The notes under the pieces were generated by a model that saw only the letters and a program-made list of their open reading frames with translations, was not told where the DNA came from and made no database searches. From contig NZ_JACWMW010000002.1 of the NCBI RefSeq assembly GCF_014773275.1, positions 372,001 to 436,000 on the forward strand: a DNA stretch of 64,000 nt, in the 5' to 3' direction. The stretch is from Mucilaginibacter rigui. GTDB taxonomy: Bacteria; Bacteroidota; Bacteroidia; Sphingobacteriales; Sphingobacteriaceae. Below, piece after piece: positions 1 to 64,000 of the stretch. Position 1 is the stretch's first letter, and the number at the start of each line of letters is the position of its first letter. The translations under genes and the position numbers were made by a program.

Positions 1-284
1 TCGAGGCTTTCGTTTACGCGCAACTGGCAGGAGAGCCTGCTGCTTTCGTCCACAAAGGGCAGGGTGTCAAGTATATCCAGTTCCGCATCGCCCGCTGGTG
101 GCAATTGCGCTAATCCGTTTAATACTTCTACCCGGCATGTGGCGCAAAGGGCCATTCCGCCGCAGGTGGCCAGTATCGGGTAATCGCTCCCTTTTAGAAC
201 TTCCATCAGGCTCAGGCTGATGCCTTCGGGTATTTCTACGGGTACCTGTATGCCATCCCTTCCTTCTACTGTAAATGTGATCAT
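1..284 (-). CDS. 2Fe-2S ferredoxin, partial (3' end outside window)
   Basis: Small electron carrier of the adrenodoxin/putidaredoxin type. The visible 94 residues start with ATG at 284 and carry four cysteines spaced C41-x5-C47-x2-C50 and C86, the classic vertebrate-type 2Fe-2S ligand pattern (known for the family). The start overlaps the stop of the upstream flavin reductase by four bases (ATGA), so the two are translated as one unit and very probably form an electron-transfer pair: NADPH to FAD to 2Fe-2S. The last residues and the stop codon lie beyond the left edge. The final acceptor (a P450, oxygenase or Fe-S assembly) cannot be told from here. Confidence 0.88.
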   Translation of the reverse strand, partial: MITFTVEGRDGIQVPVEIPEGISLSLMEVLKGSDYPILATCGGMALCATCRVEVLNGLAQLPPAGDAELDILDTLPFVDESSRLSCQLRVNESL

Positions 285-1288
285 GCCAGTTCTGGTATGC
301 CGTAAACGGTGGTGTACTTAAATGTAAGGCGCTGATCAGGGTACACGTGTTTGAATGCACTCTGCGCCATCAGCGCCGCTTCGTGGAACCCGCAAAGGAT
401 CAGCTTTAACTTACCGGGATAGGTATTGATATCGCCGATGGCATAAATGCCCTCTACGTTGGTGCTGTAATCAAAGGTGTTTACTTCTATGGCTGCCTTG
501 TCAATATTCAGCCCCCAGTTTTCTATGGGCCCCAGTTTCGGACTCAAGCCAAACAGCGGGATAAAATTATCGGCCTGTAAATGCTTGTTTTGCCCATCGG
601 GCCCGGTAATAGTTACCTGCTCTAAATGCCCAGCGCCATCCAGTGCTACAACGCGCGATTTAAGGACAAGGTCGATAGCGCCGGTTTTGGCCAGCTCGGC
701 TACCTTTTCAGCAGCATCGGGCGCGCCTCTAAATGTATCGCCCCGGTGTACAAGGGTTACCTTTTTTGCTACGTTAGCTAAAAAAATGGTCCAGTCTAAG
801 GCTGAGTCACCACCGCCCGCTATCACAATATTGCGGTCGCGGAATGCTTCAGGGTTGCGTACAGCATACAGCACCCCCTTGCCTTCAAATTCGGTAAGGC
901 GGTCAACATCGGGCTTGCGCGGCTCAAAGCAGCCAAGGCCACCGGCTATTACAACTACTTTGCAATTAATTTGTGTACCATCATTAGTGCCGATAAGCCA
1001 GGTGTCATCTTCCTGTTTTTGCAGGGTTTCAACCCGTTCGCCAAGTGTATAGCCCGGGTGGAAAGGTGCTATTTGTTCGGATAGTTTATCAACCAGTTCC
1101 TGCGCGTTAACAGCCGGGTAACCGGGGATATCATAGATGGGTTTTTGTGGATATATTTCTGAAAGCTGCCCGCCTGCTTGCGGCAGCGAATCTATTAAAT
1201 GGCAATGCATTTTAAGGAGGCCGGCTTCAAAAACGGCAAACATCCCGGTAGGCCCGGCGCCGATGATGCCTATATCTGTAGTTATCAT
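281..1288 (-). CDS. ferredoxin/flavodoxin-NADP+ reductase (thioredoxin-reductase-like, type 2)
   Basis: A 335-residue FAD enzyme that moves electrons between NADPH and a ferredoxin or flavodoxin. An N-terminal Rossmann FAD site GxGxxG is at residues 9-14, a second dinucleotide motif GGGDSA at 158-163 binds NADPH, and a C-terminal AIGD motif closes the FAD domain. The CxxC of thioredoxin reductases is absent, which fits the YumC-type ferredoxin-NADP reductases. It lies just 10 bp after the MarR gene and overlaps the ferredoxin start, giving an operon marR-fnr-fdx transcribed leftward. Function as a ferredoxin reductase is supported by this pairing. Confidence 0.88.
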   Translation of the reverse strand: MITTDIGIIGAGPTGMFAVFEAGLLKMHCHLIDSLPQAGGQLSEIYPQKPIYDIPGYPAVNAQELVDKLSEQIAPFHPGYTLGERVETLQKQEDDTWLIGTNDGTQINCKVVVIAGGLGCFEPRKPDVDRLTEFEGKGVLYAVRNPEAFRDRNIVIAGGGDSALDWTIFLANVAKKVTLVHRGDTFRGAPDAAEKVAELAKTGAIDLVLKSRVVALDGAGHLEQVTITGPDGQNKHLQADNFIPLFGLSPKLGPIENWGLNIDKAAIEVNTFDYSTNVEGIYAIGDINTYPGKLKLILCGFHEAALMAQSAFKHVYPDQRLTFKYTTVYGIPELA

Positions 1289-1298
1289 ATCATTGGTG

Positions 1299-1733
1299 TT
1301 AAGATTCTAAATTTTGGTAGATCTTGTTGAGTATAGTTTTCAACTGCTCGTAATCCTGCTCGGTAAGGTTTTGCCAGGCTTTCATCCGGATATCATCAAC
1401 CTGCGGCGAAAGTTCGGCTAATTTTACTGTACCGGCCGCAGTTAGGTGAACGGTGAAGCTCCTGCGGTCCTCTTTGTGGGTTACGCGTTCGGTTAAGCCT
1501 TTTTTGCAAAGCAGATCAATAATGCGGGTTAGTGTGGGGTTATCCTTGCCAGTAATCTCAGCCAGTTCTTTTTGTTTAAGGTAGCGGTCATTATCCAGGC
1601 TTTTAAGGATCAGCCACTGGTCAACCGTTATATCAAAATTGCCGGAGGCGAATCTTTGCTGTGCATATCCCTTTACCCTTCGCGCTGTGCGATCGAGCAG
1701 GTAAGAATAGCTATCAAACTTTTTAGTTGTCAT
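1299..1733 (-). CDS. MarR family transcriptional regulator
   Basis: A 144-residue winged-helix regulator of the MarR type: the HTH lies around residues 50-75 (KQKELAEITGKDNPTLTRII) and is followed by the wing with the typical DRR signature (EDRRSFTVHLT). MarR proteins are dimeric repressors, often sensing oxidants or phenolic ligands. It is first in a leftward operon with the NADPH reductase and ferredoxin, suggesting redox or xenobiotic control of them. A perfect 13-bp palindrome abuts the start codon and is a natural autoregulatory operator. The ligand is unknown. Confidence 0.85.
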   Translation of the reverse strand: MTTKKFDSYSYLLDRTARRVKGYAQQRFASGNFDITVDQWLILKSLDNDRYLKQKELAEITGKDNPTLTRIIDLLCKKGLTERVTHKEDRRSFTVHLTAAGTVKLAELSPQVDDIRMKAWQNLTEQDYEQLKTILNKIYQNLES

Positions 1734-1746
1734 ACTAATTATTAGT
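1734..1746. promoter_or_regulatory. candidate MarR operator palindrome
   Basis: A perfect palindrome ACTAAT-T-ATTAGT begins at the base next to the MarR start codon. A TATATTTG box matching the Bacteroidota -7 element reads leftward at 1751-1758, so a repressor bound here would block the promoter or early elongation. Assignment to MarR is inferred from position and symmetry. Confidence 0.5.
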
Positions 1747-1829
1747 TAGGCAAATATAAATATGAATTTAGCTTGGTTGTACATTGAAATGTAAATTATT
1801 TATACGGGAGCGCAAAAATGGGCTTAAAC

Positions 1830-1862
1830 AAAAAGGGACGCGATATTATCGCGTCCCTTTTT
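1830..1862 (-). terminator. rho-independent terminator after the tail-specific protease
   Basis: Sixteen-base perfect inverted arms (1830-1845 and 1847-1862) with a GC-rich GGGACGCG core and terminal A/T runs on both sides. It lies 19 bp after the protease stop; the symmetric A and T runs would let it work in both directions. Confidence 0.8.
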
Positions 1863-1880
1863 GTTTGTTGAAAAAGAATG

Positions 1881-4025
1881 TTAATTAGTGCCTGCTGGTT
1901 TTACGCTGGTTAATTTATTCCCCAGTGTAAGGTAATCCGTCAGGATCTGGCCTGCTTCTTTTTGTAAGAAATCAAGATCTTCGTTTTTGGGTTTAGGCTG
2001 GCCTTTTTTCAGTGCCGGTAAGCCTAAAGCTACCCTGCGCAAATTGTTTTGCTCAAAGGCTTTCTTCTCTTCTTCGTCGCGCTGTTGCTTAAGCTTTTGC
2101 TCGTTAAGCGTCACGCTTATCTCTTCCGATTGTTTCTTTGACTCTTCGATGTCCTGAAGCAAATACTTGTAGCTCTGGCTGGCAGCCATACGGTCGTCAT
2201 GCAGTTTTTTAAGTTGTGGTAAAACAGTAGCGAAGCTACCCACCGGGGTATAATCGCTTTTCGCGATCATATCAAACGGCATGGCAGATGGCTCGGTATC
2301 CTCGCCATATTTATCCAACGGTATTATTGACGGGAAAGTGATATCAGGAATTACACCCTTATGCTGTGTTGAGTTGCCGTTGATGCGGTAAAACTTAGCG
2401 ATAGTTAAGTTAAGCTGGCCAAATTTGTTTTGGCTGCCGGTTGCTACTGTTTTTGCTTTACCAGCCATAGCCAGTAATTTATCTTTTAACGATGGTGCGA
2501 TAACCTTATCCAGATCGATAGGGTTTTGTACAGAACCTTTACCGTAAGTTTGGGTACCTACTATCAAGCCGCGGCCATAATCTTGTATAGCGCCCGAGAA
2601 GATCTCTGATGCAGAGGCGCTGAATCTATCAACCATGATGGCTAATGGGCCCGAATAAGCTACAGCAGGGTCTTCGTCCTGATTAATATCTATCTGGTTG
2701 CGCGAATCCCTTACCTGTACAACGGGACCTGTTTTTATAAACAGGCCGGTAAGTTCAACCGCTTCCATTAATGATCCGCCACCGTTTTGGCGAAGATCTA
2801 TCACAACACCATCAACGTTTTCACGCTTTAGGGTATCAAGTATCAGCTTCACATCGCGGGTGGTGCTTTTATAGTTAGGGTTGCCGGCTTTATAATCGGC
2901 AAAATCAAGGTAAAAAGCCGGGATAGAAATAACCCCTATCTTAACTGTTTTGCCATTGTTGTTATACGTACGGATCTCCTTTTTAGCAGAGATATCTTTT
3001 AGGATGATCTTTTCGCGAACCAACTCTACAATACGTGGTTTGGCTGTGGCCGCGCTGCCTTTTGCTAAAAGCTGAAGCCTTACAGTTGTGCCTTTTGCAC
3101 CACGTATAAGCGCAATTGCGTTATCTATCCTCCAGCCCACAACATCCTGGAACTCGCCGGTTTTACCCTGGGCAACCGCAATAATGCGGTCATCAACATT
3201 TACCTGTTTGCTTTTATCGGCAGGGCCACCGGCAGTAACAGCTTTAATGGTTACATATTCATTATCTACCTGTAACGATGCGCCTATGCCCTCTAAAGAG
3301 CGGGTCATGTCTATATTAAAATTTGCAGCAAGCGCAGGGTTAAAGTAATTAGTATGCGGGTCTATAGCTTCAGTAAAGGCATCCATAAACGCCTGGAATA
3401 CATCCTGGTTTGAAAGCTTGTTTGATTGCGATAAGATGCTGGTATAACGTTTTTTAAGTGTTTCTTTGTTCGCAGCAAGTTCTTTGCCGGTTAGTTTCAG
3501 GTTAAGCAGGTCATATTTTACGCGCTGTGCCCAAAGGTTATGCAAATCGGTTTCTGATGCAGCCCACGGCATTTTATCGCGGTCGTAAGTATATGTCTCG
3601 TTTTGGCTAAAATCAAAGTTTTTACCAAGCTCGGCTACCGAGAATGCCACGTACTCGTTATAGCGTTTCTGAAACACGTTGAACATGTAAAACACATTGG
3701 CCAGGTTACCGGCTTTAATATCATCATCAAACTGGGTTTTAAACTGGTCAAACTCTTTTACATCAGATGCCAGGAGGTAGTTGTGGTTCTCATCCAGTTT
3801 TTTCAGGTAGCGGTCATATATAATTGCCGATACCGAATCGTTCATCGGTACCTTTTTGTAATTATAATCAGAAATAAGGGTGGCTACATATTTTAAAACA
3901 ACGGCTTGCTGTTCGTCTGGCTGCAGGTCATTAGGGCCTGCGTGTTTGTAGTTGATTTTTGACGGAGCTGCGTTGCAGGCAAGCGCAGCCGCTAAAACCA
4001 GCATTAAATATAATTTCTTGAACAT
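1881..4025 (-). CDS. prc: tail-specific (C-terminal processing) protease, S41 family
   Basis: A 714-residue periplasmic serine protease that degrades proteins by recognising their C-termini. The ATG at 4025 is preferred because the N-terminus then is a signal peptide (MFKKLYLMLVLAAALA, then Cys-Asn); a longer form with 14 extra residues is possible. A PDZ domain lies at about 245-330, the S41 catalytic core at about 370-560 with the nucleophile serine in FSASASEIF and the lysine base in TYGKGSVQ, and a C-terminal DUF3340-type helical tail rich in K/E follows. Length matches the Prc/Tsp family. The cysteine after the signal peptide could be a lipobox, but the preceding residues fit only loosely. 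Confidence 0.9.
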   Translation of the reverse strand: MFKKLYLMLVLAAALACNAAPSKINYKHAGPNDLQPDEQQAVVLKYVATLISDYNYKKVPMNDSVSAIIYDRYLKKLDENHNYLLASDVKEFDQFKTQFDDDIKAGNLANVFYMFNVFQKRYNEYVAFSVAELGKNFDFSQNETYTYDRDKMPWAASETDLHNLWAQRVKYDLLNLKLTGKELAANKETLKKRYTSILSQSNKLSNQDVFQAFMDAFTEAIDPHTNYFNPALAANFNIDMTRSLEGIGASLQVDNEYVTIKAVTAGGPADKSKQVNVDDRIIAVAQGKTGEFQDVVGWRIDNAIALIRGAKGTTVRLQLLAKGSAATAKPRIVELVREKIILKDISAKKEIRTYNNNGKTVKIGVISIPAFYLDFADYKAGNPNYKSTTRDVKLILDTLKRENVDGVVIDLRQNGGGSLMEAVELTGLFIKTGPVVQVRDSRNQIDINQDEDPAVAYSGPLAIMVDRFSASASEIFSGAIQDYGRGLIVGTQTYGKGSVQNPIDLDKVIAPSLKDKLLAMAGKAKTVATGSQNKFGQLNLTIAKFYRINGNSTQHKGVIPDITFPSIIPLDKYGEDTEPSAMPFDMIAKSDYTPVGSFATVLPQLKKLHDDRMAASQSYKYLLQDIEESKKQSEEISVTLNEQKLKQQRDEEEKKAFEQNNLRRVALGLPALKKGQPKPKNEDLDFLQKEAGQILTDYLTLGNKLTSVKPAGTN

Positions 4026-4093
4026 ATCTTTTACACTATTTAAATCGGGACCTGAATAAAACATCAATACTTGTGCCTGTTTTTAATTTGCCT

Positions 4094-4124
4094 ATAAAAA
4101 AAGAGACAGCCTCCAAGCCGTCCC
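4094..4124 (-). terminator. terminator after the TPR-like secreted protein
   Basis: On the minus strand a hairpin with arms 4117-4124 and 4103-4110 (two G-U pairs) is followed by a run of seven T. It lies between the 208-residue protein and prc and probably ends transcription of the former. Confidence 0.6.
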
Positions 4125-4214
4125 GCTAATATATTGAATAACAATATTACAATAATGTTTGGTTTGTTTTATTATAGACACTCCATTTTACGCAAATGTT
4201 ACAAAAACAGTGTG

Positions 4215-4841
4215 TTATTTAAACTTTGGAACGGTATCAACAGCTTCAGCATACCGTAACTCTGATTTTGGTAGCCAAACCTTATTGCTTTGCACAAATT
4301 TTATCTTTTCGTCCACCATTTTAACGTCCTGGGTACGGCCGGTATTGCGTGCCAGGTCCCGGGCTTCTGTTAAGTCCTGATGGGCCTGGGTCATATCGCC
4401 CAAATCGGCCTTAATAAGGGCCAGGCTTACCAGGTTATTTATGGTATGCTGATGGTCGCTTTGTTGTTTTGATATAAGGATACTTTGCAGGTAATACCAC
4501 TTCGCTTCCGACAGGCGGTTCTCGCCCACATAGATCTTTGCCAGCTCACTAAAACGATAACTGGCCTGTGCGTACTCGCGGAAACGCATATTATGCTGTG
4601 CCGCACGCATTACTATACGTTCGTTGATCTCCAGATTGAATTGGCTACGCGGGATAACAGCTGCAGAAAGTGTTTTTGGATTGTACGGAGGGCGTTTTGC
4701 TGCAAGGTAATTTTTTAACGACCGGTCTTTAACCTGCGCAATTTGCGGGTGCCTTGTATGTTTTTTAAAGTCGCCGCGCCACCATTGGGCTGATGCCGAA
4801 AGGTTGAGAGCGCAAAGAATTATTAAGATGATATATCGCAT
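4215..4841 (-). CDS. secreted TPR-like protein of unknown function
   Basis: A 208-residue protein with an N-terminal signal peptide (about residues 1-18, ending SASAQ). Residues 80-190 have a helical, alanine-rich pattern with repeats near YAQASYRFSELAKIYV, EAKWYYLQSILIS and LALIKADLGD, consistent with two or three tetratricopeptide repeats, so it likely binds another periplasmic protein. It is not fused to a catalytic domain. The terminator downstream separates it from prc, so a functional link is not shown. No family name can be given with certainty. Confidence 0.65.
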   Translation of the reverse strand: MRYIILIILCALNLSASAQWWRGDFKKHTRHPQIAQVKDRSLKNYLAAKRPPYNPKTLSAAVIPRSQFNLEINERIVMRAAQHNMRFREYAQASYRFSELAKIYVGENRLSEAKWYYLQSILISKQQSDHQHTINNLVSLALIKADLGDMTQAHQDLTEARDLARNTGRTQDVKMVDEKIKFVQSNKVWLPKSELRYAEAVDTVPKFK

Positions 4842-5038
4842 TTAAATCTTTCGCGGGGGTATAGTTAAATTAACTGGTATGCAAATGTAAAAATTAGTTT
4901 TCTGATTTACAATAGCTTAAGAATAGTGTTATTGGCTAATTTTTAAGCGTAAAATTGAAAAACCTTAACGGTGCATCAGGCCAAATATTGTTAATTAAAT
5001 TAAATACCGGCATACAATTATATTTACTAATGCTATAA

Positions 5039-5881
5039 TTACTCAAAAACCTCCACCCCTCCATCATGTAAAGCCCAAACCATGTAGGGGTGGGTATCGG
5101 CATGGTAAATATCGCCGGTGTTGGTAATGCCTATTATACCGGCAAAACCATCGTAGGGTTTCATTTCGTCTAAAGTTTTTGCTGTCGCGATGGCAATGGG
5201 CATACCATCGGTTACGCGGGTAACAATTTTACTGGCTACCGATGCGCTCACAATATCTTCGCCTACGCCGGTGCAGGAGATCCCAGCATATGCATTGGCG
5301 TAGTTGCCGGCAGCGGTGGCCGAATCGCTTACACGGCCGGGTATTTCAAAACCTTTGCCGCCGGTAGAAGTTGCCGCGGCTATGTCGCCGTAAATATCAA
5401 GCGCCACGCAGCCCACCGTACCCAGGCGGATGGAGTCGCTTAGTTTCTTTTCATATTCCTTACGGCGCTGGGGTATTTCGGGGTTGTAATAGGGTATGCC
5501 GTTATTGGCTGCGAATGCATTAGCACCTAAGCCGCTGAGTACGCGGTCGTCATATTCCATCAGTTTTTCGGCAATGCAAATGGGGTTTTTCACATCCTCA
5601 ATGTTAATAACACCGCTAAACTTTTGGGTTTTGCCATCCATCAGGGAGGCGCTTAATCTTATTTTGCCGTCGCTTTGTATTTGTGAACCTGTGCCTGCAT
5701 TAAACAGGTCGCAATCTTCTAAAAGGCAAACGGTGTATACAACGGTTTGGGCAGCGGTATGGCTTTCCAGGTATTTATGGCCAAGCGTAACAATTTCGCG
5801 CAGGGCGTCCTGCTTGGCCTTTTTTACTTCCTGGTTTGTAAGCGATTCGCTAAAAAATCCTCCATGTATGATCAGCTTCAT
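5039..5881 (-). CDS. iaaA: isoaspartyl peptidase / plant-type L-asparaginase
   Basis: A 280-residue Ntn hydrolase precursor. The family cleaves itself before a threonine that becomes the N-terminal nucleophile of the beta subunit; here this is Thr155 in GTVGCVALD, followed by the substrate loop TSTGG at 171-175. NAGTGS (61-66) is the conserved alpha-subunit motif. The enzyme hydrolyses beta-aspartyl dipeptides. Its ATG overlaps the stop of the cyanophycinase gene (ATGA), and cyanophycinase releases beta-Asp-Arg, the dipeptide this enzyme would split to aspartate and arginine. The pair is therefore a complete cyanophycin-degrading operon (inference from context). Confidence 0.88.
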   Translation of the reverse strand: MKLIIHGGFFSESLTNQEVKKAKQDALREIVTLGHKYLESHTAAQTVVYTVCLLEDCDLFNAGTGSQIQSDGKIRLSASLMDGKTQKFSGVINIEDVKNPICIAEKLMEYDDRVLSGLGANAFAANNGIPYYNPEIPQRRKEYEKKLSDSIRLGTVGCVALDIYGDIAAATSTGGKGFEIPGRVSDSATAAGNYANAYAGISCTGVGEDIVSASVASKIVTRVTDGMPIAIATAKTLDEMKPYDGFAGIIGITNTGDIYHADTHPYMVWALHDGGVEVFE

Positions 5882-6804
5882 TGTAAATCATTATTATCAC
5901 TATCCTGGGCGCTTATAAAAACGTCCTCTTCAACCTTTATCGCTTTTTTAATGATCATGCGGTGCTGTTGCAAATCGTATTTATCAAATATCGACATTAC
6001 ATTCACCTTTAAGTTCTCTATAGAAACAGGGTCACCTATCTCTACATCATAAACGTTTGTTTCTACAATATTCTTGCCATCAACCAACATTATTAATCCA
6101 GAGCCAATGGCTTCCATCATATAGCCTTCGGTTATAAGCAGGCCGGCATCCTCGCCAAGGCCAATGCCCAGTATGCCCGGGTTGGTTGCTACGGCGTACA
6201 GTAAACGGCCAATACGGCCACGCTGTACAAAGTGGGTATCAACAATAACAGAATCTATAAAGCCAAGACCGGCGGTTATCTGTACTTCGCCTTTAATAAG
6301 GGCTTCATTACTTTGCCCACGATAGATCATATGGGTTGATGCCGCCGCCGCCCCGGCAGATGTGCCTGCAATTACAAAGTTCTCGTCCTGATAACGCTGT
6401 TTCAGGATCTGAAGGAACTGTGTGCCACCAAAAATAGCGGTCAGGCGCAGCTGGTCGCCCCCGCTGAACATCACCACATCTGCTTTGCTTATACGTTCTA
6501 AATATTCCGGGTTTGAGGCATCCTCGCGGCTTTTAATATTTAAAACGTTTACGTGTGTAACGTTAAGTTGGTTAAATGCTTTAATGTATTCGTTACCCAC
6601 AAGTTCGGGTATTTGCGAGGCTGTGGTAATTACCTCAACAACAGACCCCTCGTGCTTGTCCGACTCGTTAATAATGCGCTTTAGAATGCCTTTTTCAAAA
6701 AACTTAATGTAATTGGGCTGCATAATATGCTCTACTACGCTCACATTACTACCCATATCAACGGCTCCGCCTATTATTACCAGTTTTCCTCTCGGCACAT
6801 CCAT
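5878..6804 (-). CDS. cphB: cyanophycinase
   Basis: A 308-residue serine exopeptidase of the S51 family that cuts cyanophycin (multi-L-arginyl-poly-L-aspartate) into beta-Asp-Arg dipeptides. The nucleophile is Ser149 in GTSAGA; FSGGDQLR (113-120) and a GLGEDAGLLI segment are family hallmarks. The ATG at 6804 gives MDVPRGKLVIIGG as a natural start; an 18-residue longer form would add an AT-rich tail of no known role. It is divergent from cyanophycin synthetase across a 155-bp AT-rich gap and overlaps the isoaspartyl peptidase, so storage and use of the polymer are encoded back to back. Confidence 0.9.
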   Translation of the reverse strand: MDVPRGKLVIIGGAVDMGSNVSVVEHIMQPNYIKFFEKGILKRIINESDKHEGSVVEVITTASQIPELVGNEYIKAFNQLNVTHVNVLNIKSREDASNPEYLERISKADVVMFSGGDQLRLTAIFGGTQFLQILKQRYQDENFVIAGTSAGAAAASTHMIYRGQSNEALIKGEVQITAGLGFIDSVIVDTHFVQRGRIGRLLYAVATNPGILGIGLGEDAGLLITEGYMMEAIGSGLIMLVDGKNIVETNVYDVEIGDPVSIENLKVNVMSIFDKYDLQQHRMIIKKAIKVEEDVFISAQDSDNNDLQ

Positions 6805-6959
6805 AATCTTTGTATCAGTTATATACAAATTAAAAAAAAATTGATTAAAAACTAACACATTAATTAATAAAACTGCCTTTTTTGGCTAAAACATTTCAAA
6901 ACATTCATAAGTTTTTTAGCTTTAGAGATATTATCCTATATCAAGTTCCTGAAGCATTT

Positions 6960-9587
6960 ATGAAGATCGAGAATATACAAGTACTGCGCGGCCCAAACAT
7001 TTGGAGCATTAGCCGCAAAAAGTTAATACAAATGCGGCTAAACCTGGAGGAAATGGAAGACCGCCCTTCTAATACCATTGATGGTTTTTATGAGCGTTTA
7101 AAAGAATTGATACCAACTTTATACAGCCACCGTTGCTCGCCGGGTGTACCGGGCGGTTTTTTTGAGCGTGTTATTGCAGGCACCTGGATGGGGCATGTAA
7201 TAGAGCATGTGGCCTTAGAGATACAAACCCTTGCGGGGATGGATACCGGCTTTGGCCGCACCCGCGAAACAAAAACACCGGGCACTTACAACGTGGTATT
7301 TGCTTACCTGGAAGAAAAAGTAGGCGTATTTGCAGCAGAAAGCGCCGTAAATATTGTACGGGCTGTTATTGATGGTACCGAATATGACCTGGAGAAGGAT
7401 ATACAAACCATGCGCGAAATTCGTGAGAATACCCGCCTGGGGCCAAGCACCGGATCTATTGTTGAAGAGGCTATTGCCCGTCGCATCCCATGGATCCGTT
7501 TAAACAACCAATCGTTAGTGCAGTTGGGCTACGGCAAAAACCAGGTTCGTTTTCGCGCAACCATGACCGAAAGGACGAGTAGTATTGCTGTTGATATAGC
7601 CAGCAACAAAGACGAAACCAAGCGCCTTTTACAGGAGCAGGCTATCCCCGTTGCCAAGGGCATGACCATCAGCAAAACCGAGCAGGTGATAGAAGCGATA
7701 GATCGTATCGGCTTCCCGCTGGTATTTAAACCGCTTGATGGTAACCACGGCCGCGGTATCAGCATCAACATCAACACCACTGAAGACGCGATCGCGGCTT
7801 ACGAGTTTGCTGCGAATATCTCGCGCCGTGTAATTGTAGAGCGCTACATAACGGGCTATGATTTTAGGGTACTGGTGATAGATAATAAAATGGTTGCTGC
7901 CGCCCTACGCGACCCGGCGCATGTTATTGGGGACGGTGAACTGAACATTCAGCAACTGATAGATAAAGAAAACGCCGACCCTCGCCGTGGGTACGGACAC
8001 GAAAATGTACTTACCCTGATTGATATTGACCGCGATACTTTAGACTTGCTGGAGAAAAAGGGATATACCTTAGAAACCGTACCGGATAAGGACGAAAAGG
8101 TTTTTGTAAAATCGACCGCTAACTTAAGCACCGGTGGTACATCTGTTGATGTGACCGACCATGTACACCCCGAAAATATTTTTATTTGCGAGCGCATCTC
8201 CAAGATCATAGGGCTGGATATATGCGGTATTGATATTATGGCCAAAAACCTTACCGAGCCGCTTACCGAAAATGGCGGCGTGGTATTAGAGGTTAATGCA
8301 GCACCGGGTTTTAGGATGCACATTGCACCAAGCGAAGGTTTGGCGCGTAACGTGGCCGGGCATGTTATTGATATGCTTTACCCGCCGGGTAAATCTGCCC
8401 GCATCCCTATTATTGCCATAACCGGCACCAACGGTAAAACAACCACCACGCGTTTAATAGCGCATATTGTGAAGAACAATGGCCTGCGCGTGGGCTTTAC
8501 CACAAGCGATGGTATTTATGTGCAGAATAATATGATGCTGAAAGGCGATACTACCGGCCCGGTAAGCAGCGAGTTTATTTTAAAAGACCCAACTGTTGAA
8601 TTTGCCGTGCTTGAAACCGCCCGTGGCGGTATCCTGCGTTCGGGGCTCGGCTTTAGCCGGTGCGATATTGGCGTTATTACAAATATACAGGAAGACCACC
8701 TCGGCCTGGCCGATATCCACACCCTTGATGACCTTGCCCGTGTAAAAAGCGTGGTGATCAACTCAGTTAAAAAAGATGGATGGGCCGTGCTTAATGCCGA
8801 TAACAAATACTGTGTACAAATTGGTAAAAAGGCAGATTGTAATGTAGCGTATTTTAGCAGGGATGAGAAAAACCCGGTTATTGTAGCGCATTGCAAAAAA
8901 GGGGGTATTGCCTGCGTATGCGAGAATGGCTTTATCACCATTATGAAAGGCGACTGGAAGATCCGCGTGCAGCGCACCATCCTTATCCCGCTTACTTTTG
9001 GCGGTACTGTGCCGTTTATGATAGATAATGTAATGGCAGCTACACTGGCTACCTTCTTACATGGCTTTAAAACCGAGGATATTAAAATGTCGCTGGAAAC
9101 TTTCATTCCTTCGGCCGCGCAAACCCCTGGCAGGATGAATATCTTTGAGTTCAAAGATTTCCGTTTCATGATAGATTTTGCACATAACCCTGATGGCTAC
9201 AACGGCATCAAAACCTTCCTGAGCCATATCGATTCGCCGCTGAAGATCGGTATCATAGCAGGCACCGGTGACAGGCGCGATGATGATATCCGCGAGATAG
9301 GTAAGATAGCCGCCGAAATGTTCGATTATATCATCCTTCGCCAGGAGAAACACCTGCGTGGCCGTACGGCAGAAAATATTCTGAGCCTGTTAACAGACGG
9401 TATAAAATCTGTAGATGCTGATAAACGTTTTGAAGTGGTGCCAAAAGAAATAGACGCTATTAAACACGCCATGAGCCTGGCTCAGCCGGGTACATTCATT
9501 ACCGCATTAAGCGATGTTGTTGATAACGCTATAGAAACCGTACAAAACTACCAGGAACAGGAACGCAACGGATTATTTAACGTTTAG
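6960..9587 (+). CDS. cphA: cyanophycin synthetase
   Basis: An 875-residue two-ligase enzyme that builds the nitrogen reserve cyanophycin from aspartate and arginine using ATP. After an N-terminal domain, an ATP-grasp module (about 215-470; FPLVFKPLDGNHGRGI is the nucleotide-binding segment, EVNAAPGF the metal-binding end) adds aspartate, and a Mur-ligase-like module beginning with P-loop TGTNGKTTTT near residue 490 adds arginine. The ATG at 6960 gives the family's usual length; an upstream in-frame ATG at 6882 would add 26 unrelated residues. A strong terminator follows at 9624-9653. Confidence 0.93.
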   Translation: MKIENIQVLRGPNIWSISRKKLIQMRLNLEEMEDRPSNTIDGFYERLKELIPTLYSHRCSPGVPGGFFERVIAGTWMGHVIEHVALEIQTLAGMDTGFGRTRETKTPGTYNVVFAYLEEKVGVFAAESAVNIVRAVIDGTEYDLEKDIQTMREIRENTRLGPSTGSIVEEAIARRIPWIRLNNQSLVQLGYGKNQVRFRATMTERTSSIAVDIASNKDETKRLLQEQAIPVAKGMTISKTEQVIEAIDRIGFPLVFKPLDGNHGRGISININTTEDAIAAYEFAANISRRVIVERYITGYDFRVLVIDNKMVAAALRDPAHVIGDGELNIQQLIDKENADPRRGYGHENVLTLIDIDRDTLDLLEKKGYTLETVPDKDEKVFVKSTANLSTGGTSVDVTDHVHPENIFICERISKIIGLDICGIDIMAKNLTEPLTENGGVVLEVNAAPGFRMHIAPSEGLARNVAGHVIDMLYPPGKSARIPIIAITGTNGKTTTTRLIAHIVKNNGLRVGFTTSDGIYVQNNMMLKGDTTGPVSSEFILKDPTVEFAVLETARGGILRSGLGFSRCDIGVITNIQEDHLGLADIHTLDDLARVKSVVINSVKKDGWAVLNADNKYCVQIGKKADCNVAYFSRDEKNPVIVAHCKKGGIACVCENGFITIMKGDWKIRVQRTILIPLTFGGTVPFMIDNVMAATLATFLHGFKTEDIKMSLETFIPSAAQTPGRMNIFEFKDFRFMIDFAHNPDGYNGIKTFLSHIDSPLKIGIIAGTGDRRDDDIREIGKIAAEMFDYIILRQEKHLRGRTAENILSLLTDGIKSVDADKRFEVVPKEIDAIKHAMSLAQPGTFITALSDVVDNAIETVQNYQEQERNGLFNV

Positions 9588-9623
9588 CCCCAACCCCCTG
9601 AAAGGGGAGCTTTTGAAGTGATT

Positions 9624-9653
9624 AAAGCCCATCTGATTTTTCAGATGGGCTTT
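9624..9653 (+). terminator. terminator of cphA
   Basis: Perfect 13-bp arms AAAGCCCATCTGA and TCAGATGGGCTTT around a TTTT loop, followed by further T residues. It lies 36 bp after the cphA stop. Confidence 0.85.
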
Positions 9654-9658
9654 TTTAT

Positions 9659-9743
9659 TGTAGAGACGCGATACTACGCGCCTTTCGCAAATAGTGCAAT
9701 TGAATGCCCGCCTAAACAAGACGCGAAGTATCGCGTCTCTACA
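9659..9743. repeat. REP-like inverted repeat (GTAGAGACGCGATAC type)
   Basis: Two 22-base arms (9659-9680 and 9722-9743) are reverse complements with one mismatch. The arms carry the GTAGAGACGCGATAC word, which resembles mobile REP/BIME sequences of many Bacteroidota genomes (from memory of the group). The right arm supplies the stop codon of the glycosylase gene at 9739. Confidence 0.65.
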
Positions 9744-10371
9744 TCTTTGGTTTCCTGTCACTCAAATAATAATGCCATAACAACATACTTGCCACCGTAC
9801 GGTACGGCTTCCATTGTTCGGCCAGGATTACCAAATCCTCTTTAAGCGTTTCTTTGGGTAAGCTTTTTAACCGTTTAATGGCATTAACAATGGCCAGGTC
9901 GCCAATAGGTAATACATCGGTATGCTGCAATACAAACATCAGGTAAACATCTACCGTCCAGTTGCCTATGCCTTTTAGGGCGGTTAGTTGCGCGCGGATC
10001 TCCGCATCCTCCATTTGCTCAAAACCCTCCAGATCAATTTGCCCGCTAATGAGGGCCTCGGCCAGGTACCTGATATAAGCTGTTTTCTGGCGACTGCAAT
10101 AGCATTCACGCATTTCGGCGTCGGTGAGCAACAGTATTCTTGCCGGGGTAATTTCCTGTACCCGCTCACGCAGTTTATTAAGTGCTGATAATGCTGAGGC
10201 CAACGATACTTGCTGTTCCAATATAATGTGTACCAGGGTTTCAAAGGTATTGGGCCTTGTCCACATGGACGGATAGCCGTATAGCTGAATAACTTTAGCA
10301 AAATCGGCATCCATTTGGGATAGCTTGTCGCAGATGCCGTTATAAGTAGATTTGGTAAACTGTTGTGGCAT
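9739..10371 (-). CDS. DNA-3-methyladenine glycosylase II (AlkA-like, HhH-GPD)
   Basis: A 210-residue base-excision repair enzyme of the helix-hairpin-helix GPD superfamily. The hairpin motif LKGIGNWTVDVYL lies near residues 133-145 and the catalytic aspartate follows in LPIGDLAI. It removes alkylated purines from DNA. It is short, lacking the N-terminal domain of E. coli AlkA, like many Bacillus- and Bacteroidota-type enzymes. The gene's last codons lie inside a REP-like repeat, so the C-terminus may have been reset by its insertion. Confidence 0.82.
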   Translation of the reverse strand: MPQQFTKSTYNGICDKLSQMDADFAKVIQLYGYPSMWTRPNTFETLVHIILEQQVSLASALSALNKLRERVQEITPARILLLTDAEMRECYCSRQKTAYIRYLAEALISGQIDLEGFEQMEDAEIRAQLTALKGIGNWTVDVYLMFVLQHTDVLPIGDLAIVNAIKRLKSLPKETLKEDLVILAEQWKPYRTVASMLLWHYYLSDRKPKM

Positions 10372-10392
10372 TGTTTTGTTAGTATAAACAAG

Positions 10393-10456
10393 TTGTCATT
10401 CTGAGCGATAACAAAGAATCTACCCGCCGATAGATCTTCGTTCCTTAAGATGACAA
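10393..10456. repeat. REP-like inverted repeat (GTCATTCTGAGC type)
   Basis: An imperfect inverted repeat: TTGTCATTCTGAGCG with AAAGAATCT on the left, and its approximate complement AGATCTTCGTTCCTTAAG then ATGACAA on the right. It fills the gap between the glycosylase and rarA, which are divergent. The CATTCTGAGC word also resembles bacterial repeat families. Confidence 0.55.
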
Positions 10457-10526
10457 AGTAGTTCAAATCATATTAAATTACTAATTTTTTTAGGATTTAG
10501 TATTTCTATTTCTGATTTTTACATTT

Positions 10527-11807
10527 ATGAACAACCTGCCGCCATTAGCCGAACGCATGCGCCCAAAATCATTAGATGATTATGTGGGCCAGAAACACCT
10601 TGTTGGTAAGGGCGCGGTTTTGCGCAAGGCTATCGAGAGCGGCTCATTACCTTCCATGTTGTTTTGGGGGCCGCCGGGTGTGGGTAAAACTACGCTGGCC
10701 TATATCATATCACAATCCTTATACCGTCCGTTCTTTGCTTTAAGTGCTATTAACTCCGGCGTTAAAGATGTGCGCGAGGTGATAGAAAAGGCATCCCTGC
10801 TAAAAGAGCAGGGCGAGATATTACCTATACTTTTTATTGATGAGATCCACCGGTTCTCCAAATCGCAGCAAGATTCGCTGCTGGGCGCGGTTGAACGGGG
10901 TATTGTAACGCTGATAGGCGCAACTACCGAAAACCCATCTTTCGAGGTGATCTCCGCTTTGCTGTCGCGATGCCAGGTATATATTTTGCAGCCGCTGGAA
11001 GAGCAGGACCTGCTGGACCTGTTGGAGAAAGCCAAAAAAGAAGATATTGTACTAAAAGAGAAGAACATTATCATAAAAGAACACGAGGCCCTGTTACGCC
11101 TTAGTGGAGGCGATGCCCGCAAGCTGCTCAATATTTTTGAATTGCTGGTAAACGCGTTCGACAGTAAAAAAATAGTTCTGACCAATGATGTGGTGCTGGA
11201 ACACGTGCAGCAGAACATGGCCCTGTACGATAAAACCGGCGAACAGCATTACGATATTATTTCGGCCTTTATTAAAAGTATGCGCGGCAGCGACCCTAAT
11301 GGCGCCGTGTACTGGCTGGCCCGGATGATAGTAGGCGGCGAAGACCCGCTGTTCATTGCCCGGCGGATGCTGATCCTGGCATCAGAGGATATTGGTAACG
11401 CTAACCCCAACGCCCTGTTGCTGGCACAGGCTTGTTTTGAATCGGTTAATAAAATAGGTATGCCCGAGTCGCAGCTTATACTGAGCCAAACGGTTATTTA
11501 TTTGGCAACATCGCCAAAAAGTAATTCGGCCACAACGGCTATTGGAGCGGCTATTGCCCTGGTTAAACAAACCGGCGACCTGCCCGTACCCCTGCACCTG
11601 CGCAACGCGCCCACCAAACTGATGAAAAACATAGGATATGGCAAAAACTACAAATATGCCCATAGCTTTGAAGGCAACTTTGCCGAACTTGATTTTTTAC
11701 CCGAAGCCATCAGGGGGACAAAAATTTATGAGCCTGGTAACAATGCGCGCGAAAATGAATCAAAAGAAAAGCTAAAGAAACTTTGGGGCGACAGGTATAA
11801 ATATTAG
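10527..11807 (+). CDS. rarA: replication-associated recombination protein A (RarA/MgsA AAA+ ATPase)
   Basis: A 426-residue AAA+ ATPase related to clamp loaders that acts at stalled replication forks. Walker A GPPGVGKT is at residues 48-55, Walker B FIDEIHRF near 108-115, and sensor 1 GATTENPSF near 132-140; the C-terminal MgsA domain includes the RGSDPNGAVYWLARM segment. Length is typical. It stands alone, divergent from the glycosylase; the downstream ABC permease begins 49 bp later, so read-through is possible but no functional link is known. Confidence 0.93.
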   Translation: MNNLPPLAERMRPKSLDDYVGQKHLVGKGAVLRKAIESGSLPSMLFWGPPGVGKTTLAYIISQSLYRPFFALSAINSGVKDVREVIEKASLLKEQGEILPILFIDEIHRFSKSQQDSLLGAVERGIVTLIGATTENPSFEVISALLSRCQVYILQPLEEQDLLDLLEKAKKEDIVLKEKNIIIKEHEALLRLSGGDARKLLNIFELLVNAFDSKKIVLTNDVVLEHVQQNMALYDKTGEQHYDIISAFIKSMRGSDPNGAVYWLARMIVGGEDPLFIARRMLILASEDIGNANPNALLLAQACFESVNKIGMPESQLILSQTVIYLATSPKSNSATTAIGAAIALVKQTGDLPVPLHLRNAPTKLMKNIGYGKNYKYAHSFEGNFAELDFLPEAIRGTKIYEPGNNARENESKEKLKKLWGDRYKY

Positions 11808-11856
11808 TATCTTAACCGCTGGTTAATCTTAGGTTAAACTTTTCACGATCATTCAA

Positions 11857-13329
11857 ATGATATCTACCTTCTTCGATCACGAGCTTAAGAGTTTTTGGCG
11901 CTCAAAAAACACAGGTAAAAGTATAGCAGTAAAAGTGGTGATGGGGATCCTCATCTTCATTTTGTTTTTGTATGTACTTGCCCTCGGGCTTTTTATGGAT
12001 AAGTTGGTTGGCGCTATGTTCCCTAAAGAGGATTTGACAGTTGCCTTCTGTGGCATTGTACTTGTCTATTTCCTGTTCGATCTGTTGATGCGCTTGCAGT
12101 TACAGGAGTTGCCTACCCTTAAGGTGCAGCCATATTTGCACCTGCCAGTTAAACGGAACAGCGTTGTTGGTTATCTGGCTTTAACAGCCTTGTTATCTTT
12201 TTTTAATTTGTGGCCGATAGTGATATTCGGACCGTTTATACTAAAAATAATCCTGCCGGTATCCGGTGCGGTAACCACGCTTGTATTTATCGTTTCTATT
12301 ATAGGATATTCTATATTTAACAATTACCTGGCCTTATATATTAAACGTAAAGCCAACTTAAACGGCTGGATCTTTTTAATAGCAGGCGCGGTTTTAACAC
12401 TGGCAACCTGTGGCGATTATGTATGGCATTTATATTCGTTAAAGGCAATCTCATACCTGTTTTTTGGCAACCTGATTACTAAACCCTACCTGGTGATACT
12501 GCCGGTAGTGCTTGCTGTTGCCATGTATTACGTTAACTTTTACTACTTAAAGGGCAACCTGTATTTAGAGGAGCTTAGTTCTAAAAAGGAATCGGCAAAA
12601 AGCAGCACCGAAATACCATTACTAAGCCGCTTTGGCCATGTAGGTGATTTGGTAGCAAACGAAGTAAAACTGATACTGCGTAACAAACGGCCGCGCTCGG
12701 CGCTCATTATGGGTTTATTCTTTATGTTTTACGGGCTGTTATTTTACACCAACCCGAAACTGGGAGAAAGCTTCAAGATTTTTGTGGGGATGTTTATGAC
12801 AGGGATTTTCATCATTAATTACGGGCAGTTTATGTTTAGCTGGCAGGCCTCGCATTTTGACGGCATACTGGTGAGCAAGGTTAAATTCTCCGATTTTTTA
12901 AAAGCGAAATACCTGCTGTTTACTATCGTATCAACCGTGGCGTTTATATTGACTACGCCTTACGCCTACTTTGGCTGGCGCACGGTGCTTATTCACTTTG
13001 TAATGTACCTGTGGAATTTGGGCATCAACACTACCATTGTATTATACTTTGCCAACCGAAACTATAAACGCATCGACCTGAGCAAAGGCGCATCTTTTAA
13101 CTGGGAAGGTGTAGGTGCAAGTCAGCTGTTGCTGTCGTTCCCGCTGATATTGTTCCCTTATGTAATTTATTTGCCGTTTAAGTATATGGGCTATACCAAT
13201 GTTGGCCTGGCAGTACTGGCAATAATAGGCGTAGCATTTATCATAACGCGCGACTTCTGGATCAAAAAGCTGGAAGCAGATTTTTACACAAAAAGATATA
13301 AAATAGCCGAAGGCTTCAGAAATAAATAA
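11857..13329 (+). CDS. ABC transporter permease, DUF5687 family
   Basis: A 490-residue integral membrane protein with about ten to twelve hydrophobic segments and short soluble loops (for example after residue 235, ELSSKKESAKSSTE). It matches the DUF5687 type of exporter permease common in Bacteroidota. The ATP-binding subunit begins one base after its stop codon region (13331), so the two are co-translated and form one transporter. The substrate is unknown; two-component ABC-2-like exporters of this kind move peptides, lipids or drugs. Confidence 0.78.
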   Translation: MISTFFDHELKSFWRSKNTGKSIAVKVVMGILIFILFLYVLALGLFMDKLVGAMFPKEDLTVAFCGIVLVYFLFDLLMRLQLQELPTLKVQPYLHLPVKRNSVVGYLALTALLSFFNLWPIVIFGPFILKIILPVSGAVTTLVFIVSIIGYSIFNNYLALYIKRKANLNGWIFLIAGAVLTLATCGDYVWHLYSLKAISYLFFGNLITKPYLVILPVVLAVAMYYVNFYYLKGNLYLEELSSKKESAKSSTEIPLLSRFGHVGDLVANEVKLILRNKRPRSALIMGLFFMFYGLLFYTNPKLGESFKIFVGMFMTGIFIINYGQFMFSWQASHFDGILVSKVKFSDFLKAKYLLFTIVSTVAFILTTPYAYFGWRTVLIHFVMYLWNLGINTTIVLYFANRNYKRIDLSKGASFNWEGVGASQLLLSFPLILFPYVIYLPFKYMGYTNVGLAVLAIIGVAFIITRDFWIKKLEADFYTKRYKIAEGFRNK

Positions 13330-13330
13330 C

Positions 13331-14077
13331 ATGATAGAAATTAAAGACCTGAAAAAAGTTTACAACGGCGTAACTGTAGTAAACGTACCGCATGTACAAA
13401 TAAACAAAGGCGAAAGTATTGGCCTTGTAGGTAATAACGGCGCGGGTAAAACCACCCTGTTCCGCATAATATTGGATCTGATACGTGCCGATAAAGGCGA
13501 GGTATTACTTAAGGGCGAAAATGTTGCCGGTGCCGAAGCCTGGAAAAACTACACCGCGTCATACCTGGACGAAGGGTTCCTTATAGATTATTTAACACCC
13601 GAAGAATATCTGTATTTCATCGGTGGCCTGCACCAGCAGAACAAGGCACAGGTGGACGAAAAACTGGCAGGCATGGCCGAGTTTTTTAACGGCGAGATCA
13701 TTAATAAAGGCAAATACATCCGCGATCTGTCAAAAGGTAACCAATGCAAGGTTGGCGTTGGCGCCTGCCTGTTACAACAACCGGAATTATTGATGTTGGA
13801 TGAGCCTTTCGCTAATATTGACCCGAGCACGCAGTTCAGGTTAAAAAACATCCTGAAGGACCAGAACAAGAATCATGGCGCTACCACTATTGTATCCAGC
13901 CACGATCTGAACCACGTAACTGATGTTTGTGAGCGCATCCTGCTGATGGAAAAGGGTGTGGTGATCAAGGATATCGCCACAAGTTCATCTACCTTATCCG
14001 AATTGGAAGAATATTTTGGAGTTGGGCAAAGTACTACTGCTTATAGCGTAGAAATTGATAAAGAAGAGAACCATTAA
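13331..14077 (+). CDS. ABC transporter ATP-binding protein
   Basis: A 248-residue nucleotide-binding subunit: Walker A GNNGAGKTTL at residues 34-43, Walker B LLMLDEPFANIDP, and the switch histidine in SSHDLNHVTDVC. The ABC signature is unusual, LSKGN instead of LSGGQ, as seen in some ABC-2 export ATPases. It follows its permease directly and precedes a GNAT gene by 9 bp, forming a three-gene rightward unit. Confidence 0.9.
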   Translation: MIEIKDLKKVYNGVTVVNVPHVQINKGESIGLVGNNGAGKTTLFRIILDLIRADKGEVLLKGENVAGAEAWKNYTASYLDEGFLIDYLTPEEYLYFIGGLHQQNKAQVDEKLAGMAEFFNGEIINKGKYIRDLSKGNQCKVGVGACLLQQPELLMLDEPFANIDPSTQFRLKNILKDQNKNHGATTIVSSHDLNHVTDVCERILLMEKGVVIKDIATSSSTLSELEEYFGVGQSTTAYSVEIDKEENH

Positions 14078-14086
14078 TACCGTTTT

Positions 14087-14581
14087 ATGTATTTGATCAA
14101 AGAAGCTACAACAGCCGATGTTGAAGCCATTTTGCAAATAGCGCACCAAACCTGGTGGCCTACGTACGAGCCTTTACTGGGTAAAGAACAGGTGGCTTAC
14201 ATGCTGGGCGAGTTGTATACGCCCGAAAAGATCGCAAAGCAGATAGCTGAGAACCAGCAAACGTTTTTGGTATTGGTTGAAGACGGGCAACCGGTTGCCT
14301 TTGCAGCTTATTCGCCACGCGAAGAGGATGCTGAGATCTACAAGTTGCACAAACTCTACTGCCTGCCCGTTACCCAGGGCAAAGGCTATGGCAAAATATT
14401 GATCAACGCCGTTGCCGACAAAACCCGCGAGGCCGGTAAAACCACGTTAGACCTTAACGTAAACCGCTATAACAACGCCAAAAGCTTTTATGAGAAAATG
14501 GGATTTGAGGTAGTTTATGAGGAGAATATCCCCATTGGCCCATACTGGATGAATGATTTTGTGATGCGGAAGACGTTGTAG
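14087..14581 (+). CDS. GNAT family N-acetyltransferase
   Basis: A 164-residue acetyltransferase with the acetyl-CoA pyrophosphate loop QGKGYGKIL near residues 99-107 and the C-terminal NRYNNAKSFYEKMGFEVVYEE motif typical of RimI-like GNATs. The acceptor (amino acid, polyamine or protein) cannot be predicted. It ends the small operon with the ABC transporter. Confidence 0.85.
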   Translation: MYLIKEATTADVEAILQIAHQTWWPTYEPLLGKEQVAYMLGELYTPEKIAKQIAENQQTFLVLVEDGQPVAFAAYSPREEDAEIYKLHKLYCLPVTQGKGYGKILINAVADKTREAGKTTLDLNVNRYNNAKSFYEKMGFEVVYEENIPIGPYWMNDFVMRKTL

Positions 14582-14710
14582 AAAATGTCGCGATCAGCAT
14601 GCCAAACCATTAGTAAAGCGGCGAAGTCTTCGACAAGGTCAGACCGACAGTAAGGCCTTTATGTTGAATTTATTCGGCATCCCATATACAATGCAGACTA
14701 CGAGACCCTC

Positions 14711-14769
14711 CTGTCGCAAGTTTTAAACTCGTGACATATCATGGCTGTAGCTTTCAGCTAACGTAAGCC
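14711..14769. repeat. left copy of a ~60-bp repeat flanking the SUMF1 pseudogene
   Basis: This stretch aligns without gaps to 15489-15547; both start CTGTCGC, share GTGACA in the middle and AGCTTTCAGCT then CGTAAGC at the end. Small hairpins inside each copy resemble REP elements. The copies flank the pseudogene in direct orientation. Confidence 0.6.
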
Positions 14770-14800
14770 GACAAGCTTTTTAATTACCTACCCACACAAC

Positions 14801-15478
14801 ATGATTCCCGATATAAATATCCCCTCACTTCCAATGGTAGAGATCCCGCAAGGAAAAATTGAATTGCGCGACGACCGTACAAAACAAGGATGGACGGTTG
14901 AAATCGCATCGTTTTTACTTGCCCAATTCCCGGTAACGCAAGCAGAATACGTTGCCGTTACCAATTAATCGCCGAGTGTATTTAAAGGAAATAGGCTGCC
15001 TGTTGAAACCATAAGCTGGAAAGACGCAATCACATTTTGTAATTTATTATCAGCAAAGGCCGGGTTAAAGCCATGCTATTCAATCAACTCTGCTGAGGAT
15101 ATTGCCTTCGATGCAAAGGCAAGCGGATTTAGGCTACCCACAGAAGCCGAATGGGAATATGCCTGTAAGGCTGGTATAACCGGCATCAGATACGGCGAAT
15201 TAGATTCGATCGCCTGGTATAAGGGCAATTCGGAGAAGGCCACGCACGGTGTGGGCTTAAAAGAACCCAATGCCTGGGGTCTTTATGATATGCTGGGCAA
15301 TGTTTGGGAATGGTGTTCTGACATTTATGACGAAACTGTTTATGGCTCTTACCGCATCATCAGAGGAGGCGGCTGGAGCGATGAGGAACGAGGCTGTATG
15401 GCTACCAACCGCAGACGCAGCCACCCTACTTTATTTAAAATTGATGACCTTGGGTTTAGGGTGGCAAGGAATATATAA
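14801..15478 (+). pseudogene. SUMF1/formylglycine-generating-enzyme-like protein, interrupted by one nonsense codon
   Basis: Reading from ATG 14801 one frame runs to the stop at 15476-15478 (226 codons) with a single internal TAA at 14966-14968 (codon 56). Residues before it (FPVTQAEYVAVTN) and after it (SPSVFKGNRLPVETISWKDA) are a continuous FGE-sulfatase domain, where a glutamine codon CAA is the obvious ancestor of TAA. Downstream parts are intact: GFRLPTEAEWEYACKAG, NAWGLYDMLGNVWEWCSD, RIIRGGGWSDEERGC and GFRVARN. No other frameshift or stop is seen, so the lesion is recent, a sequencing error, or suppressed. The domain installs formylglycine or serves a related oxidase/ligase role. Confidence 0.8.
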
Positions 15479-15488
15479 TTGATTATTG

Positions 15489-15549
15489 CTGTCGCGGGCT
15501 TTCAGCCCGTGACACGGCATACCTGCAGCTTTCAGCTGCCGTAAGCTGA
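15489..15549. repeat. right copy of a ~60-bp repeat flanking the SUMF1 pseudogene
   Basis: Partner of 14711-14769 in the same orientation. This copy has clearer hairpins, CGGGCTTTCAGCCCG and CAGCTTTCAGCTG, and an extra complementary tail after it. Confidence 0.6.
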
Positions 15550-15640
15550 AAGCTTACTTTGTGCTACATCACGAGTTACGCTGCGCTAAACTCACGATAG
15601 CAAAGTATTATTCCCGCTCGCAATGATGCGTGGGTACAAA

Positions 15641-15671
15641 AAAGGCGGATTGCACTGTGCAATCCGCCTTT
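15641..15671 (-). terminator. terminator of gltX
   Basis: Perfect 15-bp arms AAAGGCGGATTGCAC and GTGCAATCCGCCTTT around one base; reading leftward the hairpin is followed by a T run. It sits 20 bp past the gltX stop. Confidence 0.85.
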
Positions 15672-15690
15672 TAATGTTTTTATAGAAGCG

Positions 15691-17211
15691 TTACGCCGTA
15701 AAGGCCTCTATCGCTTTTTCTATCCTAATGATGGTTTCGCTTTCGCCAAGCAGTTTGGCTATATCAAATACATGCGGGCCAAATTTGCCACCCACCAACA
15801 TAATACGGAAAGGCAGCATCACATCGCCCGGCTTAAGGCCTTTTTCTTCGGCAAGGGCTTTAAATTTGGCTTCCAGCTCAGCGGCATCAAATGTGTCTGG
15901 TGAGCTTAATACAGCTATAAACGCGTTAAAGAAATCCGTTTTAACATCGTTCCATTTTGGTTTAACGGCGTTCAGGTCGTACTCTGCAGGTTGCTGGAAG
16001 AAGTATGCCGACTGCTGATAAAAATCGGGCAGTAAAACGCAGCGATCTTTAACTACATCAATAATTTTTAGCAGATAGGCCTCATCCTTTACAATAACGC
16101 TTTTAGCTTTTAATATCTCCCACACTTTTAGCTTTAAGCTTTCGGCATCGGTGCGTTTTATCCACTCGGCATTGTACCATTTGGCTTTTTCAAAATCAAA
16201 CTTGGCGCCGGCTTTGCTGATGCGCTCGATAGAAAATTTCTCTATGAGCTCATCCAATGTAAAAATTTCCTGGTCGGTACCATCGTTCCAGCCAAGCATG
16301 ACCAGCAGGTTCAGAAATGCTTCGGGCAAAAAGCCTAATTCACGGAAACCCGGCGTTAACTCATCGCTTTTCGCATCAAACCAGTTCATGGCGTAAACAG
16401 GGAAACCCAGGCGTGCGCCATCGCGCTTGCTTAGTTTGCCATGGCCATCAGGTTTTAATATCAAAGGCAAATGTGCCCACTCAGGCATATCGGCTTTCCA
16501 ACCAAGGTATTCCCAAAGCAGGATATGCACCGGTGCAGATGGCAACCATTCCTCACCGCGGAAAGCGTGGGTGATTTTCATCAGGTAATCATCAACTACC
16601 ACAGCTAAATGGTAAGTTGGCATACCATCGGCCTTCAGCAAAACTTTATCATCAACCAGGTTGGTTTCAAAGCTTACGTGGCCGCGTATCATATCATTAA
16701 AGCTTACGGTTTCATCCTCGGGCATTTTTATGCGGATAACATGCGGGGTTCCATCATGTAATAGCTTTTCAACTTCGTGCAAAGGCAGGTTAAGCGAATT
16801 TTGCAGGCTGTTGCGTGTAGCAAGCCCATACTGGAAGTTCGGCACCTCCTTGCGCTTTTCGTTCAGTTCGTCGGCAGTATCAAAAGCGTAATACGCGTGG
16901 CCTTCTGCTACCAGCTTTTCGGCATACTGGCGGTAGGCCGGTTTGCGTTCGCTTTGGCGGTATGGGGCATAAGGGCCGCCAATAACCGGGCTTTCATCCG
17001 GTGTAATGCCGCACCATTTAAGGCAATCTAATATATATTGCTCGGCGCCATCCACATAGCGGGTTTGGTCGGTATCTTCTATACGTAAAACAAAATCGCC
17101 TTTGTGCTTTTTGGCAAACAGGTAATTAAACAAAACGGTACGCACACCACCCAGGTGTAAACCACCTGTAGGGCTTGGCGCAAAACGGACTCTTACTTTT
17201 TTATCTGACAT
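15691..17211 (-). CDS. gltX: glutamate-tRNA ligase
   Basis: A 506-residue class I aminoacyl-tRNA synthetase that charges tRNA-Glu. The HIGH-type motif is APSPTGGLHLGG at residues 11-22 and the KMSKS-type motif is KLSKRDG near 254-260. A C-terminal anticodon-binding domain follows (about 345-505). Length and motifs are those of the bacterial enzyme. Whether it also charges tRNA-Gln (non-discriminating) cannot be told. It is monocistronic with its own terminator. Confidence 0.96.
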   Translation of the reverse strand: MSDKKVRVRFAPSPTGGLHLGGVRTVLFNYLFAKKHKGDFVLRIEDTDQTRYVDGAEQYILDCLKWCGITPDESPVIGGPYAPYRQSERKPAYRQYAEKLVAEGHAYYAFDTADELNEKRKEVPNFQYGLATRNSLQNSLNLPLHEVEKLLHDGTPHVIRIKMPEDETVSFNDMIRGHVSFETNLVDDKVLLKADGMPTYHLAVVVDDYLMKITHAFRGEEWLPSAPVHILLWEYLGWKADMPEWAHLPLILKPDGHGKLSKRDGARLGFPVYAMNWFDAKSDELTPGFRELGFLPEAFLNLLVMLGWNDGTDQEIFTLDELIEKFSIERISKAGAKFDFEKAKWYNAEWIKRTDAESLKLKVWEILKAKSVIVKDEAYLLKIIDVVKDRCVLLPDFYQQSAYFFQQPAEYDLNAVKPKWNDVKTDFFNAFIAVLSSPDTFDAAELEAKFKALAEEKGLKPGDVMLPFRIMLVGGKFGPHVFDIAKLLGESETIIRIEKAIEAFTA

Positions 17212-17286
17212 CGCGCAGCAAAGATAACCCTATTAACCGTAAGCCAAAAGGTTGATGTAAAATGTGGCAGGGGGGATACAAATTTC

Positions 17287-17350
17287 TGACATCCTGGGCT
17301 TGTCGAAGGATTAATAAAGCGGTTAGTGGTTCGACAGGCTCACCATGACA
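17287..17350. repeat. REP-like inverted repeat (TTCGACAGGCTCACCATGACA type)
   Basis: Left arm TGACATCCTGGGCTTGTCGA and right arm TTCGACAGGCTCACCATGAC are imperfect reverse complements around an AT-rich loop. It lies between gltX and the Anbu cluster and ends just before the latter's last stop codon. A related half-copy (AAGTCTTCGACAAGGTC) appears near 14625. Confidence 0.55.
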
Positions 17351-17361
17351 TTTTAGGCGAC

Positions 17362-18210
17362 TTACAAATACGTAACCCCATCAAAAACCGATTTGGTGTA
17401 ATAGATCGGCTCAAAGGGTGCATCGTCCAGCATCTGGCAATCGGCCTTTACATAATTGCACAATACATCGCCAAATATGCTGGCAATGGCGGCATCTGCG
17501 GCATCGCGTCCGGTGGCTATTTTTACCAGGCCGTTTAACGGAGCGAGTTTTGTGGCATCAAACAGGATCCAGTCGCCGCCTATGTAGGCTTCAAAACAGG
17601 CATGAAAATCGGCCGGGACAAGCTTATAGGCATATCCGGTAAAATAACGGGCTGGAATGGTTAGGGCGCGACAAAGCGCGATACCCAGGTGCGCAAAATC
17701 GCGGCAAACACCGGCCTGCTGGGTAACGGTATCATAAGCGGAGGTTTCTGAATTGCTGAACCCGCTCAGGTATTCAACATTTTTATGGATCCAGTCGGTT
17801 ATGGCAACCACCTGGCGATAGGTATTATCAATTTGCCCGAAGGTGTTGTTAGCCAAACGGTACAGCTTATCAGACTGGCAGTACCTGCTGGGGTTTAAAT
17901 AAGTTAGCACAGCGGGGTCGAATTTGCTTACCGGTACTTCCTGAAAATCGCGGTAATCTTTTATTTCATAGTAATTATCAACCGTGGCCTCGTATTTTAT
18001 ATTGACGATACCGGTATCGGTGATGTCCAGCCGTACAAAGCGGTTTTCGCTATTGGTTGATGGTAATTCTTCGGCTTTGATGTATGGAGCGATACTTAGT
18101 TTTTCGTCGATGATAGTTTGGTGCGCGGTGCGTAGCGCGTGTACGTTTAATATTAAAGTGCTGGGCGCCTTAACCTCATATCCTAACTCGGCCGAAACTT
18201 TAAACCTCAT
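17362..18210 (-). CDS. transglutaminase-like cysteine protease domain protein (Anbu cluster)
   Basis: A 282-residue protein with an N-terminal beta-rich region and a transglutaminase-like core. The catalytic cysteine is in AGVCRDFAHLG, the histidine in DFHACFEAYI and the aspartate in ILFDATKLAPL. In bacteria this fold usually hydrolyses peptide or isopeptide bonds. It overlaps the Anbu gene by 11 bp and is last in the leftward five-gene cluster. It is a shorter paralogue of the transglutaminase-like protein encoded at 19013-19990. Confidence 0.85.
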   Translation of the reverse strand: MRFKVSAELGYEVKAPSTLILNVHALRTAHQTIIDEKLSIAPYIKAEELPSTNSENRFVRLDITDTGIVNIKYEATVDNYYEIKDYRDFQEVPVSKFDPAVLTYLNPSRYCQSDKLYRLANNTFGQIDNTYRQVVAITDWIHKNVEYLSGFSNSETSAYDTVTQQAGVCRDFAHLGIALCRALTIPARYFTGYAYKLVPADFHACFEAYIGGDWILFDATKLAPLNGLVKIATGRDAADAAIASIFGDVLCNYVKADCQMLDDAPFEPIYYTKSVFDGVTYL

Positions 18211-18937
18211 CTTTTACCTGTGGTAATTTTGCAAACGCCTTATCCATCCAATCTCCCGGTATATTTTGCAGGGCGGTTTTTAATTCGTCATCCCATTGCG
18301 CAGAAATACTGGCCATATCCTTTTGTGTGTAACGCTGTTCAACCAGTTTAAATGTGTCTTTTTTGTACAATATCACATCTATCGGAAAATCAACATTGTT
18401 ACTGCTTACCCTGGTGGAGTCGAACGATAAGAAGCCGGCCTTTAAAGCCAGCCGCATGTCCGAATCTTCATCCAGTGTACGGTTCAATATCGCCTTGCCA
18501 TGGCCCGAGTTGCCTATCACAACAAATGGCGCACCAAGGCCAAGTTCCACCCAGTTGCCTTCGGGGTAAAGCATAAATAATTTGTGCTCTTCATCATCCT
18601 TCAGCTGCCCGCCAATAATAGTGTTCAGGTCGAATTTGAAACCGGCCTTTTCTAAGTACGCCCTGTCCTCTTCGGCAACGCGGCGCACCTGCTGGCCAAA
18701 TGCATTAACCGCTTGGTAAAGCTTGTCGTAAGTTTCGGTCTCTACCAATTCGTTAAAATAAACAACGGCCTTATCGCGTACCGACCTTAAACCGCTGGTC
18801 ATGATGAACAGTGCGCCGCCATCTTTTTGTACCAGGGTTATCTTTTTTTTGATGGTGGTATCTGTACCCGAGGTAATGCGTGTATCGGCAATGGCTATTA
18901 AGCCTTCTTTAACTTTTATTCCTAAACAGTAAGTCAT
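18200..18937 (-). CDS. Anbu-type proteasome-like protease
   Basis: A 245-residue Ntn hydrolase of the proteasome superfamily (COG3484, 'ancestral beta subunit'). After removal of Met1 the nucleophile would be Thr2 (MTYCLGIKV); IAIADTRIT near 14-22 and the lysines at 30-32 are the equivalent of the proteasomal Asp17/Lys33 centre. Anbu proteins form open helical rings and are known to occur with ATP-grasp, alpha-E and transglutaminase-like genes, exactly the neighbours here. The substrate is thought to be a peptide tag or amidoligase product, but that is not established. Confidence 0.87.
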   Translation of the reverse strand: MTYCLGIKVKEGLIAIADTRITSGTDTTIKKKITLVQKDGGALFIMTSGLRSVRDKAVVYFNELVETETYDKLYQAVNAFGQQVRRVAEEDRAYLEKAGFKFDLNTIIGGQLKDDEEHKLFMLYPEGNWVELGLGAPFVVIGNSGHGKAILNRTLDEDSDMRLALKAGFLSFDSTRVSSNNVDFPIDVILYKKDTFKLVEQRYTQKDMASISAQWDDELKTALQNIPGDWMDKAFAKLPQVKDEV

Positions 18938-19012
18938 ATATATATACCTTTTTTAGAGGGGAGTCGGGATGTTTTCCGGTCTTGTCTCTTGCTTCTAAAT
19001 GTCCGGCCTCTC

Positions 19013-19990
19013 TTATTGCTGCTGCTGCTGTTGTTGCTGCTCAATCATCTCCATATATTTTGCATAGCTATTGCGGGCAATAGTATTTTCAGCTTTCGGA
19101 GCCTTAGAAACGGTAAATATATCTTTTTCTTCGTGAACTTGCCCGTCCTCGTACCCAACAGAAACCGATACCTCAAGCGTATGGCCTGCCGCGCCCTTGT
19201 AGACCCCTTTAACCGGCGAGCAGTCACTAAAGTTACGGCCAACAGCAAGGCGTACATGGTTCTCATTAGCCACGCAGTTGTTAGTCGGGTCTATTCCCAG
19301 CCAGCCGTAACCGGGCAAGTAGGCTTCGGCCCAGGCGTGGGTTGCCCCCTCGCCGCGCATGCCATCCTTGTTTGGGCAAATGTAGCCGCTTACGTATCGG
19401 GCAGGGATGCCAACCAAACGTAGCATCACCATTAGCAGGTGGGCAAAATCCTGGCAAACTCCGGCCTTGAGTTTCCAGATTTCATCCAATGTGGTCTCCA
19501 CGGTGGTTACCCCTTTTATATAATCGAAGTTTTTGTAAACGTATTTGCAGAACTTTAAGGTGGTGTGGTAGGGCGTATCTTCTACTTTACGCTCGGCCTC
19601 AACCACGGGTCGCAGTTCGCTCAGGCCTTCAAAGTATTCCTGCTTCAAAAAATCTATATAAGGCACAATGTAACGCAGGTTAAATAACTCGTTCCATTGC
19701 TCGGCCGAAAATATATTATCCAGCGGTAAAGGTCTCGGATGGGTAATAATAGATAACTGCGAGTTGATCACCATCAGGTTATGCGGCTCGGTATAGGTAA
19801 AGCTCCCCACTTCGTTGCCGTAATAATCAACGTAGGTATCTACCTGCGGGTGGCCGCTAATTTGCAGGTCGTGTTTTAAAACATCCTGGTAAATGTCAAC
19901 AATAGGATACAGGATGATCTTGTTGGCGCTATCGCGCACAAAGCCATCGTAGGCATATTTGGTGGTATGTTGTATTTTAAATTCGGGCAT
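19013..19990 (-). CDS. transglutaminase-like protein with C-terminal polyglutamine tail (Anbu cluster)
   Basis: A 325-residue protein with a bacterial transglutaminase-like N-terminal beta domain and core. Catalytic residues: Cys in KAGVCQDFAHL, His in GATHAWAEAYLPG, Asp in WLGIDPTNN. The protein ends in EMIE followed by eight glutamines and the stop, encoded by mixed CAG/CAA codons. Such a tract is rare in bacteria and its length may vary by slippage. It lies between the alpha-E and Anbu genes of the same strand. Confidence 0.87.
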   Translation of the reverse strand: MPEFKIQHTTKYAYDGFVRDSANKIILYPIVDIYQDVLKHDLQISGHPQVDTYVDYYGNEVGSFTYTEPHNLMVINSQLSIITHPRPLPLDNIFSAEQWNELFNLRYIVPYIDFLKQEYFEGLSELRPVVEAERKVEDTPYHTTLKFCKYVYKNFDYIKGVTTVETTLDEIWKLKAGVCQDFAHLLMVMLRLVGIPARYVSGYICPNKDGMRGEGATHAWAEAYLPGYGWLGIDPTNNCVANENHVRLAVGRNFSDCSPVKGVYKGAAGHTLEVSVSVGYEDGQVHEEKDIFTVSKAPKAENTIARNSYAKYMEMIEQQQQQQQQ

Positions 19991-20005
19991 AATAAATTCT
20001 GTTTA

Positions 20006-20941
20006 TCAGGAATTTGCAAAGTAATATTCGTTCAGCGAGTTGCCTATGCGATACAGGTCTTCGCGCAGGCTGGTCAAATATTCGTGCAATCCCATCTGGC
20101 GGATGCTTTTAACCGAACTGTATTTGATATTGCTTTGCAGCTTCCCTATATGAAAGGATATCTCGCGGTAATCGTTCACGTTGCTGTTGTTCTTCAATCT
20201 GTCGAAATACCGCTGGATGTTGTTTACCGAATAGATAACCGAGCGCGGGAAGTCATTATTCAAAATAACCTGTTCAATTACATTATGTGCTTCCAGCCCG
20301 TCGCGGTAGGTTTTCTGGTACAATTCGTACCCGCCGATGGAAAGCAGCAAGTGTTTCCAGTAGGTGATATCCAGCAGCAGGTCGGGGTTGGAGTTGATAG
20401 GCCCGAACTTTACATCGAGGATGTCTATCGATTGGATGGCGCGCTCCAGGTATTTGCCAATGTTCATAAAGCTGCGGGCCTGCCCGCGTTCCATGGTAAT
20501 TTCGGCTGTGCCGTAGTACAGCATCACTTCTTTTATCAATACATCTAAAACGCCTATGGGATCGTCCTTTTTCAGGCCGGCAAGGATGCGGGGCTCTTTG
20601 GCGGTATGATAATACTCGTTGAGGCATTGCCAAAGATCTTTCGGGATATGCTCCTGCACACTGCGGGCGTTTTCGCGGGCAAGCGTGATGAGGTTGACAA
20701 TAGAGTTGGGGTTTTCCTTATCTATCACCATATACTTTAAAACTGCGCGACTGTCGTCCCCTAATTTTTCTATCAATTCTTCATCCGAACCCGAAAAAAT
20801 ACGGATAACCGGCTCCCACGTAAACCCCGCAACCGAATCCTGCGACGATGCGTAATTGGTCTTCAGCATCCTCAGGATACCGTCACTCCGTTCGATGTAA
20901 CGGCTTAACCAATAAAAACTTGCTGCTACCCTGCTTAACAT
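20006..20941 (-). CDS. alpha-E domain protein (DUF403)
   Basis: A 311-residue all-helical protein starting MLSRVAASFYWLSRYIERSD, the hallmark opening of COG2307. It is a constant partner of circularly permuted ATP-grasp and transglutaminase-like proteins in predicted peptide-synthesis systems. It has no recognised catalytic motif and probably serves as a scaffold. It sits 15 bp upstream of the transglutaminase gene and 111 bp downstream of the ATP-grasp gene. Confidence 0.85.
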   Translation of the reverse strand: MLSRVAASFYWLSRYIERSDGILRMLKTNYASSQDSVAGFTWEPVIRIFSGSDEELIEKLGDDSRAVLKYMVIDKENPNSIVNLITLARENARSVQEHIPKDLWQCLNEYYHTAKEPRILAGLKKDDPIGVLDVLIKEVMLYYGTAEITMERGQARSFMNIGKYLERAIQSIDILDVKFGPINSNPDLLLDITYWKHLLLSIGGYELYQKTYRDGLEAHNVIEQVILNNDFPRSVIYSVNNIQRYFDRLKNNSNVNDYREISFHIGKLQSNIKYSSVKSIRQMGLHEYLTSLREDLYRIGNSLNEYYFANS

Positions 20942-20946
20942 ATACC

Positions 20947-21051
20947 CCCCATCCCCCTGAAGGAGGAGTTTTTTGAATGAATTATTTTATTTATATCGAG
21001 ATACATATTATTATGTTTTAATATTTTGTTCCCCCTTCAGGGGGTACGGGG
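20947..21051. repeat. imperfect inverted repeat between ATP-grasp and alpha-E genes (CCCCCTTCAGGGGG type)
   Basis: Arms at 20947-20966 and 21031-21051 are near-complementary (CCCCCTGAAGG against CCTTCAGGGGG). The short inner palindrome CCCCCTTCAGGGGG also occurs as single arms after cphA (9588-9611) and near 36909, so it is a dispersed repeat. Whether it interrupts the operon or attenuates it is unknown. Confidence 0.5.
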
Positions 21052-21052
21052 C

Positions 21053-22501
21053 TTAACAAAGCACCCACGTATCCTTACTGCCGCCCCCCTGCGAACTATT
21101 TACCACCAATGAGCCTTCTGTTAAGGCCACACGCGTTAGGCCGCCGGGCACTATCTGGATGCCATCCGGTCCGCAAAGGGCGTATGGCCTAAGGTCTATA
21201 CGCCTTGGTTGCAGCACTCCGCCAATATAACACGGCGCTGCCGACAGGCTGATGGTTGGCTGCGCGATAAAGTTGCGCGGGTCTTTCAATATATCTTTTT
21301 TATACTTTTCTATTTCCTCTTCGCTGGATGCGTGACCCATCAGCATACCATAACCGCCGCTTTCGTTGGTTTTTTTCACTACCATGCTATTAATGTTCTT
21401 AAAAACGTATTCGCGCTCATCGTCATTACTCAGGCGATAGGTAGGTACATTTTTAAGCAATGGCTCCTCGTTCAGGTAATAGCGTATCATATCCGGAACG
21501 TAGATGTACGTGGCCTTATCATCGGCAACGCCATTGCCTATGGCATTAACAATGGCTACGTTGCCTTTGCGGTAAGCGCCCATCAGCCCGGCTACACCTA
21601 AAACGCTGTTAGGGTTAAATACCAGCGGGTCTAAAAAGTCGTCATCCACCCGGCGATATATTACATCAACCTGCTGCAGGCCGGTGGTTGTTTTCATATA
21701 CACCTTATGGTTGTTCACCACAAGGTCGCGGCCTTCCACCAGTTCAACACCCATTAAGCGTGCAAGGGTGGTATGCTCAAAATAAGCCGAATTATAAATA
21801 CCCGGACTAAGCAGCACTATGGTAGGGTTACTGATCTGCCTCGGCGAAAGTGAAAGCAGGTTTTTATATAATATGGATGGATATTCGGTAACGCTGCGTA
21901 CGCCGCAGTTGGGTAGCAGGTCAGGAAACAGTCGTTTGGTTATTTCGCGGTTCTCCAGCATGTAACTTACGCCCGATGGCGTGCGCAGGTTGTCTTCCAA
22001 TACATAAAAAGTGCCGTCATGGTCGCGTATCAGGTCGATACCGGCTATGTGTACGTATACATCATAAGGTACGTTCAACTGGTACATTTCTCGCAGAAAA
22101 TGCGGGCACGAGTATACGATATCTATCGGCACAATACCATCTTTTACAATGAACTGGTTATGGTAAATATCTTTTAGGAAAAGGTTAAGTGCGGTAAGCC
22201 GTTGTTTAATGCCTTTCTCTACAAAATCCCATTCGGCAGCGGTTATCACCCGGGGGATGATATCAAACGGAAAGATCTTCTCGATACCTTCGCCGCTGTT
22301 GTAGACAGTAAAAGTTATACCCTGGGTCATGAACAAGCGTTTGGCCAGTTCTTCTTTTTTATTCAGGTCATCGGGCGATTCTTTGGCCAGGTATTCAATT
22401 ACTTTCTGATAATGGTCACGCACGATGCTTTTTTCGTTGTACATCTCGTCCCATACGCCGTTTATTAGATTGTATTTTTCAAAATGCTGAGATTTGTACA
22501 T
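21053..22501 (-). CDS. circularly permuted ATP-grasp protein (type 2)
   Basis: A 482-residue ligase-like protein of COG2308 (DUF404/DUF407). The end SSQGGGSKDTWVL is diagnostic, and VLEDNLRTPSGVSYMLENR plus ESGGYGMLMG are nucleotide-binding segments of the permuted fold. It is predicted to join amino acids or tag peptides with ATP. It is first in the leftward cluster with alpha-E, two transglutaminase-like proteins and Anbu; the latter would process what this ligase makes (inference from the known association). Confidence 0.88.
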   Translation of the reverse strand: MYKSQHFEKYNLINGVWDEMYNEKSIVRDHYQKVIEYLAKESPDDLNKKEELAKRLFMTQGITFTVYNSGEGIEKIFPFDIIPRVITAAEWDFVEKGIKQRLTALNLFLKDIYHNQFIVKDGIVPIDIVYSCPHFLREMYQLNVPYDVYVHIAGIDLIRDHDGTFYVLEDNLRTPSGVSYMLENREITKRLFPDLLPNCGVRSVTEYPSILYKNLLSLSPRQISNPTIVLLSPGIYNSAYFEHTTLARLMGVELVEGRDLVVNNHKVYMKTTTGLQQVDVIYRRVDDDFLDPLVFNPNSVLGVAGLMGAYRKGNVAIVNAIGNGVADDKATYIYVPDMIRYYLNEEPLLKNVPTYRLSNDDEREYVFKNINSMVVKKTNESGGYGMLMGHASSEEEIEKYKKDILKDPRNFIAQPTISLSAAPCYIGGVLQPRRIDLRPYALCGPDGIQIVPGGLTRVALTEGSLVVNSSQGGGSKDTWVLC

Positions 22502-22735
22502 AAAAATCTTTAAATTAAAAACCGATTACTTGCCATTTGTCGTGATTTTAAATAAAATATCGATGGCTTTTTTTAATTTTTTTGGTAAATTATGAATAAT
22601 AATAATTTTTTTATGCAAAATTTATATTAAAATATAGAAAATGTCTTAATATTTTGAAAATAACGACTCAATTTAAGCCGAAGGCTAATATTCGTCGCGA
22701 AAGTAGTTAAGGGAATAAAATCTGTTGGTAAAAGC

Positions 22736-22762
22736 AAAGCCCTAAGCAAAACTTAGGGCTTT
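22736..22762 (-). terminator. terminator downstream of outer-membrane protein gene
   Basis: Perfect 11-bp arms AAAGCCCTAAG and CTTAGGGCTTT around CAAAA. It lies 20 bp past the stop of the leftward outer membrane protein gene. Confidence 0.8.
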
Positions 22763-22781
22763 ATAAACATCAATATAATTG

Positions 22782-23432
22782 TTAGTTTCCGAATGCGTAA
22801 TTGATAGAAAATATAAAGCGATTCGCGAAACTGGCATCGAAGCTATTATAAGTGCCCGGGGTGGTTCCCTTAACCTCCTGATGTGCATAGGTAATTCCTC
22901 CTAAAGCGGCGGTTAAGCCGAGGCGTTTAACCGGGAAGTAAACAAAGTCTAACCCAAGGCCCCCGGAATAGGTATTAGTAATACTCTCCGAGTTACTTTG
23001 CTGGTTGCTGGCATATTCCTGGGTATATTTACCATGCTGATAATTAAACATTGGGCCGGTCCTGATCCCTAATTTATTTTCATACAGGAAGTACTTTCTA
23101 AGGTAAATGCCAGCGTTAAAGGCATTCGACTCCGTGTTGCTCGGATTATAAATGCTGCCATAGTCCTGCTTTGACTGGCCGTATCCTACAGACAGACCTA
23201 AATCCAGCTTGTCGGCAATAAAATAGCTGTAAGTTGGAGCAATAGAGAAACTGGTTTGCTTGCCATGAACGTTACTGAAAGCATTAGTAGAGTAATCAAT
23301 GTAGCGGGAGTCTGAACTTGAGGTGTTTACCCCAAAGCTAAGTCCTAGCATCTGGCTGCCCTTTTCTGTTTGTGCTTTAACGGTTTGGATGGCAATGATT
23401 GACACGAATGCCAAAAGGAGTTTTTTGTACAT
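22782..23432 (-). CDS. outer-membrane beta-barrel protein
   Basis: A 216-residue protein with a signal peptide (about 1-20, ending KAQ), followed by alternating aromatic/glycine strands such as LGLSVGYGQSK, GIYLRKYFLY and GGLGLDFVYFPVK, ending in an aromatic-rich strand FIFSINYAFGN as expected for the Bacteroidota porin/OmpA-barrel families. It probably folds as an eight- to ten-strand barrel. It is monocistronic. No specific function can be given. Confidence 0.75.
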   Translation of the reverse strand: MYKKLLLAFVSIIAIQTVKAQTEKGSQMLGLSFGVNTSSSDSRYIDYSTNAFSNVHGKQTSFSIAPTYSYFIADKLDLGLSVGYGQSKQDYGSIYNPSNTESNAFNAGIYLRKYFLYENKLGIRTGPMFNYQHGKYTQEYASNQQSNSESITNTYSGGLGLDFVYFPVKRLGLTAALGGITYAHQEVKGTTPGTYNSFDASFANRFIFSINYAFGN

Positions 23433-23647
23433 GTAAATTGTTTAAAAGGTTTGTTAATTGATTTAGAAATAGGCCATATGGCCGTAATGCCCGCAACTGG
23501 TTTAACGCCTTTTTGTGGAACTAAGGGAATAAAATACAATCACCTTATAATGTGCCGATTAATTTCCAGGGAACGATATTTAATGCTTTTGCTTGCTTTT
23601 TTAAACGGAACATGTACATTTGAAAATCATCAACCAATACGACAGAC

Positions 23648-24376
23648 ATGAAAATTGCACTTTTTTTACCTGCACTATTATTAACAGCATCGGTTTATGC
23701 GCAAACAGATACCGCCACTAAAACAGCCGCCGCTATTGTAAAAGAAAATTTTAGTGATGACTGGGCGAACCTGCGCCATTATGAAGCCGAGAATAAATTG
23801 TTGCCTGCCCCGGTACCCGGTGAAAAACGTGTGGTATTTTTAGGAAGCTCGATCTTTGAATTCTGGAAAACACGCCTGCCCGAGTATTTTGAAGCACATA
23901 AAAACTATATAGACAGGGGTATTAGCGGGCAAATAGCACCTCAGCTACTCCTCCGGTTTCAGCAAGATGTAATAGCGCTTAAACCCAAAGCAGTAATTAT
24001 ACTGGCCGGGAGCAATGATATTGCAAGCACAACAGGGCATGTAACCAACAAGCGTATTTTAGATGATGTTAAATCTATGGTAGAACTATGCCGTGTACAT
24101 AAAATCACCCCCATATTGTGTGCATACGTCCCTATCAATGAATACCCGTGGCGTAAAGGTTTCCCGGCTGCCGAAAAAATAATAAGCCTTAATAAAGCAA
24201 TAACAGCTTACGCCGCCCAAAATAAATTGATCCTGCTTGACTACTACAGCCCACTGGTAGATGATAAAAAAGGAACACGCGCCGACCTCACCATTGATGG
24301 CGTACACCCCAATGCCGCCGGGTATAAAATAATGGCTAAAGTAACAGACGAGGCCATTGCAAAAGCGCTAAAATAA
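23648..24376 (+). CDS. secreted SGNH/GDSL-type esterase
   Basis: A 242-residue hydrolase with a signal peptide (1-18, ending VYA). The four SGNH blocks are visible: FLGSSIFEFW with the nucleophile serine, the oxyanion glycine in IDRGISGQIAP, the asparagine in LAGSNDIA, and the Asp/His pair in DGVHPNAAGY. Such proteins deacetylate or de-esterify polysaccharides, lipids or xenobiotics. It stands alone. Confidence 0.85.
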   Translation: MKIALFLPALLLTASVYAQTDTATKTAAAIVKENFSDDWANLRHYEAENKLLPAPVPGEKRVVFLGSSIFEFWKTRLPEYFEAHKNYIDRGISGQIAPQLLLRFQQDVIALKPKAVIILAGSNDIASTTGHVTNKRILDDVKSMVELCRVHKITPILCAYVPINEYPWRKGFPAAEKIISLNKAITAYAAQNKLILLDYYSPLVDDKKGTRADLTIDGVHPNAAGYKIMAKVTDEAIAKALK

Positions 24377-24559
24377 GCCATAGATTCCCGTCACAAAAGC
24401 TAAATACTGTGGGGTTGGCAAATAGGGCCAAAAAGGGCATTCCCAAAAGGTGTATTTCCCCTTTTGGGGCCATAATATTTGCCTAATTTTAAAAGTAACT
24501 AACATGCTATCAGCATGTTGCTGTGTTTAATTGCTATTAACTAACCCAAACCTTATTAA

Positions 24560-25393
24560 ATGAAAACTATGGCGATCTCTGCCGATGTAGCGGCAATTAA
24601 GCCGGACATTGCACTTGTACCCGGCGCCCTTAAGCCCAATATTGCCCCCGGTTATTATCAGGACATATTTACCGTTTATGCACAGATCAACTCGGCCGGT
24701 AATCTTTTCCCTGGTACTGAAAATATAAAAACCGGGACTTTGCCGTTGGTAGAACCATCCAAGCTACCACAAATTACACCTGGCATCCAAAAAAGGATTG
24801 ATTGCCTGATGCAAACCATCCATAGCAATTATCCGATGTTATTGGGGGAATATGCCGAAAAAGAAACGTTAGGTGTACTTTCAAAAAAATATGGAGAGAT
24901 TGCCGCCGGTACAATAGTGTTTGAGCGTATTACCAACCTGGCTACCATGTATTATGTGGTTATCAATATCCGGCTTGATGAAAATGGAGCCATAAATGTA
25001 CTTAAGCCAGAGTTGGCAAATAATGCTAACCTTAACCCCAAGCCAGCTTTCAGGTTAAAGGCAAAGAAGAAATCGTTAGCTATGACCATAGCGAAAGGCA
25101 TTGGCGGGGCCATCCTGTCTAAAGTGGGTGGATTTATAGGCGATATGATTGTGAACCACTTTTTCCCTGAAGAGGTGCCCGACTATTTCGACCAGGTTTA
25201 CCAGGAGGTAGCCCGTATTGTAGACCAAAAGATAGATGCTAATACCATCCTCACCATAAACGGTGGCTTGCATAACCTGATGAGCAAACTGGAGAATGAA
25301 TACATACCGGCAAAACAAAATGCCGACCTGAATAATAAAAACGACAGGGATAAATTATTTACCCTGCTGCAAAAGTATGATAACTTTTTTTAA
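24560..25393 (+). CDS. unknown protein, N-terminal part of a possible Cry-toxin-like protein
   Basis: A 277-residue protein with no signal peptide. A hydrophobic glycine-rich helix (IGGAILSKVGGFIGDMIV) and the segment VYQEVARIVDQKIDANT with GGLHNLMSKLENEY resemble helices of the insecticidal delta-endotoxin N domain, a pore-forming helical bundle. The gene ends in a run of seven T that contains its stop; shifting the frame there continues smoothly into the gene at 25408, giving about 465 residues. I read the two as one broken or recoded gene. The resemblance was judged by eye. Confidence 0.5.
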   Translation: MKTMAISADVAAIKPDIALVPGALKPNIAPGYYQDIFTVYAQINSAGNLFPGTENIKTGTLPLVEPSKLPQITPGIQKRIDCLMQTIHSNYPMLLGEYAEKETLGVLSKKYGEIAAGTIVFERITNLATMYYVVINIRLDENGAINVLKPELANNANLNPKPAFRLKAKKKSLAMTIAKGIGGAILSKVGGFIGDMIVNHFFPEEVPDYFDQVYQEVARIVDQKIDANTILTINGGLHNLMSKLENEYIPAKQNADLNNKNDRDKLFTLLQKYDNFF

Positions 25394-25407
25394 CAGGCCC
25401 CGGCGGA

Positions 25408-25968
25408 ATGCTGGGTTCATTACAAGATGCAAAGCTTGCAAATGCAGGCCTTGGTGTATTTATGCTGGGAGCTGCCCTGCAGCTTGGTATTACACAGGAG
25501 ATGGCCTTTGTTGACCCGGGTAATTATAACGAAAAGGAAAAGAAATGGAAATCGCCGCTTGAATCGAGCTATGGCAAACCTAAAACAGGTACCATATCAA
25601 AAACGGCGAAACAGTTTGCAGATTTTGCCGAAAAAACATGGGTATCCGTGCTTGATAAGCGCCGTAAGCAGGTTGGCAGTCAAAAATTCAGTAAACAAGT
25701 AGCCAATGGATATACACCCAGGATAGGCACCATTTTTAAAACGGTTTGGATGGCGCGCCTTGTTGATTGCGGGGTGCCTACATCTATTGAAAGAGAGATA
25801 GGCCAGGATGAAAAGAAAGATAAAAATGCTAATTACGAGGCCTTTAAGAGGGATGCTATCCCACCATACATCAACCAGAAAATAACAGAGCTTACCGAGG
25901 ATATGCAAAACCCGGCTTTGATAATAGCTGATTGGCGTAAGTTGATAGATACCCCGATAATTCTTTAA
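25408..25968 (+). CDS. unknown protein, C-terminal part of the preceding split gene
   Basis: A 186-residue reading frame 15 bp after the previous stop, in the other frame. Its upstream extension reads LTGPGG before the first methionine, directly continuing the previous protein after the T7 run. The helix AGLGVFMLGAALQLGITQEMAF recalls the central helices of the delta-endotoxin bundle (a small-residue helix ending in an acidic residue). The C-terminal half is charged and ends TPIIL. As a separate protein it would need its own start; no clear ribosome-binding site is seen. Confidence 0.45.
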   Translation: MLGSLQDAKLANAGLGVFMLGAALQLGITQEMAFVDPGNYNEKEKKWKSPLESSYGKPKTGTISKTAKQFADFAEKTWVSVLDKRRKQVGSQKFSKQVANGYTPRIGTIFKTVWMARLVDCGVPTSIEREIGQDEKKDKNANYEAFKRDAIPPYINQKITELTEDMQNPALIIADWRKLIDTPIIL

Positions 25969-26060
25969 TATACGGCGTTAAATATAGGGCACGGGCATTG
26001 GCCCAATGATGGAAAATATTACCTTTAAATTATTAAAGCAACTGCCTGTCCCCTTATATT

Positions 26061-26837
26061 ATGAAAATAGCCACCTACAATGTTAACGGAATAAACGGCC
26101 GCCTGCCGGTGTTGCTGCGCTGGCTGGAAGAAAGCACGCCCGATGTTGCCTGCCTGCAGGAATTGAAAGCACCCGATGAAAAATTCCCCGAACAGGCCAT
26201 TAAGGATGCCGGGTATAATGCGATATGGCACGGGCAAAAAAGCTGGAATGGAGTTGCTATACTTACCCGTAATTTAGATATAAAAGAAACCCGGCGTGGC
26301 TTACCCGGCGACCCCGACGATACCCATAGCCGCTATATTGAAGCCGAGGTAAACGGCATTACCATTGGCTGCCTGTACCTGCCAAATGGCAACCCGGCAC
26401 CCGGCCCTAAGTTTGAATATAAGCTGCGCTGGTTTGAACGGTTTGCCGAACATGCAGCCGAATTGCTTGCATCGGGCAAACCGGTTGTGTTAACCGGAGA
26501 TTATAACGCGATACCTACCGAACTGGATGCCTATAAGGCTGAACGCTGGGTAGAAGACGCCCTCTTTCGCCCGGAAACACGGGTGGCCTTTAAGGCACTG
26601 GTTGATCAGGGCTGGACGGACGCCATCCGCAAGCTTAACCCCGATAAGGTTATTTATACCTTTTGGGATTATTTTCGCAATGCCTACGGCCGTGATGCCG
26701 GTTTACGGATAGATCATTTCTTGTTAAGCCCTGATGTGAATAAACGGCTTTTAGCCGCCGGTGTTGACCGCAACGTACGCGGCTGGGAAAAAACCAGCGA
26801 CCACGGACCGGTTTGGGTAGAATTGGCAGATGCGTAG
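26061..26837 (+). CDS. xth: exodeoxyribonuclease III
   Basis: A 258-residue AP endonuclease/3'-5' exonuclease of the endonuclease-exonuclease-phosphatase fold. Metal and catalytic motifs: TYNVNGING at residues 4-12, LQELKAPD with the metal glutamate, GDYNAIPTELD and the terminal SDHGPVWVEL. It removes 3' blocks and cuts abasic sites in base-excision repair. Length is normal and the gene is single. Confidence 0.92.
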   Translation: MKIATYNVNGINGRLPVLLRWLEESTPDVACLQELKAPDEKFPEQAIKDAGYNAIWHGQKSWNGVAILTRNLDIKETRRGLPGDPDDTHSRYIEAEVNGITIGCLYLPNGNPAPGPKFEYKLRWFERFAEHAAELLASGKPVVLTGDYNAIPTELDAYKAERWVEDALFRPETRVAFKALVDQGWTDAIRKLNPDKVIYTFWDYFRNAYGRDAGLRIDHFLLSPDVNKRLLAAGVDRNVRGWEKTSDHGPVWVELADA

Positions 26838-26843
26838 GGTTGT

Positions 26844-28448
26844 TTAATCTACTTCCCCCTGCAGGCCCTCTTCTTCCAGGTCGAGACGGTTTTCTATCAG
26901 GCGGATCACATCATCATCAAATTTATCTTTGGTACGAAACTGGTGCAACTCTGCCCGCTGCTGCTCAATTATGGCTGATATGATGCTTTGGAAACGTGTT
27001 GTCATTTTTTTGACTATCTTTTTTTGAGGTTCATTATAACACGATTCTGAATATAATTTCAATTTGTTTTTTAGCAGGTCGAGCTTGTTTTGCAACAGCA
27101 CATTGTTTTTAAGGTCGAGCGGGTAGTTTTCACCTAACTCTTCAACAGCACGCTCTAAAAGGGCTATCTCAATTTCCAATACCTGCTGATCATCGGTTTT
27201 ATCCTCAGAAAGCGGTTCGGGTTTTAACCAGCGCACTATTACAGGTAAGGTAAGGCCCTGCCCCACAAGAGTAACTATTATAACAACAAATGTTATAAAC
27301 AGTATAAGGTTGCGATGTGGAAAAGGCTGGTTGTTTAACAGCAAGGGAATAGATAGGGCCGAGGCGAGTGAAACAACCCCGCGCATGCCTGTCCAGCTTA
27401 CTATAAGTGGGTTTCGCCATCCGGGCCTGCTTTGGGCCACAGTAATATACTGGCTGATAAAACGTGTAAACCAGGCAGAAAATAAGCCGGCAAACAGCCT
27501 TATTACAATAACAACAGCCGTGATGATGAGCGCTATTTTAAGAGCCTCAGATAACGCTACGTTTTTTAAACCCGCAACAATTTCGGTAACCTGCAGGCCT
27601 ATCAGGAAAAATATAACGGCGTTAATAATAAATACAAGAGATGGCCAAACTGCATTTGATTTTAGCCGGCTGCTGTGAGTTAAAACAAAATGGTTCCTGT
27701 ACGAGATAAATAATCCCCCGCTTACAACAGCCAGTACGCCCGATGAATGCAGTTCTTCAGCAATAAGGTAGATGATATATGGCAGCACCAGCGAAAATGC
27801 GATGTCGAGGTTTGAATTGGTGGGAAGCCAACGGTAAATGGCATAAAATATCAGCCCCAAAACCAGCCCGATGGCAATACCCGAAAATGTAACTACTAAG
27901 AAACCACCAGCGGCATTATACCACTCAAAATTACTACTGATTATAGCCGCCAGTGCAAACCTGAATATGGTTAAACTGCTTGCATCGTTCAGCAGGCTTT
28001 CGCCTTCTAAAATGGCTACTATCCCTTTGGGCATTTTTATAAAACGCAGTACTGAGGTTGCCGCAGCAGCATCGGGCGGGGAAATAATAGCCCCAAGTAA
28101 AAAGCCCTGCGCCAATGAAAACCCGGGGATAAGCAAATGGCTCACAATAGCCACTGCTGTTGCAGTGAGTAAAACATAACCCAGCGCCATAACGGTGATA
28201 ATACGCCGCCATTTCCAAAGGGCTTTCCATGACGTATTTTGGGCCGCATCGTACAATACCGGGGGCAGTATCACCAGGAAAACAAGGTTAGGGTCGATAT
28301 GGATATTGGGGATGCCGGGTATAAAGCTGCAGGCTAAACCAGCTATCACTAAAAATATGGGGTATGCTATTTTTAACTTATTTGCCACCACAACCAGGAA
28401 AGAAACGCTGAGGATAAGCCCCATGCATAACAGCAATATTTCGTGCAT
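26844..28448 (-). CDS. Na+/H+ antiporter of the CPA1 family
   Basis: A 534-residue membrane protein: about twelve transmembrane segments in residues 1-415, then a cytosolic helical tail of some 115 residues rich in charged residues. The core carries the family motifs ISPPDAAAATSVLR, with the conserved aspartate of the ion site, and LNDASSLTIFRF (the ND motif). WTGMRGVVSLASALSIPL is the late helix arginine motif. It exchanges Na+ or K+ for protons. It ends 7 bp from the convergent xth gene. Confidence 0.9.
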   Translation of the reverse strand: MHEILLLCMGLILSVSFLVVVANKLKIAYPIFLVIAGLACSFIPGIPNIHIDPNLVFLVILPPVLYDAAQNTSWKALWKWRRIITVMALGYVLLTATAVAIVSHLLIPGFSLAQGFLLGAIISPPDAAAATSVLRFIKMPKGIVAILEGESLLNDASSLTIFRFALAAIISSNFEWYNAAGGFLVVTFSGIAIGLVLGLIFYAIYRWLPTNSNLDIAFSLVLPYIIYLIAEELHSSGVLAVVSGGLFISYRNHFVLTHSSRLKSNAVWPSLVFIINAVIFFLIGLQVTEIVAGLKNVALSEALKIALIITAVVIVIRLFAGLFSAWFTRFISQYITVAQSRPGWRNPLIVSWTGMRGVVSLASALSIPLLLNNQPFPHRNLILFITFVVIIVTLVGQGLTLPVIVRWLKPEPLSEDKTDDQQVLEIEIALLERAVEELGENYPLDLKNNVLLQNKLDLLKNKLKLYSESCYNEPQKKIVKKMTTRFQSIISAIIEQQRAELHQFRTKDKFDDDVIRLIENRLDLEEEGLQGEVD

Positions 28449-28602
28449 TAAAAAACGGCTTTATATGTTTACTGCAATATAAGATAAAAAAACATTAGGA
28501 GTACTAGCCGGCAGTTTATCCAGGCAGGCTTAATCTTATAGAAAAGCGTATGGGTAAATCGGTATTATTTATTAATCTTGGAGTTATAACACCTAAAGAA
28601 CA

Positions 28603-29697
28603 ATGACTGACGAAAAGCTAAGCCCCGAAATCCTGAAAACCAAACAGCACTTCGAGATACTGGACGGCTTAAGGGGCGTTGCCGCCTTATCTGTTGTTGC
28701 CTTCCATTTTATGGAAGTGGCCTATTCGGATTACAGCCAAAATTTTATAGCGCATGGCTTCCTGGCAGTAGATTTCTTTTTCTGTTTATCTGGCTTTGTT
28801 ATAGGCTATGCTTATGATGACCGGATTGGCAAAATGGGCATTATGGAGTTTTTTAAGTCGAGGATCATCAGGTTGCACCCATTGGTTATATTAGGCTCGG
28901 TATTGGGGTTACTGGCTTTTTTGTTTGATCCGTTTGTTGGCCCGGTAGGATACAGCCTGGGTAAAACTGTGCTGATATTTGTATGTTCAATATTCCTTAT
29001 CCCATTCCCGGTAATGCCCGAGCGGGTTTTTAATCAGTTTGGTTTAAATGCACCGGCGTGGTCGTTATTTTGGGAATATGTAGCCAATATTTTTTACGCT
29101 TTTATATTGTTCCGCTTAAAAATGGGCTGGCTTATTTTATTAACTATAGTTGCAGCTGTGGTACTTTGTTTTGTTACCTACCATGCAGGCAATATTATGG
29201 GTGGCTGGGGTAAGGGTAACTTTTGGGATGGCTGCGCGCGCATCGGTTACTCGTTTTTAGCGGGGCTGCTTATTTATCGCAGAGGCTGGATCATTAAGAA
29301 TAAATTGGGCTTTATGGGGATAGCCATATTACTGATGCTGGCCTTTTTAATGCCCTTTACCAAATGGAACTGGGTAACCGAGCCATTGGTTGTGATATTT
29401 TATTTCCCGTTATTGGTGGCGTTGGGTGCCGGGGCAATACTTGCACAAGGGCTAAAAAAGCTTTGTGTGTTTTCGGGCAATATATCATACCCCCTGTATA
29501 TGACCCACTACGCGGTAATATGGATGTTCGCCAACTATTATGTAGCCCATAAGCCGGGCCCCGGGCAACTGGCCGTTATAATTATAATAAGTATGGTTCT
29601 TTTGGTTGGTTTGGCTTATTTGGTAATGGTATTTTATGATATCCCGGTACGTAAATATTTAAGCGCAAAAAGAAAACAGGAACTTAGTAAAAAATAA
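28603..29697 (+). CDS. acyltransferase 3 family membrane protein
   Basis: A 364-residue protein with about ten transmembrane helices. The family signature appears at the N-terminus: ILDGLRGVAALSVVAFHF with the catalytic histidine, followed by FFCLSGFVIGYAY and the RIIRLHPL arginine motif. Such enzymes O-acylate cell-surface sugars, lipids or peptidoglycan. No glycan gene cluster surrounds it, so the acceptor is unknown. Confidence 0.87.
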   Translation: MTDEKLSPEILKTKQHFEILDGLRGVAALSVVAFHFMEVAYSDYSQNFIAHGFLAVDFFFCLSGFVIGYAYDDRIGKMGIMEFFKSRIIRLHPLVILGSVLGLLAFLFDPFVGPVGYSLGKTVLIFVCSIFLIPFPVMPERVFNQFGLNAPAWSLFWEYVANIFYAFILFRLKMGWLILLTIVAAVVLCFVTYHAGNIMGGWGKGNFWDGCARIGYSFLAGLLIYRRGWIIKNKLGFMGIAILLMLAFLMPFTKWNWVTEPLVVIFYFPLLVALGAGAILAQGLKKLCVFSGNISYPLYMTHYAVIWMFANYYVAHKPGPGQLAVIIIISMVLLVGLAYLVMVFYDIPVRKYLSAKRKQELSKK

Positions 29698-29752
29698 TAT
29701 GCGATTTTCTGTAAATCACCGTTAAGTAACTTGTTATTCATACATTGCATTA

Positions 29753-30157
29753 ATGACCCACTACCTTACCCTTTTAAAAGACTGGATAATTGCCTTAGGC
29801 GATAAACACGATGTAGACCCCCTGTTGCTGGGCTGCCTTTATTTAGTGAGTAAACTATCCTTTTTTACTTTTATAGGGCTGTTGTTAAGAAACTTACGGG
29901 CAAAGAAACCTATTATTACCGTTGTGCTATTTGCTGCAGCAAGTTTTAGCCTGCCCTACATGTACCTGATCATCGCGGGGCGTAATATCCCGGTATGGGT
30001 GTATGTTTTTATTGCATGCATGTTTATTTATGGCGGGTATTCTATCTGGAAAAAAGTAACCGAAAAGCCGGCATTGCAGCTTCCCGATCCCGGAGTGGAA
30101 AAACTATTAAGTTTTCTTTTAGCATCAACAATGTTTCAGATGGAAAGCTTTTTATAG
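29753..30157 (+). CDS. small integral membrane protein of unknown function
   Basis: A 134-residue protein with three or four hydrophobic stretches (about 20-45, 58-80 and 82-100) and a polar C-terminus. It follows the acyltransferase by 55 bp on the same strand and could be co-transcribed. No family motif is recognised. Confidence 0.55.
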   Translation: MTHYLTLLKDWIIALGDKHDVDPLLLGCLYLVSKLSFFTFIGLLLRNLRAKKPIITVVLFAAASFSLPYMYLIIAGRNIPVWVYVFIACMFIYGGYSIWKKVTEKPALQLPDPGVEKLLSFLLASTMFQMESFL

Positions 30158-30208
30158 GAAAGTTTTGCAAGGCGAATCGGTGTTCTAAAACAACCCAATA
30201 GCACGATT

Positions 30209-30607
30209 TTACCTTTTACCGTATTCCTCATCCGTAACCTGCTCCATCCAGGTTACCGGTGAACCATTTAGCTTTTCCTGTATGGCAATATGGCTCATGG
30301 CAGTAGTTGCTGATGCTCCGTGCCAGTGCTTTTCATTCGGCGCAAACCATACTACATCTCCCTGCCGTATCTCTTCTATAGCCCCACCTTCACGCTGCAC
30401 ACGGCCGCTGCCGGCGGTAACAATAAGGGTTTGGCCAAGCGGATGGGTATGCCAGGCGGTACGGGCGCCCGGTTCAAAGGTAACTAAAGCCATAGCAACC
30501 CGTGCCGGATCTGGCGGGGTAAACAGTGGGTCGATACGTACGGTGCCGGTAAAATATTCTGCGGGGCCTTTACCCGATGGCTGTGAGCCGTTGCGTTTAA
30601 TTTCCAT
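30209..30607 (-). CDS. cupin-domain protein
   Basis: A 132-residue single-domain cupin. Motif 1 contains the metal ligands in [16 protein letters not shown] (H-x-H and a conserved G/Q position), and motif 2 is [13 protein letters not shown]. The family includes small isomerases, oxidases and sugar-binding proteins. It is divergent from the dienelactone hydrolase gene, with which such cupins are often paired, but no pathway is indicated. Confidence 0.8.
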
Positions 30608-30714
30608 AAGTAAATTAACAGATTTGTACCTGTATTGTTATAAACAATATGGGCGGGTACACTGTTAGGGTTTTGTACATCGCGAAGCATTAAATTTGAT
30701 CAAAGCCAACTAAC

Positions 30715-31605
30715 ATGAGCCAGATAAAAAAAGAAGATATTAAACAGGAAGTGTTTGACCTGTATGATGATTATGCGCACAGCCGCCTTAACAGGCGCAC
30801 ATTTATGGAAAAGCTATCCTTGTATGCAGTGGGCGGCTTAACCGTGCCCGCTTTGATGAGTTTCCTGATGCCCGATTATAAGGGGAACATTCAGGTTAAA
30901 GCAGATGATCCGCGCATAAAATCAGCGTACATCACCTACCCATCGCCAAAAGGTGGCGGGAACATTAAAGGATTATTATCTGTGCCGGCTGATGCAAAAG
31001 GCAAACTTGGCGGCATCATTGTGGTTCATGAGAACCGGGGGCTGAACCCCTATATTGAAGATGTGGCAAGGCGGGCAGCCCTGGCCGGGTTTATTTCCCT
31101 TGCACCAGATGCTTTAACCCCGCTTGGCGGCTACCCCGGTAATGACGATAAAGGACGCGAAATGCAGGCCACCCGTGATAAAGGCGAAATGGAACAAAAT
31201 TTTATTGATGCATACAACTACCTCAAAGCCCATAAAGACTGTAATGGCAAAATAGGCGTTGTAGGTTTTTGCTACGGCGGCGGCATTGCCAATATGATGG
31301 CTGTTCGCATCCCCGACCTGGCAGCAGCGGTTCCTTTTTATGGAAGCCAGCCAGCCCTGGAAGATGTACCAAAAATTAAAGCGCCCTTACTACTGCACTA
31401 TGCATCGCTTGATACCCGCATTACCGCGGGGTGGCCGGCTTACGAAGCTGCGCTTAAAGCAAATAACAAAAAATACCGGGCTTTTATTTATGAGGGAGCC
31501 AACCACGGTTTCCATAATGATACCACGCCACGGTATGACAAAGCCGCGGCAGAGCTTGCCTGGACACGCACAATTGATTTTTTTAAAGAGAATTTGAAAG
31601 GTTAA
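30715..31605 (+). CDS. dienelactone hydrolase family protein with Tat signal
   Basis: A 296-residue alpha/beta hydrolase. The N-terminus has a twin-arginine motif, NRRTFMEKL, before a hydrophobic stretch, so it is probably exported folded. The nucleophile is the cysteine in VGFCYGGG, with the acid in ASLDTRI and the histidine in ANHGFHN, the Cys-Asp-His triad of dienelactone hydrolases. The natural substrate is unknown; YghX-like proteins share this architecture. Confidence 0.86.
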
Positions 31606-31689
31606 TAAACCCGTATGCTATAAAGGGATAAGCAATGCTTATTGAATGTGGAGGCTGCATTGGTTATTTTCGGTGAAATATAATTTTAG

Positions 31690-32031
31690 ATGGAAGAACA
31701 ACTAAGAGGCTTAATTACAGGGTTAAAGGAAAACTCGGTAACTTTTAATGATGTTATTGATTTTATCCAGGCGCGATACTGGCACCAACCAACCGCATTT
31801 AAAAACGGCGACGTATACAACGAGGCAACACAAAACCAGGGTAGTGCTAAAGTATTTGCCTTTGCCCGGATCAATAATTTAAGTGCAGCAGATACGCTTT
31901 ACCTGTTTGCCGAACATTACCTGTCGGTGCTGGAGAACCCCCATGCCGCAGATCATCAAAATATAAGGCAATTTATAGCACATGGCTGGCCGGGAGTAGC
32001 TTTTGAAGGAGAAGCCTTGATGGTGAAGTAA
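31690..32031 (+). CDS. HopJ-family type III effector-like protein
   Basis: A 113-residue protein matching the small HopJ family, with the sequences FKNGDVYNEATQNQGSAKVFAFARI and QFIAHGWPGVAFEG. Despite the name, the family is widespread in free-living bacteria without type III secretion, so an effector role is not implied. No export signal is seen. A terminator-like hairpin follows at 32093-32130. Confidence 0.8.
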   Translation: MEEQLRGLITGLKENSVTFNDVIDFIQARYWHQPTAFKNGDVYNEATQNQGSAKVFAFARINNLSAADTLYLFAEHYLSVLENPHAADHQNIRQFIAHGWPGVAFEGEALMVK

Positions 32032-32092
32032 CAATCTCAGATTACCAGCTTATAATTTGGGGGTTATACTTATAGTAAAAAGCTGTATTTAT

Positions 32093-32130
32093 AAAAAGGA
32101 GCTCCAATTGAAAAATCAGAGCCCCTTTTT
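32093..32130 (+). terminator. terminator after HopJ-family gene
   Basis: Imperfect arms AAAAAGGAGCTC and GAGCCCCTTTTT with an AT-rich loop and trailing T residues, 62 bp after the stop. It is also positioned to stop transcription of the opposing small membrane gene. Confidence 0.65.
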
Positions 32131-32150
32131 ATTTGAATAACCCGCAAGGG

Positions 32151-32375
32151 TTAAAAGCGGGTGTGGTTTTTATATTTATTTCTGATATCGTTACGAAGGC
32201 ACATGGCAAAAACGATCAGGGCAAGAATAATTAAAAGAGTTACAATAAGCATTAATATAGATGAGTTACAACAGGCCAGGATGTGATAGAATAAATAGCA
32301 AAATAAGCCAATGCCGGTTGTTAGTAATATTGCAATAAAAACATACAACAATAATGCGTTTAATTTAGGGGTCAT
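32151..32375 (-). CDS. small two-helix membrane protein, unknown
   Basis: A 74-residue protein with two strong hydrophobic helices (about 8-32 and 38-60) and a basic C-terminal tail (RNDIRNKYKNHTRF). Coding status rests on the clean membrane pattern and intact frame in a gap between convergent genes; no family is recognised. Confidence 0.45.
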   Translation of the reverse strand: MTPKLNALLLYVFIAILLTTGIGLFCYLFYHILACCNSSILMLIVTLLIILALIVFAMCLRNDIRNKYKNHTRF

Positions 32376-32565
32376 GAGGTTTAAAGATAATGGGATCGCA
32401 CCTGCAATCCATTACAATACGAACCGGCTATTAAAAACGCTACTGCAAGGCAAAATCTTATATACTAAACATAAAGGGTACAAAAAAACATTCAGATAAT
32501 AATTGAATTATTCTGCTTATAATTATATGTAGTAATTATTCAACTCTTATTGTTTAAATTAAATA

Positions 32566-33576
32566 ATGAACTCCGGGATAACTTTACCTTCGCCTCACGA
32601 AACGGGTAAGCTAAGAATTAAACAATTAAAACGATTTTGGCAGGCAACCCAGCTTAATCGTAGTGGCAAGGCTGGTGCAATATTGCAGAGTGAATGGCAA
32701 CTCAATAAAGTACTGTTAGGGGCTCTTAGCTTAGGCCTCGAACAAACGATTACCCATATCTATCAAAACGCCCCTTCATTTGATGATTTTGAAGATTGGA
32801 TAATTGATACTACAGGCATACCTGATAACGACACCCTTGATCGTTTTAACAGAATATTTGATAGTAAGATGGCCGAAACCGAAACTATCGACCCTATTCT
32901 TTCTGCGGATGATCTGATCTTTTTTGAAACAAATGGTTATGTGGTAATAAAGAATGCTGTACCGGAAGATGACTGCAAAGAAACCATTAACGTTATTTGC
33001 GATTTTTTGGGAATTAAGCAAGACCAGCCCGATACCTGGTACAAGCCAAACCCCGCCCGCCAGGGTATTATGGTGCAGTTGTTTCAGCATCCAATATTAA
33101 CCAAAAACCGCAGTTCAGATAAAATACGCAGGGCCTTTGAACAATTGTGGCATACAAAGAATATTTGGATGAATAATGACCGGGTGGGGTTTAACCCGCC
33201 GGAAACCGAAAACTGGAAATTTCCGGGGCCTGACCTTCATTGGGACTGTAGCCTTGAACTCCCAATTCCCTTTGGCTTGCAGGGTATTTTATATCTTAGT
33301 GATACAGCAGCTAACCAGGGCGCTTTTACATTGGTGCCTGGCTTTCAGCACCGGTTACAAAGCTGGCTTAACTCGTTGCCGGCCGGTGCCGATCCTCGTA
33401 GGCAGGATTTGCACGCGCTTGGTAGCATGCCCATTACAGGCGAAACCGGCGACTTTATTATTTGGCAACAGGCGTTGCAACATGGTAGCAGCCCCAATAC
33501 ATCAGCACAGCCACGTTTTGTACAATACATCAATTATCAACCATTGGGCTTTACAGAACACACCAATTGGCTATAA
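32566..33576 (+). CDS. phytanoyl-CoA dioxygenase (PhyH) family protein
   Basis: A 336-residue Fe(II)/2-oxoglutarate-dependent oxygenase. The iron ligands are the HxD of PDLHWDCSLE (near residues 225-228) and a distal histidine in QQALQHGSSPN, with a nearby arginine for 2-oxoglutarate (SAQPRFVQYI). The first 110 residues are a helical region without recognised motifs. Family members hydroxylate lipids, amino acids or secondary metabolites. It is a lone gene. Confidence 0.83.
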   Translation: MNSGITLPSPHETGKLRIKQLKRFWQATQLNRSGKAGAILQSEWQLNKVLLGALSLGLEQTITHIYQNAPSFDDFEDWIIDTTGIPDNDTLDRFNRIFDSKMAETETIDPILSADDLIFFETNGYVVIKNAVPEDDCKETINVICDFLGIKQDQPDTWYKPNPARQGIMVQLFQHPILTKNRSSDKIRRAFEQLWHTKNIWMNNDRVGFNPPETENWKFPGPDLHWDCSLELPIPFGLQGILYLSDTAANQGAFTLVPGFQHRLQSWLNSLPAGADPRRQDLHALGSMPITGETGDFIIWQQALQHGSSPNTSAQPRFVQYINYQPLGFTEHTNWL

Positions 33577-33722
33577 ATGGCTTTTATATTTATATGGCTG
33601 AACCGAAAACACGGCACGGTCTTCTTAAACTTTTATACAGCCCGCGTAAAAGCGGGTTAATAATACCACTGAAATATCAAACCAACCAGGCGGTAACGGG
33701 TTGTAAGTAAATAACATAATCC

Positions 33723-34310
33723 ATGCAGTATTTCAAAGAGATCAATAGTTTTTTGAGTAGTTCGTCTTTTTTCTATACCATTGCCATTGGCCTGGACAGT
33801 CGTTATAGCTACGTCAGTGATAATTACAATCGTAACTTTGCGCTATCAGAAAAATCATTGCTGGGCAAGCATTTCTCTACAACCCTGCATCCCGATGATA
33901 TCGTAATATGCGCGGAGGCGGGCATGAAGTGCTTGCAAAACCCGGGCGTTCTTATTCCTGCAAAATTGCGCAAGCATGATGGAGAAGGAGGATTTGTTAT
34001 TACCCAATGGGAAATGCAGGGGATATTTAGTGAGAAAAACGAACCTGAGGGTGTTTTTTGCATTGGCTATAATATCACCGAACTGGTTTCCGCTCAAACC
34101 GAAATTGAAACTAAAAACATGAAGCTATCCGAAATTAGCTTTATACAATCACATGGGGTAAGGAAACCTTTAGCCAATATTATAGGCATTTCCCATCTTT
34201 TAGCAGATATAGAAGTTGGCCCGGATGTGCGCCAGCTCCATGAGAAACTTATTGCCAGCGCAAATGACCTTGATATGGTGATTAAAGAGATTGCCAGTAA
34301 AGCTGAATAG
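33723..34310 (+). CDS. PAS-domain protein with HisKA-like helix, no kinase ATPase domain
   Basis: A 195-residue protein. A PAS fold occupies roughly residues 15-130 (YSYVSDNYNRNFALSEKSLLGKHF onward, ending FCIGYNITEL). It is followed by a dimerisation helix with an H-box-like SHGVRKPLANIIGISHLL, then the protein stops at residue 195, where a histidine kinase would continue into an HATPase domain. The frame ends in a normal stop with no continuing kinase sequence downstream; it may be a phosphotransfer or signalling adaptor, or a truncated kinase. Confidence 0.7.
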   Translation: MQYFKEINSFLSSSSFFYTIAIGLDSRYSYVSDNYNRNFALSEKSLLGKHFSTTLHPDDIVICAEAGMKCLQNPGVLIPAKLRKHDGEGGFVITQWEMQGIFSEKNEPEGVFCIGYNITELVSAQTEIETKNMKLSEISFIQSHGVRKPLANIIGISHLLADIEVGPDVRQLHEKLIASANDLDMVIKEIASKAE

Positions 34311-34339
34311 TATCACAAATACAGTCTCAACCGGGTATA

Positions 34340-36763
34340 TCACTCATCGCGCAGGGTTTTTACAGGATTTGTAAGCGCCGCCTTATAGGTAAGATAAATA
34401 GTTGCCGAAAAAGATATAAGCATTAATATTACAACCGGCACTACAAATTGCCACCAGGTTATTTGCACTTTAAACGCGTACCCCTGCAGCCATTGATAAA
34501 TAAGTACCCCCGCTACAGGCAAGGCAACTATACTTGCCGCAAGTATAAGCTTTAATAGATCGTTTGTTAAAAGTTGTATAATGCTTTGTGCCGATGCCCC
34601 TAATACCTTACGCACACCAATTTCCTTTTTGCGCCTGGCCGTTGAGTAGGCTGTTAAACCAAACAGGCCCAGGCAGGCAATTATTATCGCCATAGATGAG
34701 AAGAGCATAAACACCTGCCCAAAATGTATATCCTGCTCATATTGTTTTGCATAAAAATCATCCAGGAAAAAATAATCAAAGGATGAATCAGGAAAAAAAT
34801 CAGTCCATAACTTACTGAGGGTATGATTAGATGCCTCCATTTGCGCCTGATCTATCTGCACAGATATGTACTTAAGCGGTACCCATGTAAGCTTAGGGTC
34901 CATAAAAAGTACGGTTGCAGTATAAGCCTCTTTTAATGATTGCTGGTGATAGTTCCTTATTACCCCAATTACCTCGTTAGGTTCTTTATCTAATGATTCT
35001 ATCCATACTTTTTTACCAATAGCATCCTCCGGTGATCTAAAGCCAAATTGCTTGACGGCAGATTCGTTAAGTATCACTTTGGTTGAGTCGCCGGTATTGG
35101 CGCTATCGTAACTACGGCCGGCAATAAGTTGTAATTGGTACATCTTCATAAAATCGAAGTCGACCCGTAACATTTCGTAAGTGCGCTCATCGTTTTTTGA
35201 GGTGCCATATCTCCGGCAGGCTGCAGCCATACCAACCTGCTTGCCGGGTACCGCGCCCGATATGCTAATTGCTTTTACGCCCGCAACATTAGCGGCGCTA
35301 TTTTTAAAGCTGTTAACTTTTTGTATGTAATTGCCTGTATTGGAGGGAGCTTTAATAACTACCGTTTGTTTTAAGTTTACCCCGGTTTCCTGCCCGCTCA
35401 TGTAAGATAATTGCCTGTAAACAGCAAACGTACCTGCCAACAACAACAGTGATGCTGCGAATTGAAAAGACACCATTGCCTTACGTAACCACACGCCACT
35501 TTTTGAAAACGCAAACCTACCCTTAAGCACCTTAATAGGTTGCAGCCTTGACAGGACTGTTGCCGGGTAAACGCCCGATAATAGTATGCTGCCCATAAAA
35601 ACAAGGGTAACCTTGATGAGCAGGCTACCATCTACCAATAAACGGTAGGTTTGGGTATCGCCAGATATTTGCTGCAATAAGTAGCTGATAAATATTACCA
35701 GCAAAGAAGCAACGCCAAGCGATATCAGGTTGATGATAAATGATTCTATAAAAAATTGAAGTATAAGTTGAGAGGTATGGGCGCCGTTAACTTTTCTTAT
35801 CCCGATCTCGCGCGCCCTGTCAACAGATTTTGTAGTAGCCAGGTTAATATAATTGATACAGGCAATAAGCAAGATGCCGTACGCCATTATTGCCAGGAAG
35901 TTTACAGCCCGCCTGTTGCCCTTCGTTTCCATTTCATAAGGTTTCGCGGTATTCAGGTGGATCTCGGCAAGGGGCACCAGTTTTACACTCCACTTAAGTT
36001 CCTTTAAGGGGGCCTCGGTTTTAAAACGCTCGGCAAGCGCCGGGAACTTTTGTTCAATGCTGGCTGCTGTTGCACCCGGCTTAAGTTTTAAAAAGGTATA
36101 ATTTTCATGCTGGTACCAAAATTCTTTGATCCAGGCAGGTGATGTGGCCCACGATACCAGCATATTAAATTGCAGCGTTGAATTAGCGGGCAGATCTTTA
36201 AACACCCCCGTAACCATACAACTGTAACTGTTAAACCTCGACGACAACTGCATCATTTTCCCCATGGCAGCATCTGCATTGCCAAAGTATTTTTTTGCTT
36301 CGGATGCTGATATGACCACGCTGTTAACATCTTTTAATGCCGATGATGCATCGCCCTTAAGCAGCGGCAGCCCAAAAAAAGAAACAAAATTACTATCGGC
36401 AAAACACACGCGCTGCTCGCGGTATTTTACACTTTGGTAGCGTACTATGCGTTCGTTATCATTCCAGCTAATGCGGGCATAACTGGCTATCCCCGGCAGG
36501 TTATCATACATGGCTTTTGCGTAACCGTTGGTGGCGGTAGCCCAGCTATCGGTAAGCTCCCCCGACCTGTAAAACTGGCTTTCCACGCGGTAAATATTGT
36601 TACCGTCGGGGTACATTTTATCAAAGCTCTTCTCGAAATGTACGTATGCGCTTATTACAATAAATGCGGCAAGCCCTAAGCTTGAACCAACCACATTGAT
36701 TACTGTGTAAGACCTGTTTTTGATCAGATTGCGATAAGTAACCAGAAGCAGATTGCGTAGCAT
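34340..36763 (-). CDS. ABC transporter permease, MacB/FtsX family
   Basis: An 807-residue inner-membrane protein of the type with two FtsX domains that is common in Bacteroidota. An N-terminal helix (about 20-42) is followed by a large periplasmic MacB-PCD domain, three central helices (near 285-385), a second periplasmic domain and three C-terminal helices. EIGVRKVLGAS and REIGIRKVNGA are the two paired coupling loops. Members export antimicrobials, lipids or act in mechanotransmission. The ATPase is not next to it, so its partner must be elsewhere. Confidence 0.85.
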   Translation of the reverse strand: MLRNLLLVTYRNLIKNRSYTVINVVGSSLGLAAFIVISAYVHFEKSFDKMYPDGNNIYRVESQFYRSGELTDSWATATNGYAKAMYDNLPGIASYARISWNDNERIVRYQSVKYREQRVCFADSNFVSFFGLPLLKGDASSALKDVNSVVISASEAKKYFGNADAAMGKMMQLSSRFNSYSCMVTGVFKDLPANSTLQFNMLVSWATSPAWIKEFWYQHENYTFLKLKPGATAASIEQKFPALAERFKTEAPLKELKWSVKLVPLAEIHLNTAKPYEMETKGNRRAVNFLAIMAYGILLIACINYINLATTKSVDRAREIGIRKVNGAHTSQLILQFFIESFIINLISLGVASLLVIFISYLLQQISGDTQTYRLLVDGSLLIKVTLVFMGSILLSGVYPATVLSRLQPIKVLKGRFAFSKSGVWLRKAMVSFQFAASLLLLAGTFAVYRQLSYMSGQETGVNLKQTVVIKAPSNTGNYIQKVNSFKNSAANVAGVKAISISGAVPGKQVGMAAACRRYGTSKNDERTYEMLRVDFDFMKMYQLQLIAGRSYDSANTGDSTKVILNESAVKQFGFRSPEDAIGKKVWIESLDKEPNEVIGVIRNYHQQSLKEAYTATVLFMDPKLTWVPLKYISVQIDQAQMEASNHTLSKLWTDFFPDSSFDYFFLDDFYAKQYEQDIHFGQVFMLFSSMAIIIACLGLFGLTAYSTARRKKEIGVRKVLGASAQSIIQLLTNDLLKLILAASIVALPVAGVLIYQWLQGYAFKVQITWWQFVVPVVILMLISFSATIYLTYKAALTNPVKTLRDE

Positions 36764-36837
36764 AGCGTGAGTTTTTTCGCTAATTTAACAATTTAGTTTT
36801 TCAGATAAACGCAAAAAAGCCTCAAACTTATTTATTT

Positions 36838-36870
36838 AGGGTGTCCCGTCCTGAAATAAGTTGACACTCA
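36838..36870. mobile_element. insertion-sequence end remnant (candidate)
   Basis: A stretch reading TAGGGTGTCCCGTCCTGAAA then TAAGTTGACAC resembles the terminal inverted repeat of IS elements that begin TGTCCxGxCCTGAAATAAGTTGACAC. Adjacent bases form a short palindrome AAATAAGTT...AACTTATTT at 36858-36887. No transposase and no second end are in the gap, so this is at best a solo end or a MITE. Confidence 0.35.
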
Positions 36871-37013
36871 AGTTAACTTATTTTAAGATGACTCAAGTTT
36901 AATTCGGTTCCCCCTTCAGGCGGATAGAGGCTTCTGTAACATCCATGTTATACCCCTTCTATTTATTAAACTATAGTTCGCACCAGCTGTCATACCTGCA
37001 AAAATATACAACT

Positions 37014-37535
37014 ATGAAAAAGGTAATTATTACAGCAGCCATATTTTTAAGCTGCATAGCATACAAAACAGCAAGTGCACAAGTTAGTTTAAGCATTAAC
37101 ATTGGCAGCCAGCCCGAATGGGGGCCAACAGGTTACGACCACGCCGATTATTACTACATGCCGGATATTGATACCTATTATGATGTACCGGCCCACCAAT
37201 ATGTATACCTGGAGAATAACAGCTGGGTACGCAGGGCCAGTTTACCCCCAAGGTATAGTAACTACAATGTATATAACGGCTACAAAGTTGTTGTGAACGA
37301 ACCAAACCCATGGGTGCATGCAACAACCTATCGAACCAAATACGCAGGTTACAGGGGCCGTGCCGGCCAAACCATAATACGTGATAGCCGCGATGTTAAA
37401 TATCGTAACCATTGGTCAAGTAGTAACCGCCCGGTACGTATAGAAAATCGCAAAGTGGTAAAACATACCACTAAAATTGTAAAACACGATAACCGTGGTA
37501 ATAACAAAGGCCACGATCGCGGACACAGGGATTAA
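37014..37535 (+). CDS. secreted basic protein of unknown function
   Basis: A 173-residue protein with a signal peptide (MKKVIITAAIFLSCIAYKTASA). The mature part has tyrosine-rich segments (YDHADYYYMPDIDTYYDVP) and a histidine/arginine/lysine-rich tail ending DHRGNNKGHDRGHRD, the profile of small periplasmic Bacteroidota proteins sometimes linked to metal or acid stress. The start at 37014 is chosen for the signal peptide; an upstream in-frame ATG at 36945 would mask it. A terminator follows at 37560-37584. Confidence 0.7.
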   Translation: MKKVIITAAIFLSCIAYKTASAQVSLSINIGSQPEWGPTGYDHADYYYMPDIDTYYDVPAHQYVYLENNSWVRRASLPPRYSNYNVYNGYKVVVNEPNPWVHATTYRTKYAGYRGRAGQTIIRDSRDVKYRNHWSSSNRPVRIENRKVVKHTTKIVKHDNRGNNKGHDRGHRD

Positions 37536-37559
37536 GTATTATCCCCATTTATAATAAGA

Positions 37560-37584
37560 AAGGCCCCTTTATAGAAGGGGCCTT
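37560..37584. terminator. bidirectional terminator
   Basis: Perfect 10-bp arms AAGGCCCCTT and AAGGGGCCTT around TATAG, flanked by A and T runs, between two convergent genes. Confidence 0.8.
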
Positions 37585-37624
37585 TTTGTGTTTAAGAAGT
37601 ATTTTATACGATGTAAACAGTTGC

Positions 37625-38284
37625 TTATTTATTGCTAAACTCTGTTAGCTTTATCATGTCATGTACTTTGCCAAAGGCAATGTTGTTTTCTTTTATAAAG
37701 GCGTCTATAGGGGCTTCTTTACTTGGGAACTGTTTAGCGAAAGCTTTTAAATTAGGTACTGGTATATAATCGTTACCTTTTTTTAACCAATAAATGTTTT
37801 GTGTATCCATTATATAACCGTCGGCCAGTTTAATATCATAATTGCCGGGTTTGTCCGAACTGCTCTTGCTGCCACCCAGTGTGCCGTTAAGGGTTGAATT
37901 TGAGGTGCCTATGCGGCCACCAAGCGCATCCCCTTTAACTATTTTACCTTTGTATTGTACATATAAGGCAACGGGGGTTTTTGTAAGCTTTTCATAAAAA
38001 CCTACTTTACCGGGTACAAGTAAACGGCCCTGGATAGCAATGCTATCTATATTACCGCTTTGATCTAAAACCAGCTTGCTGCCATTTTGATCAAACATCA
38101 TCTCTTGGGTTATGGTGTTGTAGTTAAGTATAGCATCAAGTGTTGCCCCGTTTTTCTGGAAGACGGTTCCTGTTGTAAAATCAGTAAAAATAAATGGTGA
38201 AGTTGCCGGATTTACACCTACCTGTGCAAAGGCGCCTGATAAGCAAAATAGAGCTGCTGCTGTAAGTAAGATTATTTTTTTCAA
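37625..38284 (-). CDS. secreted protein of unknown function
   Basis: A 219-residue protein with a clear signal peptide (about 1-20, ending GAFAQ). The mature part is rich in beta-prone residues and includes a glycine/serine stretch (IGTSNSTLNGTLGGSKSSS). It contains no recognised catalytic motif or barrel-closing strand. It is monocistronic, convergent with the basic secreted protein and separated by a shared terminator. Confidence 0.65.
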   Translation of the reverse strand: MKKIILLTAAALFCLSGAFAQVGVNPATSPFIFTDFTTGTVFQKNGATLDAILNYNTITQEMMFDQNGSKLVLDQSGNIDSIAIQGRLLVPGKVGFYEKLTKTPVALYVQYKGKIVKGDALGGRIGTSNSTLNGTLGGSKSSSDKPGNYDIKLADGYIMDTQNIYWLKKGNDYIPVPNLKAFAKQFPSKEAPIDAFIKENNIAFGKVHDMIKLTEFSNK

Positions 38285-38374
38285 TTTGGTGAAGTTTAAA
38301 GTTTATAAGTGTGACATTCATTTAGACTATAAACTTAGCCATTAGTTTAAAATAAAGTAGCTAAATAAAAATTA

Positions 38375-38986
38375 TTACTTTTCTAATATGCCGCTAACCA
38401 GCGATTTCCATTGCGGCCCTGAGAGGCCTTCGCGGGCCGCAAGGGCAATTATGGTATTACGAACGGTATCATACAAACCAACGCCCTTGTTATTGGGCGT
38501 TTCGTTACGGCCGTATGAAGCCGCGCTAACATGGGTCAGGTACCGCTCTACAATAAATGTATTGGTTGACTGGTGGGCAAAAAAGTGTGCAGTGGCCCTA
38601 TCGGGGTGCATAGGGCTGGCAACAGGTCTCACGGTCATGGTGATATATTCACTTTCGGCGGTAGCGTCGTCAACTTCTTCTATCGCCTCTATCCTTACCC
38701 ATTCCTTCCCATCACCTGCAAGCGGACCGGGGGCAGGCAGATTAATATAAAAGAGGTCGCCTTTTTCGGCCATTTTATAAACTTCGTTACCTGCAGCATC
38801 TGTTAGGGCAAACTTAGCCGAATGCGGCCCGCTTAATACATGCCATTGCGAGATGTCCTTAAGCCGGTCTTTAGCTAATAAGAATAGGTGGTGTGCTTCC
38901 TCTATAGATGTGCAATCGGCAAAATGGATCACATCAGTTTTTTCGCCTTCGGTTTGTGGCGGTATATTTTCGGTTGGGTTATTCAT
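38375..38986 (-). CDS. cytosolic protein of unknown function
   Basis: A 203-residue protein starting at ATG 38986 (MNNPTENIPPQTEGEK); a form 19 residues longer is possible. It contains a DAAGNEVYKMAEKGDLFYINLPAPGP region and an acidic segment EAIEEVDDATAESEY, with a C-terminal helix. No family is recognised. It is followed by nothing on the same strand for 90 bp, and a terminator of the symporter gene lies upstream of it at 39050-39079. Confidence 0.6.
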   Translation of the reverse strand: MNNPTENIPPQTEGEKTDVIHFADCTSIEEAHHLFLLAKDRLKDISQWHVLSGPHSAKFALTDAAGNEVYKMAEKGDLFYINLPAPGPLAGDGKEWVRIEAIEEVDDATAESEYITMTVRPVASPMHPDRATAHFFAHQSTNTFIVERYLTHVSAASYGRNETPNNKGVGLYDTVRNTIIALAAREGLSGPQWKSLVSGILEK

Positions 38987-39049
38987 GGCCTGTTGGTTTA
39001 CATTACAACAAAGTATCCTACGCGCTTGTTTTGGTATCAACAAGCATAA

Positions 39050-39079
39050 AAAAAGCGGCCCGGGTAAAGGCCGCTTTTT
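39050..39079 (-). terminator. terminator of the xylose operon
   Basis: Perfect 11-bp arms AAAAAGCGGCC and GGCCGCTTTTT with an 8-base loop, 20 bp after the symporter stop. Confidence 0.85.
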
Positions 39080-39099
39080 GCATATCAGGTTTAATGGTA

Positions 39100-40785
39100 T
39101 TACCAGAAGAAGGAGTACAGCGCTACAATAATACCGCCTACCAGTAATGCACCGGCAGTAAACGCGCGGGATGTTTTAAACATAGCGGCATCAATTTCCA
39201 GCCCTTTGGCTTTAACACCTTTGGCGTGGTCTATTTTTGAAATGATGTACATACCCAAAACGCATAGCAGGAATACAAAACCCATCCTGTCGATAAACGG
39301 GATCTCGTAAACGCCCTTTTCGTTCAGTTTAGAAAAACCAAACTGGTTTAAGAAAGCGAGGTTAGCATAGTGGGGTAAAAACTTAAAGAATACCGAGAAG
39401 CAGAAGCCGCCAATGGTGGCAAACAACGCGCCGTTAGAGGTGGCCTTTTTCCAGAAAAAGCCCAGGATGAACATAGCAAATATGCCCGGCGATACGAAAC
39501 CGGTGTACTCCTGTATGTACTGGAAACCTTGTTTACCTTCGCCCATTAATTGTTCGCCAATAAGCAATGACATAATTACGCCCAGCGCCATAGCCACTAC
39601 AACTGCCCATTTGCCTAACTTAACAAGGCTTTTATCGTTAGCCTCGGGGTTAATAGCTTTCTTGTAAATATCTAATGTAAATATGGTGGCAATACTGTTT
39701 GCCTTACCCGCAAGCGAGGCCACAATAGCGGCTGTAAGCGCCGCGAACGATAAGCCCTTTAAGTAATTTGGTAAAAGGTTTAAAAGCGATGGATAAGCTT
39801 TATTTGGGTCCATAATGCCCTTTGAGCTCATCATCTCCTGGTGAAACATCCCTTTTTGATAAAGCAGGTAAGCTGCAATGCCCGGCAATACTACAATAAC
39901 AGGCATCAGCAATTTTAAAAATGCCGCGAACAGGATACCCGCACGGGCTGTTTTTAAATCGGCACCTAAGGCGCGCTGGGTAATGTATTGGTTACAGCCC
40001 CAGTAGTTAAGGTTTACGATGATCATACCACCAATAAGTACCGATAAGCCCGGCATCTCCATATAATTAGGATTGCTTTTGTCAAATATCATATGAAAGT
40101 GATCGGCAGCCTCTGTGCGCATAATGCTAAGGCCGTTCCATAAACCGGTAGTGCCCGATTTTTCGCTGATCAGATTCAATGCTAAATATGTGGCAACCAA
40201 ACCGCCCAGTATCAATACAAATACCTGTATAACATCGGTGTAGCCAATCACCTTCATGCCACCCAGGGTAATAAAAACCGCGAATACCGCCAGTAGTGTT
40301 ATACATACTGTTATATCAATTCCGGATATGCCGCTTATGGCCAATGCCCCCAGGTAAAGTATAGACATTAAATTTACCACGATATATAGCAACAGCCAAA
40401 AAATAGCCATAACCATGGCTACTGTGCCGTTGTACCGCTGATTTAAAAACTGCGGCATGGTGAAAATCTTGTTCTTCAGATATATGGGGATGAAAAATAT
40501 AGCTACAATAATTAAGGTAGCTGCCGCCATCCACTCGTAGGTAGATATAGCCAGCCCCATTTTAAATGCCGAACCGCTGGTGCCGATGAACTGCTCGGCA
40601 GAGATGTTTGAGGCTATAAGTGATGCGCCAATTGCCCACCAGGTAAGCGACCCCTCGGCCAGGAAATAATCTTTAGACGTTGCGTCGGCATTATGCTTAC
40701 GCCTGTAGATCCAGTATCCGTATAACGATACAATTATAAAATAGATAAAAAACACAGCATAATCGCCGTTAGATAGGGTCTTCAT
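39100..40785 (-). CDS. sodium/solute symporter (SSS family), probable xylose/sugar uptake
   Basis: A 561-residue protein with about fourteen transmembrane helices. The segments WWAIGASLIASNISAEQFIG and ALTAAIVASLAGKANSIATIFTLDIY are the sodium- and substrate-site helices of SglT/vSGLT-like transporters. It is the last gene of the leftward unit xylB-xylA-symporter, so it most likely carries xylose or a xylo-oligosaccharide. Specificity is an inference from context. Confidence 0.85.
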   Translation of the reverse strand: MKTLSNGDYAVFFIYFIIVSLYGYWIYRRKHNADATSKDYFLAEGSLTWWAIGASLIASNISAEQFIGTSGSAFKMGLAISTYEWMAAATLIIVAIFFIPIYLKNKIFTMPQFLNQRYNGTVAMVMAIFWLLLYIVVNLMSILYLGALAISGISGIDITVCITLLAVFAVFITLGGMKVIGYTDVIQVFVLILGGLVATYLALNLISEKSGTTGLWNGLSIMRTEAADHFHMIFDKSNPNYMEMPGLSVLIGGMIIVNLNYWGCNQYITQRALGADLKTARAGILFAAFLKLLMPVIVVLPGIAAYLLYQKGMFHQEMMSSKGIMDPNKAYPSLLNLLPNYLKGLSFAALTAAIVASLAGKANSIATIFTLDIYKKAINPEANDKSLVKLGKWAVVVAMALGVIMSLLIGEQLMGEGKQGFQYIQEYTGFVSPGIFAMFILGFFWKKATSNGALFATIGGFCFSVFFKFLPHYANLAFLNQFGFSKLNEKGVYEIPFIDRMGFVFLLCVLGMYIISKIDHAKGVKAKGLEIDAAMFKTSRAFTAGALLVGGIIVALYSFFW

Positions 40786-40838
40786 TTATCTGCTAAGGGG
40801 TTTTAAAATAGGTTTATAAATTGGTAGGCTAATAATAG

Positions 40839-42167
40839 TTATATATATCGGTTAATCAAATTTTCAAGATACTCTTGTTTGCCGCTGATGGTTGCAGGTT
40901 CGCCATTATCAATAGCATATTGGCGCAGATCTTCAAGCGATAGTTTTCCGGCTTCGTAATCTTTACCCTTGCCGCTATCAAACGAGGCGTAACGTTCCTG
41001 CCTTATCTTTTTATAATCCGATCGCTGCAAAATATCGTTGGCAATGATCAGCGCCCTTGCAAAAACATCCATCCCGCCTATGTGGGCATAAAACAGGTCG
41101 GTCGGGTCGGTAGAGTTACGGCGGATCTTGGCATCAAAGTTTATACCGCCACCTGCAAAACCACCGGCTTGCAGTATGATCAGCATATACTCAGTAACCT
41201 CGGTAATATCATTCGGGAACTGGTCAGTATCCCAGCCATTCTGGTTATCGCCACGGTTGGCATCTATTGAACCCAGCAACCCCGCATCGGCAGCTACCTG
41301 CAGTTCGTGCTGAAACGTATGGCCGGCCAGCGTGGCGTGGTTAACCTCAAGGTTCAGTTTAAAATCGTTCAGCAGGTCATACTTCTGCAAAAAACCCAAT
41401 ACCGTTGCCGCGTCATAATCATACTGGTGTTTGGTTGGCTCGCATGGCTTTGGTTCTATAAAAAACGAGCCTTTAAAGCCCTGTTTACGTGCATAATCTT
41501 TAGCCGTATGCAAAAATTTAGCGAAGTGTTCCTGCTCACGTTTCATATCGGTATTCAGTAAGGTCATGTATCCTTCGCGGCCGCCCCAAAAAACATAGTT
41601 TTCGCCACCAAGGGCAATGGTAGCATCAATAGCCGCCTTTACCTGCGCCCCTGCATGTGCCAGTACATGAAAATCGGGGTTTGTAGAAGCCCCGTTCATA
41701 TACCTGCGGTTACTAAACAGGTTTGATGTACCCCAAAGTAGTTTTACACCACTTGCGGCTTGCTTTTGTTTGGCATACTCAACCAAAGCCTGCAGGCGGC
41801 GGTCGTTCTCCGTAACATCGTTGGTATAATCAACAACATCCACATCATGGAAGCAGTAGTAGGGTAAATTCATTTTAGTGATAAACTCAAAGGCGGCGTC
41901 CATTTTATCTTTGGCGCGTTCTACAGCATCAGCCTTTACGGCCCACGGGAAGATGTGGGTTGGTTCGCCAAACGGATCGGCGCCGTTACCACAGAACGAG
42001 TGCCAGTAAGCACAGGCAAAGCGCAGGTGGTCTTTCATGGATTTACCGTTGATCACCTTATCTGCATCGTACCACCGAAATGCCAGAGGGTTATCAGATC
42101 TCGGGCCCTCGTACTTTATCTGTTCTATTCCTTTAAAAAATGTTTTCTCACCGGTTACAATGCTCAT
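40839..42167 (-). CDS. xylA: xylose isomerase
   Basis: A 442-residue TIM-barrel enzyme converting D-xylose to D-xylulose. Conserved pieces include [13 protein letters not shown], the active-site FHDVDV with the catalytic histidine, [15 protein letters not shown] with the metal glutamate, [11 protein letters not shown] and [20 protein letters not shown]. Length is that of class II bacterial enzymes. It starts 24 bp after the xylulokinase gene and precedes the symporter by 54 bp. Confidence 0.95.
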
Positions 42168-42190
42168 AGTAGTAGATTTATAATGATTTA

Positions 42191-43720
42191 TTATTTATTG
42201 ATAGGTTTACGTCCTGCTTCCTGATTCTTGTCGTCCTGCTTCGCTTCCAGGTGCTGTTCAAGAATATTTTTCCAATCCTGGTATATGCTTTCGAAAGCAG
42301 CGGCACCAGTAGGTTCCACATAGCCAATCCGCTCCGCCTTGCTGAATGCTTCAGCCTGTGAAGGAAAGATCTCGGCACCAATGCCGGCTCCTAATGCTGC
42401 GCCAATGCTGCCATCGTTGTTATAAAGCTCTACAGGTACACCCGTAGCGTTCACAAATGTTTGGGTAAACAGGTTGCTTAAAAACATATTGGTTTTACCT
42501 GCGCGGATCACAGTTGGGTTCATCCCGTTCTCGCGCATAATATCAAGCCCGTATCTGAAGGCGCAGGCAATACCTTCTTGCGCAGCCCTAAAGATATGGG
42601 CGGGCGTATGCAGGTTCAGGTCTATATTGTGCAGGTGCGCGCCTACCTGTTTATTGTTCAGCATTCGCTCGGCACCGTTGCCAAATGGAAGTATACGCAG
42701 GCCATCGCTGCCCTGCGGGGCGCTTTCTGCCAGTTTATTCATCTGCTCATAACTAAGCGATATGCCGAATGTATTCTTTACCCACCGGTACAAACTGCCC
42801 GTGCCGTTTATACAAAGTAAAACGCCAAGCCTTTTACGTTCATTGGTATAATTAACATGTGCAAAGGTGTTTACGCGCGATTGTTGGTCGAAAGCCAACT
42901 GGTCGCTCACGCCATATATAACACCTGATGTTCCTGCTGTTGCAGCCACCTCACCGGGTTTCAGCACGTTTAAAGATAAGGCGTTGTTGGGCTGGTCGCC
43001 GGCCTTATAGGTAACCGGGGTTCCGGCTGTTAGCCCTAATAAGGCAGCAACCTTTTCCGTTACCCTGCCATGGGCCGAGAAAACCGGCTTAACGGTTGGG
43101 AACAGTGTATTGCTAAAGCCAAAGTAATCTGTAATATCTTTTGAGATACCATTAAACTGAAAATCGAAAAAAATACCTTCTGATAATGCCGAAGCCGAGG
43201 TGGTTATTTCGCCGGTAAGTTTCATGGCAATGTAGTCGCCGGGAAGCATGATCTTATCTATGCGGTTGTAAATGCCCGGTTCATTTTGTTTTACCCAGGC
43301 CAGTTTTGCCGCCGTGAAGTTGCCTGGCGAGTTAAGCATGTGCGACAGGCAGGTTTCGGTACCGATATCGGTAAAGGCTTTATCGCCGATTTCTACCGCC
43401 CGGCTATCGCACCAAATGATGCTGTCGCGCAGAATTTTCTGCTCTTTATCTACCAAAACCAGCCCATGCATCTGGTAAGCAATGCCAATTGCAGAAATAT
43501 TTTTAAGGTGGTACCCACCCTTTTTATTGCAAATTGCCAGGGCCTTCTGTGTTTGCAGCCACCACATATCTGGCGATTGCTCAGCCCAGCCGGTTTGCAG
43601 GGATTTGATGGGTGATTCCTCGTCAGGATATTGCGCGGAAGCAATAACGCGCTGGTTTTCAGCATCAACAATGCATACTTTTACCGAAGAGGTGCCTACA
43701 TCAATGCCTAATAACAGCAT
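42191..43720 (-). CDS. xylB: xylulokinase
   Basis: A 509-residue FGGY-type sugar kinase phosphorylating D-xylulose. The N-terminal phosphate motif is [13 protein letters not shown], substrate contact occurs in [11 protein letters not shown], and GGxxxxxxxxQ-like ATP motifs lie at the C-terminal end ([12 protein letters not shown]). It is the first gene of the xylose operon; its promoter region is the 180-bp gap to the tRNA. It feeds the pentose phosphate pathway. Confidence 0.93.
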
Positions 43721-43856
43721 GCTATTGATCTTTAAGAATTACGTGGACGATTAATAATTGGGTATCAAAAAACGAATTTAAAGTAATTTTTTAAAAACCG
43801 TCTATTTGACGCCAATTAGGCTAAAAACAATTAAAATGAGAAATTTTAAAAAAGAG

Positions 43857-43886
43857 TTGTGTAAAAGAAAAAGGTGCGTATATTTG
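43857..43886 (+). promoter_or_regulatory. Bacteroidota-type promoter of tRNA-Asp
   Basis: TTG at 43857-43859, a 19-base spacer and TATATTTG at 43879-43886 match the Bacteroidota primary-sigma consensus (TTG-N19-TAnnTTTG) exactly. The expected start lies about 7 bases downstream, just before the tRNA. Confidence 0.75.
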
Positions 43887-43897
43887 CAATCCCAAAC

Positions 43898-43971
43898 GGA
43901 GTGGTAGTTCAGCTGGTTAGAATGCCTGCCTGTCACGCAGGAGGTCGCGGGTTCGAGTCCCGTCCATTCCG
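43898..43971 (+). tRNA. tRNA-Asp(GTC)
   Basis: The acceptor stem GGAGTGG pairs with CCATTCC (one G-U), the anticodon arm CCTGC-CTGTCAC-GCAGG carries GTC, and the T arm is GCGGGTTCGAGTCCCGT. CCA is not encoded. It is the boundary between core genes and the integrase-bearing island; its 3' end is the probable attachment site. Confidence 0.95.
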
Positions 43972-43975
43972 CTAA
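43951..43975. other. candidate attB/attL core at the 3' end of tRNA-Asp
   Basis: The integrase gene starts 250 bp downstream of this tRNA and faces away from it. Integrases of this kind target the T-arm and 3' end of tRNA genes and rebuild the gene on insertion. The matching right-hand copy would lie beyond the window, so the exact core is not shown. Confidence 0.5.
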
Positions 43976-43994
43976 AAGGGTGTCAAAACCCACC

Positions 43995-44028
43995 AAAAGC
44001 GCTTAAATCAATGATTTAGGCGCTTTTT
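43995..44028 (+). terminator. terminator downstream of tRNA-Asp
   Basis: Arms AAAAGCGCTTAAATCA and TGATTTAGGCGCTTTT (one bulge) followed by T residues, 24 bp after the tRNA. It may belong either to the tRNA or to the island. Confidence 0.7.
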
Positions 44029-44223
44029 TTATGCCAAAAGCGCTCGTTTCAGACTAAGTTTTATGATTCTCCCGGTTACCTATTCGGTTACCTGTTTGAA
44101 TCACCTAATTTAGGTAACCGAATATAGATTTAATTAATTGATTTTGAATGAATTAACCCGATGTCGAATGGCATTAAAACGATTCAAATTTTATTAAATC
44201 TTTTATCAAAAAATTGGTTACTT

Positions 44224-45450
44224 ATGAAGAATTCTAACAGCTTTTCGATCCTGATCTGGGCGAACAAAGCAAAATCAGATGTTAATGGCCTTATGCCCCT
44301 ATACGCAAGAGTGACTGTTATGGGCAAAAGGGCGGAGATCTCGCTAAAAAAGAAAGTTAATCCTGCTAAATGGGATGCCAAGACCGGCTATATGAAAGGA
44401 AACGGAAACGAAGTCCGTACGGTCAACAATCATATTCACCAGGTCTCCGAAGAGATCTTCCAGATCTACAGTGAATTGCAGAAGAACAGCGAATACATAT
44501 CCGCCGAGGAAATAAAAAATAAATACACAGGCGTACCCGCTGAGCGTCGGTCACTGCTTCTGGTATTTGACGAACACAATAACGATATTCAGAAACTGGT
44601 CGGCAAGGACTATGTCAAAGCTACGCTGACAAAGTACAAGACCATTCGAAGCAAGGTTGCCGAGTACATTCTCCAAAAATACGGCAAGTCTGATATCTAT
44701 CTCGACACACTTGAATATAGCTTCGTGACGGGGTTTGAAAAGTATCTGAAGATCGAAGCAGGTATCGACCATAATACGACTATGGCTTATATCAAGCGAC
44801 TTAAAAGGATAATCTCTTTGGCGGTACACAACAACTGGATAGCTTACAACCCTTTCTCAGCCTTCAAATGTACTACGCGCAAAGTAACACGTGAAGAATT
44901 GAATCCGGACGAGCTTGAAACGCTTACCAATAAGCAATTCGCTATCAAGCGACTCGAAGAAGTGCGTGATTGTTTTCTATTCAGCTGCTATACGGGTTAT
45001 GCTTTTGTTGACGCCTCTAAATTAACCGCCGCTAACATCGTCATTGGGAATGACGGGGAAATGTGGATGAGAACCAACCGGACAAAGACAGACATAGCCG
45101 CCAATGTACCGTTGCTGCCGCGGGCTATAGCTATTATCAACAAATACAAAGAGCACGATGAATGTATGATCAGTGGCCGCATCCTGCCGATGAAAAGCAA
45201 TCAAAAAATGAATGCGTACCTAAAAGAAATAGCAGACTTGTGCGGCATTAAGAAAAATCTTACGACACACATGGCAAGGCACACGTTCGCGACGACCGTA
45301 ACCCTGGGCAATGGTGTTCCGATAGAATCTGTCAGCAAGATGCTCGGCCACACTAAAATCACGACTACACAGATATACGCAAGGGTCAGGGAGCAAAAGC
45401 TAAGTGCCGATATGAGACAACTTAGAAATAAGCTGAATTGTAATGCTTAG
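44224..45450 (+). CDS. int: site-specific tyrosine recombinase (integrase) of the island
   Basis: A 408-residue integrase of the Bacteroidota mobile-element type. It has an N-terminal arm-binding domain, a SAM-like core-binding domain (about 95-195) and a C-terminal catalytic domain. Catalytic residues are the Arg of the EVRDCFLFSCYTGY region, the H-x-x-R of HMARHTFAT, the histidine of LGHTKI and the Tyr of TQIYARV. ATG 44224 is chosen since the upstream 21 residues resemble no family member; a start at 44161 is possible. It lies directly behind tRNA-Asp and marks the island's left end. Confidence 0.9.
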   Translation: MKNSNSFSILIWANKAKSDVNGLMPLYARVTVMGKRAEISLKKKVNPAKWDAKTGYMKGNGNEVRTVNNHIHQVSEEIFQIYSELQKNSEYISAEEIKNKYTGVPAERRSLLLVFDEHNNDIQKLVGKDYVKATLTKYKTIRSKVAEYILQKYGKSDIYLDTLEYSFVTGFEKYLKIEAGIDHNTTMAYIKRLKRIISLAVHNNWIAYNPFSAFKCTTRKVTREELNPDELETLTNKQFAIKRLEEVRDCFLFSCYTGYAFVDASKLTAANIVIGNDGEMWMRTNRTKTDIAANVPLLPRAIAIINKYKEHDECMISGRILPMKSNQKMNAYLKEIADLCGIKKNLTTHMARHTFATTVTLGNGVPIESVSKMLGHTKITTTQIYARVREQKLSADMRQLRNKLNCNA

Positions 45451-45483
45451 CAACTTTGATCGAAGCTTAACTACAGATCATTT

Positions 45484-45517
45484 ATTCTTCGGTAGTACTG
45501 GAAAGCTACCGAAGAAT
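45484..45517 (+). terminator. terminator of the integrase gene
   Basis: Perfect 12-bp arms ATTCTTCGGTAG and CTACCGAAGAAT around a 10-base loop, followed by TTTT, 33 bp past the integrase stop. Confidence 0.75.
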
Positions 45518-45558
45518 TTTAATGCAGTAATATGATCTTTGTGCAAAAAGAAAGTAAA

Positions 45559-45822
45559 ATGGCATTAGAGATCATAACAAAATCCGACTTAGAGGAATTT
45601 CGACTGAGGCTGTTAGAAGATATCAGGTCGATCGTAGGCAACCACAAACCAGAGACCGGTAAACTCCTTAAGAGCTACCAGGTCAAAAATCTACTTAAGA
45701 TATCGCCCGGAACGCTTCAGAATCTGAGAATGAACGGCACTTTACCGTTCTCAAAAATTGGCGGCATCATCTACTACAAGTACGATGACATCGCCAAAAT
45801 CCTTGACGCCAAATCTAAATGA
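45559..45822 (+). CDS. excisionase-like helix-turn-helix protein
   Basis: An 87-residue protein from ATG 45559 (a 9-residue longer frame exists). After a helical N-terminus it carries a MerR/HTH_17-type winged helix, LKSYQVKNLLKISPGTLQNLRMNGTLPFSKIGGIIYYKYDDIAKIL, the form used by Bacteroidota element excisionases and regulators. Its position right after the integrase supports a directionality factor. It is convergent with the Cas12f-like gene and the guide-RNA candidate between them. Confidence 0.8.
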   Translation: MALEIITKSDLEEFRLRLLEDIRSIVGNHKPETGKLLKSYQVKNLLKISPGTLQNLRMNGTLPFSKIGGIIYYKYDDIAKILDAKSK

Positions 45823-45823
45823 A

Positions 45824-45862
45824 CTATAAGTTCTGCTTATAACTTAACCGTACAACTTATAG
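45824..45862. repeat. inverted repeat near the guide-RNA 3' end
   Basis: CTATAAGTT at 45824-45832 and AACTTATAG at 45854-45862 are exact reverse complements, with a further TTATAACTTA between them. They may be integrase/excisionase arm sites, a terminator for the excisionase gene, or both. Confidence 0.4.
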
Positions 45863-45864
45863 AA

Positions 45865-45980
45865 AGCTTATTTTTACACGATAAGCGAGCCGTTGTATAT
45901 ACAGATGTGATCTCAGGTTCAATCCATATTCAGTGAGGCAACAAGGCCACACCCTACGGCTGTACAAGCAGCCTCATATT
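45865..45980 (-). ncRNA. putative guide RNA of the Cas12f-like/sigma system
   Basis: In the 168 bp after the Cas12f-like stop, the minus strand shows two neat hairpins: GGCTG-CTTGTA-CAGCC (45973-45958) and GTGTGGC-CTTGTT-GCCTCAC (45952-45933, one mismatch). A single-stranded ATGGATTGAACC (45927-45916) follows; its ATTGAAC end resembles 3' ends of type V and other CRISPR repeats. The next about 29 bases (45915-45887) would be the guide, and a small hairpin GCTTAT...ATAAGC with TTTCT (45886-45862) could end the transcript. The layout copies the ORF-then-guide order of TnpB/Cas12f loci. RNA and exact boundaries are predictions. Confidence 0.55.
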
Positions 45981-45990
45981 TTATTGACAG

Positions 45991-47082
45991 CTATTCCACG
46001 ATCAGGTCGATACCGACCTTCGCTGCTTTGAATGCTATCATTTCTTTCAGCCCTGCAAAGTTCCAGTTCCTTAAGAGGAAAGGTTCAGCCATAGCGATCT
46101 CTTCCTTTTCCTGCTGCCCGGTCAATATCAGGGTCGCTGCCCGGTGCTGCAAGCAGAAATCAATCAACCGCTTGCTGTATACATTCAGCTTGTGTTTGAT
46201 GTAGTCCTTCTCTAAAGATTGATAATGGGCTAAGGGCTTACGTTTACGAACTTTGCCATGACCCGCCTTGTTCCCGTCGACCGATGCCTGCACCCGGCTA
46301 CGGGCGGCCTGTATCGCCATCCTCCGATGTAGAAACTCCTCCTTGCTGCCAATGGTCATTCTTGCTTTGCCGACCTTAACGGTAAGCGGATATTCCAATG
46401 AAAGGGATGCCTCGGCAATAATGGCCCCGCCTAAGAGATGAAACTGTTTTTCCTGTTCGAATGTGGCCAGCAAAAAGACCTTCTTCTGCTCCACTTTCAG
46501 AAAGCTGGATGCCAGCTTTATCTTACCGTTGACAACCTGCCGGAGCAGTTCCCGTTTCTCATCATAGCCCCTGCCGAGGTAAGTTCTGAAAGGGATGCCG
46601 AATAGGATAAAAGTAAAGTTTCCGTGATCGCCCGCTGTCAGCCGCCTGATATTCTCCGCACTGAAGGGCATGGCAATGGAACGTTTGAAATTCCTGATCG
46701 ACCGCTCCCCGTTGACATAAAGCCCTCTTTCTTTTAAAAAGGTGGAGACCAGCTGGCTGTTCAGGTTATTGTAGATACTGCTTGGGAGTACACCCTTGAA
46801 TTTTTCTGTAAGGACTTTGTAAGTAGAATTGGTACGGGATGATACCAGCATACCGTCAGCATCCTTATGATGGTCGCTGATCTTCAGTTTAACACCATCT
46901 GCGAGGTAGACCATCTCAGCGATCTGTTCCTGGAGGAACTGGTGGGTATAGATCAGGTTAGCGCATTTATAACAGGCCTGCTGCCATTGCATTAGCTTGC
47001 CAATAGCGTCGTATACGACATCCTTATCGGGGCTGTTCACTATGATCTGGATCTTCCGGGTAATATACATGTTGTCCGCCAT
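45991..47082 (-). CDS. Cas12f/TnpB-like protein, predicted nuclease-dead
   Basis: A 363-residue protein. The middle and C-terminal parts follow the Cas12f order: a beta-barrel-like segment (FILFGIPFRTYLG...VVNGKIKLASSFLKVEQKKVFLLATFE), a basic AGHGKVRKRKPLAHYQSLE bridge-helix region, then YIKHKLNVYSKRLIDFCLQHRAATLIL and NWNFAGLKEMIAFKAAKVGIDLIVE, which match RuvC-region blocks of Cas12f. The RuvC-I Asp is absent (GGAIIAEASL in place of GxDxG), the RuvC-II Glu is absent (LILTGQ in place of VxMEnL), and the protein stops before the zinc finger and RuvC-III. It should bind guide RNA and DNA without cutting. ATG 47082 follows the sigma stop by one base (a GTG at 47091 is the alternative), so the two are coupled. 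Confidence 0.8.
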   Translation of the reverse strand: MADNMYITRKIQIIVNSPDKDVVYDAIGKLMQWQQACYKCANLIYTHQFLQEQIAEMVYLADGVKLKISDHHKDADGMLVSSRTNSTYKVLTEKFKGVLPSSIYNNLNSQLVSTFLKERGLYVNGERSIRNFKRSIAMPFSAENIRRLTAGDHGNFTFILFGIPFRTYLGRGYDEKRELLRQVVNGKIKLASSFLKVEQKKVFLLATFEQEKQFHLLGGAIIAEASLSLEYPLTVKVGKARMTIGSKEEFLHRRMAIQAARSRVQASVDGNKAGHGKVRKRKPLAHYQSLEKDYIKHKLNVYSKRLIDFCLQHRAATLILTGQQEKEEIAMAEPFLLRNWNFAGLKEMIAFKAAKVGIDLIVE

Positions 47083-47083
47083 T

Positions 47084-47932
47084 TCAAGCACTTAAAAGTC
47101 CGTACCGCCCGGAGATGCCCTTATTGGCCCGACCAGCCGGTTTGCCATTTTTCTTTTTCAGACAGGCTGCTATCTTCCATGCCTTGAGATATTCCGTTTG
47201 GACGAATGCGAGGGGTAACTGTAAGAAGGAAGCGATCTGTTCAAAATCATACCTGCCGGTCAGCCTTAGATGGTAGATCTTATTCTGCTCTTCGTTCAAG
47301 CCCTCGATATGGTTAAAACTATCCACAAAGCCGGGGGCCGGGCTTAGTTGTATATCATGTACAGGCGTTTTAACCGTGACCAATATGGTCTTTAATCGAA
47401 CCGTTCCCTTTTCGATGATCACGGTCACGGTACGAATGGAAAGGTGATACCGTTCGGCTATCTGTGAATGGCTAAGCCCTTTGATAAAATGAAGTTCCAT
47501 GACCTCTTTCTCCCTTCCATAGCAAACCTTATCAATAGCTTCCTTAACTTCATTCAGGCGGCTTTCATTCAGGGCTTCGGTATGATCGTTATAAGTCTGA
47601 ACATCCGGGTGCTCTCCAAAAAGATCAGCAGGGTTATCGTAATCATTCAACCTGATCATATTACGGTGAAACCTGCTGTCTGAATTCCGAAAGTAGGAGT
47701 AACATGCCCATTTAACCGACTGCATTAAAAAACGCCGGGCATGCTCATCGCTGGTTATCGTCTGCCTGAAGTTCCAAAGTTTCAGAAAGGCGTCTTGAAC
47801 TATATTTTCTACTATATAACTGTCATTAAGCATTCGTTTGCCGAATGAATAAATTGTTAGGCGATATTGCTTGAGTATTTTCTCAAATACCTTATCGTCA
47901 AAACTGCTTATCTCACACAACTTACCTACCAT
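47084..47932 (-). CDS. ECF-type RNA polymerase sigma factor linked to the Cas12f-like protein
   Basis: A 282-residue sigma-70-family protein, longer than usual ECF factors (about 180). Region 2 spans roughly 12-85 (SYIVENIVQDAFLKLWNFR; FLMQSVKWACYSYFRN) and region 4 about 128-185 (EKEVMELHFIKGLSHSQIAE and YHLSIRTVTVIIEKG). A second HTH-like segment at about 213-262 (NEEQNKIYHLRLTGRYDFEQ and IASFLQLPLAFVQTEYLKAW) looks like a degenerate repeat of region 4, and a basic tail follows. No anti-sigma factor or SusCD pair is beside it. Its stop and the next ATG are one base apart, so it is made with the Cas12f-like protein, which would steer it to DNA. Confidence 0.85.
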   Translation of the reverse strand: MVGKLCEISSFDDKVFEKILKQYRLTIYSFGKRMLNDSYIVENIVQDAFLKLWNFRQTITSDEHARRFLMQSVKWACYSYFRNSDSRFHRNMIRLNDYDNPADLFGEHPDVQTYNDHTEALNESRLNEVKEAIDKVCYGREKEVMELHFIKGLSHSQIAERYHLSIRTVTVIIEKGTVRLKTILVTVKTPVHDIQLSPAPGFVDSFNHIEGLNEEQNKIYHLRLTGRYDFEQIASFLQLPLAFVQTEYLKAWKIAACLKKKNGKPAGRANKGISGRYGLLSA

Positions 47933-47954
47933 AAATCCAATCTAATTTAGAATA

Positions 47955-47988
47955 ACATTACTAATGTATAGATTTTCTAAACAAAATC
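47955..47988. promoter_or_regulatory. candidate operator palindromes between sigma and XRE genes
   Basis: Two perfect palindromes lie close together: ACATTA-C-TAATGT (47955-47967) and GATTTT-CTAAAC-AAAATC (47971-47988). They sit in the 126-bp divergent region, where an XRE repressor encoded at 48059 could bind and control both directions. Confidence 0.5.
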
Positions 47989-48058
47989 AAATTATTTATC
48001 CAGTTCGCCTAAACACTTGTACTTTAAGTCTGGAAAAACGTAACGGAAAACTAAATAA

Positions 48059-48274
48059 ATGACAAATCTTGGGTTATTTCTGGCAAAGAAATCCGTTAAT
48101 AAAGCGGAAATTTCCCGTAAGACCGGTATTAGTAAGTCAAGACTTAGCGAATTGTCTATGAACAACAGCACAAAACTTCGAGCTGATGAACTTTACCTCA
48201 TTGCATTAGCGATAGATGTCGACCCCAAAGAGCTTTTGAATCACCTATTTATGGATCTTAAACTGAAAGACTAA
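48059..48274 (+). CDS. XRE-family helix-turn-helix regulator
   Basis: A 71-residue DNA-binding protein consisting almost only of a Cro/C1-type HTH: LGLFLAKKSVNKAEISRKTG, ISKSRLSELSMNNS, LRADELYLIALAIDVDPKELL. It is divergent from the sigma/Cas12f-like operon with two palindromes between them, so it is the natural repressor or switch of that operon. It has no sensor domain. Confidence 0.8.
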   Translation: MTNLGLFLAKKSVNKAEISRKTGISKSRLSELSMNNSTKLRADELYLIALAIDVDPKELLNHLFMDLKLKD

Positions 48275-48311
48275 TGGTGACATATGGCAAACACATTTGC
48301 CATCATTCCTT

Positions 48312-49673
48312 TTACCTCCTGTTAGTCCTCGCTTGCTTTTGCCGGTGCCTGTTTCTTCCGTGTATCGCTTCATCATCGACATCATCAGTTATATCGATAC
48401 CCTGGTAATTATATAAATTACGATCAGCACGATCAGAAACATCACTACGATCATTATTTTCAGAACCGTCAAACTCTTTCCCTGTAAAACTGCTTTTTGC
48501 TCCAGTTTTGTTAAGCGATTCATGATCTCTGCGTTCTTGTCGCCCATCTCCCGTAGCAGCTTTGCGTTCGCTGTCGCGTTGGTCTGCATCAGGCCGAGAG
48601 TTTTTAGTAACATCTGTCGTTCTTCCTCCCATACTCTTGTCGCTTCCAGCTGGCCAGCTGTAGGTAAGTTCTCCGTACTTTGCTTTTGTGCCGCTGTTTG
48701 CAGCGCTAACAGCCTTGCCGTCTCTGTCTTGCTCATAATCGATATACTTAACTATCTCCGCCCATTTGAAGCGGTTTCCTAAAGATTGCCCTTTGATCTT
48801 AAAGTCGTTGATGAAATAGGTTATACCGCTTATTCTGCCAGTACTTGCCTGGTTGAATAAAAGGCTGACTTCGGCTTTATGACAACGCGCTATAAATTCA
48901 CTTAAATTCAGTTTCCTCTCGTAAATGATCGGATCAAGGATAGCCTGTAATAGTGCCTTGTCGGAGGGAAAGCCGGTCCTGATCGTCCGCTCGATCTCAT
49001 TCTTTCGCAATGAACGCTGCGATAGTTTGTTATTTCGGTCTGTTGGTCGCCGGCTATTCTGATAGGAAGATATTCGGTTATCCGGCAAGCTTGCTGCACT
49101 GTTATCTTGCTCATTTGCTCTGCCGTCATAAAGTTCCGCTGATATGCTGTTATCCCGATCGCTTGCTATATCGCCATTAAGCTGCATAGCTATATTGTTC
49201 GCCCGCCCTAATGGTATAAGGTTATATTGCTGCTCTAATCTTCGCAGCACTGATTGGCTCCTACGGTAGTTATTACTATCAGAAACTACCGTTCCATCTA
49301 ATCGGATACGGTTAACCAGCAGATGAATGTGCGGATGTTCAGCATCAAAGTGACGTATGACCAGGTGCTGGTTATCATCGTAACCCATGGACCGCATATA
49401 CTCTAATCCGATCTGCAAAAGCTTTTCATTACTCAGGTTGCCGGGGTATTCATCTTTCGAAAAATTGAGGCTGGTATGCCAGACGTACTTTGATAGAGCA
49501 GGGCGCAGGCTTCTGATCAGATCCACCTCTTTTTTGATGCTGCCGGCTGAAAGAGAAGAAAAAGTGCTTGCCAGTAATTCCGCCCTTTGGGCTTTATCGG
49601 GGTGATTCAGCTTTTTAAGGTTATAGGCCAAAGCGCCCATAAAGTTAGAGCCAAACTTTTCAACCGCGATCAT
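48312..49673 (-). CDS. relaxase / mobilization nuclease (MobB-type, MOBP)
   Basis: A 453-residue relaxase from ATG 49673 (MIAVEKFGSNFMGALAYNLKK). The metal-binding histidine motif is RHFDAEHPHIHLLVNRIRLDG (about 110-130), the third relaxase motif; the nucleophile tyrosine is likely in an N-terminal segment such as GALAYNL. The C-terminal third (from about 330) is hydrophilic, low-complexity and ends TNRR. It nicks DNA at oriT to start transfer. It overlaps MobC by 14 bp, and a second plausible gene lies inside its 3' part in another frame. Confidence 0.88.
   Translation of the reverse strand: MIAVEKFGSNFMGALAYNLKKLNHPDKAQRAELLASTFSSLSAGSIKKEVDLIRSLRPALSKYVWHTSLNFSKDEYPGNLSNEKLLQIGLEYMRSMGYDDNQHLVIRHFDAEHPHIHLLVNRIRLDGTVVSDSNNYRRSQSVLRRLEQQYNLIPLGRANNIAMQLNGDIASDRDNSISAELYDGRANEQDNSAASLPDNRISSYQNSRRPTDRNNKLSQRSLRKNEIERTIRTGFPSDKALLQAILDPIIYERKLNLSEFIARCHKAEVSLLFNQASTGRISGITYFINDFKIKGQSLGNRFKWAEIVKYIDYEQDRDGKAVSAANSGTKAKYGELTYSWPAGSDKSMGGRTTDVTKNSRPDADQRDSERKAATGDGRQERRDHESLNKTGAKSSFTGKEFDGSENNDRSDVSDRADRNLYNYQGIDITDDVDDEAIHGRNRHRQKQARTNRR
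48389..48736 (-). CDS. possible nested coiled-coil membrane-anchored protein overlapping the relaxase
   Basis: A 115-residue frame lying completely inside the relaxase coding sequence, same strand, other frame. Its product is unlike a random shadow: a helical, charged coiled coil with a heptad look (MLLKTLGLMQTNATANAKLL; NAEIMNRLTKLEQKAVLQGK) followed by one strong transmembrane helix (MIVVMFLIVLIVIYIITRV) at the C-terminus. The overlapped relaxase segment is low-complexity, as expected where one frame is relaxed. Many Bacteroidota mobilization loci carry small membrane proteins here. It may be a real overprinted gene or chance. Confidence 0.45.
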   Translation of the reverse strand: MSKTETARLLALQTAAQKQSTENLPTAGQLEATRVWEEERQMLLKTLGLMQTNATANAKLLREMGDKNAEIMNRLTKLEQKAVLQGKSLTVLKIMIVVMFLIVLIVIYIITRVSI

Positions 49674-50004
49674 CCAGTAAATGTCTAATGATTTCCTGTT
49701 GTTGCTTTTCAACCGCATCTAATACCGCCCGAAGGCTAATTGGCAGTCTCCCGGCATTAACCTGCTTGGTAAGCTGGTTAATGTTGACACCGATCCGGTT
49801 TAGTTCCGCATAAAGGTCAACGGTTACTTTCGGCAAAACGGTTTTCGGGTATTTACCGGTAAACAGCTTTTGCCGGATCATCACAGCCAGGTGCTGTCCG
49901 CACATGACACTCCAGTGCTCCAATTTTTGCAGCTCGCCTTCTGTCAACCGAAATACGACTGTCTTGGATAACTTATGTTCTCTATCTTTTTTCGGCCTTG
50001 CCAT
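49660..50004 (-). CDS. MobC-like relaxosome accessory protein (ribbon-helix-helix)
   Basis: A 114-residue protein with an N-terminal basic start (MARPKKDREHKLSKTVVFRL), an RHH-type DNA-binding segment, and a conserved helical part VTVDLYAELNRIGVNINQLTKQVNAG typical of the MobC relaxosome family. It binds the oriT region and helps the relaxase nick. It is first in the mob unit; the relaxase starts inside its last codons. Confidence 0.85.
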   Translation of the reverse strand: MARPKKDREHKLSKTVVFRLTEGELQKLEHWSVMCGQHLAVMIRQKLFTGKYPKTVLPKVTVDLYAELNRIGVNINQLTKQVNAGRLPISLRAVLDAVEKQQQEIIRHLLDDRG

Positions 50005-50385
50005 GGTGCAAAGCTGTCGTATCTGAAAAACACTTTATCACAAGCATTTCTGTACTACCGTAACATAGTCGCCGAAAAATAAAGGCTGTAATTAAATTCC
50101 CAGGGTCTGCTGAACGCAGTGAAGTAGCCACAATCAGCACAGCTGACCCGTAGGGCAAGTCGTTTTGGTATTACCAAAACATAACTTGCTTTCCTTTAAT
50201 AAAAAAGGCATTTAGAGTTGTATTTTAACAGCAGCATACAAAATGAGGTTAAAAATATATCTGATTAATTAGATTGTGAGAAATGCCAATATTATTAGTA
50301 TTTATTTTACTTTTGATGTTGTGTTAAATTTTGCTAACCGGCCGAAAAATTCATTTGTTATATATTTATAGAGTAGTTAAAAGTG
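50005..50385. other. candidate oriT region (intergenic, 381 bp)
   Basis: The gap upstream of mobC carries two inverted repeats. Outer one: GGGTCTGCTG (50103-50112) and CAGCTGACCC (50140-50149). Inner one, 50155-50189: GCAAGT-C-GTTTTGGTA-T-TACCAAAAC-ATA-ACTTGC, almost perfect. Long repeats beside mobC/relaxase genes are the usual place for an origin of transfer with its nick site. From about 50220 the DNA is AT-rich and holds only the promoter region of the next gene. Confidence 0.55.
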
Positions 50386-52407
50386 ATGTTTGTTCCTGTA
50401 CAAAATATTGTTGAAACCGTAGACCTGACACCAAAGGATGCTTTGCTTCCATTGTTTGAATGCGTTGTTAATTCGATAATTAGCTTAATGCAGTCAAATG
50501 TTACAAATAAGGAGATTCAAATTAAAGTAAAAAGAGGGGATGCGCCATCCCAATTACATTTTGATGGTGTGAATACGATAAAGTCCATAACCATTACTGA
50601 TAATGGCGTTGGTTTTACAGAAAAGAATTTCAAATCATTTGAAACACCCTTCTCTAGAGTAAACAGAGATTTTGGCTGCAAAGGAATTGGGCGATTTACA
50701 GTTTTAGCCGCCTTTAATGAATTGCATGTAAGAAGCAATTATCAAGAGAATGGAATTTGGAAGTATCGCGAATTTACTTGCGACCCAGAGAACGAAGTAA
50801 CTCCAATCAAACACGAGTCATCGGATGTTCAAATTCCAAAAACAACTATCGATCTCATCGATTGCTTTAACCCAATAATTAAGTATAAAACGGCTATTAG
50901 CATTCAGGAAATTTCCAGAGAGATCATGCACCACTGTTTAATTTATTATTTAAGTGGTCAAATGCCTCTGATCAGGATATTTGACGCTGACAATTCTGAA
51001 GGCGAGGTAATCAACGATCTGTTTCAACAAGTTTCAAAAGAGAATGAGAGAACGTTCCAAGTAGGTAACGAATTCTTCATGGCATACATAACCAAAGTGC
51101 CTAAAGAAAACAACCGGAAGAATCATTACATTTTCTATTGCGCAAATTCAAGAGTTGTTGGACAGCCAAAAAGTATTGGCAAGGTCAATAGTGTTTTTAG
51201 CTACCCAATTATACAAGATGGGAAGCCTTATTTTTTGGAGATCTATGTTGTAAGTGATTACTTGAATAAAAAGAATTACAAGACAAGGAATGGTTTTGCC
51301 ATTCCCCAAGAGGACGAAGGCTTATTCAGTAATGAGGATAGCTTGTCATTTGACCAAATTGAATTAGCATTGGTGAATGTGCTTGAGGAAGAATATGAGG
51401 ATCATATCAAGGAAGCATCGCAAAAAAGCCAAACCGAAATTCAAAATTATATTGATCAAAAAGCGCCAAGGTACAAGAGCTTAAGAAACAACCCCGATCT
51501 GCTTAAGTCAATTCCGCCTAATTTGACCGATGACAAAAAAGAAGAACATCTTTATCGAATATCCTATCATGCCAGGAAAACAGTAGAAAGTAAACTTCAA
51601 GATTTCATAGACAATAAACAAATCAGCGAGGACACTATTCAAAAGGTTAAAAAGGATATCCAGGAAAAAACGGCATATGACGTTGATAGTTTAGCAGACT
51701 ACATGATGCGCAGAAAAGCTATCATTGATTTGTTTGATAAATTTCTTGAAGCCGATAGTGAGGGAAAGTATAAGCTTGAAAAAGATATTCACAATATAAT
51801 TTTTCCTCTCGGTTTTACTAATGAAGACCTTGGCTATGAAATGCATAATTTGTGGTTATTGGATGAACGATTTCTAAGCTATAAGTTCATAGCTTCAGAT
51901 AAGTCGATAACATCTTATTCACAGAAAAAAAGCAGTAAAGAACCGGATCTGATCTGCTTAGATGAACAGCCCCAAATGTTTGATAATCCCATTAGCTTTG
52001 GAGATAAAAGTAATGGGGAAGTAAACTCAATGGTAATTTTTGAGTTTAAACGACCTGGTGAAGTAGCCCATCAAAAAACAAAAGGAAATTACCGTTGGCA
52101 ATTTTCTGAGTTGATAGAACCGTATTTCGAGGATTTTTTGTATTCTCCTGATAAGAAAAATTATAAAGGGAAACAGGTAATAGTCAAAAAGGAAACTCCC
52201 AAATTTGGATTCGTGATTATTGACGTTTTGCCCCCGTTGCTTGAGCAATATAATATCGGGAAAGGTTGGCAGAAAACCCCGTTTGGTACATTCTACAAGA
52301 TGGAAGCGAATAATAACTTACACATAGAAGTAATGACGTTCGCAAAATTACTGGAGTATGCCAAGAACAGACATATGCCATTCTTCGATAAACTATTTGG
52401 AAAATAA
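50386..52407 (+). CDS. GHKL ATPase protein with PD-(D/E)xK-like C-terminus (probable defence gene)
   Basis: A 673-residue protein; ATG 50386 is chosen over the GTG three bases earlier. The N-terminal 180 residues have the GHKL ATP-binding motifs: FECVVNSI (helix with the Mg-binding Asn), ITDNGVGF and FGCKGIGRFTVLAAF, as in MutL/Hsp90/MORC. A helical middle part follows. The C-terminal region contains PDLICLDEQ and VIFEFKRPGEVAHQKTKGN, an acidic/E-x-K pattern consistent with a restriction-type nuclease domain. Such ATPase-nuclease proteins are frequent in defence islands. It is the first cargo gene right of oriT. Confidence 0.65.
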   Translation: MFVPVQNIVETVDLTPKDALLPLFECVVNSIISLMQSNVTNKEIQIKVKRGDAPSQLHFDGVNTIKSITITDNGVGFTEKNFKSFETPFSRVNRDFGCKGIGRFTVLAAFNELHVRSNYQENGIWKYREFTCDPENEVTPIKHESSDVQIPKTTIDLIDCFNPIIKYKTAISIQEISREIMHHCLIYYLSGQMPLIRIFDADNSEGEVINDLFQQVSKENERTFQVGNEFFMAYITKVPKENNRKNHYIFYCANSRVVGQPKSIGKVNSVFSYPIIQDGKPYFLEIYVVSDYLNKKNYKTRNGFAIPQEDEGLFSNEDSLSFDQIELALVNVLEEEYEDHIKEASQKSQTEIQNYIDQKAPRYKSLRNNPDLLKSIPPNLTDDKKEEHLYRISYHARKTVESKLQDFIDNKQISEDTIQKVKKDIQEKTAYDVDSLADYMMRRKAIIDLFDKFLEADSEGKYKLEKDIHNIIFPLGFTNEDLGYEMHNLWLLDERFLSYKFIASDKSITSYSQKKSSKEPDLICLDEQPQMFDNPISFGDKSNGEVNSMVIFEFKRPGEVAHQKTKGNYRWQFSELIEPYFEDFLYSPDKKNYKGKQVIVKKETPKFGFVIIDVLPPLLEQYNIGKGWQKTPFGTFYKMEANNNLHIEVMTFAKLLEYAKNRHMPFFDKLFGK

Positions 52408-52484
52408 ACTATTATCACCTATAATTTATCCGAAATTAATAAAAGAAAGTATGATTTTGTGTTCCTGAACTTCGACGTTCATCA

Positions 52485-53624
52485 TTAATTTATTTTTTCC
52501 TGCCGAAACTCGAATGTCTGCAAAAGAAAGCTGCACGTAGCGCCTGCGATATTGACCGCCAGTTCTGCATGCCTTGCCGACGGTTTAATGTTCGTTATTT
52601 TTTTACCGTGAGCATCGCTGTGTTTGTTACGCAGCCCACTTAAACCGCCGACAATAGAGAAACATCCTGAAAGTATTTGTTTAAATATAGGTTCAGTATG
52701 GGTTTCAGGCGAAAGATTTAATTGCTTAGTGGTAAGTGTATAAAGTTTGATCAGATCAATACTATCATCAAACTCAACATGACTTGCATCTAAAATATAC
52801 TTACACACAGTTTCTGTTAAAGACCTTGCCGAAGTAATTGCAGCTTCCGGGTCGTCTTTCAAGCGATTAAGGGCCTTTTTCCAATCGTGACCTATAAAAG
52901 CCATGTCAATATTTTGATGTGGCTTGGTAAATATGGTATCATGAGCTACATTTAAAATATTCTGTGAGGCTTTCATTAAAGGCTCGAAAGTATCCGCTAT
53001 AAAGGCTTCGCGTAGACGGTAACCGCCTTGCCCTTTAATAAATTCCCAAAAACCCTGAATTTGTGGATTATTTACAATGTAATCCGGTACATATTCTTTT
53101 AGAGCGTGATGATTCAGAATATCCGCCCTTAATGGTGCGTAATGTGCATCATTGACTGGGCGGTTAATACCTCTAGTGATTACTAATGACTGAAAATAAG
53201 CAACCTTTTTTCCGTAATTATGCTCATTTTTTTGCCAGGCCATAGTGATCTTATCCAAATAAGTTTTTTCAAAGCCAATAGAACTCAGATCGCTGAGAAT
53301 ATCAGTAATACTTGGTACATAGTCAAGGATTGGTAGAGTATCTGTTAATAGTGCAGTGAACTTCTCCTGAAATTCAGGATGTGGCTTTTGGAAAATCTTA
53401 TTCAAAAAATGTCCAAGTATCTCTTCATTCGAATTACCTGCAATCAGCCATGCATACTGATCATTTGCCTTTTCTTTACGGGCATCATTAACTGCTTCTG
53501 CATAAACATCCGTTACCCCCAATGTATTCGTTATTCGATTGAAGTTAGCATTAGACATCATTCCATCGTATTCAATGGCAAGTAAATCTTGATACAAGGG
53601 ATTTAAAACGGCGATGATATCCAC
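52485..53624 (-). CDS. abortive-infection C-terminal domain (Abi_C) protein
   Basis: A 379-residue protein with a large helical N-terminal region of unknown role and a recognisable C-terminal Abi_C domain (about 265-375): DPEAAITSARSLTETVCKYIL, LTTKQLNLSP, then SIVGGLSGLRNKHSDAHGKK and HAELAVNIAGATCSFL. The RNKxSDAHG motif resembles the HEPN/Abi RxxxxH active centre of RNases. Proteins of this form abort phage infection by toxicity. It is convergent with the GHKL gene. Confidence 0.8.
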   Translation of the reverse strand: MDIIAVLNPLYQDLLAIEYDGMMSNANFNRITNTLGVTDVYAEAVNDARKEKANDQYAWLIAGNSNEEILGHFLNKIFQKPHPEFQEKFTALLTDTLPILDYVPSITDILSDLSSIGFEKTYLDKITMAWQKNEHNYGKKVAYFQSLVITRGINRPVNDAHYAPLRADILNHHALKEYVPDYIVNNPQIQGFWEFIKGQGGYRLREAFIADTFEPLMKASQNILNVAHDTIFTKPHQNIDMAFIGHDWKKALNRLKDDPEAAITSARSLTETVCKYILDASHVEFDDSIDLIKLYTLTTKQLNLSPETHTEPIFKQILSGCFSIVGGLSGLRNKHSDAHGKKITNIKPSARHAELAVNIAGATCSFLLQTFEFRQEKIN

Positions 53625-53689
53625 GAATTGTTAATTAATTATTTGCTATTCAAAGCTAAGTATTTATCGGCGGTAAACTTAAATTGCTG

Positions 53690-54829
53690 TCAATTGCCGA
53701 TGTCGCGATAACTGGTGTAAACTTTAGATCTCAGATACAAATAATCTATGCCGTCAGGGTGCCCATGAAATCCCTGCGAAACCAGTAAAGCCATTTCCCT
53801 TTCGAGAGGGTCGGACGACTCCATCACCTGATCCATGATGCTCAATATGTGATCTAAGATGTTGTCCTGCAATGGAAAGGCTGGTTCATTACTGAATAGA
53901 TTCATACCATTGACCTGCGCAATGTTTGCGCATAATTGAATAACTAGCTTTGCTCTTTCAATAAAATCCAAATCTTTACCGATAGCATAATCAAAATCAA
54001 TATGCGTCTTTTTGATACTGGTCAAATCAATCTCTTCTTGGATTTTACGATGCGAAGCTGCGGTATAGGCGGCAGACTTTGCCAGCGAGGACGTAGCTGC
54101 AAAAGCAGCAAAGCCGAATGCAATAGCGCGTAGACAAAATAAAAGGCCGCTTGTCTTTTCATGGAGATGTAGTACAGAATAGACAGCGATAACATCACAT
54201 TTAACCTCTGTCGCAAAAGGTTTGCCATATTCAGCTTCAGCAAAATTCAGAATTGGCGTAATGGCCGTTTGATTCTTTAGAAAGACAGGTTCACATATTT
54301 CTGGCGAGTGGTCCAAATAATAATGGCCCATTTCATGGTTGACCACAAGGCTCGACATGATCTGGGAAAGTGTCGATGCAGTATATTGGAAATCAGCGTT
54401 ATCTTTAATACTCGCGAAAACAGGCCGCATGTGCTTTTCCTCGTAAAGTAAAGTTTCCAGTAGTACAGCTCGTGAAAAGCTATCGTTGTGTTTGGAAAAT
54501 AGCTGTTCACCATAGAATTTTTTGAGGTTATACCGTAGAAGTAGCGCTTCGTCAGTTCCAGTACTTTCCTGCATTGAAACCGCATAAACCCGGCTTAGCG
54601 CAAGGTTATATGCGAAGGATGAGAGATAAGAATTGTCAATAAGGATAATGCCATTTTTAGTGCGAATCACATTGGAAGCAATCTCTTCATCGTACAATGA
54701 AACATAAGAGAATCCAGTGCCGATCTCTGCTTCTTTGGGCATGAACTCGTCTGTATGCGAAACACTAACGAACCGGGCGCGAGGCCTGATCCGGCTGATT
54801 ACCCATTCGACGTAATCACTTTTTTCCAC
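53690..54829 (-). CDS. HExxH metallopeptidase-like protein (cluster A)
   Basis: A 379-residue protein with a zinc motif VVNHEMGHYYLDHS (about 164-177) and a downstream TEVKCDVIAVYSV (about 209-221) that provides the third acidic ligand of gluzincins. There is no signal peptide, so it acts in the cytoplasm. Its start overlaps the 120-residue upstream protein by 14 bp, so the two work together. The C-terminal third is helical. It resembles other HExxH phage-exclusion or toxin proteases only in this motif; the substrate is unknown. Confidence 0.7.
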   Translation of the reverse strand: MEKSDYVEWVISRIRPRARFVSVSHTDEFMPKEAEIGTGFSYVSLYDEEIASNVIRTKNGIILIDNSYLSSFAYNLALSRVYAVSMQESTGTDEALLLRYNLKKFYGEQLFSKHNDSFSRAVLLETLLYEEKHMRPVFASIKDNADFQYTASTLSQIMSSLVVNHEMGHYYLDHSPEICEPVFLKNQTAITPILNFAEAEYGKPFATEVKCDVIAVYSVLHLHEKTSGLLFCLRAIAFGFAAFAATSSLAKSAAYTAASHRKIQEEIDLTSIKKTHIDFDYAIGKDLDFIERAKLVIQLCANIAQVNGMNLFSNEPAFPLQDNILDHILSIMDQVMESSDPLEREMALLVSQGFHGHPDGIDYLYLRSKVYTSYRDIGN

Positions 54830-55178
54830 TTTTATTAAACTCTTTAACCAGTTTTTCCACGCTCCCTGATTCGATCAGCGCTTTAACTTCATCTATTGAA
54901 TAACCACTCAGAGATATCTCGTCTTTGCCGATCTTCACTATTGCATCCTTAAGGGTTTTCCGACGCTCCAAAAAGTAATTCAGCACTTTATTTAAAGCGC
55001 GATTTCCGGCTACAAGAATGACCGTAACCATAGTAGAACCAATAAAAGAATTGGACTCTAACACTTCGTCGTCTGCAAAACAAGTCCGGATGTCTGCTGC
55101 GCTGGCTTCATCAACAGGCGTGAAATCAACGATGATTTCCTGTTCCTGATTTTCCTGTGGGTTTAGATCTGATGTCAT
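54816..55178 (-). CDS. small EACC1-like adaptor candidate
   Basis: A 120-residue protein with a weakly hydrophobic segment FIGSTMVTVILVAG (about 45-58), then ALNKVLNYFLERRKTLKDAI and VKIGKDEISLSGYSIDEVKALIESG. The latter resembles the pattern of effector-associated constant components (EACC1: a helix ending in RR, a beta pair, then a helix with E and L), which pair with variable effectors in bacterial conflict systems. It is translationally coupled to the HExxH protein and divergent from the second HExxH gene. The family match was made by eye. Confidence 0.45.
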   Translation of the reverse strand: MTSDLNPQENQEQEIIVDFTPVDEASAADIRTCFADDEVLESNSFIGSTMVTVILVAGNRALNKVLNYFLERRKTLKDAIVKIGKDEISLSGYSIDEVKALIESGSVEKLVKEFNKSGKK

Positions 55179-55256
55179 AATTTGTATTTAAAACGAAGAT
55201 AAGAGATTATCGTCAAACGTGTTTCGATTGCCATATGAAACCCGGACATTTGCACC

Positions 55257-56300
55257 ATGCCTGTTTTTAACGATCCGCGTGCGTACGCCAATTACATCAA
55301 ACGGATAAAATTCCGGGACGTTACCCGACCCGATGCGGCGGATATGGCGCATCGCAAAAAATTTATGGCTGCTCATTATAAATTCGAAATGTCCGATAAT
55401 TATAATGCGGAGGATACCCGGTATCAACGGGTAATAGATGAAATTATCGTTGAATTCAAGGGGCAGCTCAATGAAGTTTATCGAAAGGTATTTGATGAAC
55501 ACTTTCACTTCACTACGTTGGAAACGACGACCGTGAATGCGGAAATATCCGTTTATAAACCTAAGGCTTTTTATGCCGTATTTATCAATACGACATTGAT
55601 CGACCTGCTTACAAAAATGGGTAAACTCAGCGCAATTAAATCAAATCCCGAAGCTTTGAAATTCTGTAACCGTTATCCTGGCCGTAAACCGAATGCAGGA
55701 GAGATCAAGGCAATGCGCGATGAATATATTGCGGCGTTTTCCCAGACCAAAAGGGCTGATGGGCCATTTATCGTGCTGGAAGAAAGCTATGCTGTCGCAC
55801 ACTTTGAAATGTTAAATGTTCAGGAGCGCTTTATTATCTTTCACGAGATTGGTCATTTTCTCAATGGTGACTTGATGGAGATTAGTGGTCTCCGCCCATC
55901 AGATATGATATTCCTTAACGAACCCAATCCGAAACATAGGAAGGAATATTTCGCCGACCTGATGGCATTTTTGTTGGTTCTCAAAACAGAGCGCCAGCCC
56001 GTAAGTCCCGAACGAAAGTTTTTTCTGTTAACAACAATGATCACCTTATTTGATACATTTTATTTATTTGATAACAAAGAAAATGTATCACATCCGGATG
56101 CCATTAAGCGACTGTTCTGTCTAAGCGATTATTTTTACGGAGTGCGTTTTACAGAACTTATCCACCAGTCTTATGAAGACTCTACCGCGATGATAAAGGC
56201 TATGAGCATACTCGATCAGATGAAGTCCTCGGAAGACATGATCACGCAGCTTCATGATAAGGCCATGGAAGCAATTACCGGTTGGCTATTGCAAAAATAA
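55257..56300 (+). CDS. second HExxH metallopeptidase-like protein (cluster A)
   Basis: A 347-residue protein, divergent from the 120-residue gene across 78 bp. It has IFHEIGHFLNGDL (about 199-211) as the zinc site and KEYFADLMAFLLVLK (about 229-243) with the third ligand, so it is a full gluzincin. The first 130 residues are basic and helical. It is a distant relative of the protein at 53690-54829: both have HExGH and an E-x-x-[CA]-D helix at similar spacing, but little other likeness. Its start at 55257 is the only ATG with enough upstream room. Confidence 0.7.
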   Translation: MPVFNDPRAYANYIKRIKFRDVTRPDAADMAHRKKFMAAHYKFEMSDNYNAEDTRYQRVIDEIIVEFKGQLNEVYRKVFDEHFHFTTLETTTVNAEISVYKPKAFYAVFINTTLIDLLTKMGKLSAIKSNPEALKFCNRYPGRKPNAGEIKAMRDEYIAAFSQTKRADGPFIVLEESYAVAHFEMLNVQERFIIFHEIGHFLNGDLMEISGLRPSDMIFLNEPNPKHRKEYFADLMAFLLVLKTERQPVSPERKFFLLTTMITLFDTFYLFDNKENVSHPDAIKRLFCLSDYFYGVRFTELIHQSYEDSTAMIKAMSILDQMKSSEDMITQLHDKAMEAITGWLLQK

Positions 56301-56327
56301 GGTCATACTGTTTGTTATTACCCGTTG

Positions 56328-59276
56328 CTAAATATAAGAACCATTTTGCCTGAACAGGTCACGCATATCATCTTTAAGCAGTTTGTAAACCCAGTTTCTG
56401 ATCACGCAAAAATCATCAACTTTGCCTGTGTTGATTTTATCGATCGTTTTTATCTGATTGTGGTAGTCGCTACGCAAAATTTTATCTAGTGAAAACGCTT
56501 CCAGTGAGGATACATCTTCGAACGCCTTTTCCCATGGTACAGGTTCTTTATAGTAAAACTTTGATTGGCCTTCTTTTGACTTGCAGTAACCAAATGAGCC
56601 CCATTTCAGAATATCTAAATCTTTCATATAAAAGAAATAGTCATGCGGCATGGAACTGTAAAAAGAAAACCCGTCTTTAAATGTTGGAAACAGTTGTTCA
56701 ACAAAATCTTTGTAAGAAGATTCCAACGATCTAAAAAAACGCTCAATATAAAGACGCGCCTGTTCTGGACTATATTGATTATTTCTTATCTGCGCGACAT
56801 CTGTCATGCCCTTTTCGTCTTTAACTCTGATAACATCATTAATCGCGATATCCGGCAAAGGTAAGTGATGTGTCTCAATCTTCTCATATCCCTTTTCTTG
56901 CAAGATCGTCACAATCTTAGAAAGTTCTTCTAGAGGTGCGATATCACCTATGATATTTAATTTGGGTATATCAAGATTATTTTTCAAGGCTTGTTCGACC
57001 AAAGAAGTTACCATTTCATAAGGAACATTACTTTCGCGATAATGACGTATAGCTCTGAAACGGCGTATTCGGTTCTGCAAGTCGCTTAAATCTATCGGAT
57101 ATATTTGGTTGAACCGGGGTAAATAAAGATCTACCGGTTTTAGATCAAAGTAAAGGTCTTTGAGGTAATAATAAACGATCAGCGATACCTGCTCTAATAG
57201 CAATACCTCCGAGTTATAGACGCTTAGCCTACCTTTTTGAATAATGTCTTTTAATTTATCAAATACTTGTTTTCGAATAAGCTTATCCTGGTCAGGCTCC
57301 AGTAAAGAGATATGGCTACTGTAAACGCTCTCGACCCCGATCTTATATAACCGGCCTTCGAAGTAATTCCCTTCAAAGGCGTAGCGCAGATCTTCATAAA
57401 TGATCTTGCCTGGTAATTCAGGCGTTATCCGATAAAGAGCATAACCATCATTTTTGATGATATCATGCGGTAGTACGATCCCGATTTCACCTTTCGTCCC
57501 AGGCCTGAATAGCTGCTTAAATGTTCCGAAATTTTCATCAAGGTAGGCATTGTACGCTGTTACGTAATTAAGGGCTTTGTTCTTTTTAAATTCTCGGAAT
57601 ACGTGTTGATGGCTTTCTGAAGCGTTGCTGATGTAAAACGCAATTGCACTCTTTCCAATATAATTATGGTAAAAATCTCCTACGATGTTCGCAAACGCAG
57701 TGTCATCCAGACGATGCAATTTGTAGGTGTGAAAACTGATGATGTAATCCCGGATCTTTGAATAGTAAAAGGATATGTGGTAAGAATCTTCCTTACTATA
57801 TTTTGTCAATAAGTTTCTCGCAAACAGGTCGTCTGGTAAGCCTTTATCTAACGGAAAATTCAAAGCTTCCAGCAGTCGTTCTAATTCTACGCCATCGTCT
57901 TCAAACTCTTCGTGATTAGAGTATTTGAAATTCATTAATATCCTGCCGATCTCTGAAAGTATTCTAAGACCAGACTCAACACCTATACTGGTTTTTCCAA
58001 GAGATTGCTTTAAATAAGCATGAATCAGATGTTTGTCGTCAATTTCCGGTGGAACATCCTTATTACTGTAAACCTCGCTGAATATTCGTAGAAAAAAACC
58101 GTTTTTCAACTCCTTCAATAGCTGATCAGAGATATTTCCCTTGAAGCCAAACGCACTTTTATAAATCGGGATAATTTCTTTGAGTTCTTCATCGCTAAAA
58201 TCTTCCAATAGGTAACCCGGTCGATTATTCAACCGTGGCACCCTCGTTCTAAATTTTAATAATTCTTCATACAAATGAGTTAAATTACCATTGATTTCAA
58301 GCACGCTATTCCAGATACTATCCTTACAGCTCACACAAAGTTTGACGTAATCCAGGTTTTTGATGGCGAGCGCGATCTCGCTAAGTTCAATGGCCAAAGC
58401 TGAACTGATAGTTTCGTCTATGCCATCGATAAATATTAATATCTTTTTGCTAATAAATCGCCCCAATTCATCCAGCTTTTTTAATACCAGTTCACTTTCA
58501 CTTTTACTTGAAAAGACCCCGTTCAGATCATCGGCTATATGCTCCAATGGCGATTTGTTGATAATCGCAGCATTGTAAAAAAATACAAATTTGTCATCCA
58601 GGCACTGTAATGCAAGTGAACACATCGCGTTTGTTTTACCTACACCGGCACTACCCACAATCGCAAAGGCCGATGCTTCAGAATTGACAAATTCTGCGAA
58701 CACAGATCGCAGGTCATTTCTCGGAACGAAAAGCTCCCTAACAAATTTAGCGCTCGGTGAATCTAAATCGCCGACAATTGTCCCCATCCGCTCCTGCACT
58801 TGATTTCTGCAAAATGCTTGTAGGTTTTCATCAGAAAATGAGACAAAGTTTTTAAGTGCTTCGTATCTGATTCTTATATCAACGTCCGTTGCGAGTGTAC
58901 AACCATTCTTCCAGAATTCTGACGCATCAGAGATCTTTTTGCCGGTAAGGTCTTGTTTGGTGATCGTGTCAAAGATCTTTGTGATCTTGCCATTGGTAAC
59001 TATGGTAAAAGGCGCGATTTCATCAAGCGCCCTTGAATATGAAATACCCTGATCGACGTCATCCTGTGAAATGTTATGTTGGTCATTTTTTAATTCGATA
59101 ACAAATAGGTTCTTACCATGTCTTTTACACAGGATATCGGCCCTTCCTTTGATCATTTGGCGGAGTTTCCCCAGTCTGATCGTAAACGATCTCTCCAAGG
59201 ATATCTCGGAAACGTTGAACCCTAAATCATTTAAAAAAGGTAATAATATTTTTCCTCTGATTTCTTCTTCATTCAT
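56328..59276 (-). CDS. HsdR-type nuclease fused to a STAND/NACHT-like NTPase (probable NLR-like defence protein)
   Basis: A 982-residue protein. Residues 1-110 are a type I restriction HsdR_N/PD-(D/E)xK nuclease: D47 in GRADIL, E61 and K63 in IELKN, and the QxxxY motif at 76-80. A P-loop, VGSAGVGKTN, lies near 207-216 and Walker B ILIFIDGIDET near 280-290. A long leucine-rich helical C-terminal half follows. This nuclease-NTPase-sensor order is that of Avs/NLR-like antiphage proteins. It ends 28 bp from the convergent HExxH gene. Confidence 0.75.
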   Translation of the reverse strand: MNEEEIRGKILLPFLNDLGFNVSEISLERSFTIRLGKLRQMIKGRADILCKRHGKNLFVIELKNDQHNISQDDVDQGISYSRALDEIAPFTIVTNGKITKIFDTITKQDLTGKKISDASEFWKNGCTLATDVDIRIRYEALKNFVSFSDENLQAFCRNQVQERMGTIVGDLDSPSAKFVRELFVPRNDLRSVFAEFVNSEASAFAIVGSAGVGKTNAMCSLALQCLDDKFVFFYNAAIINKSPLEHIADDLNGVFSSKSESELVLKKLDELGRFISKKILIFIDGIDETISSALAIELSEIALAIKNLDYVKLCVSCKDSIWNSVLEINGNLTHLYEELLKFRTRVPRLNNRPGYLLEDFSDEELKEIIPIYKSAFGFKGNISDQLLKELKNGFFLRIFSEVYSNKDVPPEIDDKHLIHAYLKQSLGKTSIGVESGLRILSEIGRILMNFKYSNHEEFEDDGVELERLLEALNFPLDKGLPDDLFARNLLTKYSKEDSYHISFYYSKIRDYIISFHTYKLHRLDDTAFANIVGDFYHNYIGKSAIAFYISNASESHQHVFREFKKNKALNYVTAYNAYLDENFGTFKQLFRPGTKGEIGIVLPHDIIKNDGYALYRITPELPGKIIYEDLRYAFEGNYFEGRLYKIGVESVYSSHISLLEPDQDKLIRKQVFDKLKDIIQKGRLSVYNSEVLLLEQVSLIVYYYLKDLYFDLKPVDLYLPRFNQIYPIDLSDLQNRIRRFRAIRHYRESNVPYEMVTSLVEQALKNNLDIPKLNIIGDIAPLEELSKIVTILQEKGYEKIETHHLPLPDIAINDVIRVKDEKGMTDVAQIRNNQYSPEQARLYIERFFRSLESSYKDFVEQLFPTFKDGFSFYSSMPHDYFFYMKDLDILKWGSFGYCKSKEGQSKFYYKEPVPWEKAFEDVSSLEAFSLDKILRSDYHNQIKTIDKINTGKVDDFCVIRNWVYKLLKDDMRDLFRQNGSYI

Positions 59277-59318
59277 TTAGTTAATCGGTTTACTTAGGAT
59301 TTAAACTGATGGACCAAT

Positions 59319-60392
59319 CTATTCTTCGGGCGGACGTTGAAAAACGAGTGCCTTGTTCTCTAGTAAAGCTTTAAAATATGCTGTTCCTTGGAGGCATAGT
59401 TCGCCGACTGTTGCAGGGCTAACTTCTGCGAAATAACGGGCAGCAGTCGTGAATTCTGAATCTTCAACACAAAAAAGTTCAAACGCTTCGCCCGTAGAGA
59501 TACGGAAAAATAAGTAGTGGCCAAGCGCCCACGAGGTGTCAGGTCCCCTGTGATTCAAATGAAGTGTATTGTATTGATAAGCTGCCTCACTTTCACCTTC
59601 CAGACCAGTCTCCCAGCTTTCCATATCGTCCCAAAACCCACTACCCCCTAAATAATCATAATTATTGCGGTACTGGTCAAATAATGCAATGGCTGTAGTA
59701 CCGGCCAACTCTCTAAGCCTTGCGTAAAATGGCTTCATTACTTTTGGATCGAAGTCCCCGTAGTAATCGTTGCGGTCTACTAGATATTTATATTGGCTGT
59801 AAAGTCCGGTAAATAAGAACCCCAGATCATTAAGCGTTAAACGGCTCGGATCAAGATGCTGCGACAATGCATATAGCAAATCATAACTGATCGCGATTCG
59901 ATATTCGCTGTTATGTCTGCGCGCATCCAAATATAACTGCTCATAACGATTTGCCGCAAAATGTTGCTCAATCAATGCCGGGAAACGAAGCAGCAGATTT
60001 TTCAGCTCCTGTCCCTCGATGACTTGGATACGATAATGCTTTTGTGCGCTTATTTGCTCTAACCATATACGGGCATTATTTGTCAAGTAGGAAGAAATAA
60101 GAATTACTAAACAAGCTGGCTGCTCCGCATCGGCCCAGGCGATTTTGGCGTTAAGCTGTTCCGGGGGAACACCTGCTGTGTAATGTTTGCATTCGAAAAA
60201 CCAACGGCAATCCTCCCGGCTTAGCGGTGTCTCCACAGTCCAAATGCCTTCGATATCCCTACCATTGTCTGCGCCGCCCTGTCGCCAGATTAGCTGGCGG
60301 AACCCTAGTTTTAATAACAACTCAAAGCATAACCGCTCGAATTCAGTAGGGCTAAGTTGTTCGAAACGGATATCGTCAGCGGCGTAGAGCAT
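59319..60392 (-). CDS. Mrr-like restriction endonuclease domain protein
   Basis: A 357-residue protein whose first 150 residues fit the Mrr/restriction endonuclease fold: FERLCFELLLKLGF, the catalytic Asp in GGADNGRDIEG, and E-x-K in WFFECKHYTAG (about 66-76). The second half has no recognised domain (YLDARRHNSEYRIAISYDLL onward, many aromatic residues) and may sense or regulate. It lies 42 bp from the STAND gene and 82 bp from the helicase gene on the same strand, and could be a stand-alone modification-dependent nuclease. Confidence 0.75.
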   Translation of the reverse strand: MLYAADDIRFEQLSPTEFERLCFELLLKLGFRQLIWRQGGADNGRDIEGIWTVETPLSREDCRWFFECKHYTAGVPPEQLNAKIAWADAEQPACLVILISSYLTNNARIWLEQISAQKHYRIQVIEGQELKNLLLRFPALIEQHFAANRYEQLYLDARRHNSEYRIAISYDLLYALSQHLDPSRLTLNDLGFLFTGLYSQYKYLVDRNDYYGDFDPKVMKPFYARLRELAGTTAIALFDQYRNNYDYLGGSGFWDDMESWETGLEGESEAAYQYNTLHLNHRGPDTSWALGHYLFFRISTGEAFELFCVEDSEFTTAARYFAEVSPATVGELCLQGTAYFKALLENKALVFQRPPEE

Positions 60393-60474
60393 ACATAATC
60401 AAAGTAAGTAAACAAAGATAATTTATAAGGTTCTAAAAGATGTAGTTCGGGGCGGATTCTCGAACACCCACCTG

Positions 60475-63400
60475 TTATAACTCACGCAAGACATACAAAA
60501 AATAAGCTGGGTAAAGGCTTATGGCCTGTTGGACGGCCTCATTTTCAGCCCGGATAGCTTCCCGCAGCCTATATCGCTGGATAGGGAAGTCCGGGAATTT
60601 TAGGGCGAGCTCCTGCGCCAGCACCCGGTCAGCGAAACCTTGTTCGTAAAACGCGATCGCCAAGGCGGTCGGCAAACCATACTTCAGCTGTTTCTGTAAT
60701 AACTGCAGGTGAGCAATTAACTGCTCTTGGTCATCATTCCCCCTCAATAAGAGTAACTCCGTGACCGCGTTCACGATGAGCGTACTGTCAAATCCGAATG
60801 CGCCTTCGACGATATCGATCACCGTTTCCAGCTTGACTTGGCCGCGCCGGGACCCTTGCGCGAGGTAGGCCTGGCTGTTAAATAAGGCCGTCAACAGCTG
60901 GTGATAAGGCTGACCACTGATCCACATTCTGGCCAAGCCTTGCCGGAGTGCTACAGGAGTTAATTTATTGAGGTTATTATGCGTCAAATGACCGGCTAAT
61001 AAGGGCCAAAGTAGGACCAGTAATTCTTCCGGCGTATCCGTTTCCAGTAATCCAGCTTCATGTACCTCCAGCCAAGCCTCTATCTGCAGGAGCTCACTCA
61101 CGCCCAGTAAGGTCCGGCCGTAACGGGCTTTTTGATTTGCCGCGGGCAGGTCGGTACGGATGCGGCCAGCAAGCAATTCGAAGACCGCCACCAGTTCTTC
61201 CTGTTGCTCCTTATCCATGAGCTGGTAGGCAAGCGTGGATGCCGCCAGGGCTGCCACTCCTTCTTCGTCGGCTTCGATATCATTACTGGCCCAATGGGCC
61301 AGCAGGTAGCTTTCGATGGCCGACAGGATCGCAAGCCGGTGAGCGATCTGCCGGGCGGTATTCTCCAGGGTAAAGGCCACATTAACGCGGCGCTGAACGA
61401 CCTCTGCCACAAAAGCGTTCACCTCGGCCGCACCGGCGATATAGGCAGCCACGAGTGCCGGCACATCGATCGGGCGTTCAAAGTTCCCCGTAGCGCTTTT
61501 GACCGGATCGAAGAGCGTCAGGATGGTGCTCGAGCAGGGTTCCGAACGGCGTGGATCAAGTAGGCCCTTGGCGAGTCCCCAATTATAGTTGTCATGATGA
61601 TAGGTTTTATCATCATAGATCTCCGGGTCGGTGAACAGGATCGTGCCCTCGGTATAGATGCCGGCACGGCCGGCACGCCCAATCAGGTTATGAAAGTCCC
61701 GGGTCTTGATCCTTTCCTGCGCCTGGTAAAAACCGGTCACTAATAAGTATTTGAGAGGCAGGTTTACGCCCTGGGCCAGGGTGGACGTGCAGATCAGGAA
61801 GCGGATATGGCCCTGCTGCATGGCATATTCAATCGCTAAGCGAACACCCTGGGGTGTAAAGCCGCTATGCGCGAACACACCGATCTCACAGTTGCGGGTC
61901 AGCGCATGGGTGGCGCCGAAATGCCGTTCATGCAGCAGGTTCAGCCGGGTGAGTTCGGCAGCGTCGGCTAAAGCCGATGGCCAGTTTTGGGTATAGTTCC
62001 GGACGCGCAGGTCATCGATCAGTTCATTGGTGGTGCTGACGACCGCTTTGGTCCCACAAAAGATGGCGACTGCGCCGTTCTTGACCAGCTTGAGGCCAAG
62101 ATAAACCGCTACCGCACGGCCATTGCCTGCCTCGGGGAACACCCGGTCCCGCAACTCCCGGGGTTTGCGCTGGAGGGTTTCCCGCCGCAGGACGCGCGGC
62201 ACGAAAAAGTCGTCGGTATCCGGGTCATCCGGCAATACGTATTCGATCCTCCCCTGGGCCGTATTCCAGCTGGTAAAGCCCACAGTACGGTAAGTAGGCA
62301 ACAGGTCGCCGCCGTTCACGATAACTCGTTCGGGTCCGATCAGCCAGTCGCCGATCTCTTCGGCATTGCGAATTACAGCCGAAATAAGCACGATTTGGGT
62401 CTCCGAGGCAATGACCGAACGCAAGGAAGATAGCAGCAGTTCATAAGTGACTCCGCGAATGCCGCTGTCGAACTGGTGGCCTTCATCATAGATGAGCAAT
62501 CCGACAAGAGCCGCAAGCTCCCGTAACTGGCGCAGCATGTAAAGTAATTTCTCAGGGGTAAGCACCAAAACTAAGCGTTGCTGGCCGCCGGCCAGGCCCT
62601 CTTCCAGTTCGATGTCTGCTTGGAACGCGTCTGATGGTGCGTCAATACGAATATCTTCGTCCCGAAAGGCGTGGTGAAGCGTCTGTTTGATCTCATTACA
62701 AAGCGCCTTGAATGGCGCCACAATCACGGTGAGCGGTTGCTCTGAGATCAGAAGGTGTGCGCGGATGATCAGCTCAATGGAACGGGTCTTGCCAGCACTG
62801 GTCGGCATTTGCACTACCGCAGAATTGCCGCTGTACACGCCCATTTCACCCAGGAGAGCCTGTGCGGGCCAGAGTTCACGGATGAAGCCTTTTTTAATAA
62901 TAGCATTGCGCCAATCGTTCTTACCGGTGCCAGTGTACCGGGGTAACAGCCGCCAGCTGGCCTGGCGGAAGCGCCGCTTGAGTACGCTCATGGCAGTATC
63001 GATAAGTAACAGTTCGCGGTCCGAGCCGTGCTGATAGACTTGCCGGCGCAAAGCTTTCATTAAGCGCAAACAGGTCTTGCGTCCTTGGCCGTTTCTGAAA
63101 TAGCGCCGGTACGCCTTGCGGATGCGCCGGAGCTGTTGGCGGTAATCCTGGGACATTGGCGGCATTTTTTTAAAAGGGTCTTTGAGGAAGCCGAACAGTA
63201 AATATTCCAGGCCACTGCCGCCAAGATCGGGGAAATCGCCGATTTGCTGGACCAATACACTGGAACTGCCGGGCAGATCGGCCAAATAATAAGCGGCGGC
63301 GCATAAGAGCAATAGGTAGTTGCCGGGTGTCTGGGTGAGTCGCGACTGCAAAAAAGCATCAAAGAATTGTGCAGAGAAGAGCACATTCTTTTTCTCTTCC

Positions 63401-63597
63401 GAAGGTAGTGGCCTTTTCCCGTTTGAACGATTATTGAGATCGCCGAGGATGCCAATCGTGATCAGTAACAATTCTTCCGGGTGCTGGGGAATGTTGTTAA
63501 AGTCCTGCTCAGCGACCTCATATTCGTACATTTTGGCGCGGGCTCGGGTCACTCCGAGCAAACGCACCGAATTTGCTTCAGGCTTCATCGGCAGCAA
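60475..63597 (-). CDS. superfamily 2 helicase, HamB-like (Hachiman-type defence)
   Basis: A 1040-residue SF2 helicase. Motif I is VQMPTSAGKTRSIELI (about 262-277), motif II is the DEGH box in LIYDEGHQFDSGIRG, motif III is LISAVIRNAEE, and motif VI is NLIGRAGRAGIYTEG (about 635-650). Long helical flanks on both sides are as expected of HamB. It overlaps the upstream DUF1837-like gene by 20 bp, which fits the HamA-HamB operon of Hachiman, where the helicase senses damaged DNA and frees the HamA nuclease. Confidence 0.8.
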   Translation of the reverse strand: MLPMKPEANSVRLLGVTRARAKMYEYEVAEQDFNNIPQHPEELLLITIGILGDLNNRSNGKRPLPSEEKKNVLFSAQFFDAFLQSRLTQTPGNYLLLLCAAAYYLADLPGSSSVLVQQIGDFPDLGGSGLEYLLFGFLKDPFKKMPPMSQDYRQQLRRIRKAYRRYFRNGQGRKTCLRLMKALRRQVYQHGSDRELLLIDTAMSVLKRRFRQASWRLLPRYTGTGKNDWRNAIIKKGFIRELWPAQALLGEMGVYSGNSAVVQMPTSAGKTRSIELIIRAHLLISEQPLTVIVAPFKALCNEIKQTLHHAFRDEDIRIDAPSDAFQADIELEEGLAGGQQRLVLVLTPEKLLYMLRQLRELAALVGLLIYDEGHQFDSGIRGVTYELLLSSLRSVIASETQIVLISAVIRNAEEIGDWLIGPERVIVNGGDLLPTYRTVGFTSWNTAQGRIEYVLPDDPDTDDFFVPRVLRRETLQRKPRELRDRVFPEAGNGRAVAVYLGLKLVKNGAVAIFCGTKAVVSTTNELIDDLRVRNYTQNWPSALADAAELTRLNLLHERHFGATHALTRNCEIGVFAHSGFTPQGVRLAIEYAMQQGHIRFLICTSTLAQGVNLPLKYLLVTGFYQAQERIKTRDFHNLIGRAGRAGIYTEGTILFTDPEIYDDKTYHHDNYNWGLAKGLLDPRRSEPCSSTILTLFDPVKSATGNFERPIDVPALVAAYIAGAAEVNAFVAEVVQRRVNVAFTLENTARQIAHRLAILSAIESYLLAHWASNDIEADEEGVAALAASTLAYQLMDKEQQEELVAVFELLAGRIRTDLPAANQKARYGRTLLGVSELLQIEAWLEVHEAGLLETDTPEELLVLLWPLLAGHLTHNNLNKLTPVALRQGLARMWISGQPYHQLLTALFNSQAYLAQGSRRGQVKLETVIDIVEGAFGFDSTLIVNAVTELLLLRGNDDQEQLIAHLQLLQKQLKYGLPTALAIAFYEQGFADRVLAQELALKFPDFPIQRYRLREAIRAENEAVQQAISLYPAYFLYVLREL

Positions 63598-64000
63598 TTT
63601 CGTATAAATGGTGTACTAGATCCATAAGGTCATCGCCCTTGATAAGGATCAGGAAAAGGTTTTGCTGATGCGGGTGGACGGAAGTATCAGCATCCGTGAT
63701 GGCTGTTGGGCCATAAGCGGCGTTTGTAAATAACGCGGCGGCACCGAAATTGCTCTGGTAAGGTTTGCCCGCCTTGTCCTGAAACCGCTCAACTAGCGCA
63801 CACTGATCTTTTTCGCCTTTATCATACAAGCGTTGTTTCATCGCATTCAGGGATTCAGCCAAGCGTAAGGGATCAGATACCGACCCGTCGATCGCATCCT
63901 GTAGCCGCGCTTTAGGCGCAGTGCCGGAGAACTGGGCCTTGGCTTCGATTACGGTCAAAATATCCTGCGGGGTCTGGTGCTCGTCATACAAGAGAAAGCC
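63578..64000 (-). CDS. HamA-like (DUF1837) nuclease, partial, 5' end outside window
   Basis: The C-terminal about 140 residues of a protein entering from the right edge; the first full codons read GFLLYDEHQTPQDILTVIEAK with no true start in the window. The E-A-K in VIEAKAQFSG is consistent with the PD-(D/E)xK active site of HamA, and the end FLILIKGDDLMDLVHHLYEI fits the C-terminal strand and helix of DUF1837. Its stop overlaps the HamB-like start by 20 bp. The diagnosis rests mainly on this operon with the helicase. Confidence 0.65.
   Translation of the reverse strand, partial: GFLLYDEHQTPQDILTVIEAKAQFSGTAPKARLQDAIDGSVSDPLRLAESLNAMKQRLYDKGEKDQCALVERFQDKAGKPYQSNFGAAALFTNAAYGPTAITDADTSVHPHQQNLFLILIKGDDLMDLVHHLYEIAADEA

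What the first reader, a model, noticed from the sequence alone, without database searches (positions are those of the whole stretch)
45865..47932. Nuclease-dead Cas12f-like protein in an operon with an ECF sigma factor: likely RNA-guided transcription system
Seen: sigma stop and Cas12f-like ATG are one base apart; the Cas12f-like protein keeps the nucleic-acid binding blocks and the WNF...FKA...GI signature but has lost the RuvC-I Asp, the RuvC-II Glu, and everything after the RuvC-II region. No tnpA, no cas1/cas2, no CRISPR array is near. Known: coupled dCas12f and sigma-E pairs in Bacteroidota have recently been described as RNA-guided activators. Inference: this is such a system, here carried on an integrated mobile island with its own XRE switch, which suggests the island uses it to rewire host gene expression.
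Basis: partly seen in the sequence, partly recalled or inferred. Interest (0 to 1): 0.95.

Follow-up and report, generated by a model that had tools for sequence, protein, structure and literature searches.

The report
RNA-guided sigma factor on defence island
A mobile DNA island in a Mucilaginibacter-type bacterium carries a Cas12f-like protein without its cutting residues, a paired sigma factor and a predicted guide-RNA gene, the two proteins matching a solved RNA-guided complex, and the guide likely switches on nutrient-uptake genes elsewhere in the chromosome by binding a conserved foldable control element in front of them.

Summary
The 363-aa protein is a full-length homologue of the solved nuclease-dead Cas12f of Flagellimonas taeanensis (PDB 9n9c/9n9m; E 1e-107), ends at the same place, and lacks the RuvC-I Asp, the RuvC-II Glu segment and everything after. 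The 282-aa protein matches the RpoE of the same entries (9n9q). So it is a new member of a known kind. Added here: (1) a covarying guide-RNA gene directly downstream (scaffold 45892-45975, guide 45876-45891, minus strand), which the finding does not mention; (2) the carrier is a 26.3-kb mobilizable island at tRNA-Asp with 14-bp end repeats and defence genes; (3) a likely target class: about half of the guides extracted from such systems match the switching strand of a conserved bistable hairpin element, mostly behind a G. The element often lies beside XRE genes and in front of SusC/SusD operons and, in 25 of 80 dCas12f loci (three more weakly), in front of the sigma gene itself. This genome has one copy, outside the island, before a redoxin-SusC-SusD operon; the window's guide matches 11 of its first 12 bases there, 12 of 16 overall. 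The element also occurs in many genomes without dCas12f. Binding and activation are inferred, not tested.

The parts
47084..47932 (-). ECF sigma factor gene (282 aa) with C-terminal extension
   Evidence: Sigma70_r2/r4; phmmer to PDB 9n9q_C RpoE 2.2e-23 over residues 13-255
45991..47082 (-). dCas12f gene (363 aa), nuclease-dead, ends in the RuvC-II region
   Evidence: PDB 9n9c 1.2e-107; Foldseek 9n9m/9n9c first; 755 proteins at E <= 0.001, the window's own included
45892..45975 (-). predicted guide-RNA scaffold, 84 nt, ending ATACAAC, 15 nt after the dCas12f stop
   Evidence: Alignment A4 of 36 scaffolds; 95.3% of cells paired, 0/500 shuffles
45876..45891 (-). predicted guide (16 nt) following the scaffold
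   Evidence: Similar in Mucilaginibacter loci; target matches
48059..48274 (+). XRE (HTH_26) gene divergent from the sigma gene
   Evidence: PF13443 9.8e-10
45532..45822 (+). HTH_17 gene (excisionase-like, recalled label)
   Evidence: PF12728 1.7e-8
44161..45450 (+). tyrosine integrase of the island
   Evidence: PF00589, PF13102, PF17293
43898..43972 (+). tRNA-Asp(gtc); its last 14 bases 43959-43972 are the left end repeat, repeated at G000:C7:442266-442279
48312..49718 (-). relaxase (MobB-like)
   Evidence: PF03432 1.6e-31; NF041325 3.5e-29, below its cut-off
49660..50004 (-). MobC-like mobilization protein
   Evidence: PF05713 3.8e-8
52485..53624 (-). AbiJ-like defence gene (island cargo)
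   Evidence: PADLOC AbiJ 5.7e-22; PF14355 Abi_C 6e-22
56328..60392 (-). HSDR_N (weak STAND/NACHT) protein and Mrr-type endonuclease genes (island cargo)
   Evidence: PF13588 8.3e-11, PF04471 7.6e-14
60475..63991 (-). Hachiman HamB and HamA (HamA continues past the window)
   Evidence: PADLOC HamB 1203.6 bits, HamA 143.5 bits; HamA ORF to 64396 in the chromosome

Best explanation
This is a member of the dCas12f-sigmaE family, in which a Cas12f-like protein without nuclease residues and its partner sigma factor likely use a guide RNA to place RNA polymerase at a chosen DNA site. The predicted guide RNA gene starts 15 nt after dcas12f and is probably cut from, or read with, the same transcript. 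The guide would bind a conserved bistable hairpin element behind a 5'-G. In this genome that element lies about 540 kb away, outside the island, in front of a small ORF, a redoxin-domain (TlpA-like) gene, SusC and SusD, with two XRE genes and a Druantia-like defence system on its other side. Transcription would then start downstream of the R-loop and run into the SusC-SusD operon. Shown: the proteins, the gene order, the covarying gRNA scaffold, the island end repeats, the element and the guide matches. Inferred: RNA binding, DNA binding, polymerase recruitment, the exact target, and activation as the outcome.
For: Full-length match to the solved dCas12f of F. taeanensis, whose genome copy is identical over 355 of 355 residues compared, and of the sigma factor to RpoE of the same entries. 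Sigma gene within 1.5 kb upstream, same strand, in 79 of 80 loci. gRNA scaffold start found by regular expression in 72 of 80 loci plus the window, start and end in 57 of 80 plus the window; covariation 39 both-side cells versus 11.0 shuffled, 0/500, and 5 both-side pairs versus 3.7, 15/500. Element: 97.9% of cells paired, 17 of 36 pairs changed on both sides, 0/500. Guides against 26 elements from genomes without a dCas12f hit: 31 of 58 guides (16 of 38 distinct) within 3 of 16 mismatches, against 1 of 58 reversed and 40 of 1160 shuffled. Guides against the element of the same locus: 15 of 28 within 4 of 16, all 15 on the same strand with G before, against 1 of 28 with the element reversed and 26 of 560 shuffled. 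Own genome: one element, guide 11 of first 12 identical behind G. SusC downstream within 4.4 kb in 10 of 11 contexts counted in dCas12f genomes, own included.
Against: No experiment. The window guide has 4 mismatches in 16 to the own-genome element without a gap (1 in 12). The 12-base search that found it gave 16 places at up to one mismatch against 10 for the reversed pattern, and the 18-base search found no second site below 3 mismatches. 13 of 28 loci with an element before sigma have no guide matching it within 4, F. taeanensis included; 27 of 58 guides match no tested element within 3. Of the three other genus genomes with dCas12f, G035 has no element at E <= 0.001 and G034 only a diverged one without a good match by eye. 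The element is in 38 of 100 genomes searched, dCas12f in 4 of the same 100, 3 of them among the 38, so it has a function of its own. Guides and elements are related sequences, so the counts are not independent events.
Confidence: 0.75

Rival explanations
1. The pair is a genuine RNA-guided activator, but its real target is not the chromosomal element: the guide is aimed at copies of the element on incoming or resident mobile DNA, so it senses or exploits other elements.
For: The element also lies, by eye, beside relaxase/MobC-like genes (L126), transposase/resolvase-like genes (L218) and plasmid-like genes (L222, L223); the match in the own genome is imperfect.
Against: 10 of 11 contexts counted in dCas12f genomes and 9 of 16 in relatives lie before SusC; 25 of 80 dCas12f loci keep a clear element 50-167 bp before sigma.
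Confidence: 0.13
2. dCas12f works as a repressor like TldR, blocking transcription at the element, and the sigma factor acts apart from it.
For: The element is a plausible leader or operator and the bound site could block read-through; TldRs are nuclease-dead TnpB relatives that repress (PMC13418256, passages read).
Against: Sigma linkage in 79 of 80 loci and a RpoE chain of matching sequence in entry 9n9q, which also holds the dCas12f; that TldRs have no sigma partner is recalled.
Confidence: 0.05
3. The guide acts on RNA: it pairs with the 5' or 3' arm of the element's transcript and switches the fold, and the G in front is a coincidence of a conserved element.
For: The guide has the sequence of the shared middle strand, which pairs with either arm.
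Against: Guides of two groups are shifted by 4-5 nt along the element and both begin right after a G, as expected for a DNA-side rule; the family is solved with DNA (title of 9n9m).
Confidence: 0.04
4. A decayed Cas12f/TnpB remnant beside an ordinary ECF sigma gene, without function.
For: Databases label some relatives as transposase or IS200/IS605 element.
Against: 755 proteins at E <= 0.001 (the best 120 were seen), same end and 81 invariant columns among 18 sequences, conserved gRNA and sigma linkage.
Confidence: 0.01

Closest known systems
dCas12f-sigmaE (RpoE) system of Flagellimonas (Allomuricauda) taeanensis, PDB 9n9c, 9n9m, 9n9o, 9n9q
   Same: Same gene order, same truncated dCas12f, homologous sigma with C-terminal extension, same gRNA scaffold type directly downstream.
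   Different: dCas12f 47% identical; different guide; the window copy sits on a mobilizable defence island and has no hairpin element before sigma, whereas F. taeanensis has one 136 bp before sigma, though its guide does not match it.
Cas12f nucleases (e.g. Al3Cas12f 9nzo/9nzr, AsCas12f)
   Same: Same fold, homologous over residues 82-360.
   Different: 9nzo keeps the RuvC-I Asp and continues past residue 363's position; the window protein does not.
TldR (TnpB-like nuclease-dead repressors)
   Same: Nuclease-dead RNA-guided transcription factor on a mobile element (PMC13418256, abstract and passages).
   Different: TnpB-derived and repressing; no sigma partner (recalled).
IS200/IS605 TnpB
   Same: Distant homology (NF040570).
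   Different: No TnpA among the proteins scanned, no nuclease site.

Membership tests
dCas12f-sigmaE RNA-guided activators | Full-length homology to the solved dCas12f | tested here: met
   9n9c 1.2e-107, residues 7-362; fold
dCas12f-sigmaE RNA-guided activators | RuvC catalytic residues and C-terminal part lost | tested here: met
   Alignment to 9nzo; shared end
dCas12f-sigmaE RNA-guided activators | Adjacent ECF sigma homologous to the RpoE of 9n9q, C-terminal extension included | tested here: met
   2.2e-23, residues 13-255
dCas12f-sigmaE RNA-guided activators | Guide-RNA gene of the family's scaffold type | tested here: met
   the window's fold shows the stems, but its energy alone is not unusual (z 0.63)
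dCas12f-sigmaE RNA-guided activators | 5'-G target-adjacent motif (recalled from a 2025 preprint, not held) | tested here: met
   On the DNA only: G before the own-genome site and before 15 of 15 sigma-side matches, 26 of 31, 25 of 32
dCas12f-sigmaE RNA-guided activators | Guide matches a site in the own genome before SusCD (recalled as typical) | tested here: inconclusive
   11 of 12 first bases, 12 of 16 overall
dCas12f-sigmaE RNA-guided activators | gRNA-dependent recruitment of polymerase and promoter-independent start | not testable with these tools
   needs RIP/ChIP/RNA-seq
Active CRISPR-Cas12f | Intact RuvC site | tested here: not met
Active CRISPR-Cas12f | CRISPR array and cas1/cas2 nearby | tested here: not met
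   No regular array in 43600-64000; no cas1/cas2 among 16 window proteins scanned
TldR | Nuclease-dead, TnpB-derived, acts as repressor without sigma | tested here: not met
   Closest to dCas12f and sigma-linked; repression itself not tested

The most novel reading that the evidence does not exclude
Natural dCas12f-sigmaE guides of many Bacteroidota converge on one conserved bistable element: they copy its switching strand, the strand that can pair either with a 5' arm or with a 3' arm. Bound there, the sigma-polymerase would start inside or beyond the element, so the transcript lacks the switching strand and skips a fold-based attenuator that otherwise governs SusC-SusD operons at the edges of defence islands, and in many genomes the sigma-dcas12f operon itself (self-activation). 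The window shows this activator riding a mobilizable defence island and aiming at a chromosomal copy of the element in its host.
Probability: 0.3. Interest if true: 0.85.

Novelty: new member of a known kind. Interest (0 to 1): 0.62.

Why it matters
What natural dCas12f-sigmaE systems regulate, and why, is to my knowledge open. The guide-to-element link gives a specific, widespread and directly testable answer: a structured control element shared by SusCD operons and by the activator's own operon in many genomes, next to XRE regulators and at least sometimes to defence genes. It also shows RNA-guided gene activation placed on a mobilizable defence island.

Tried and rejected
Searching the window guide in its own genome over 18 bases gave itself and five 3-mismatch sites (read, not pursued; 3 sites for the reversed pattern). 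A degenerate 16-base pattern with 3 mismatches gave counts near those of the reversed control and was not used. Self-targets of guides within the 80 loci and the window at one mismatch gave L045 as the one convincing case, plus four repeat-like matches in L021, L049 (two) and L084. Rfam has no family for the element or the gRNA in the eight loci scanned (one sub-threshold miRNA hit in L045); the own-genome element was not among them; the window scan of 40000-64000 gave the tRNA and one sub-threshold plastid hit. The window holds no element (E up to 1). An intrinsic terminator at the element's 3' arm is suggested by the T run after CCACGCC in many flavobacterial copies, but the own-genome copy has no clean T run, so 'attenuator' stays a hypothesis. 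Integron attC, transposon end or replication origin as the identity of the element were considered from memory and not tested. Covariance model R1 rests on the RNAalifold structure of A3, which is the alternative (3' arm) fold; its detection leans on sequence. No tRNA-derived repeat of 15 or more exact bases was found (one search gave only a 14-base chance-like inverted match left of the tRNA); the 14-bp end repeat came from a mismatch-tolerant search.

Rows left out of counts: of 51 element matches, 30 were saved as loci; 3 from dCas12f genomes and one at a contig end were left out. Of 13 target regions fetched, L131-L133 were not counted for SusC because the contig ends near the element. The 16 relative contexts were picked by me (strong and some weak matches); L220, L222 and L223 are from dCas12f genomes. 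Of 52 extracted scaffolds of up to 120 nt, 36 were aligned. One row (L044) was a guide copy and was dropped. Guides were cut out by regular expression; at least one (L044) is taken at a wrong place.

Papers: the descriptions of the known family were not found in the held library (searches; two recalled DOIs not held); statements about them are recalled. Of PMC13418256 I saw passages.

Full report
Observation. The sigma CDS (282 aa) ends in TGA at 47084-47086 and the dCas12f ATG is at 47080-47082, one base apart. The interval given also contains a guide-RNA gene that the finding does not mention.

The Cas12f-like protein. Pfam has no significant family; NCBIfam gives guided_TnpB at 2e-6, below its cut-off. 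phmmer against PDB sequences gives 9n9c_A 'Nuclease-deactivated Cas12f' at 1.2e-107, residues 7-362 of 363 against 8-364 of 365, then Cas12f effectors (9nzo 4.4e-34). The 9n9c chain is identical over 355 of 355 residues to the dCas12f of Allomuricauda (Flagellimonas) taeanensis in locus L068. An AlphaFold2 model from 18 sequences (mean pLDDT 75.8, pTM 0.58, residues 58-81 poor) finds 9n9m 'dCas12f-gRNA-DNA complex (partial R-Loop)' and 9n9c first by Foldseek. In the 9nzo alignment the RuvC-I Asp column holds Ser, the Glu-bearing segment of RuvC-II is a gap, and RuvC-III is absent. The window protein and 17 homologues aligned with it stop at the same place, with 81 invariant columns; 755 proteins reach E <= 0.001, the window's own included, the best 120 listed.

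The sigma factor. It matches the RpoE chain of 9n9q at 2.2e-23 over residues 13-255, beyond sigma regions 2 and 4. Among 80 loci returned from the genome collection (317 confirmed, 80 kept), 79 have a homologous sigma ORF starting within 1.5 kb upstream on the same strand; L036 does not. One metagenomic protein (P0109, 554 aa) has sigma region 4 and dCas12f in one chain.

The guide RNA. Directly after dcas12f, 72 of 80 loci and the window show the scaffold start GAGGnTGCTTGTACAnCC or a close form; 57 of 80 and the window also show the end ATACAAC within range. In the window the scaffold is 45892-45975 (-), 15 nt after the stop codon, and the guide begins at 45891. On 36 aligned scaffolds two stems hold in 95.3% of cells with 39 both-side changes (shuffled mean 11.0, 0 of 500 as high); pairs with a both-side change are 5 against 3.7 (15 of 500). 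The window's own fold shows these stems and a third, though its energy alone is not unusual (z 0.63). Several loci carry two or more such units in tandem (L014, L026, L057, L066; seen).

From guide to target. Guides of many flavobacterial loci are nearly the same across genera, (G)CGTGGGCTCTCTTAT. Searching that core in ten of their genomes gave guide copies, some unrelated places and sites inside a long conserved hairpin. Twenty such elements, the own-genome one included, were aligned; the extended hairpin has 97.9% of cells paired, 17 of 36 pairs changed on both sides and 75 such cells (shuffled mean 20.0; 0 of 500). A second fold, in which the same middle strand pairs with a 3' arm, also holds but with less variation: 98.7% paired (shuffled 96.4), 4 of 15 pairs and 7 cells changed on both sides (0 of 500). 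The two folds exclude each other, and the guides copy the shared middle strand. Rfam lists nothing for it in the eight loci scanned.

Independent checks. The first elements were found by a guide pattern, which is circular, so a covariance model (R1) was used to find more. Of 100 genomes searched, own included, it hits 38 (51 matches); dCas12f is in 4 of the same 100, and 3 of those 4 are among the 38. Against 26 elements from genomes without a dCas12f hit, 31 of 58 guides lie within 3 of 16 mismatches (1 of 58 reversed guides, 40 of 1160 shuffled); of the 31, 30 are on the same strand and 26 have G in front. By distinct guide it is 16 of 38 against 1 of 38. R1 also finds the element in 28 of 80 dCas12f loci: 25 clear ones (E up to 3.3e-8) end 50-167 bp before the sigma ORF; three are weak (L020, L047, L014), two of them 655 bp away. 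In 15 of the 28 a guide of the same locus matches it within 4 of 16 (1 of 28 against the reversed element, 26 of 560 against shuffled ones; several candidate guides per locus in all three), all 15 on the same strand and behind G. The other 13, F. taeanensis among them, have no such match.

This genome. R1 finds exactly one element, G000:C7:957554-957692 (-), none in the window. Behind a G its middle strand reads GGCTCACTTATC against the guide GGCTCGCTTATC: 11 of 12, the odd pair a possible G-U wobble; over 16 bases there are 4 mismatches without a gap. In G036, a relative with dCas12f, guide and element agree in 14 of 16. The match is therefore good at the start but not perfect, and G034 and G035 do not show it. 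On one side of the element lie two XRE genes and then a Druantia-like system (DruE 1945 bits, DruD 341 bits, a third gene unmatched); on the other a 99-aa ORF, a redoxin-domain (TlpA-like) protein, SusC and SusD, with DUF6520 (just below cut-off) and MauE genes beyond SusD on the other strand. SusC lies downstream on the same strand within 4.4 kb in 10 of 11 contexts counted from dCas12f genomes including this one, and in 9 of 16 contexts picked in relatives; the rest lie by other, partly mobile or defence-like, genes.

The island. tRNA-Asp 43898-43972, integrase, HTH_17, relaxase and MobC sit together; the last 14 bases of the tRNA recur at C7:442266-442279, 26.3 kb on, with a succinate-dehydrogenase-like gene cluster some 6 kb further (judged by eye from translations). 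Cargo inside the window includes AbiJ-like, HSDR_N, Mrr and Hachiman HamB/HamA genes. The element is some 515 kb outside these ends.

Mechanism. By homology to the solved complex the gRNA-loaded dCas12f would bind the element and the sigma factor would bring polymerase, starting transcription downstream. I recall from a 2025 preprint, which I could not read here, a minimal 5'-G motif, start sites set by distance (about 46 bp) and SusCD targets. If that distance holds, the start would fall after the middle strand and before the 3' arm, so the transcript could form neither fold. That bypass is the boldest reading and is untested.

Verdict. A sound member of a known, recently solved kind, with a guide RNA, island ends and a likely target class added here.

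Noticed in passing
P0109 (metagenomic protein): A 554-aa chain joins a sigma region 4 part to a complete dCas12f: a possible natural fusion of the pair, or a frameshift product.
   Followed up: no
L014:9100-9350, L026:9086-9400, L057:9100-9360, L066:9100-9340: Tandem gRNA units with different guides behind one dcas12f, i.e. possible multi-target systems.
   Followed up: partly
L010 and L013, downstream of dcas12f: Short repeated stretches (GACAATTTGAAAGGTATATACAAC-like) with differing inserts, resembling a minimal repeat-spacer array.
   Followed up: no
G000:C7:957554-957692 and 37 of 99 other genomes searched: The bistable hairpin element is widespread without dCas12f, often with XRE on one side and SusC/SusD on the other; its own function is unknown.
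   Followed up: partly
L180, L211, L122, L124, L128, L130: Variable defence-type genes (Druantia DruE/DruD by PADLOC in L180; CBASS-like, Sir2/HerA-like, restriction and Vsr-like by eye in the others) lie on the XRE side of the element.
   Followed up: partly
window 50383-52407: 674-aa protein on the island with weak HATPase matches and no PADLOC match; function unknown.
   Followed up: no
L217, 71-aa XRE before the element: This XRE resembles by eye the window's XRE at 48059-48274, which suggests that the window's XRE comes from the same XRE-element module although the element is absent there.
   Followed up: no
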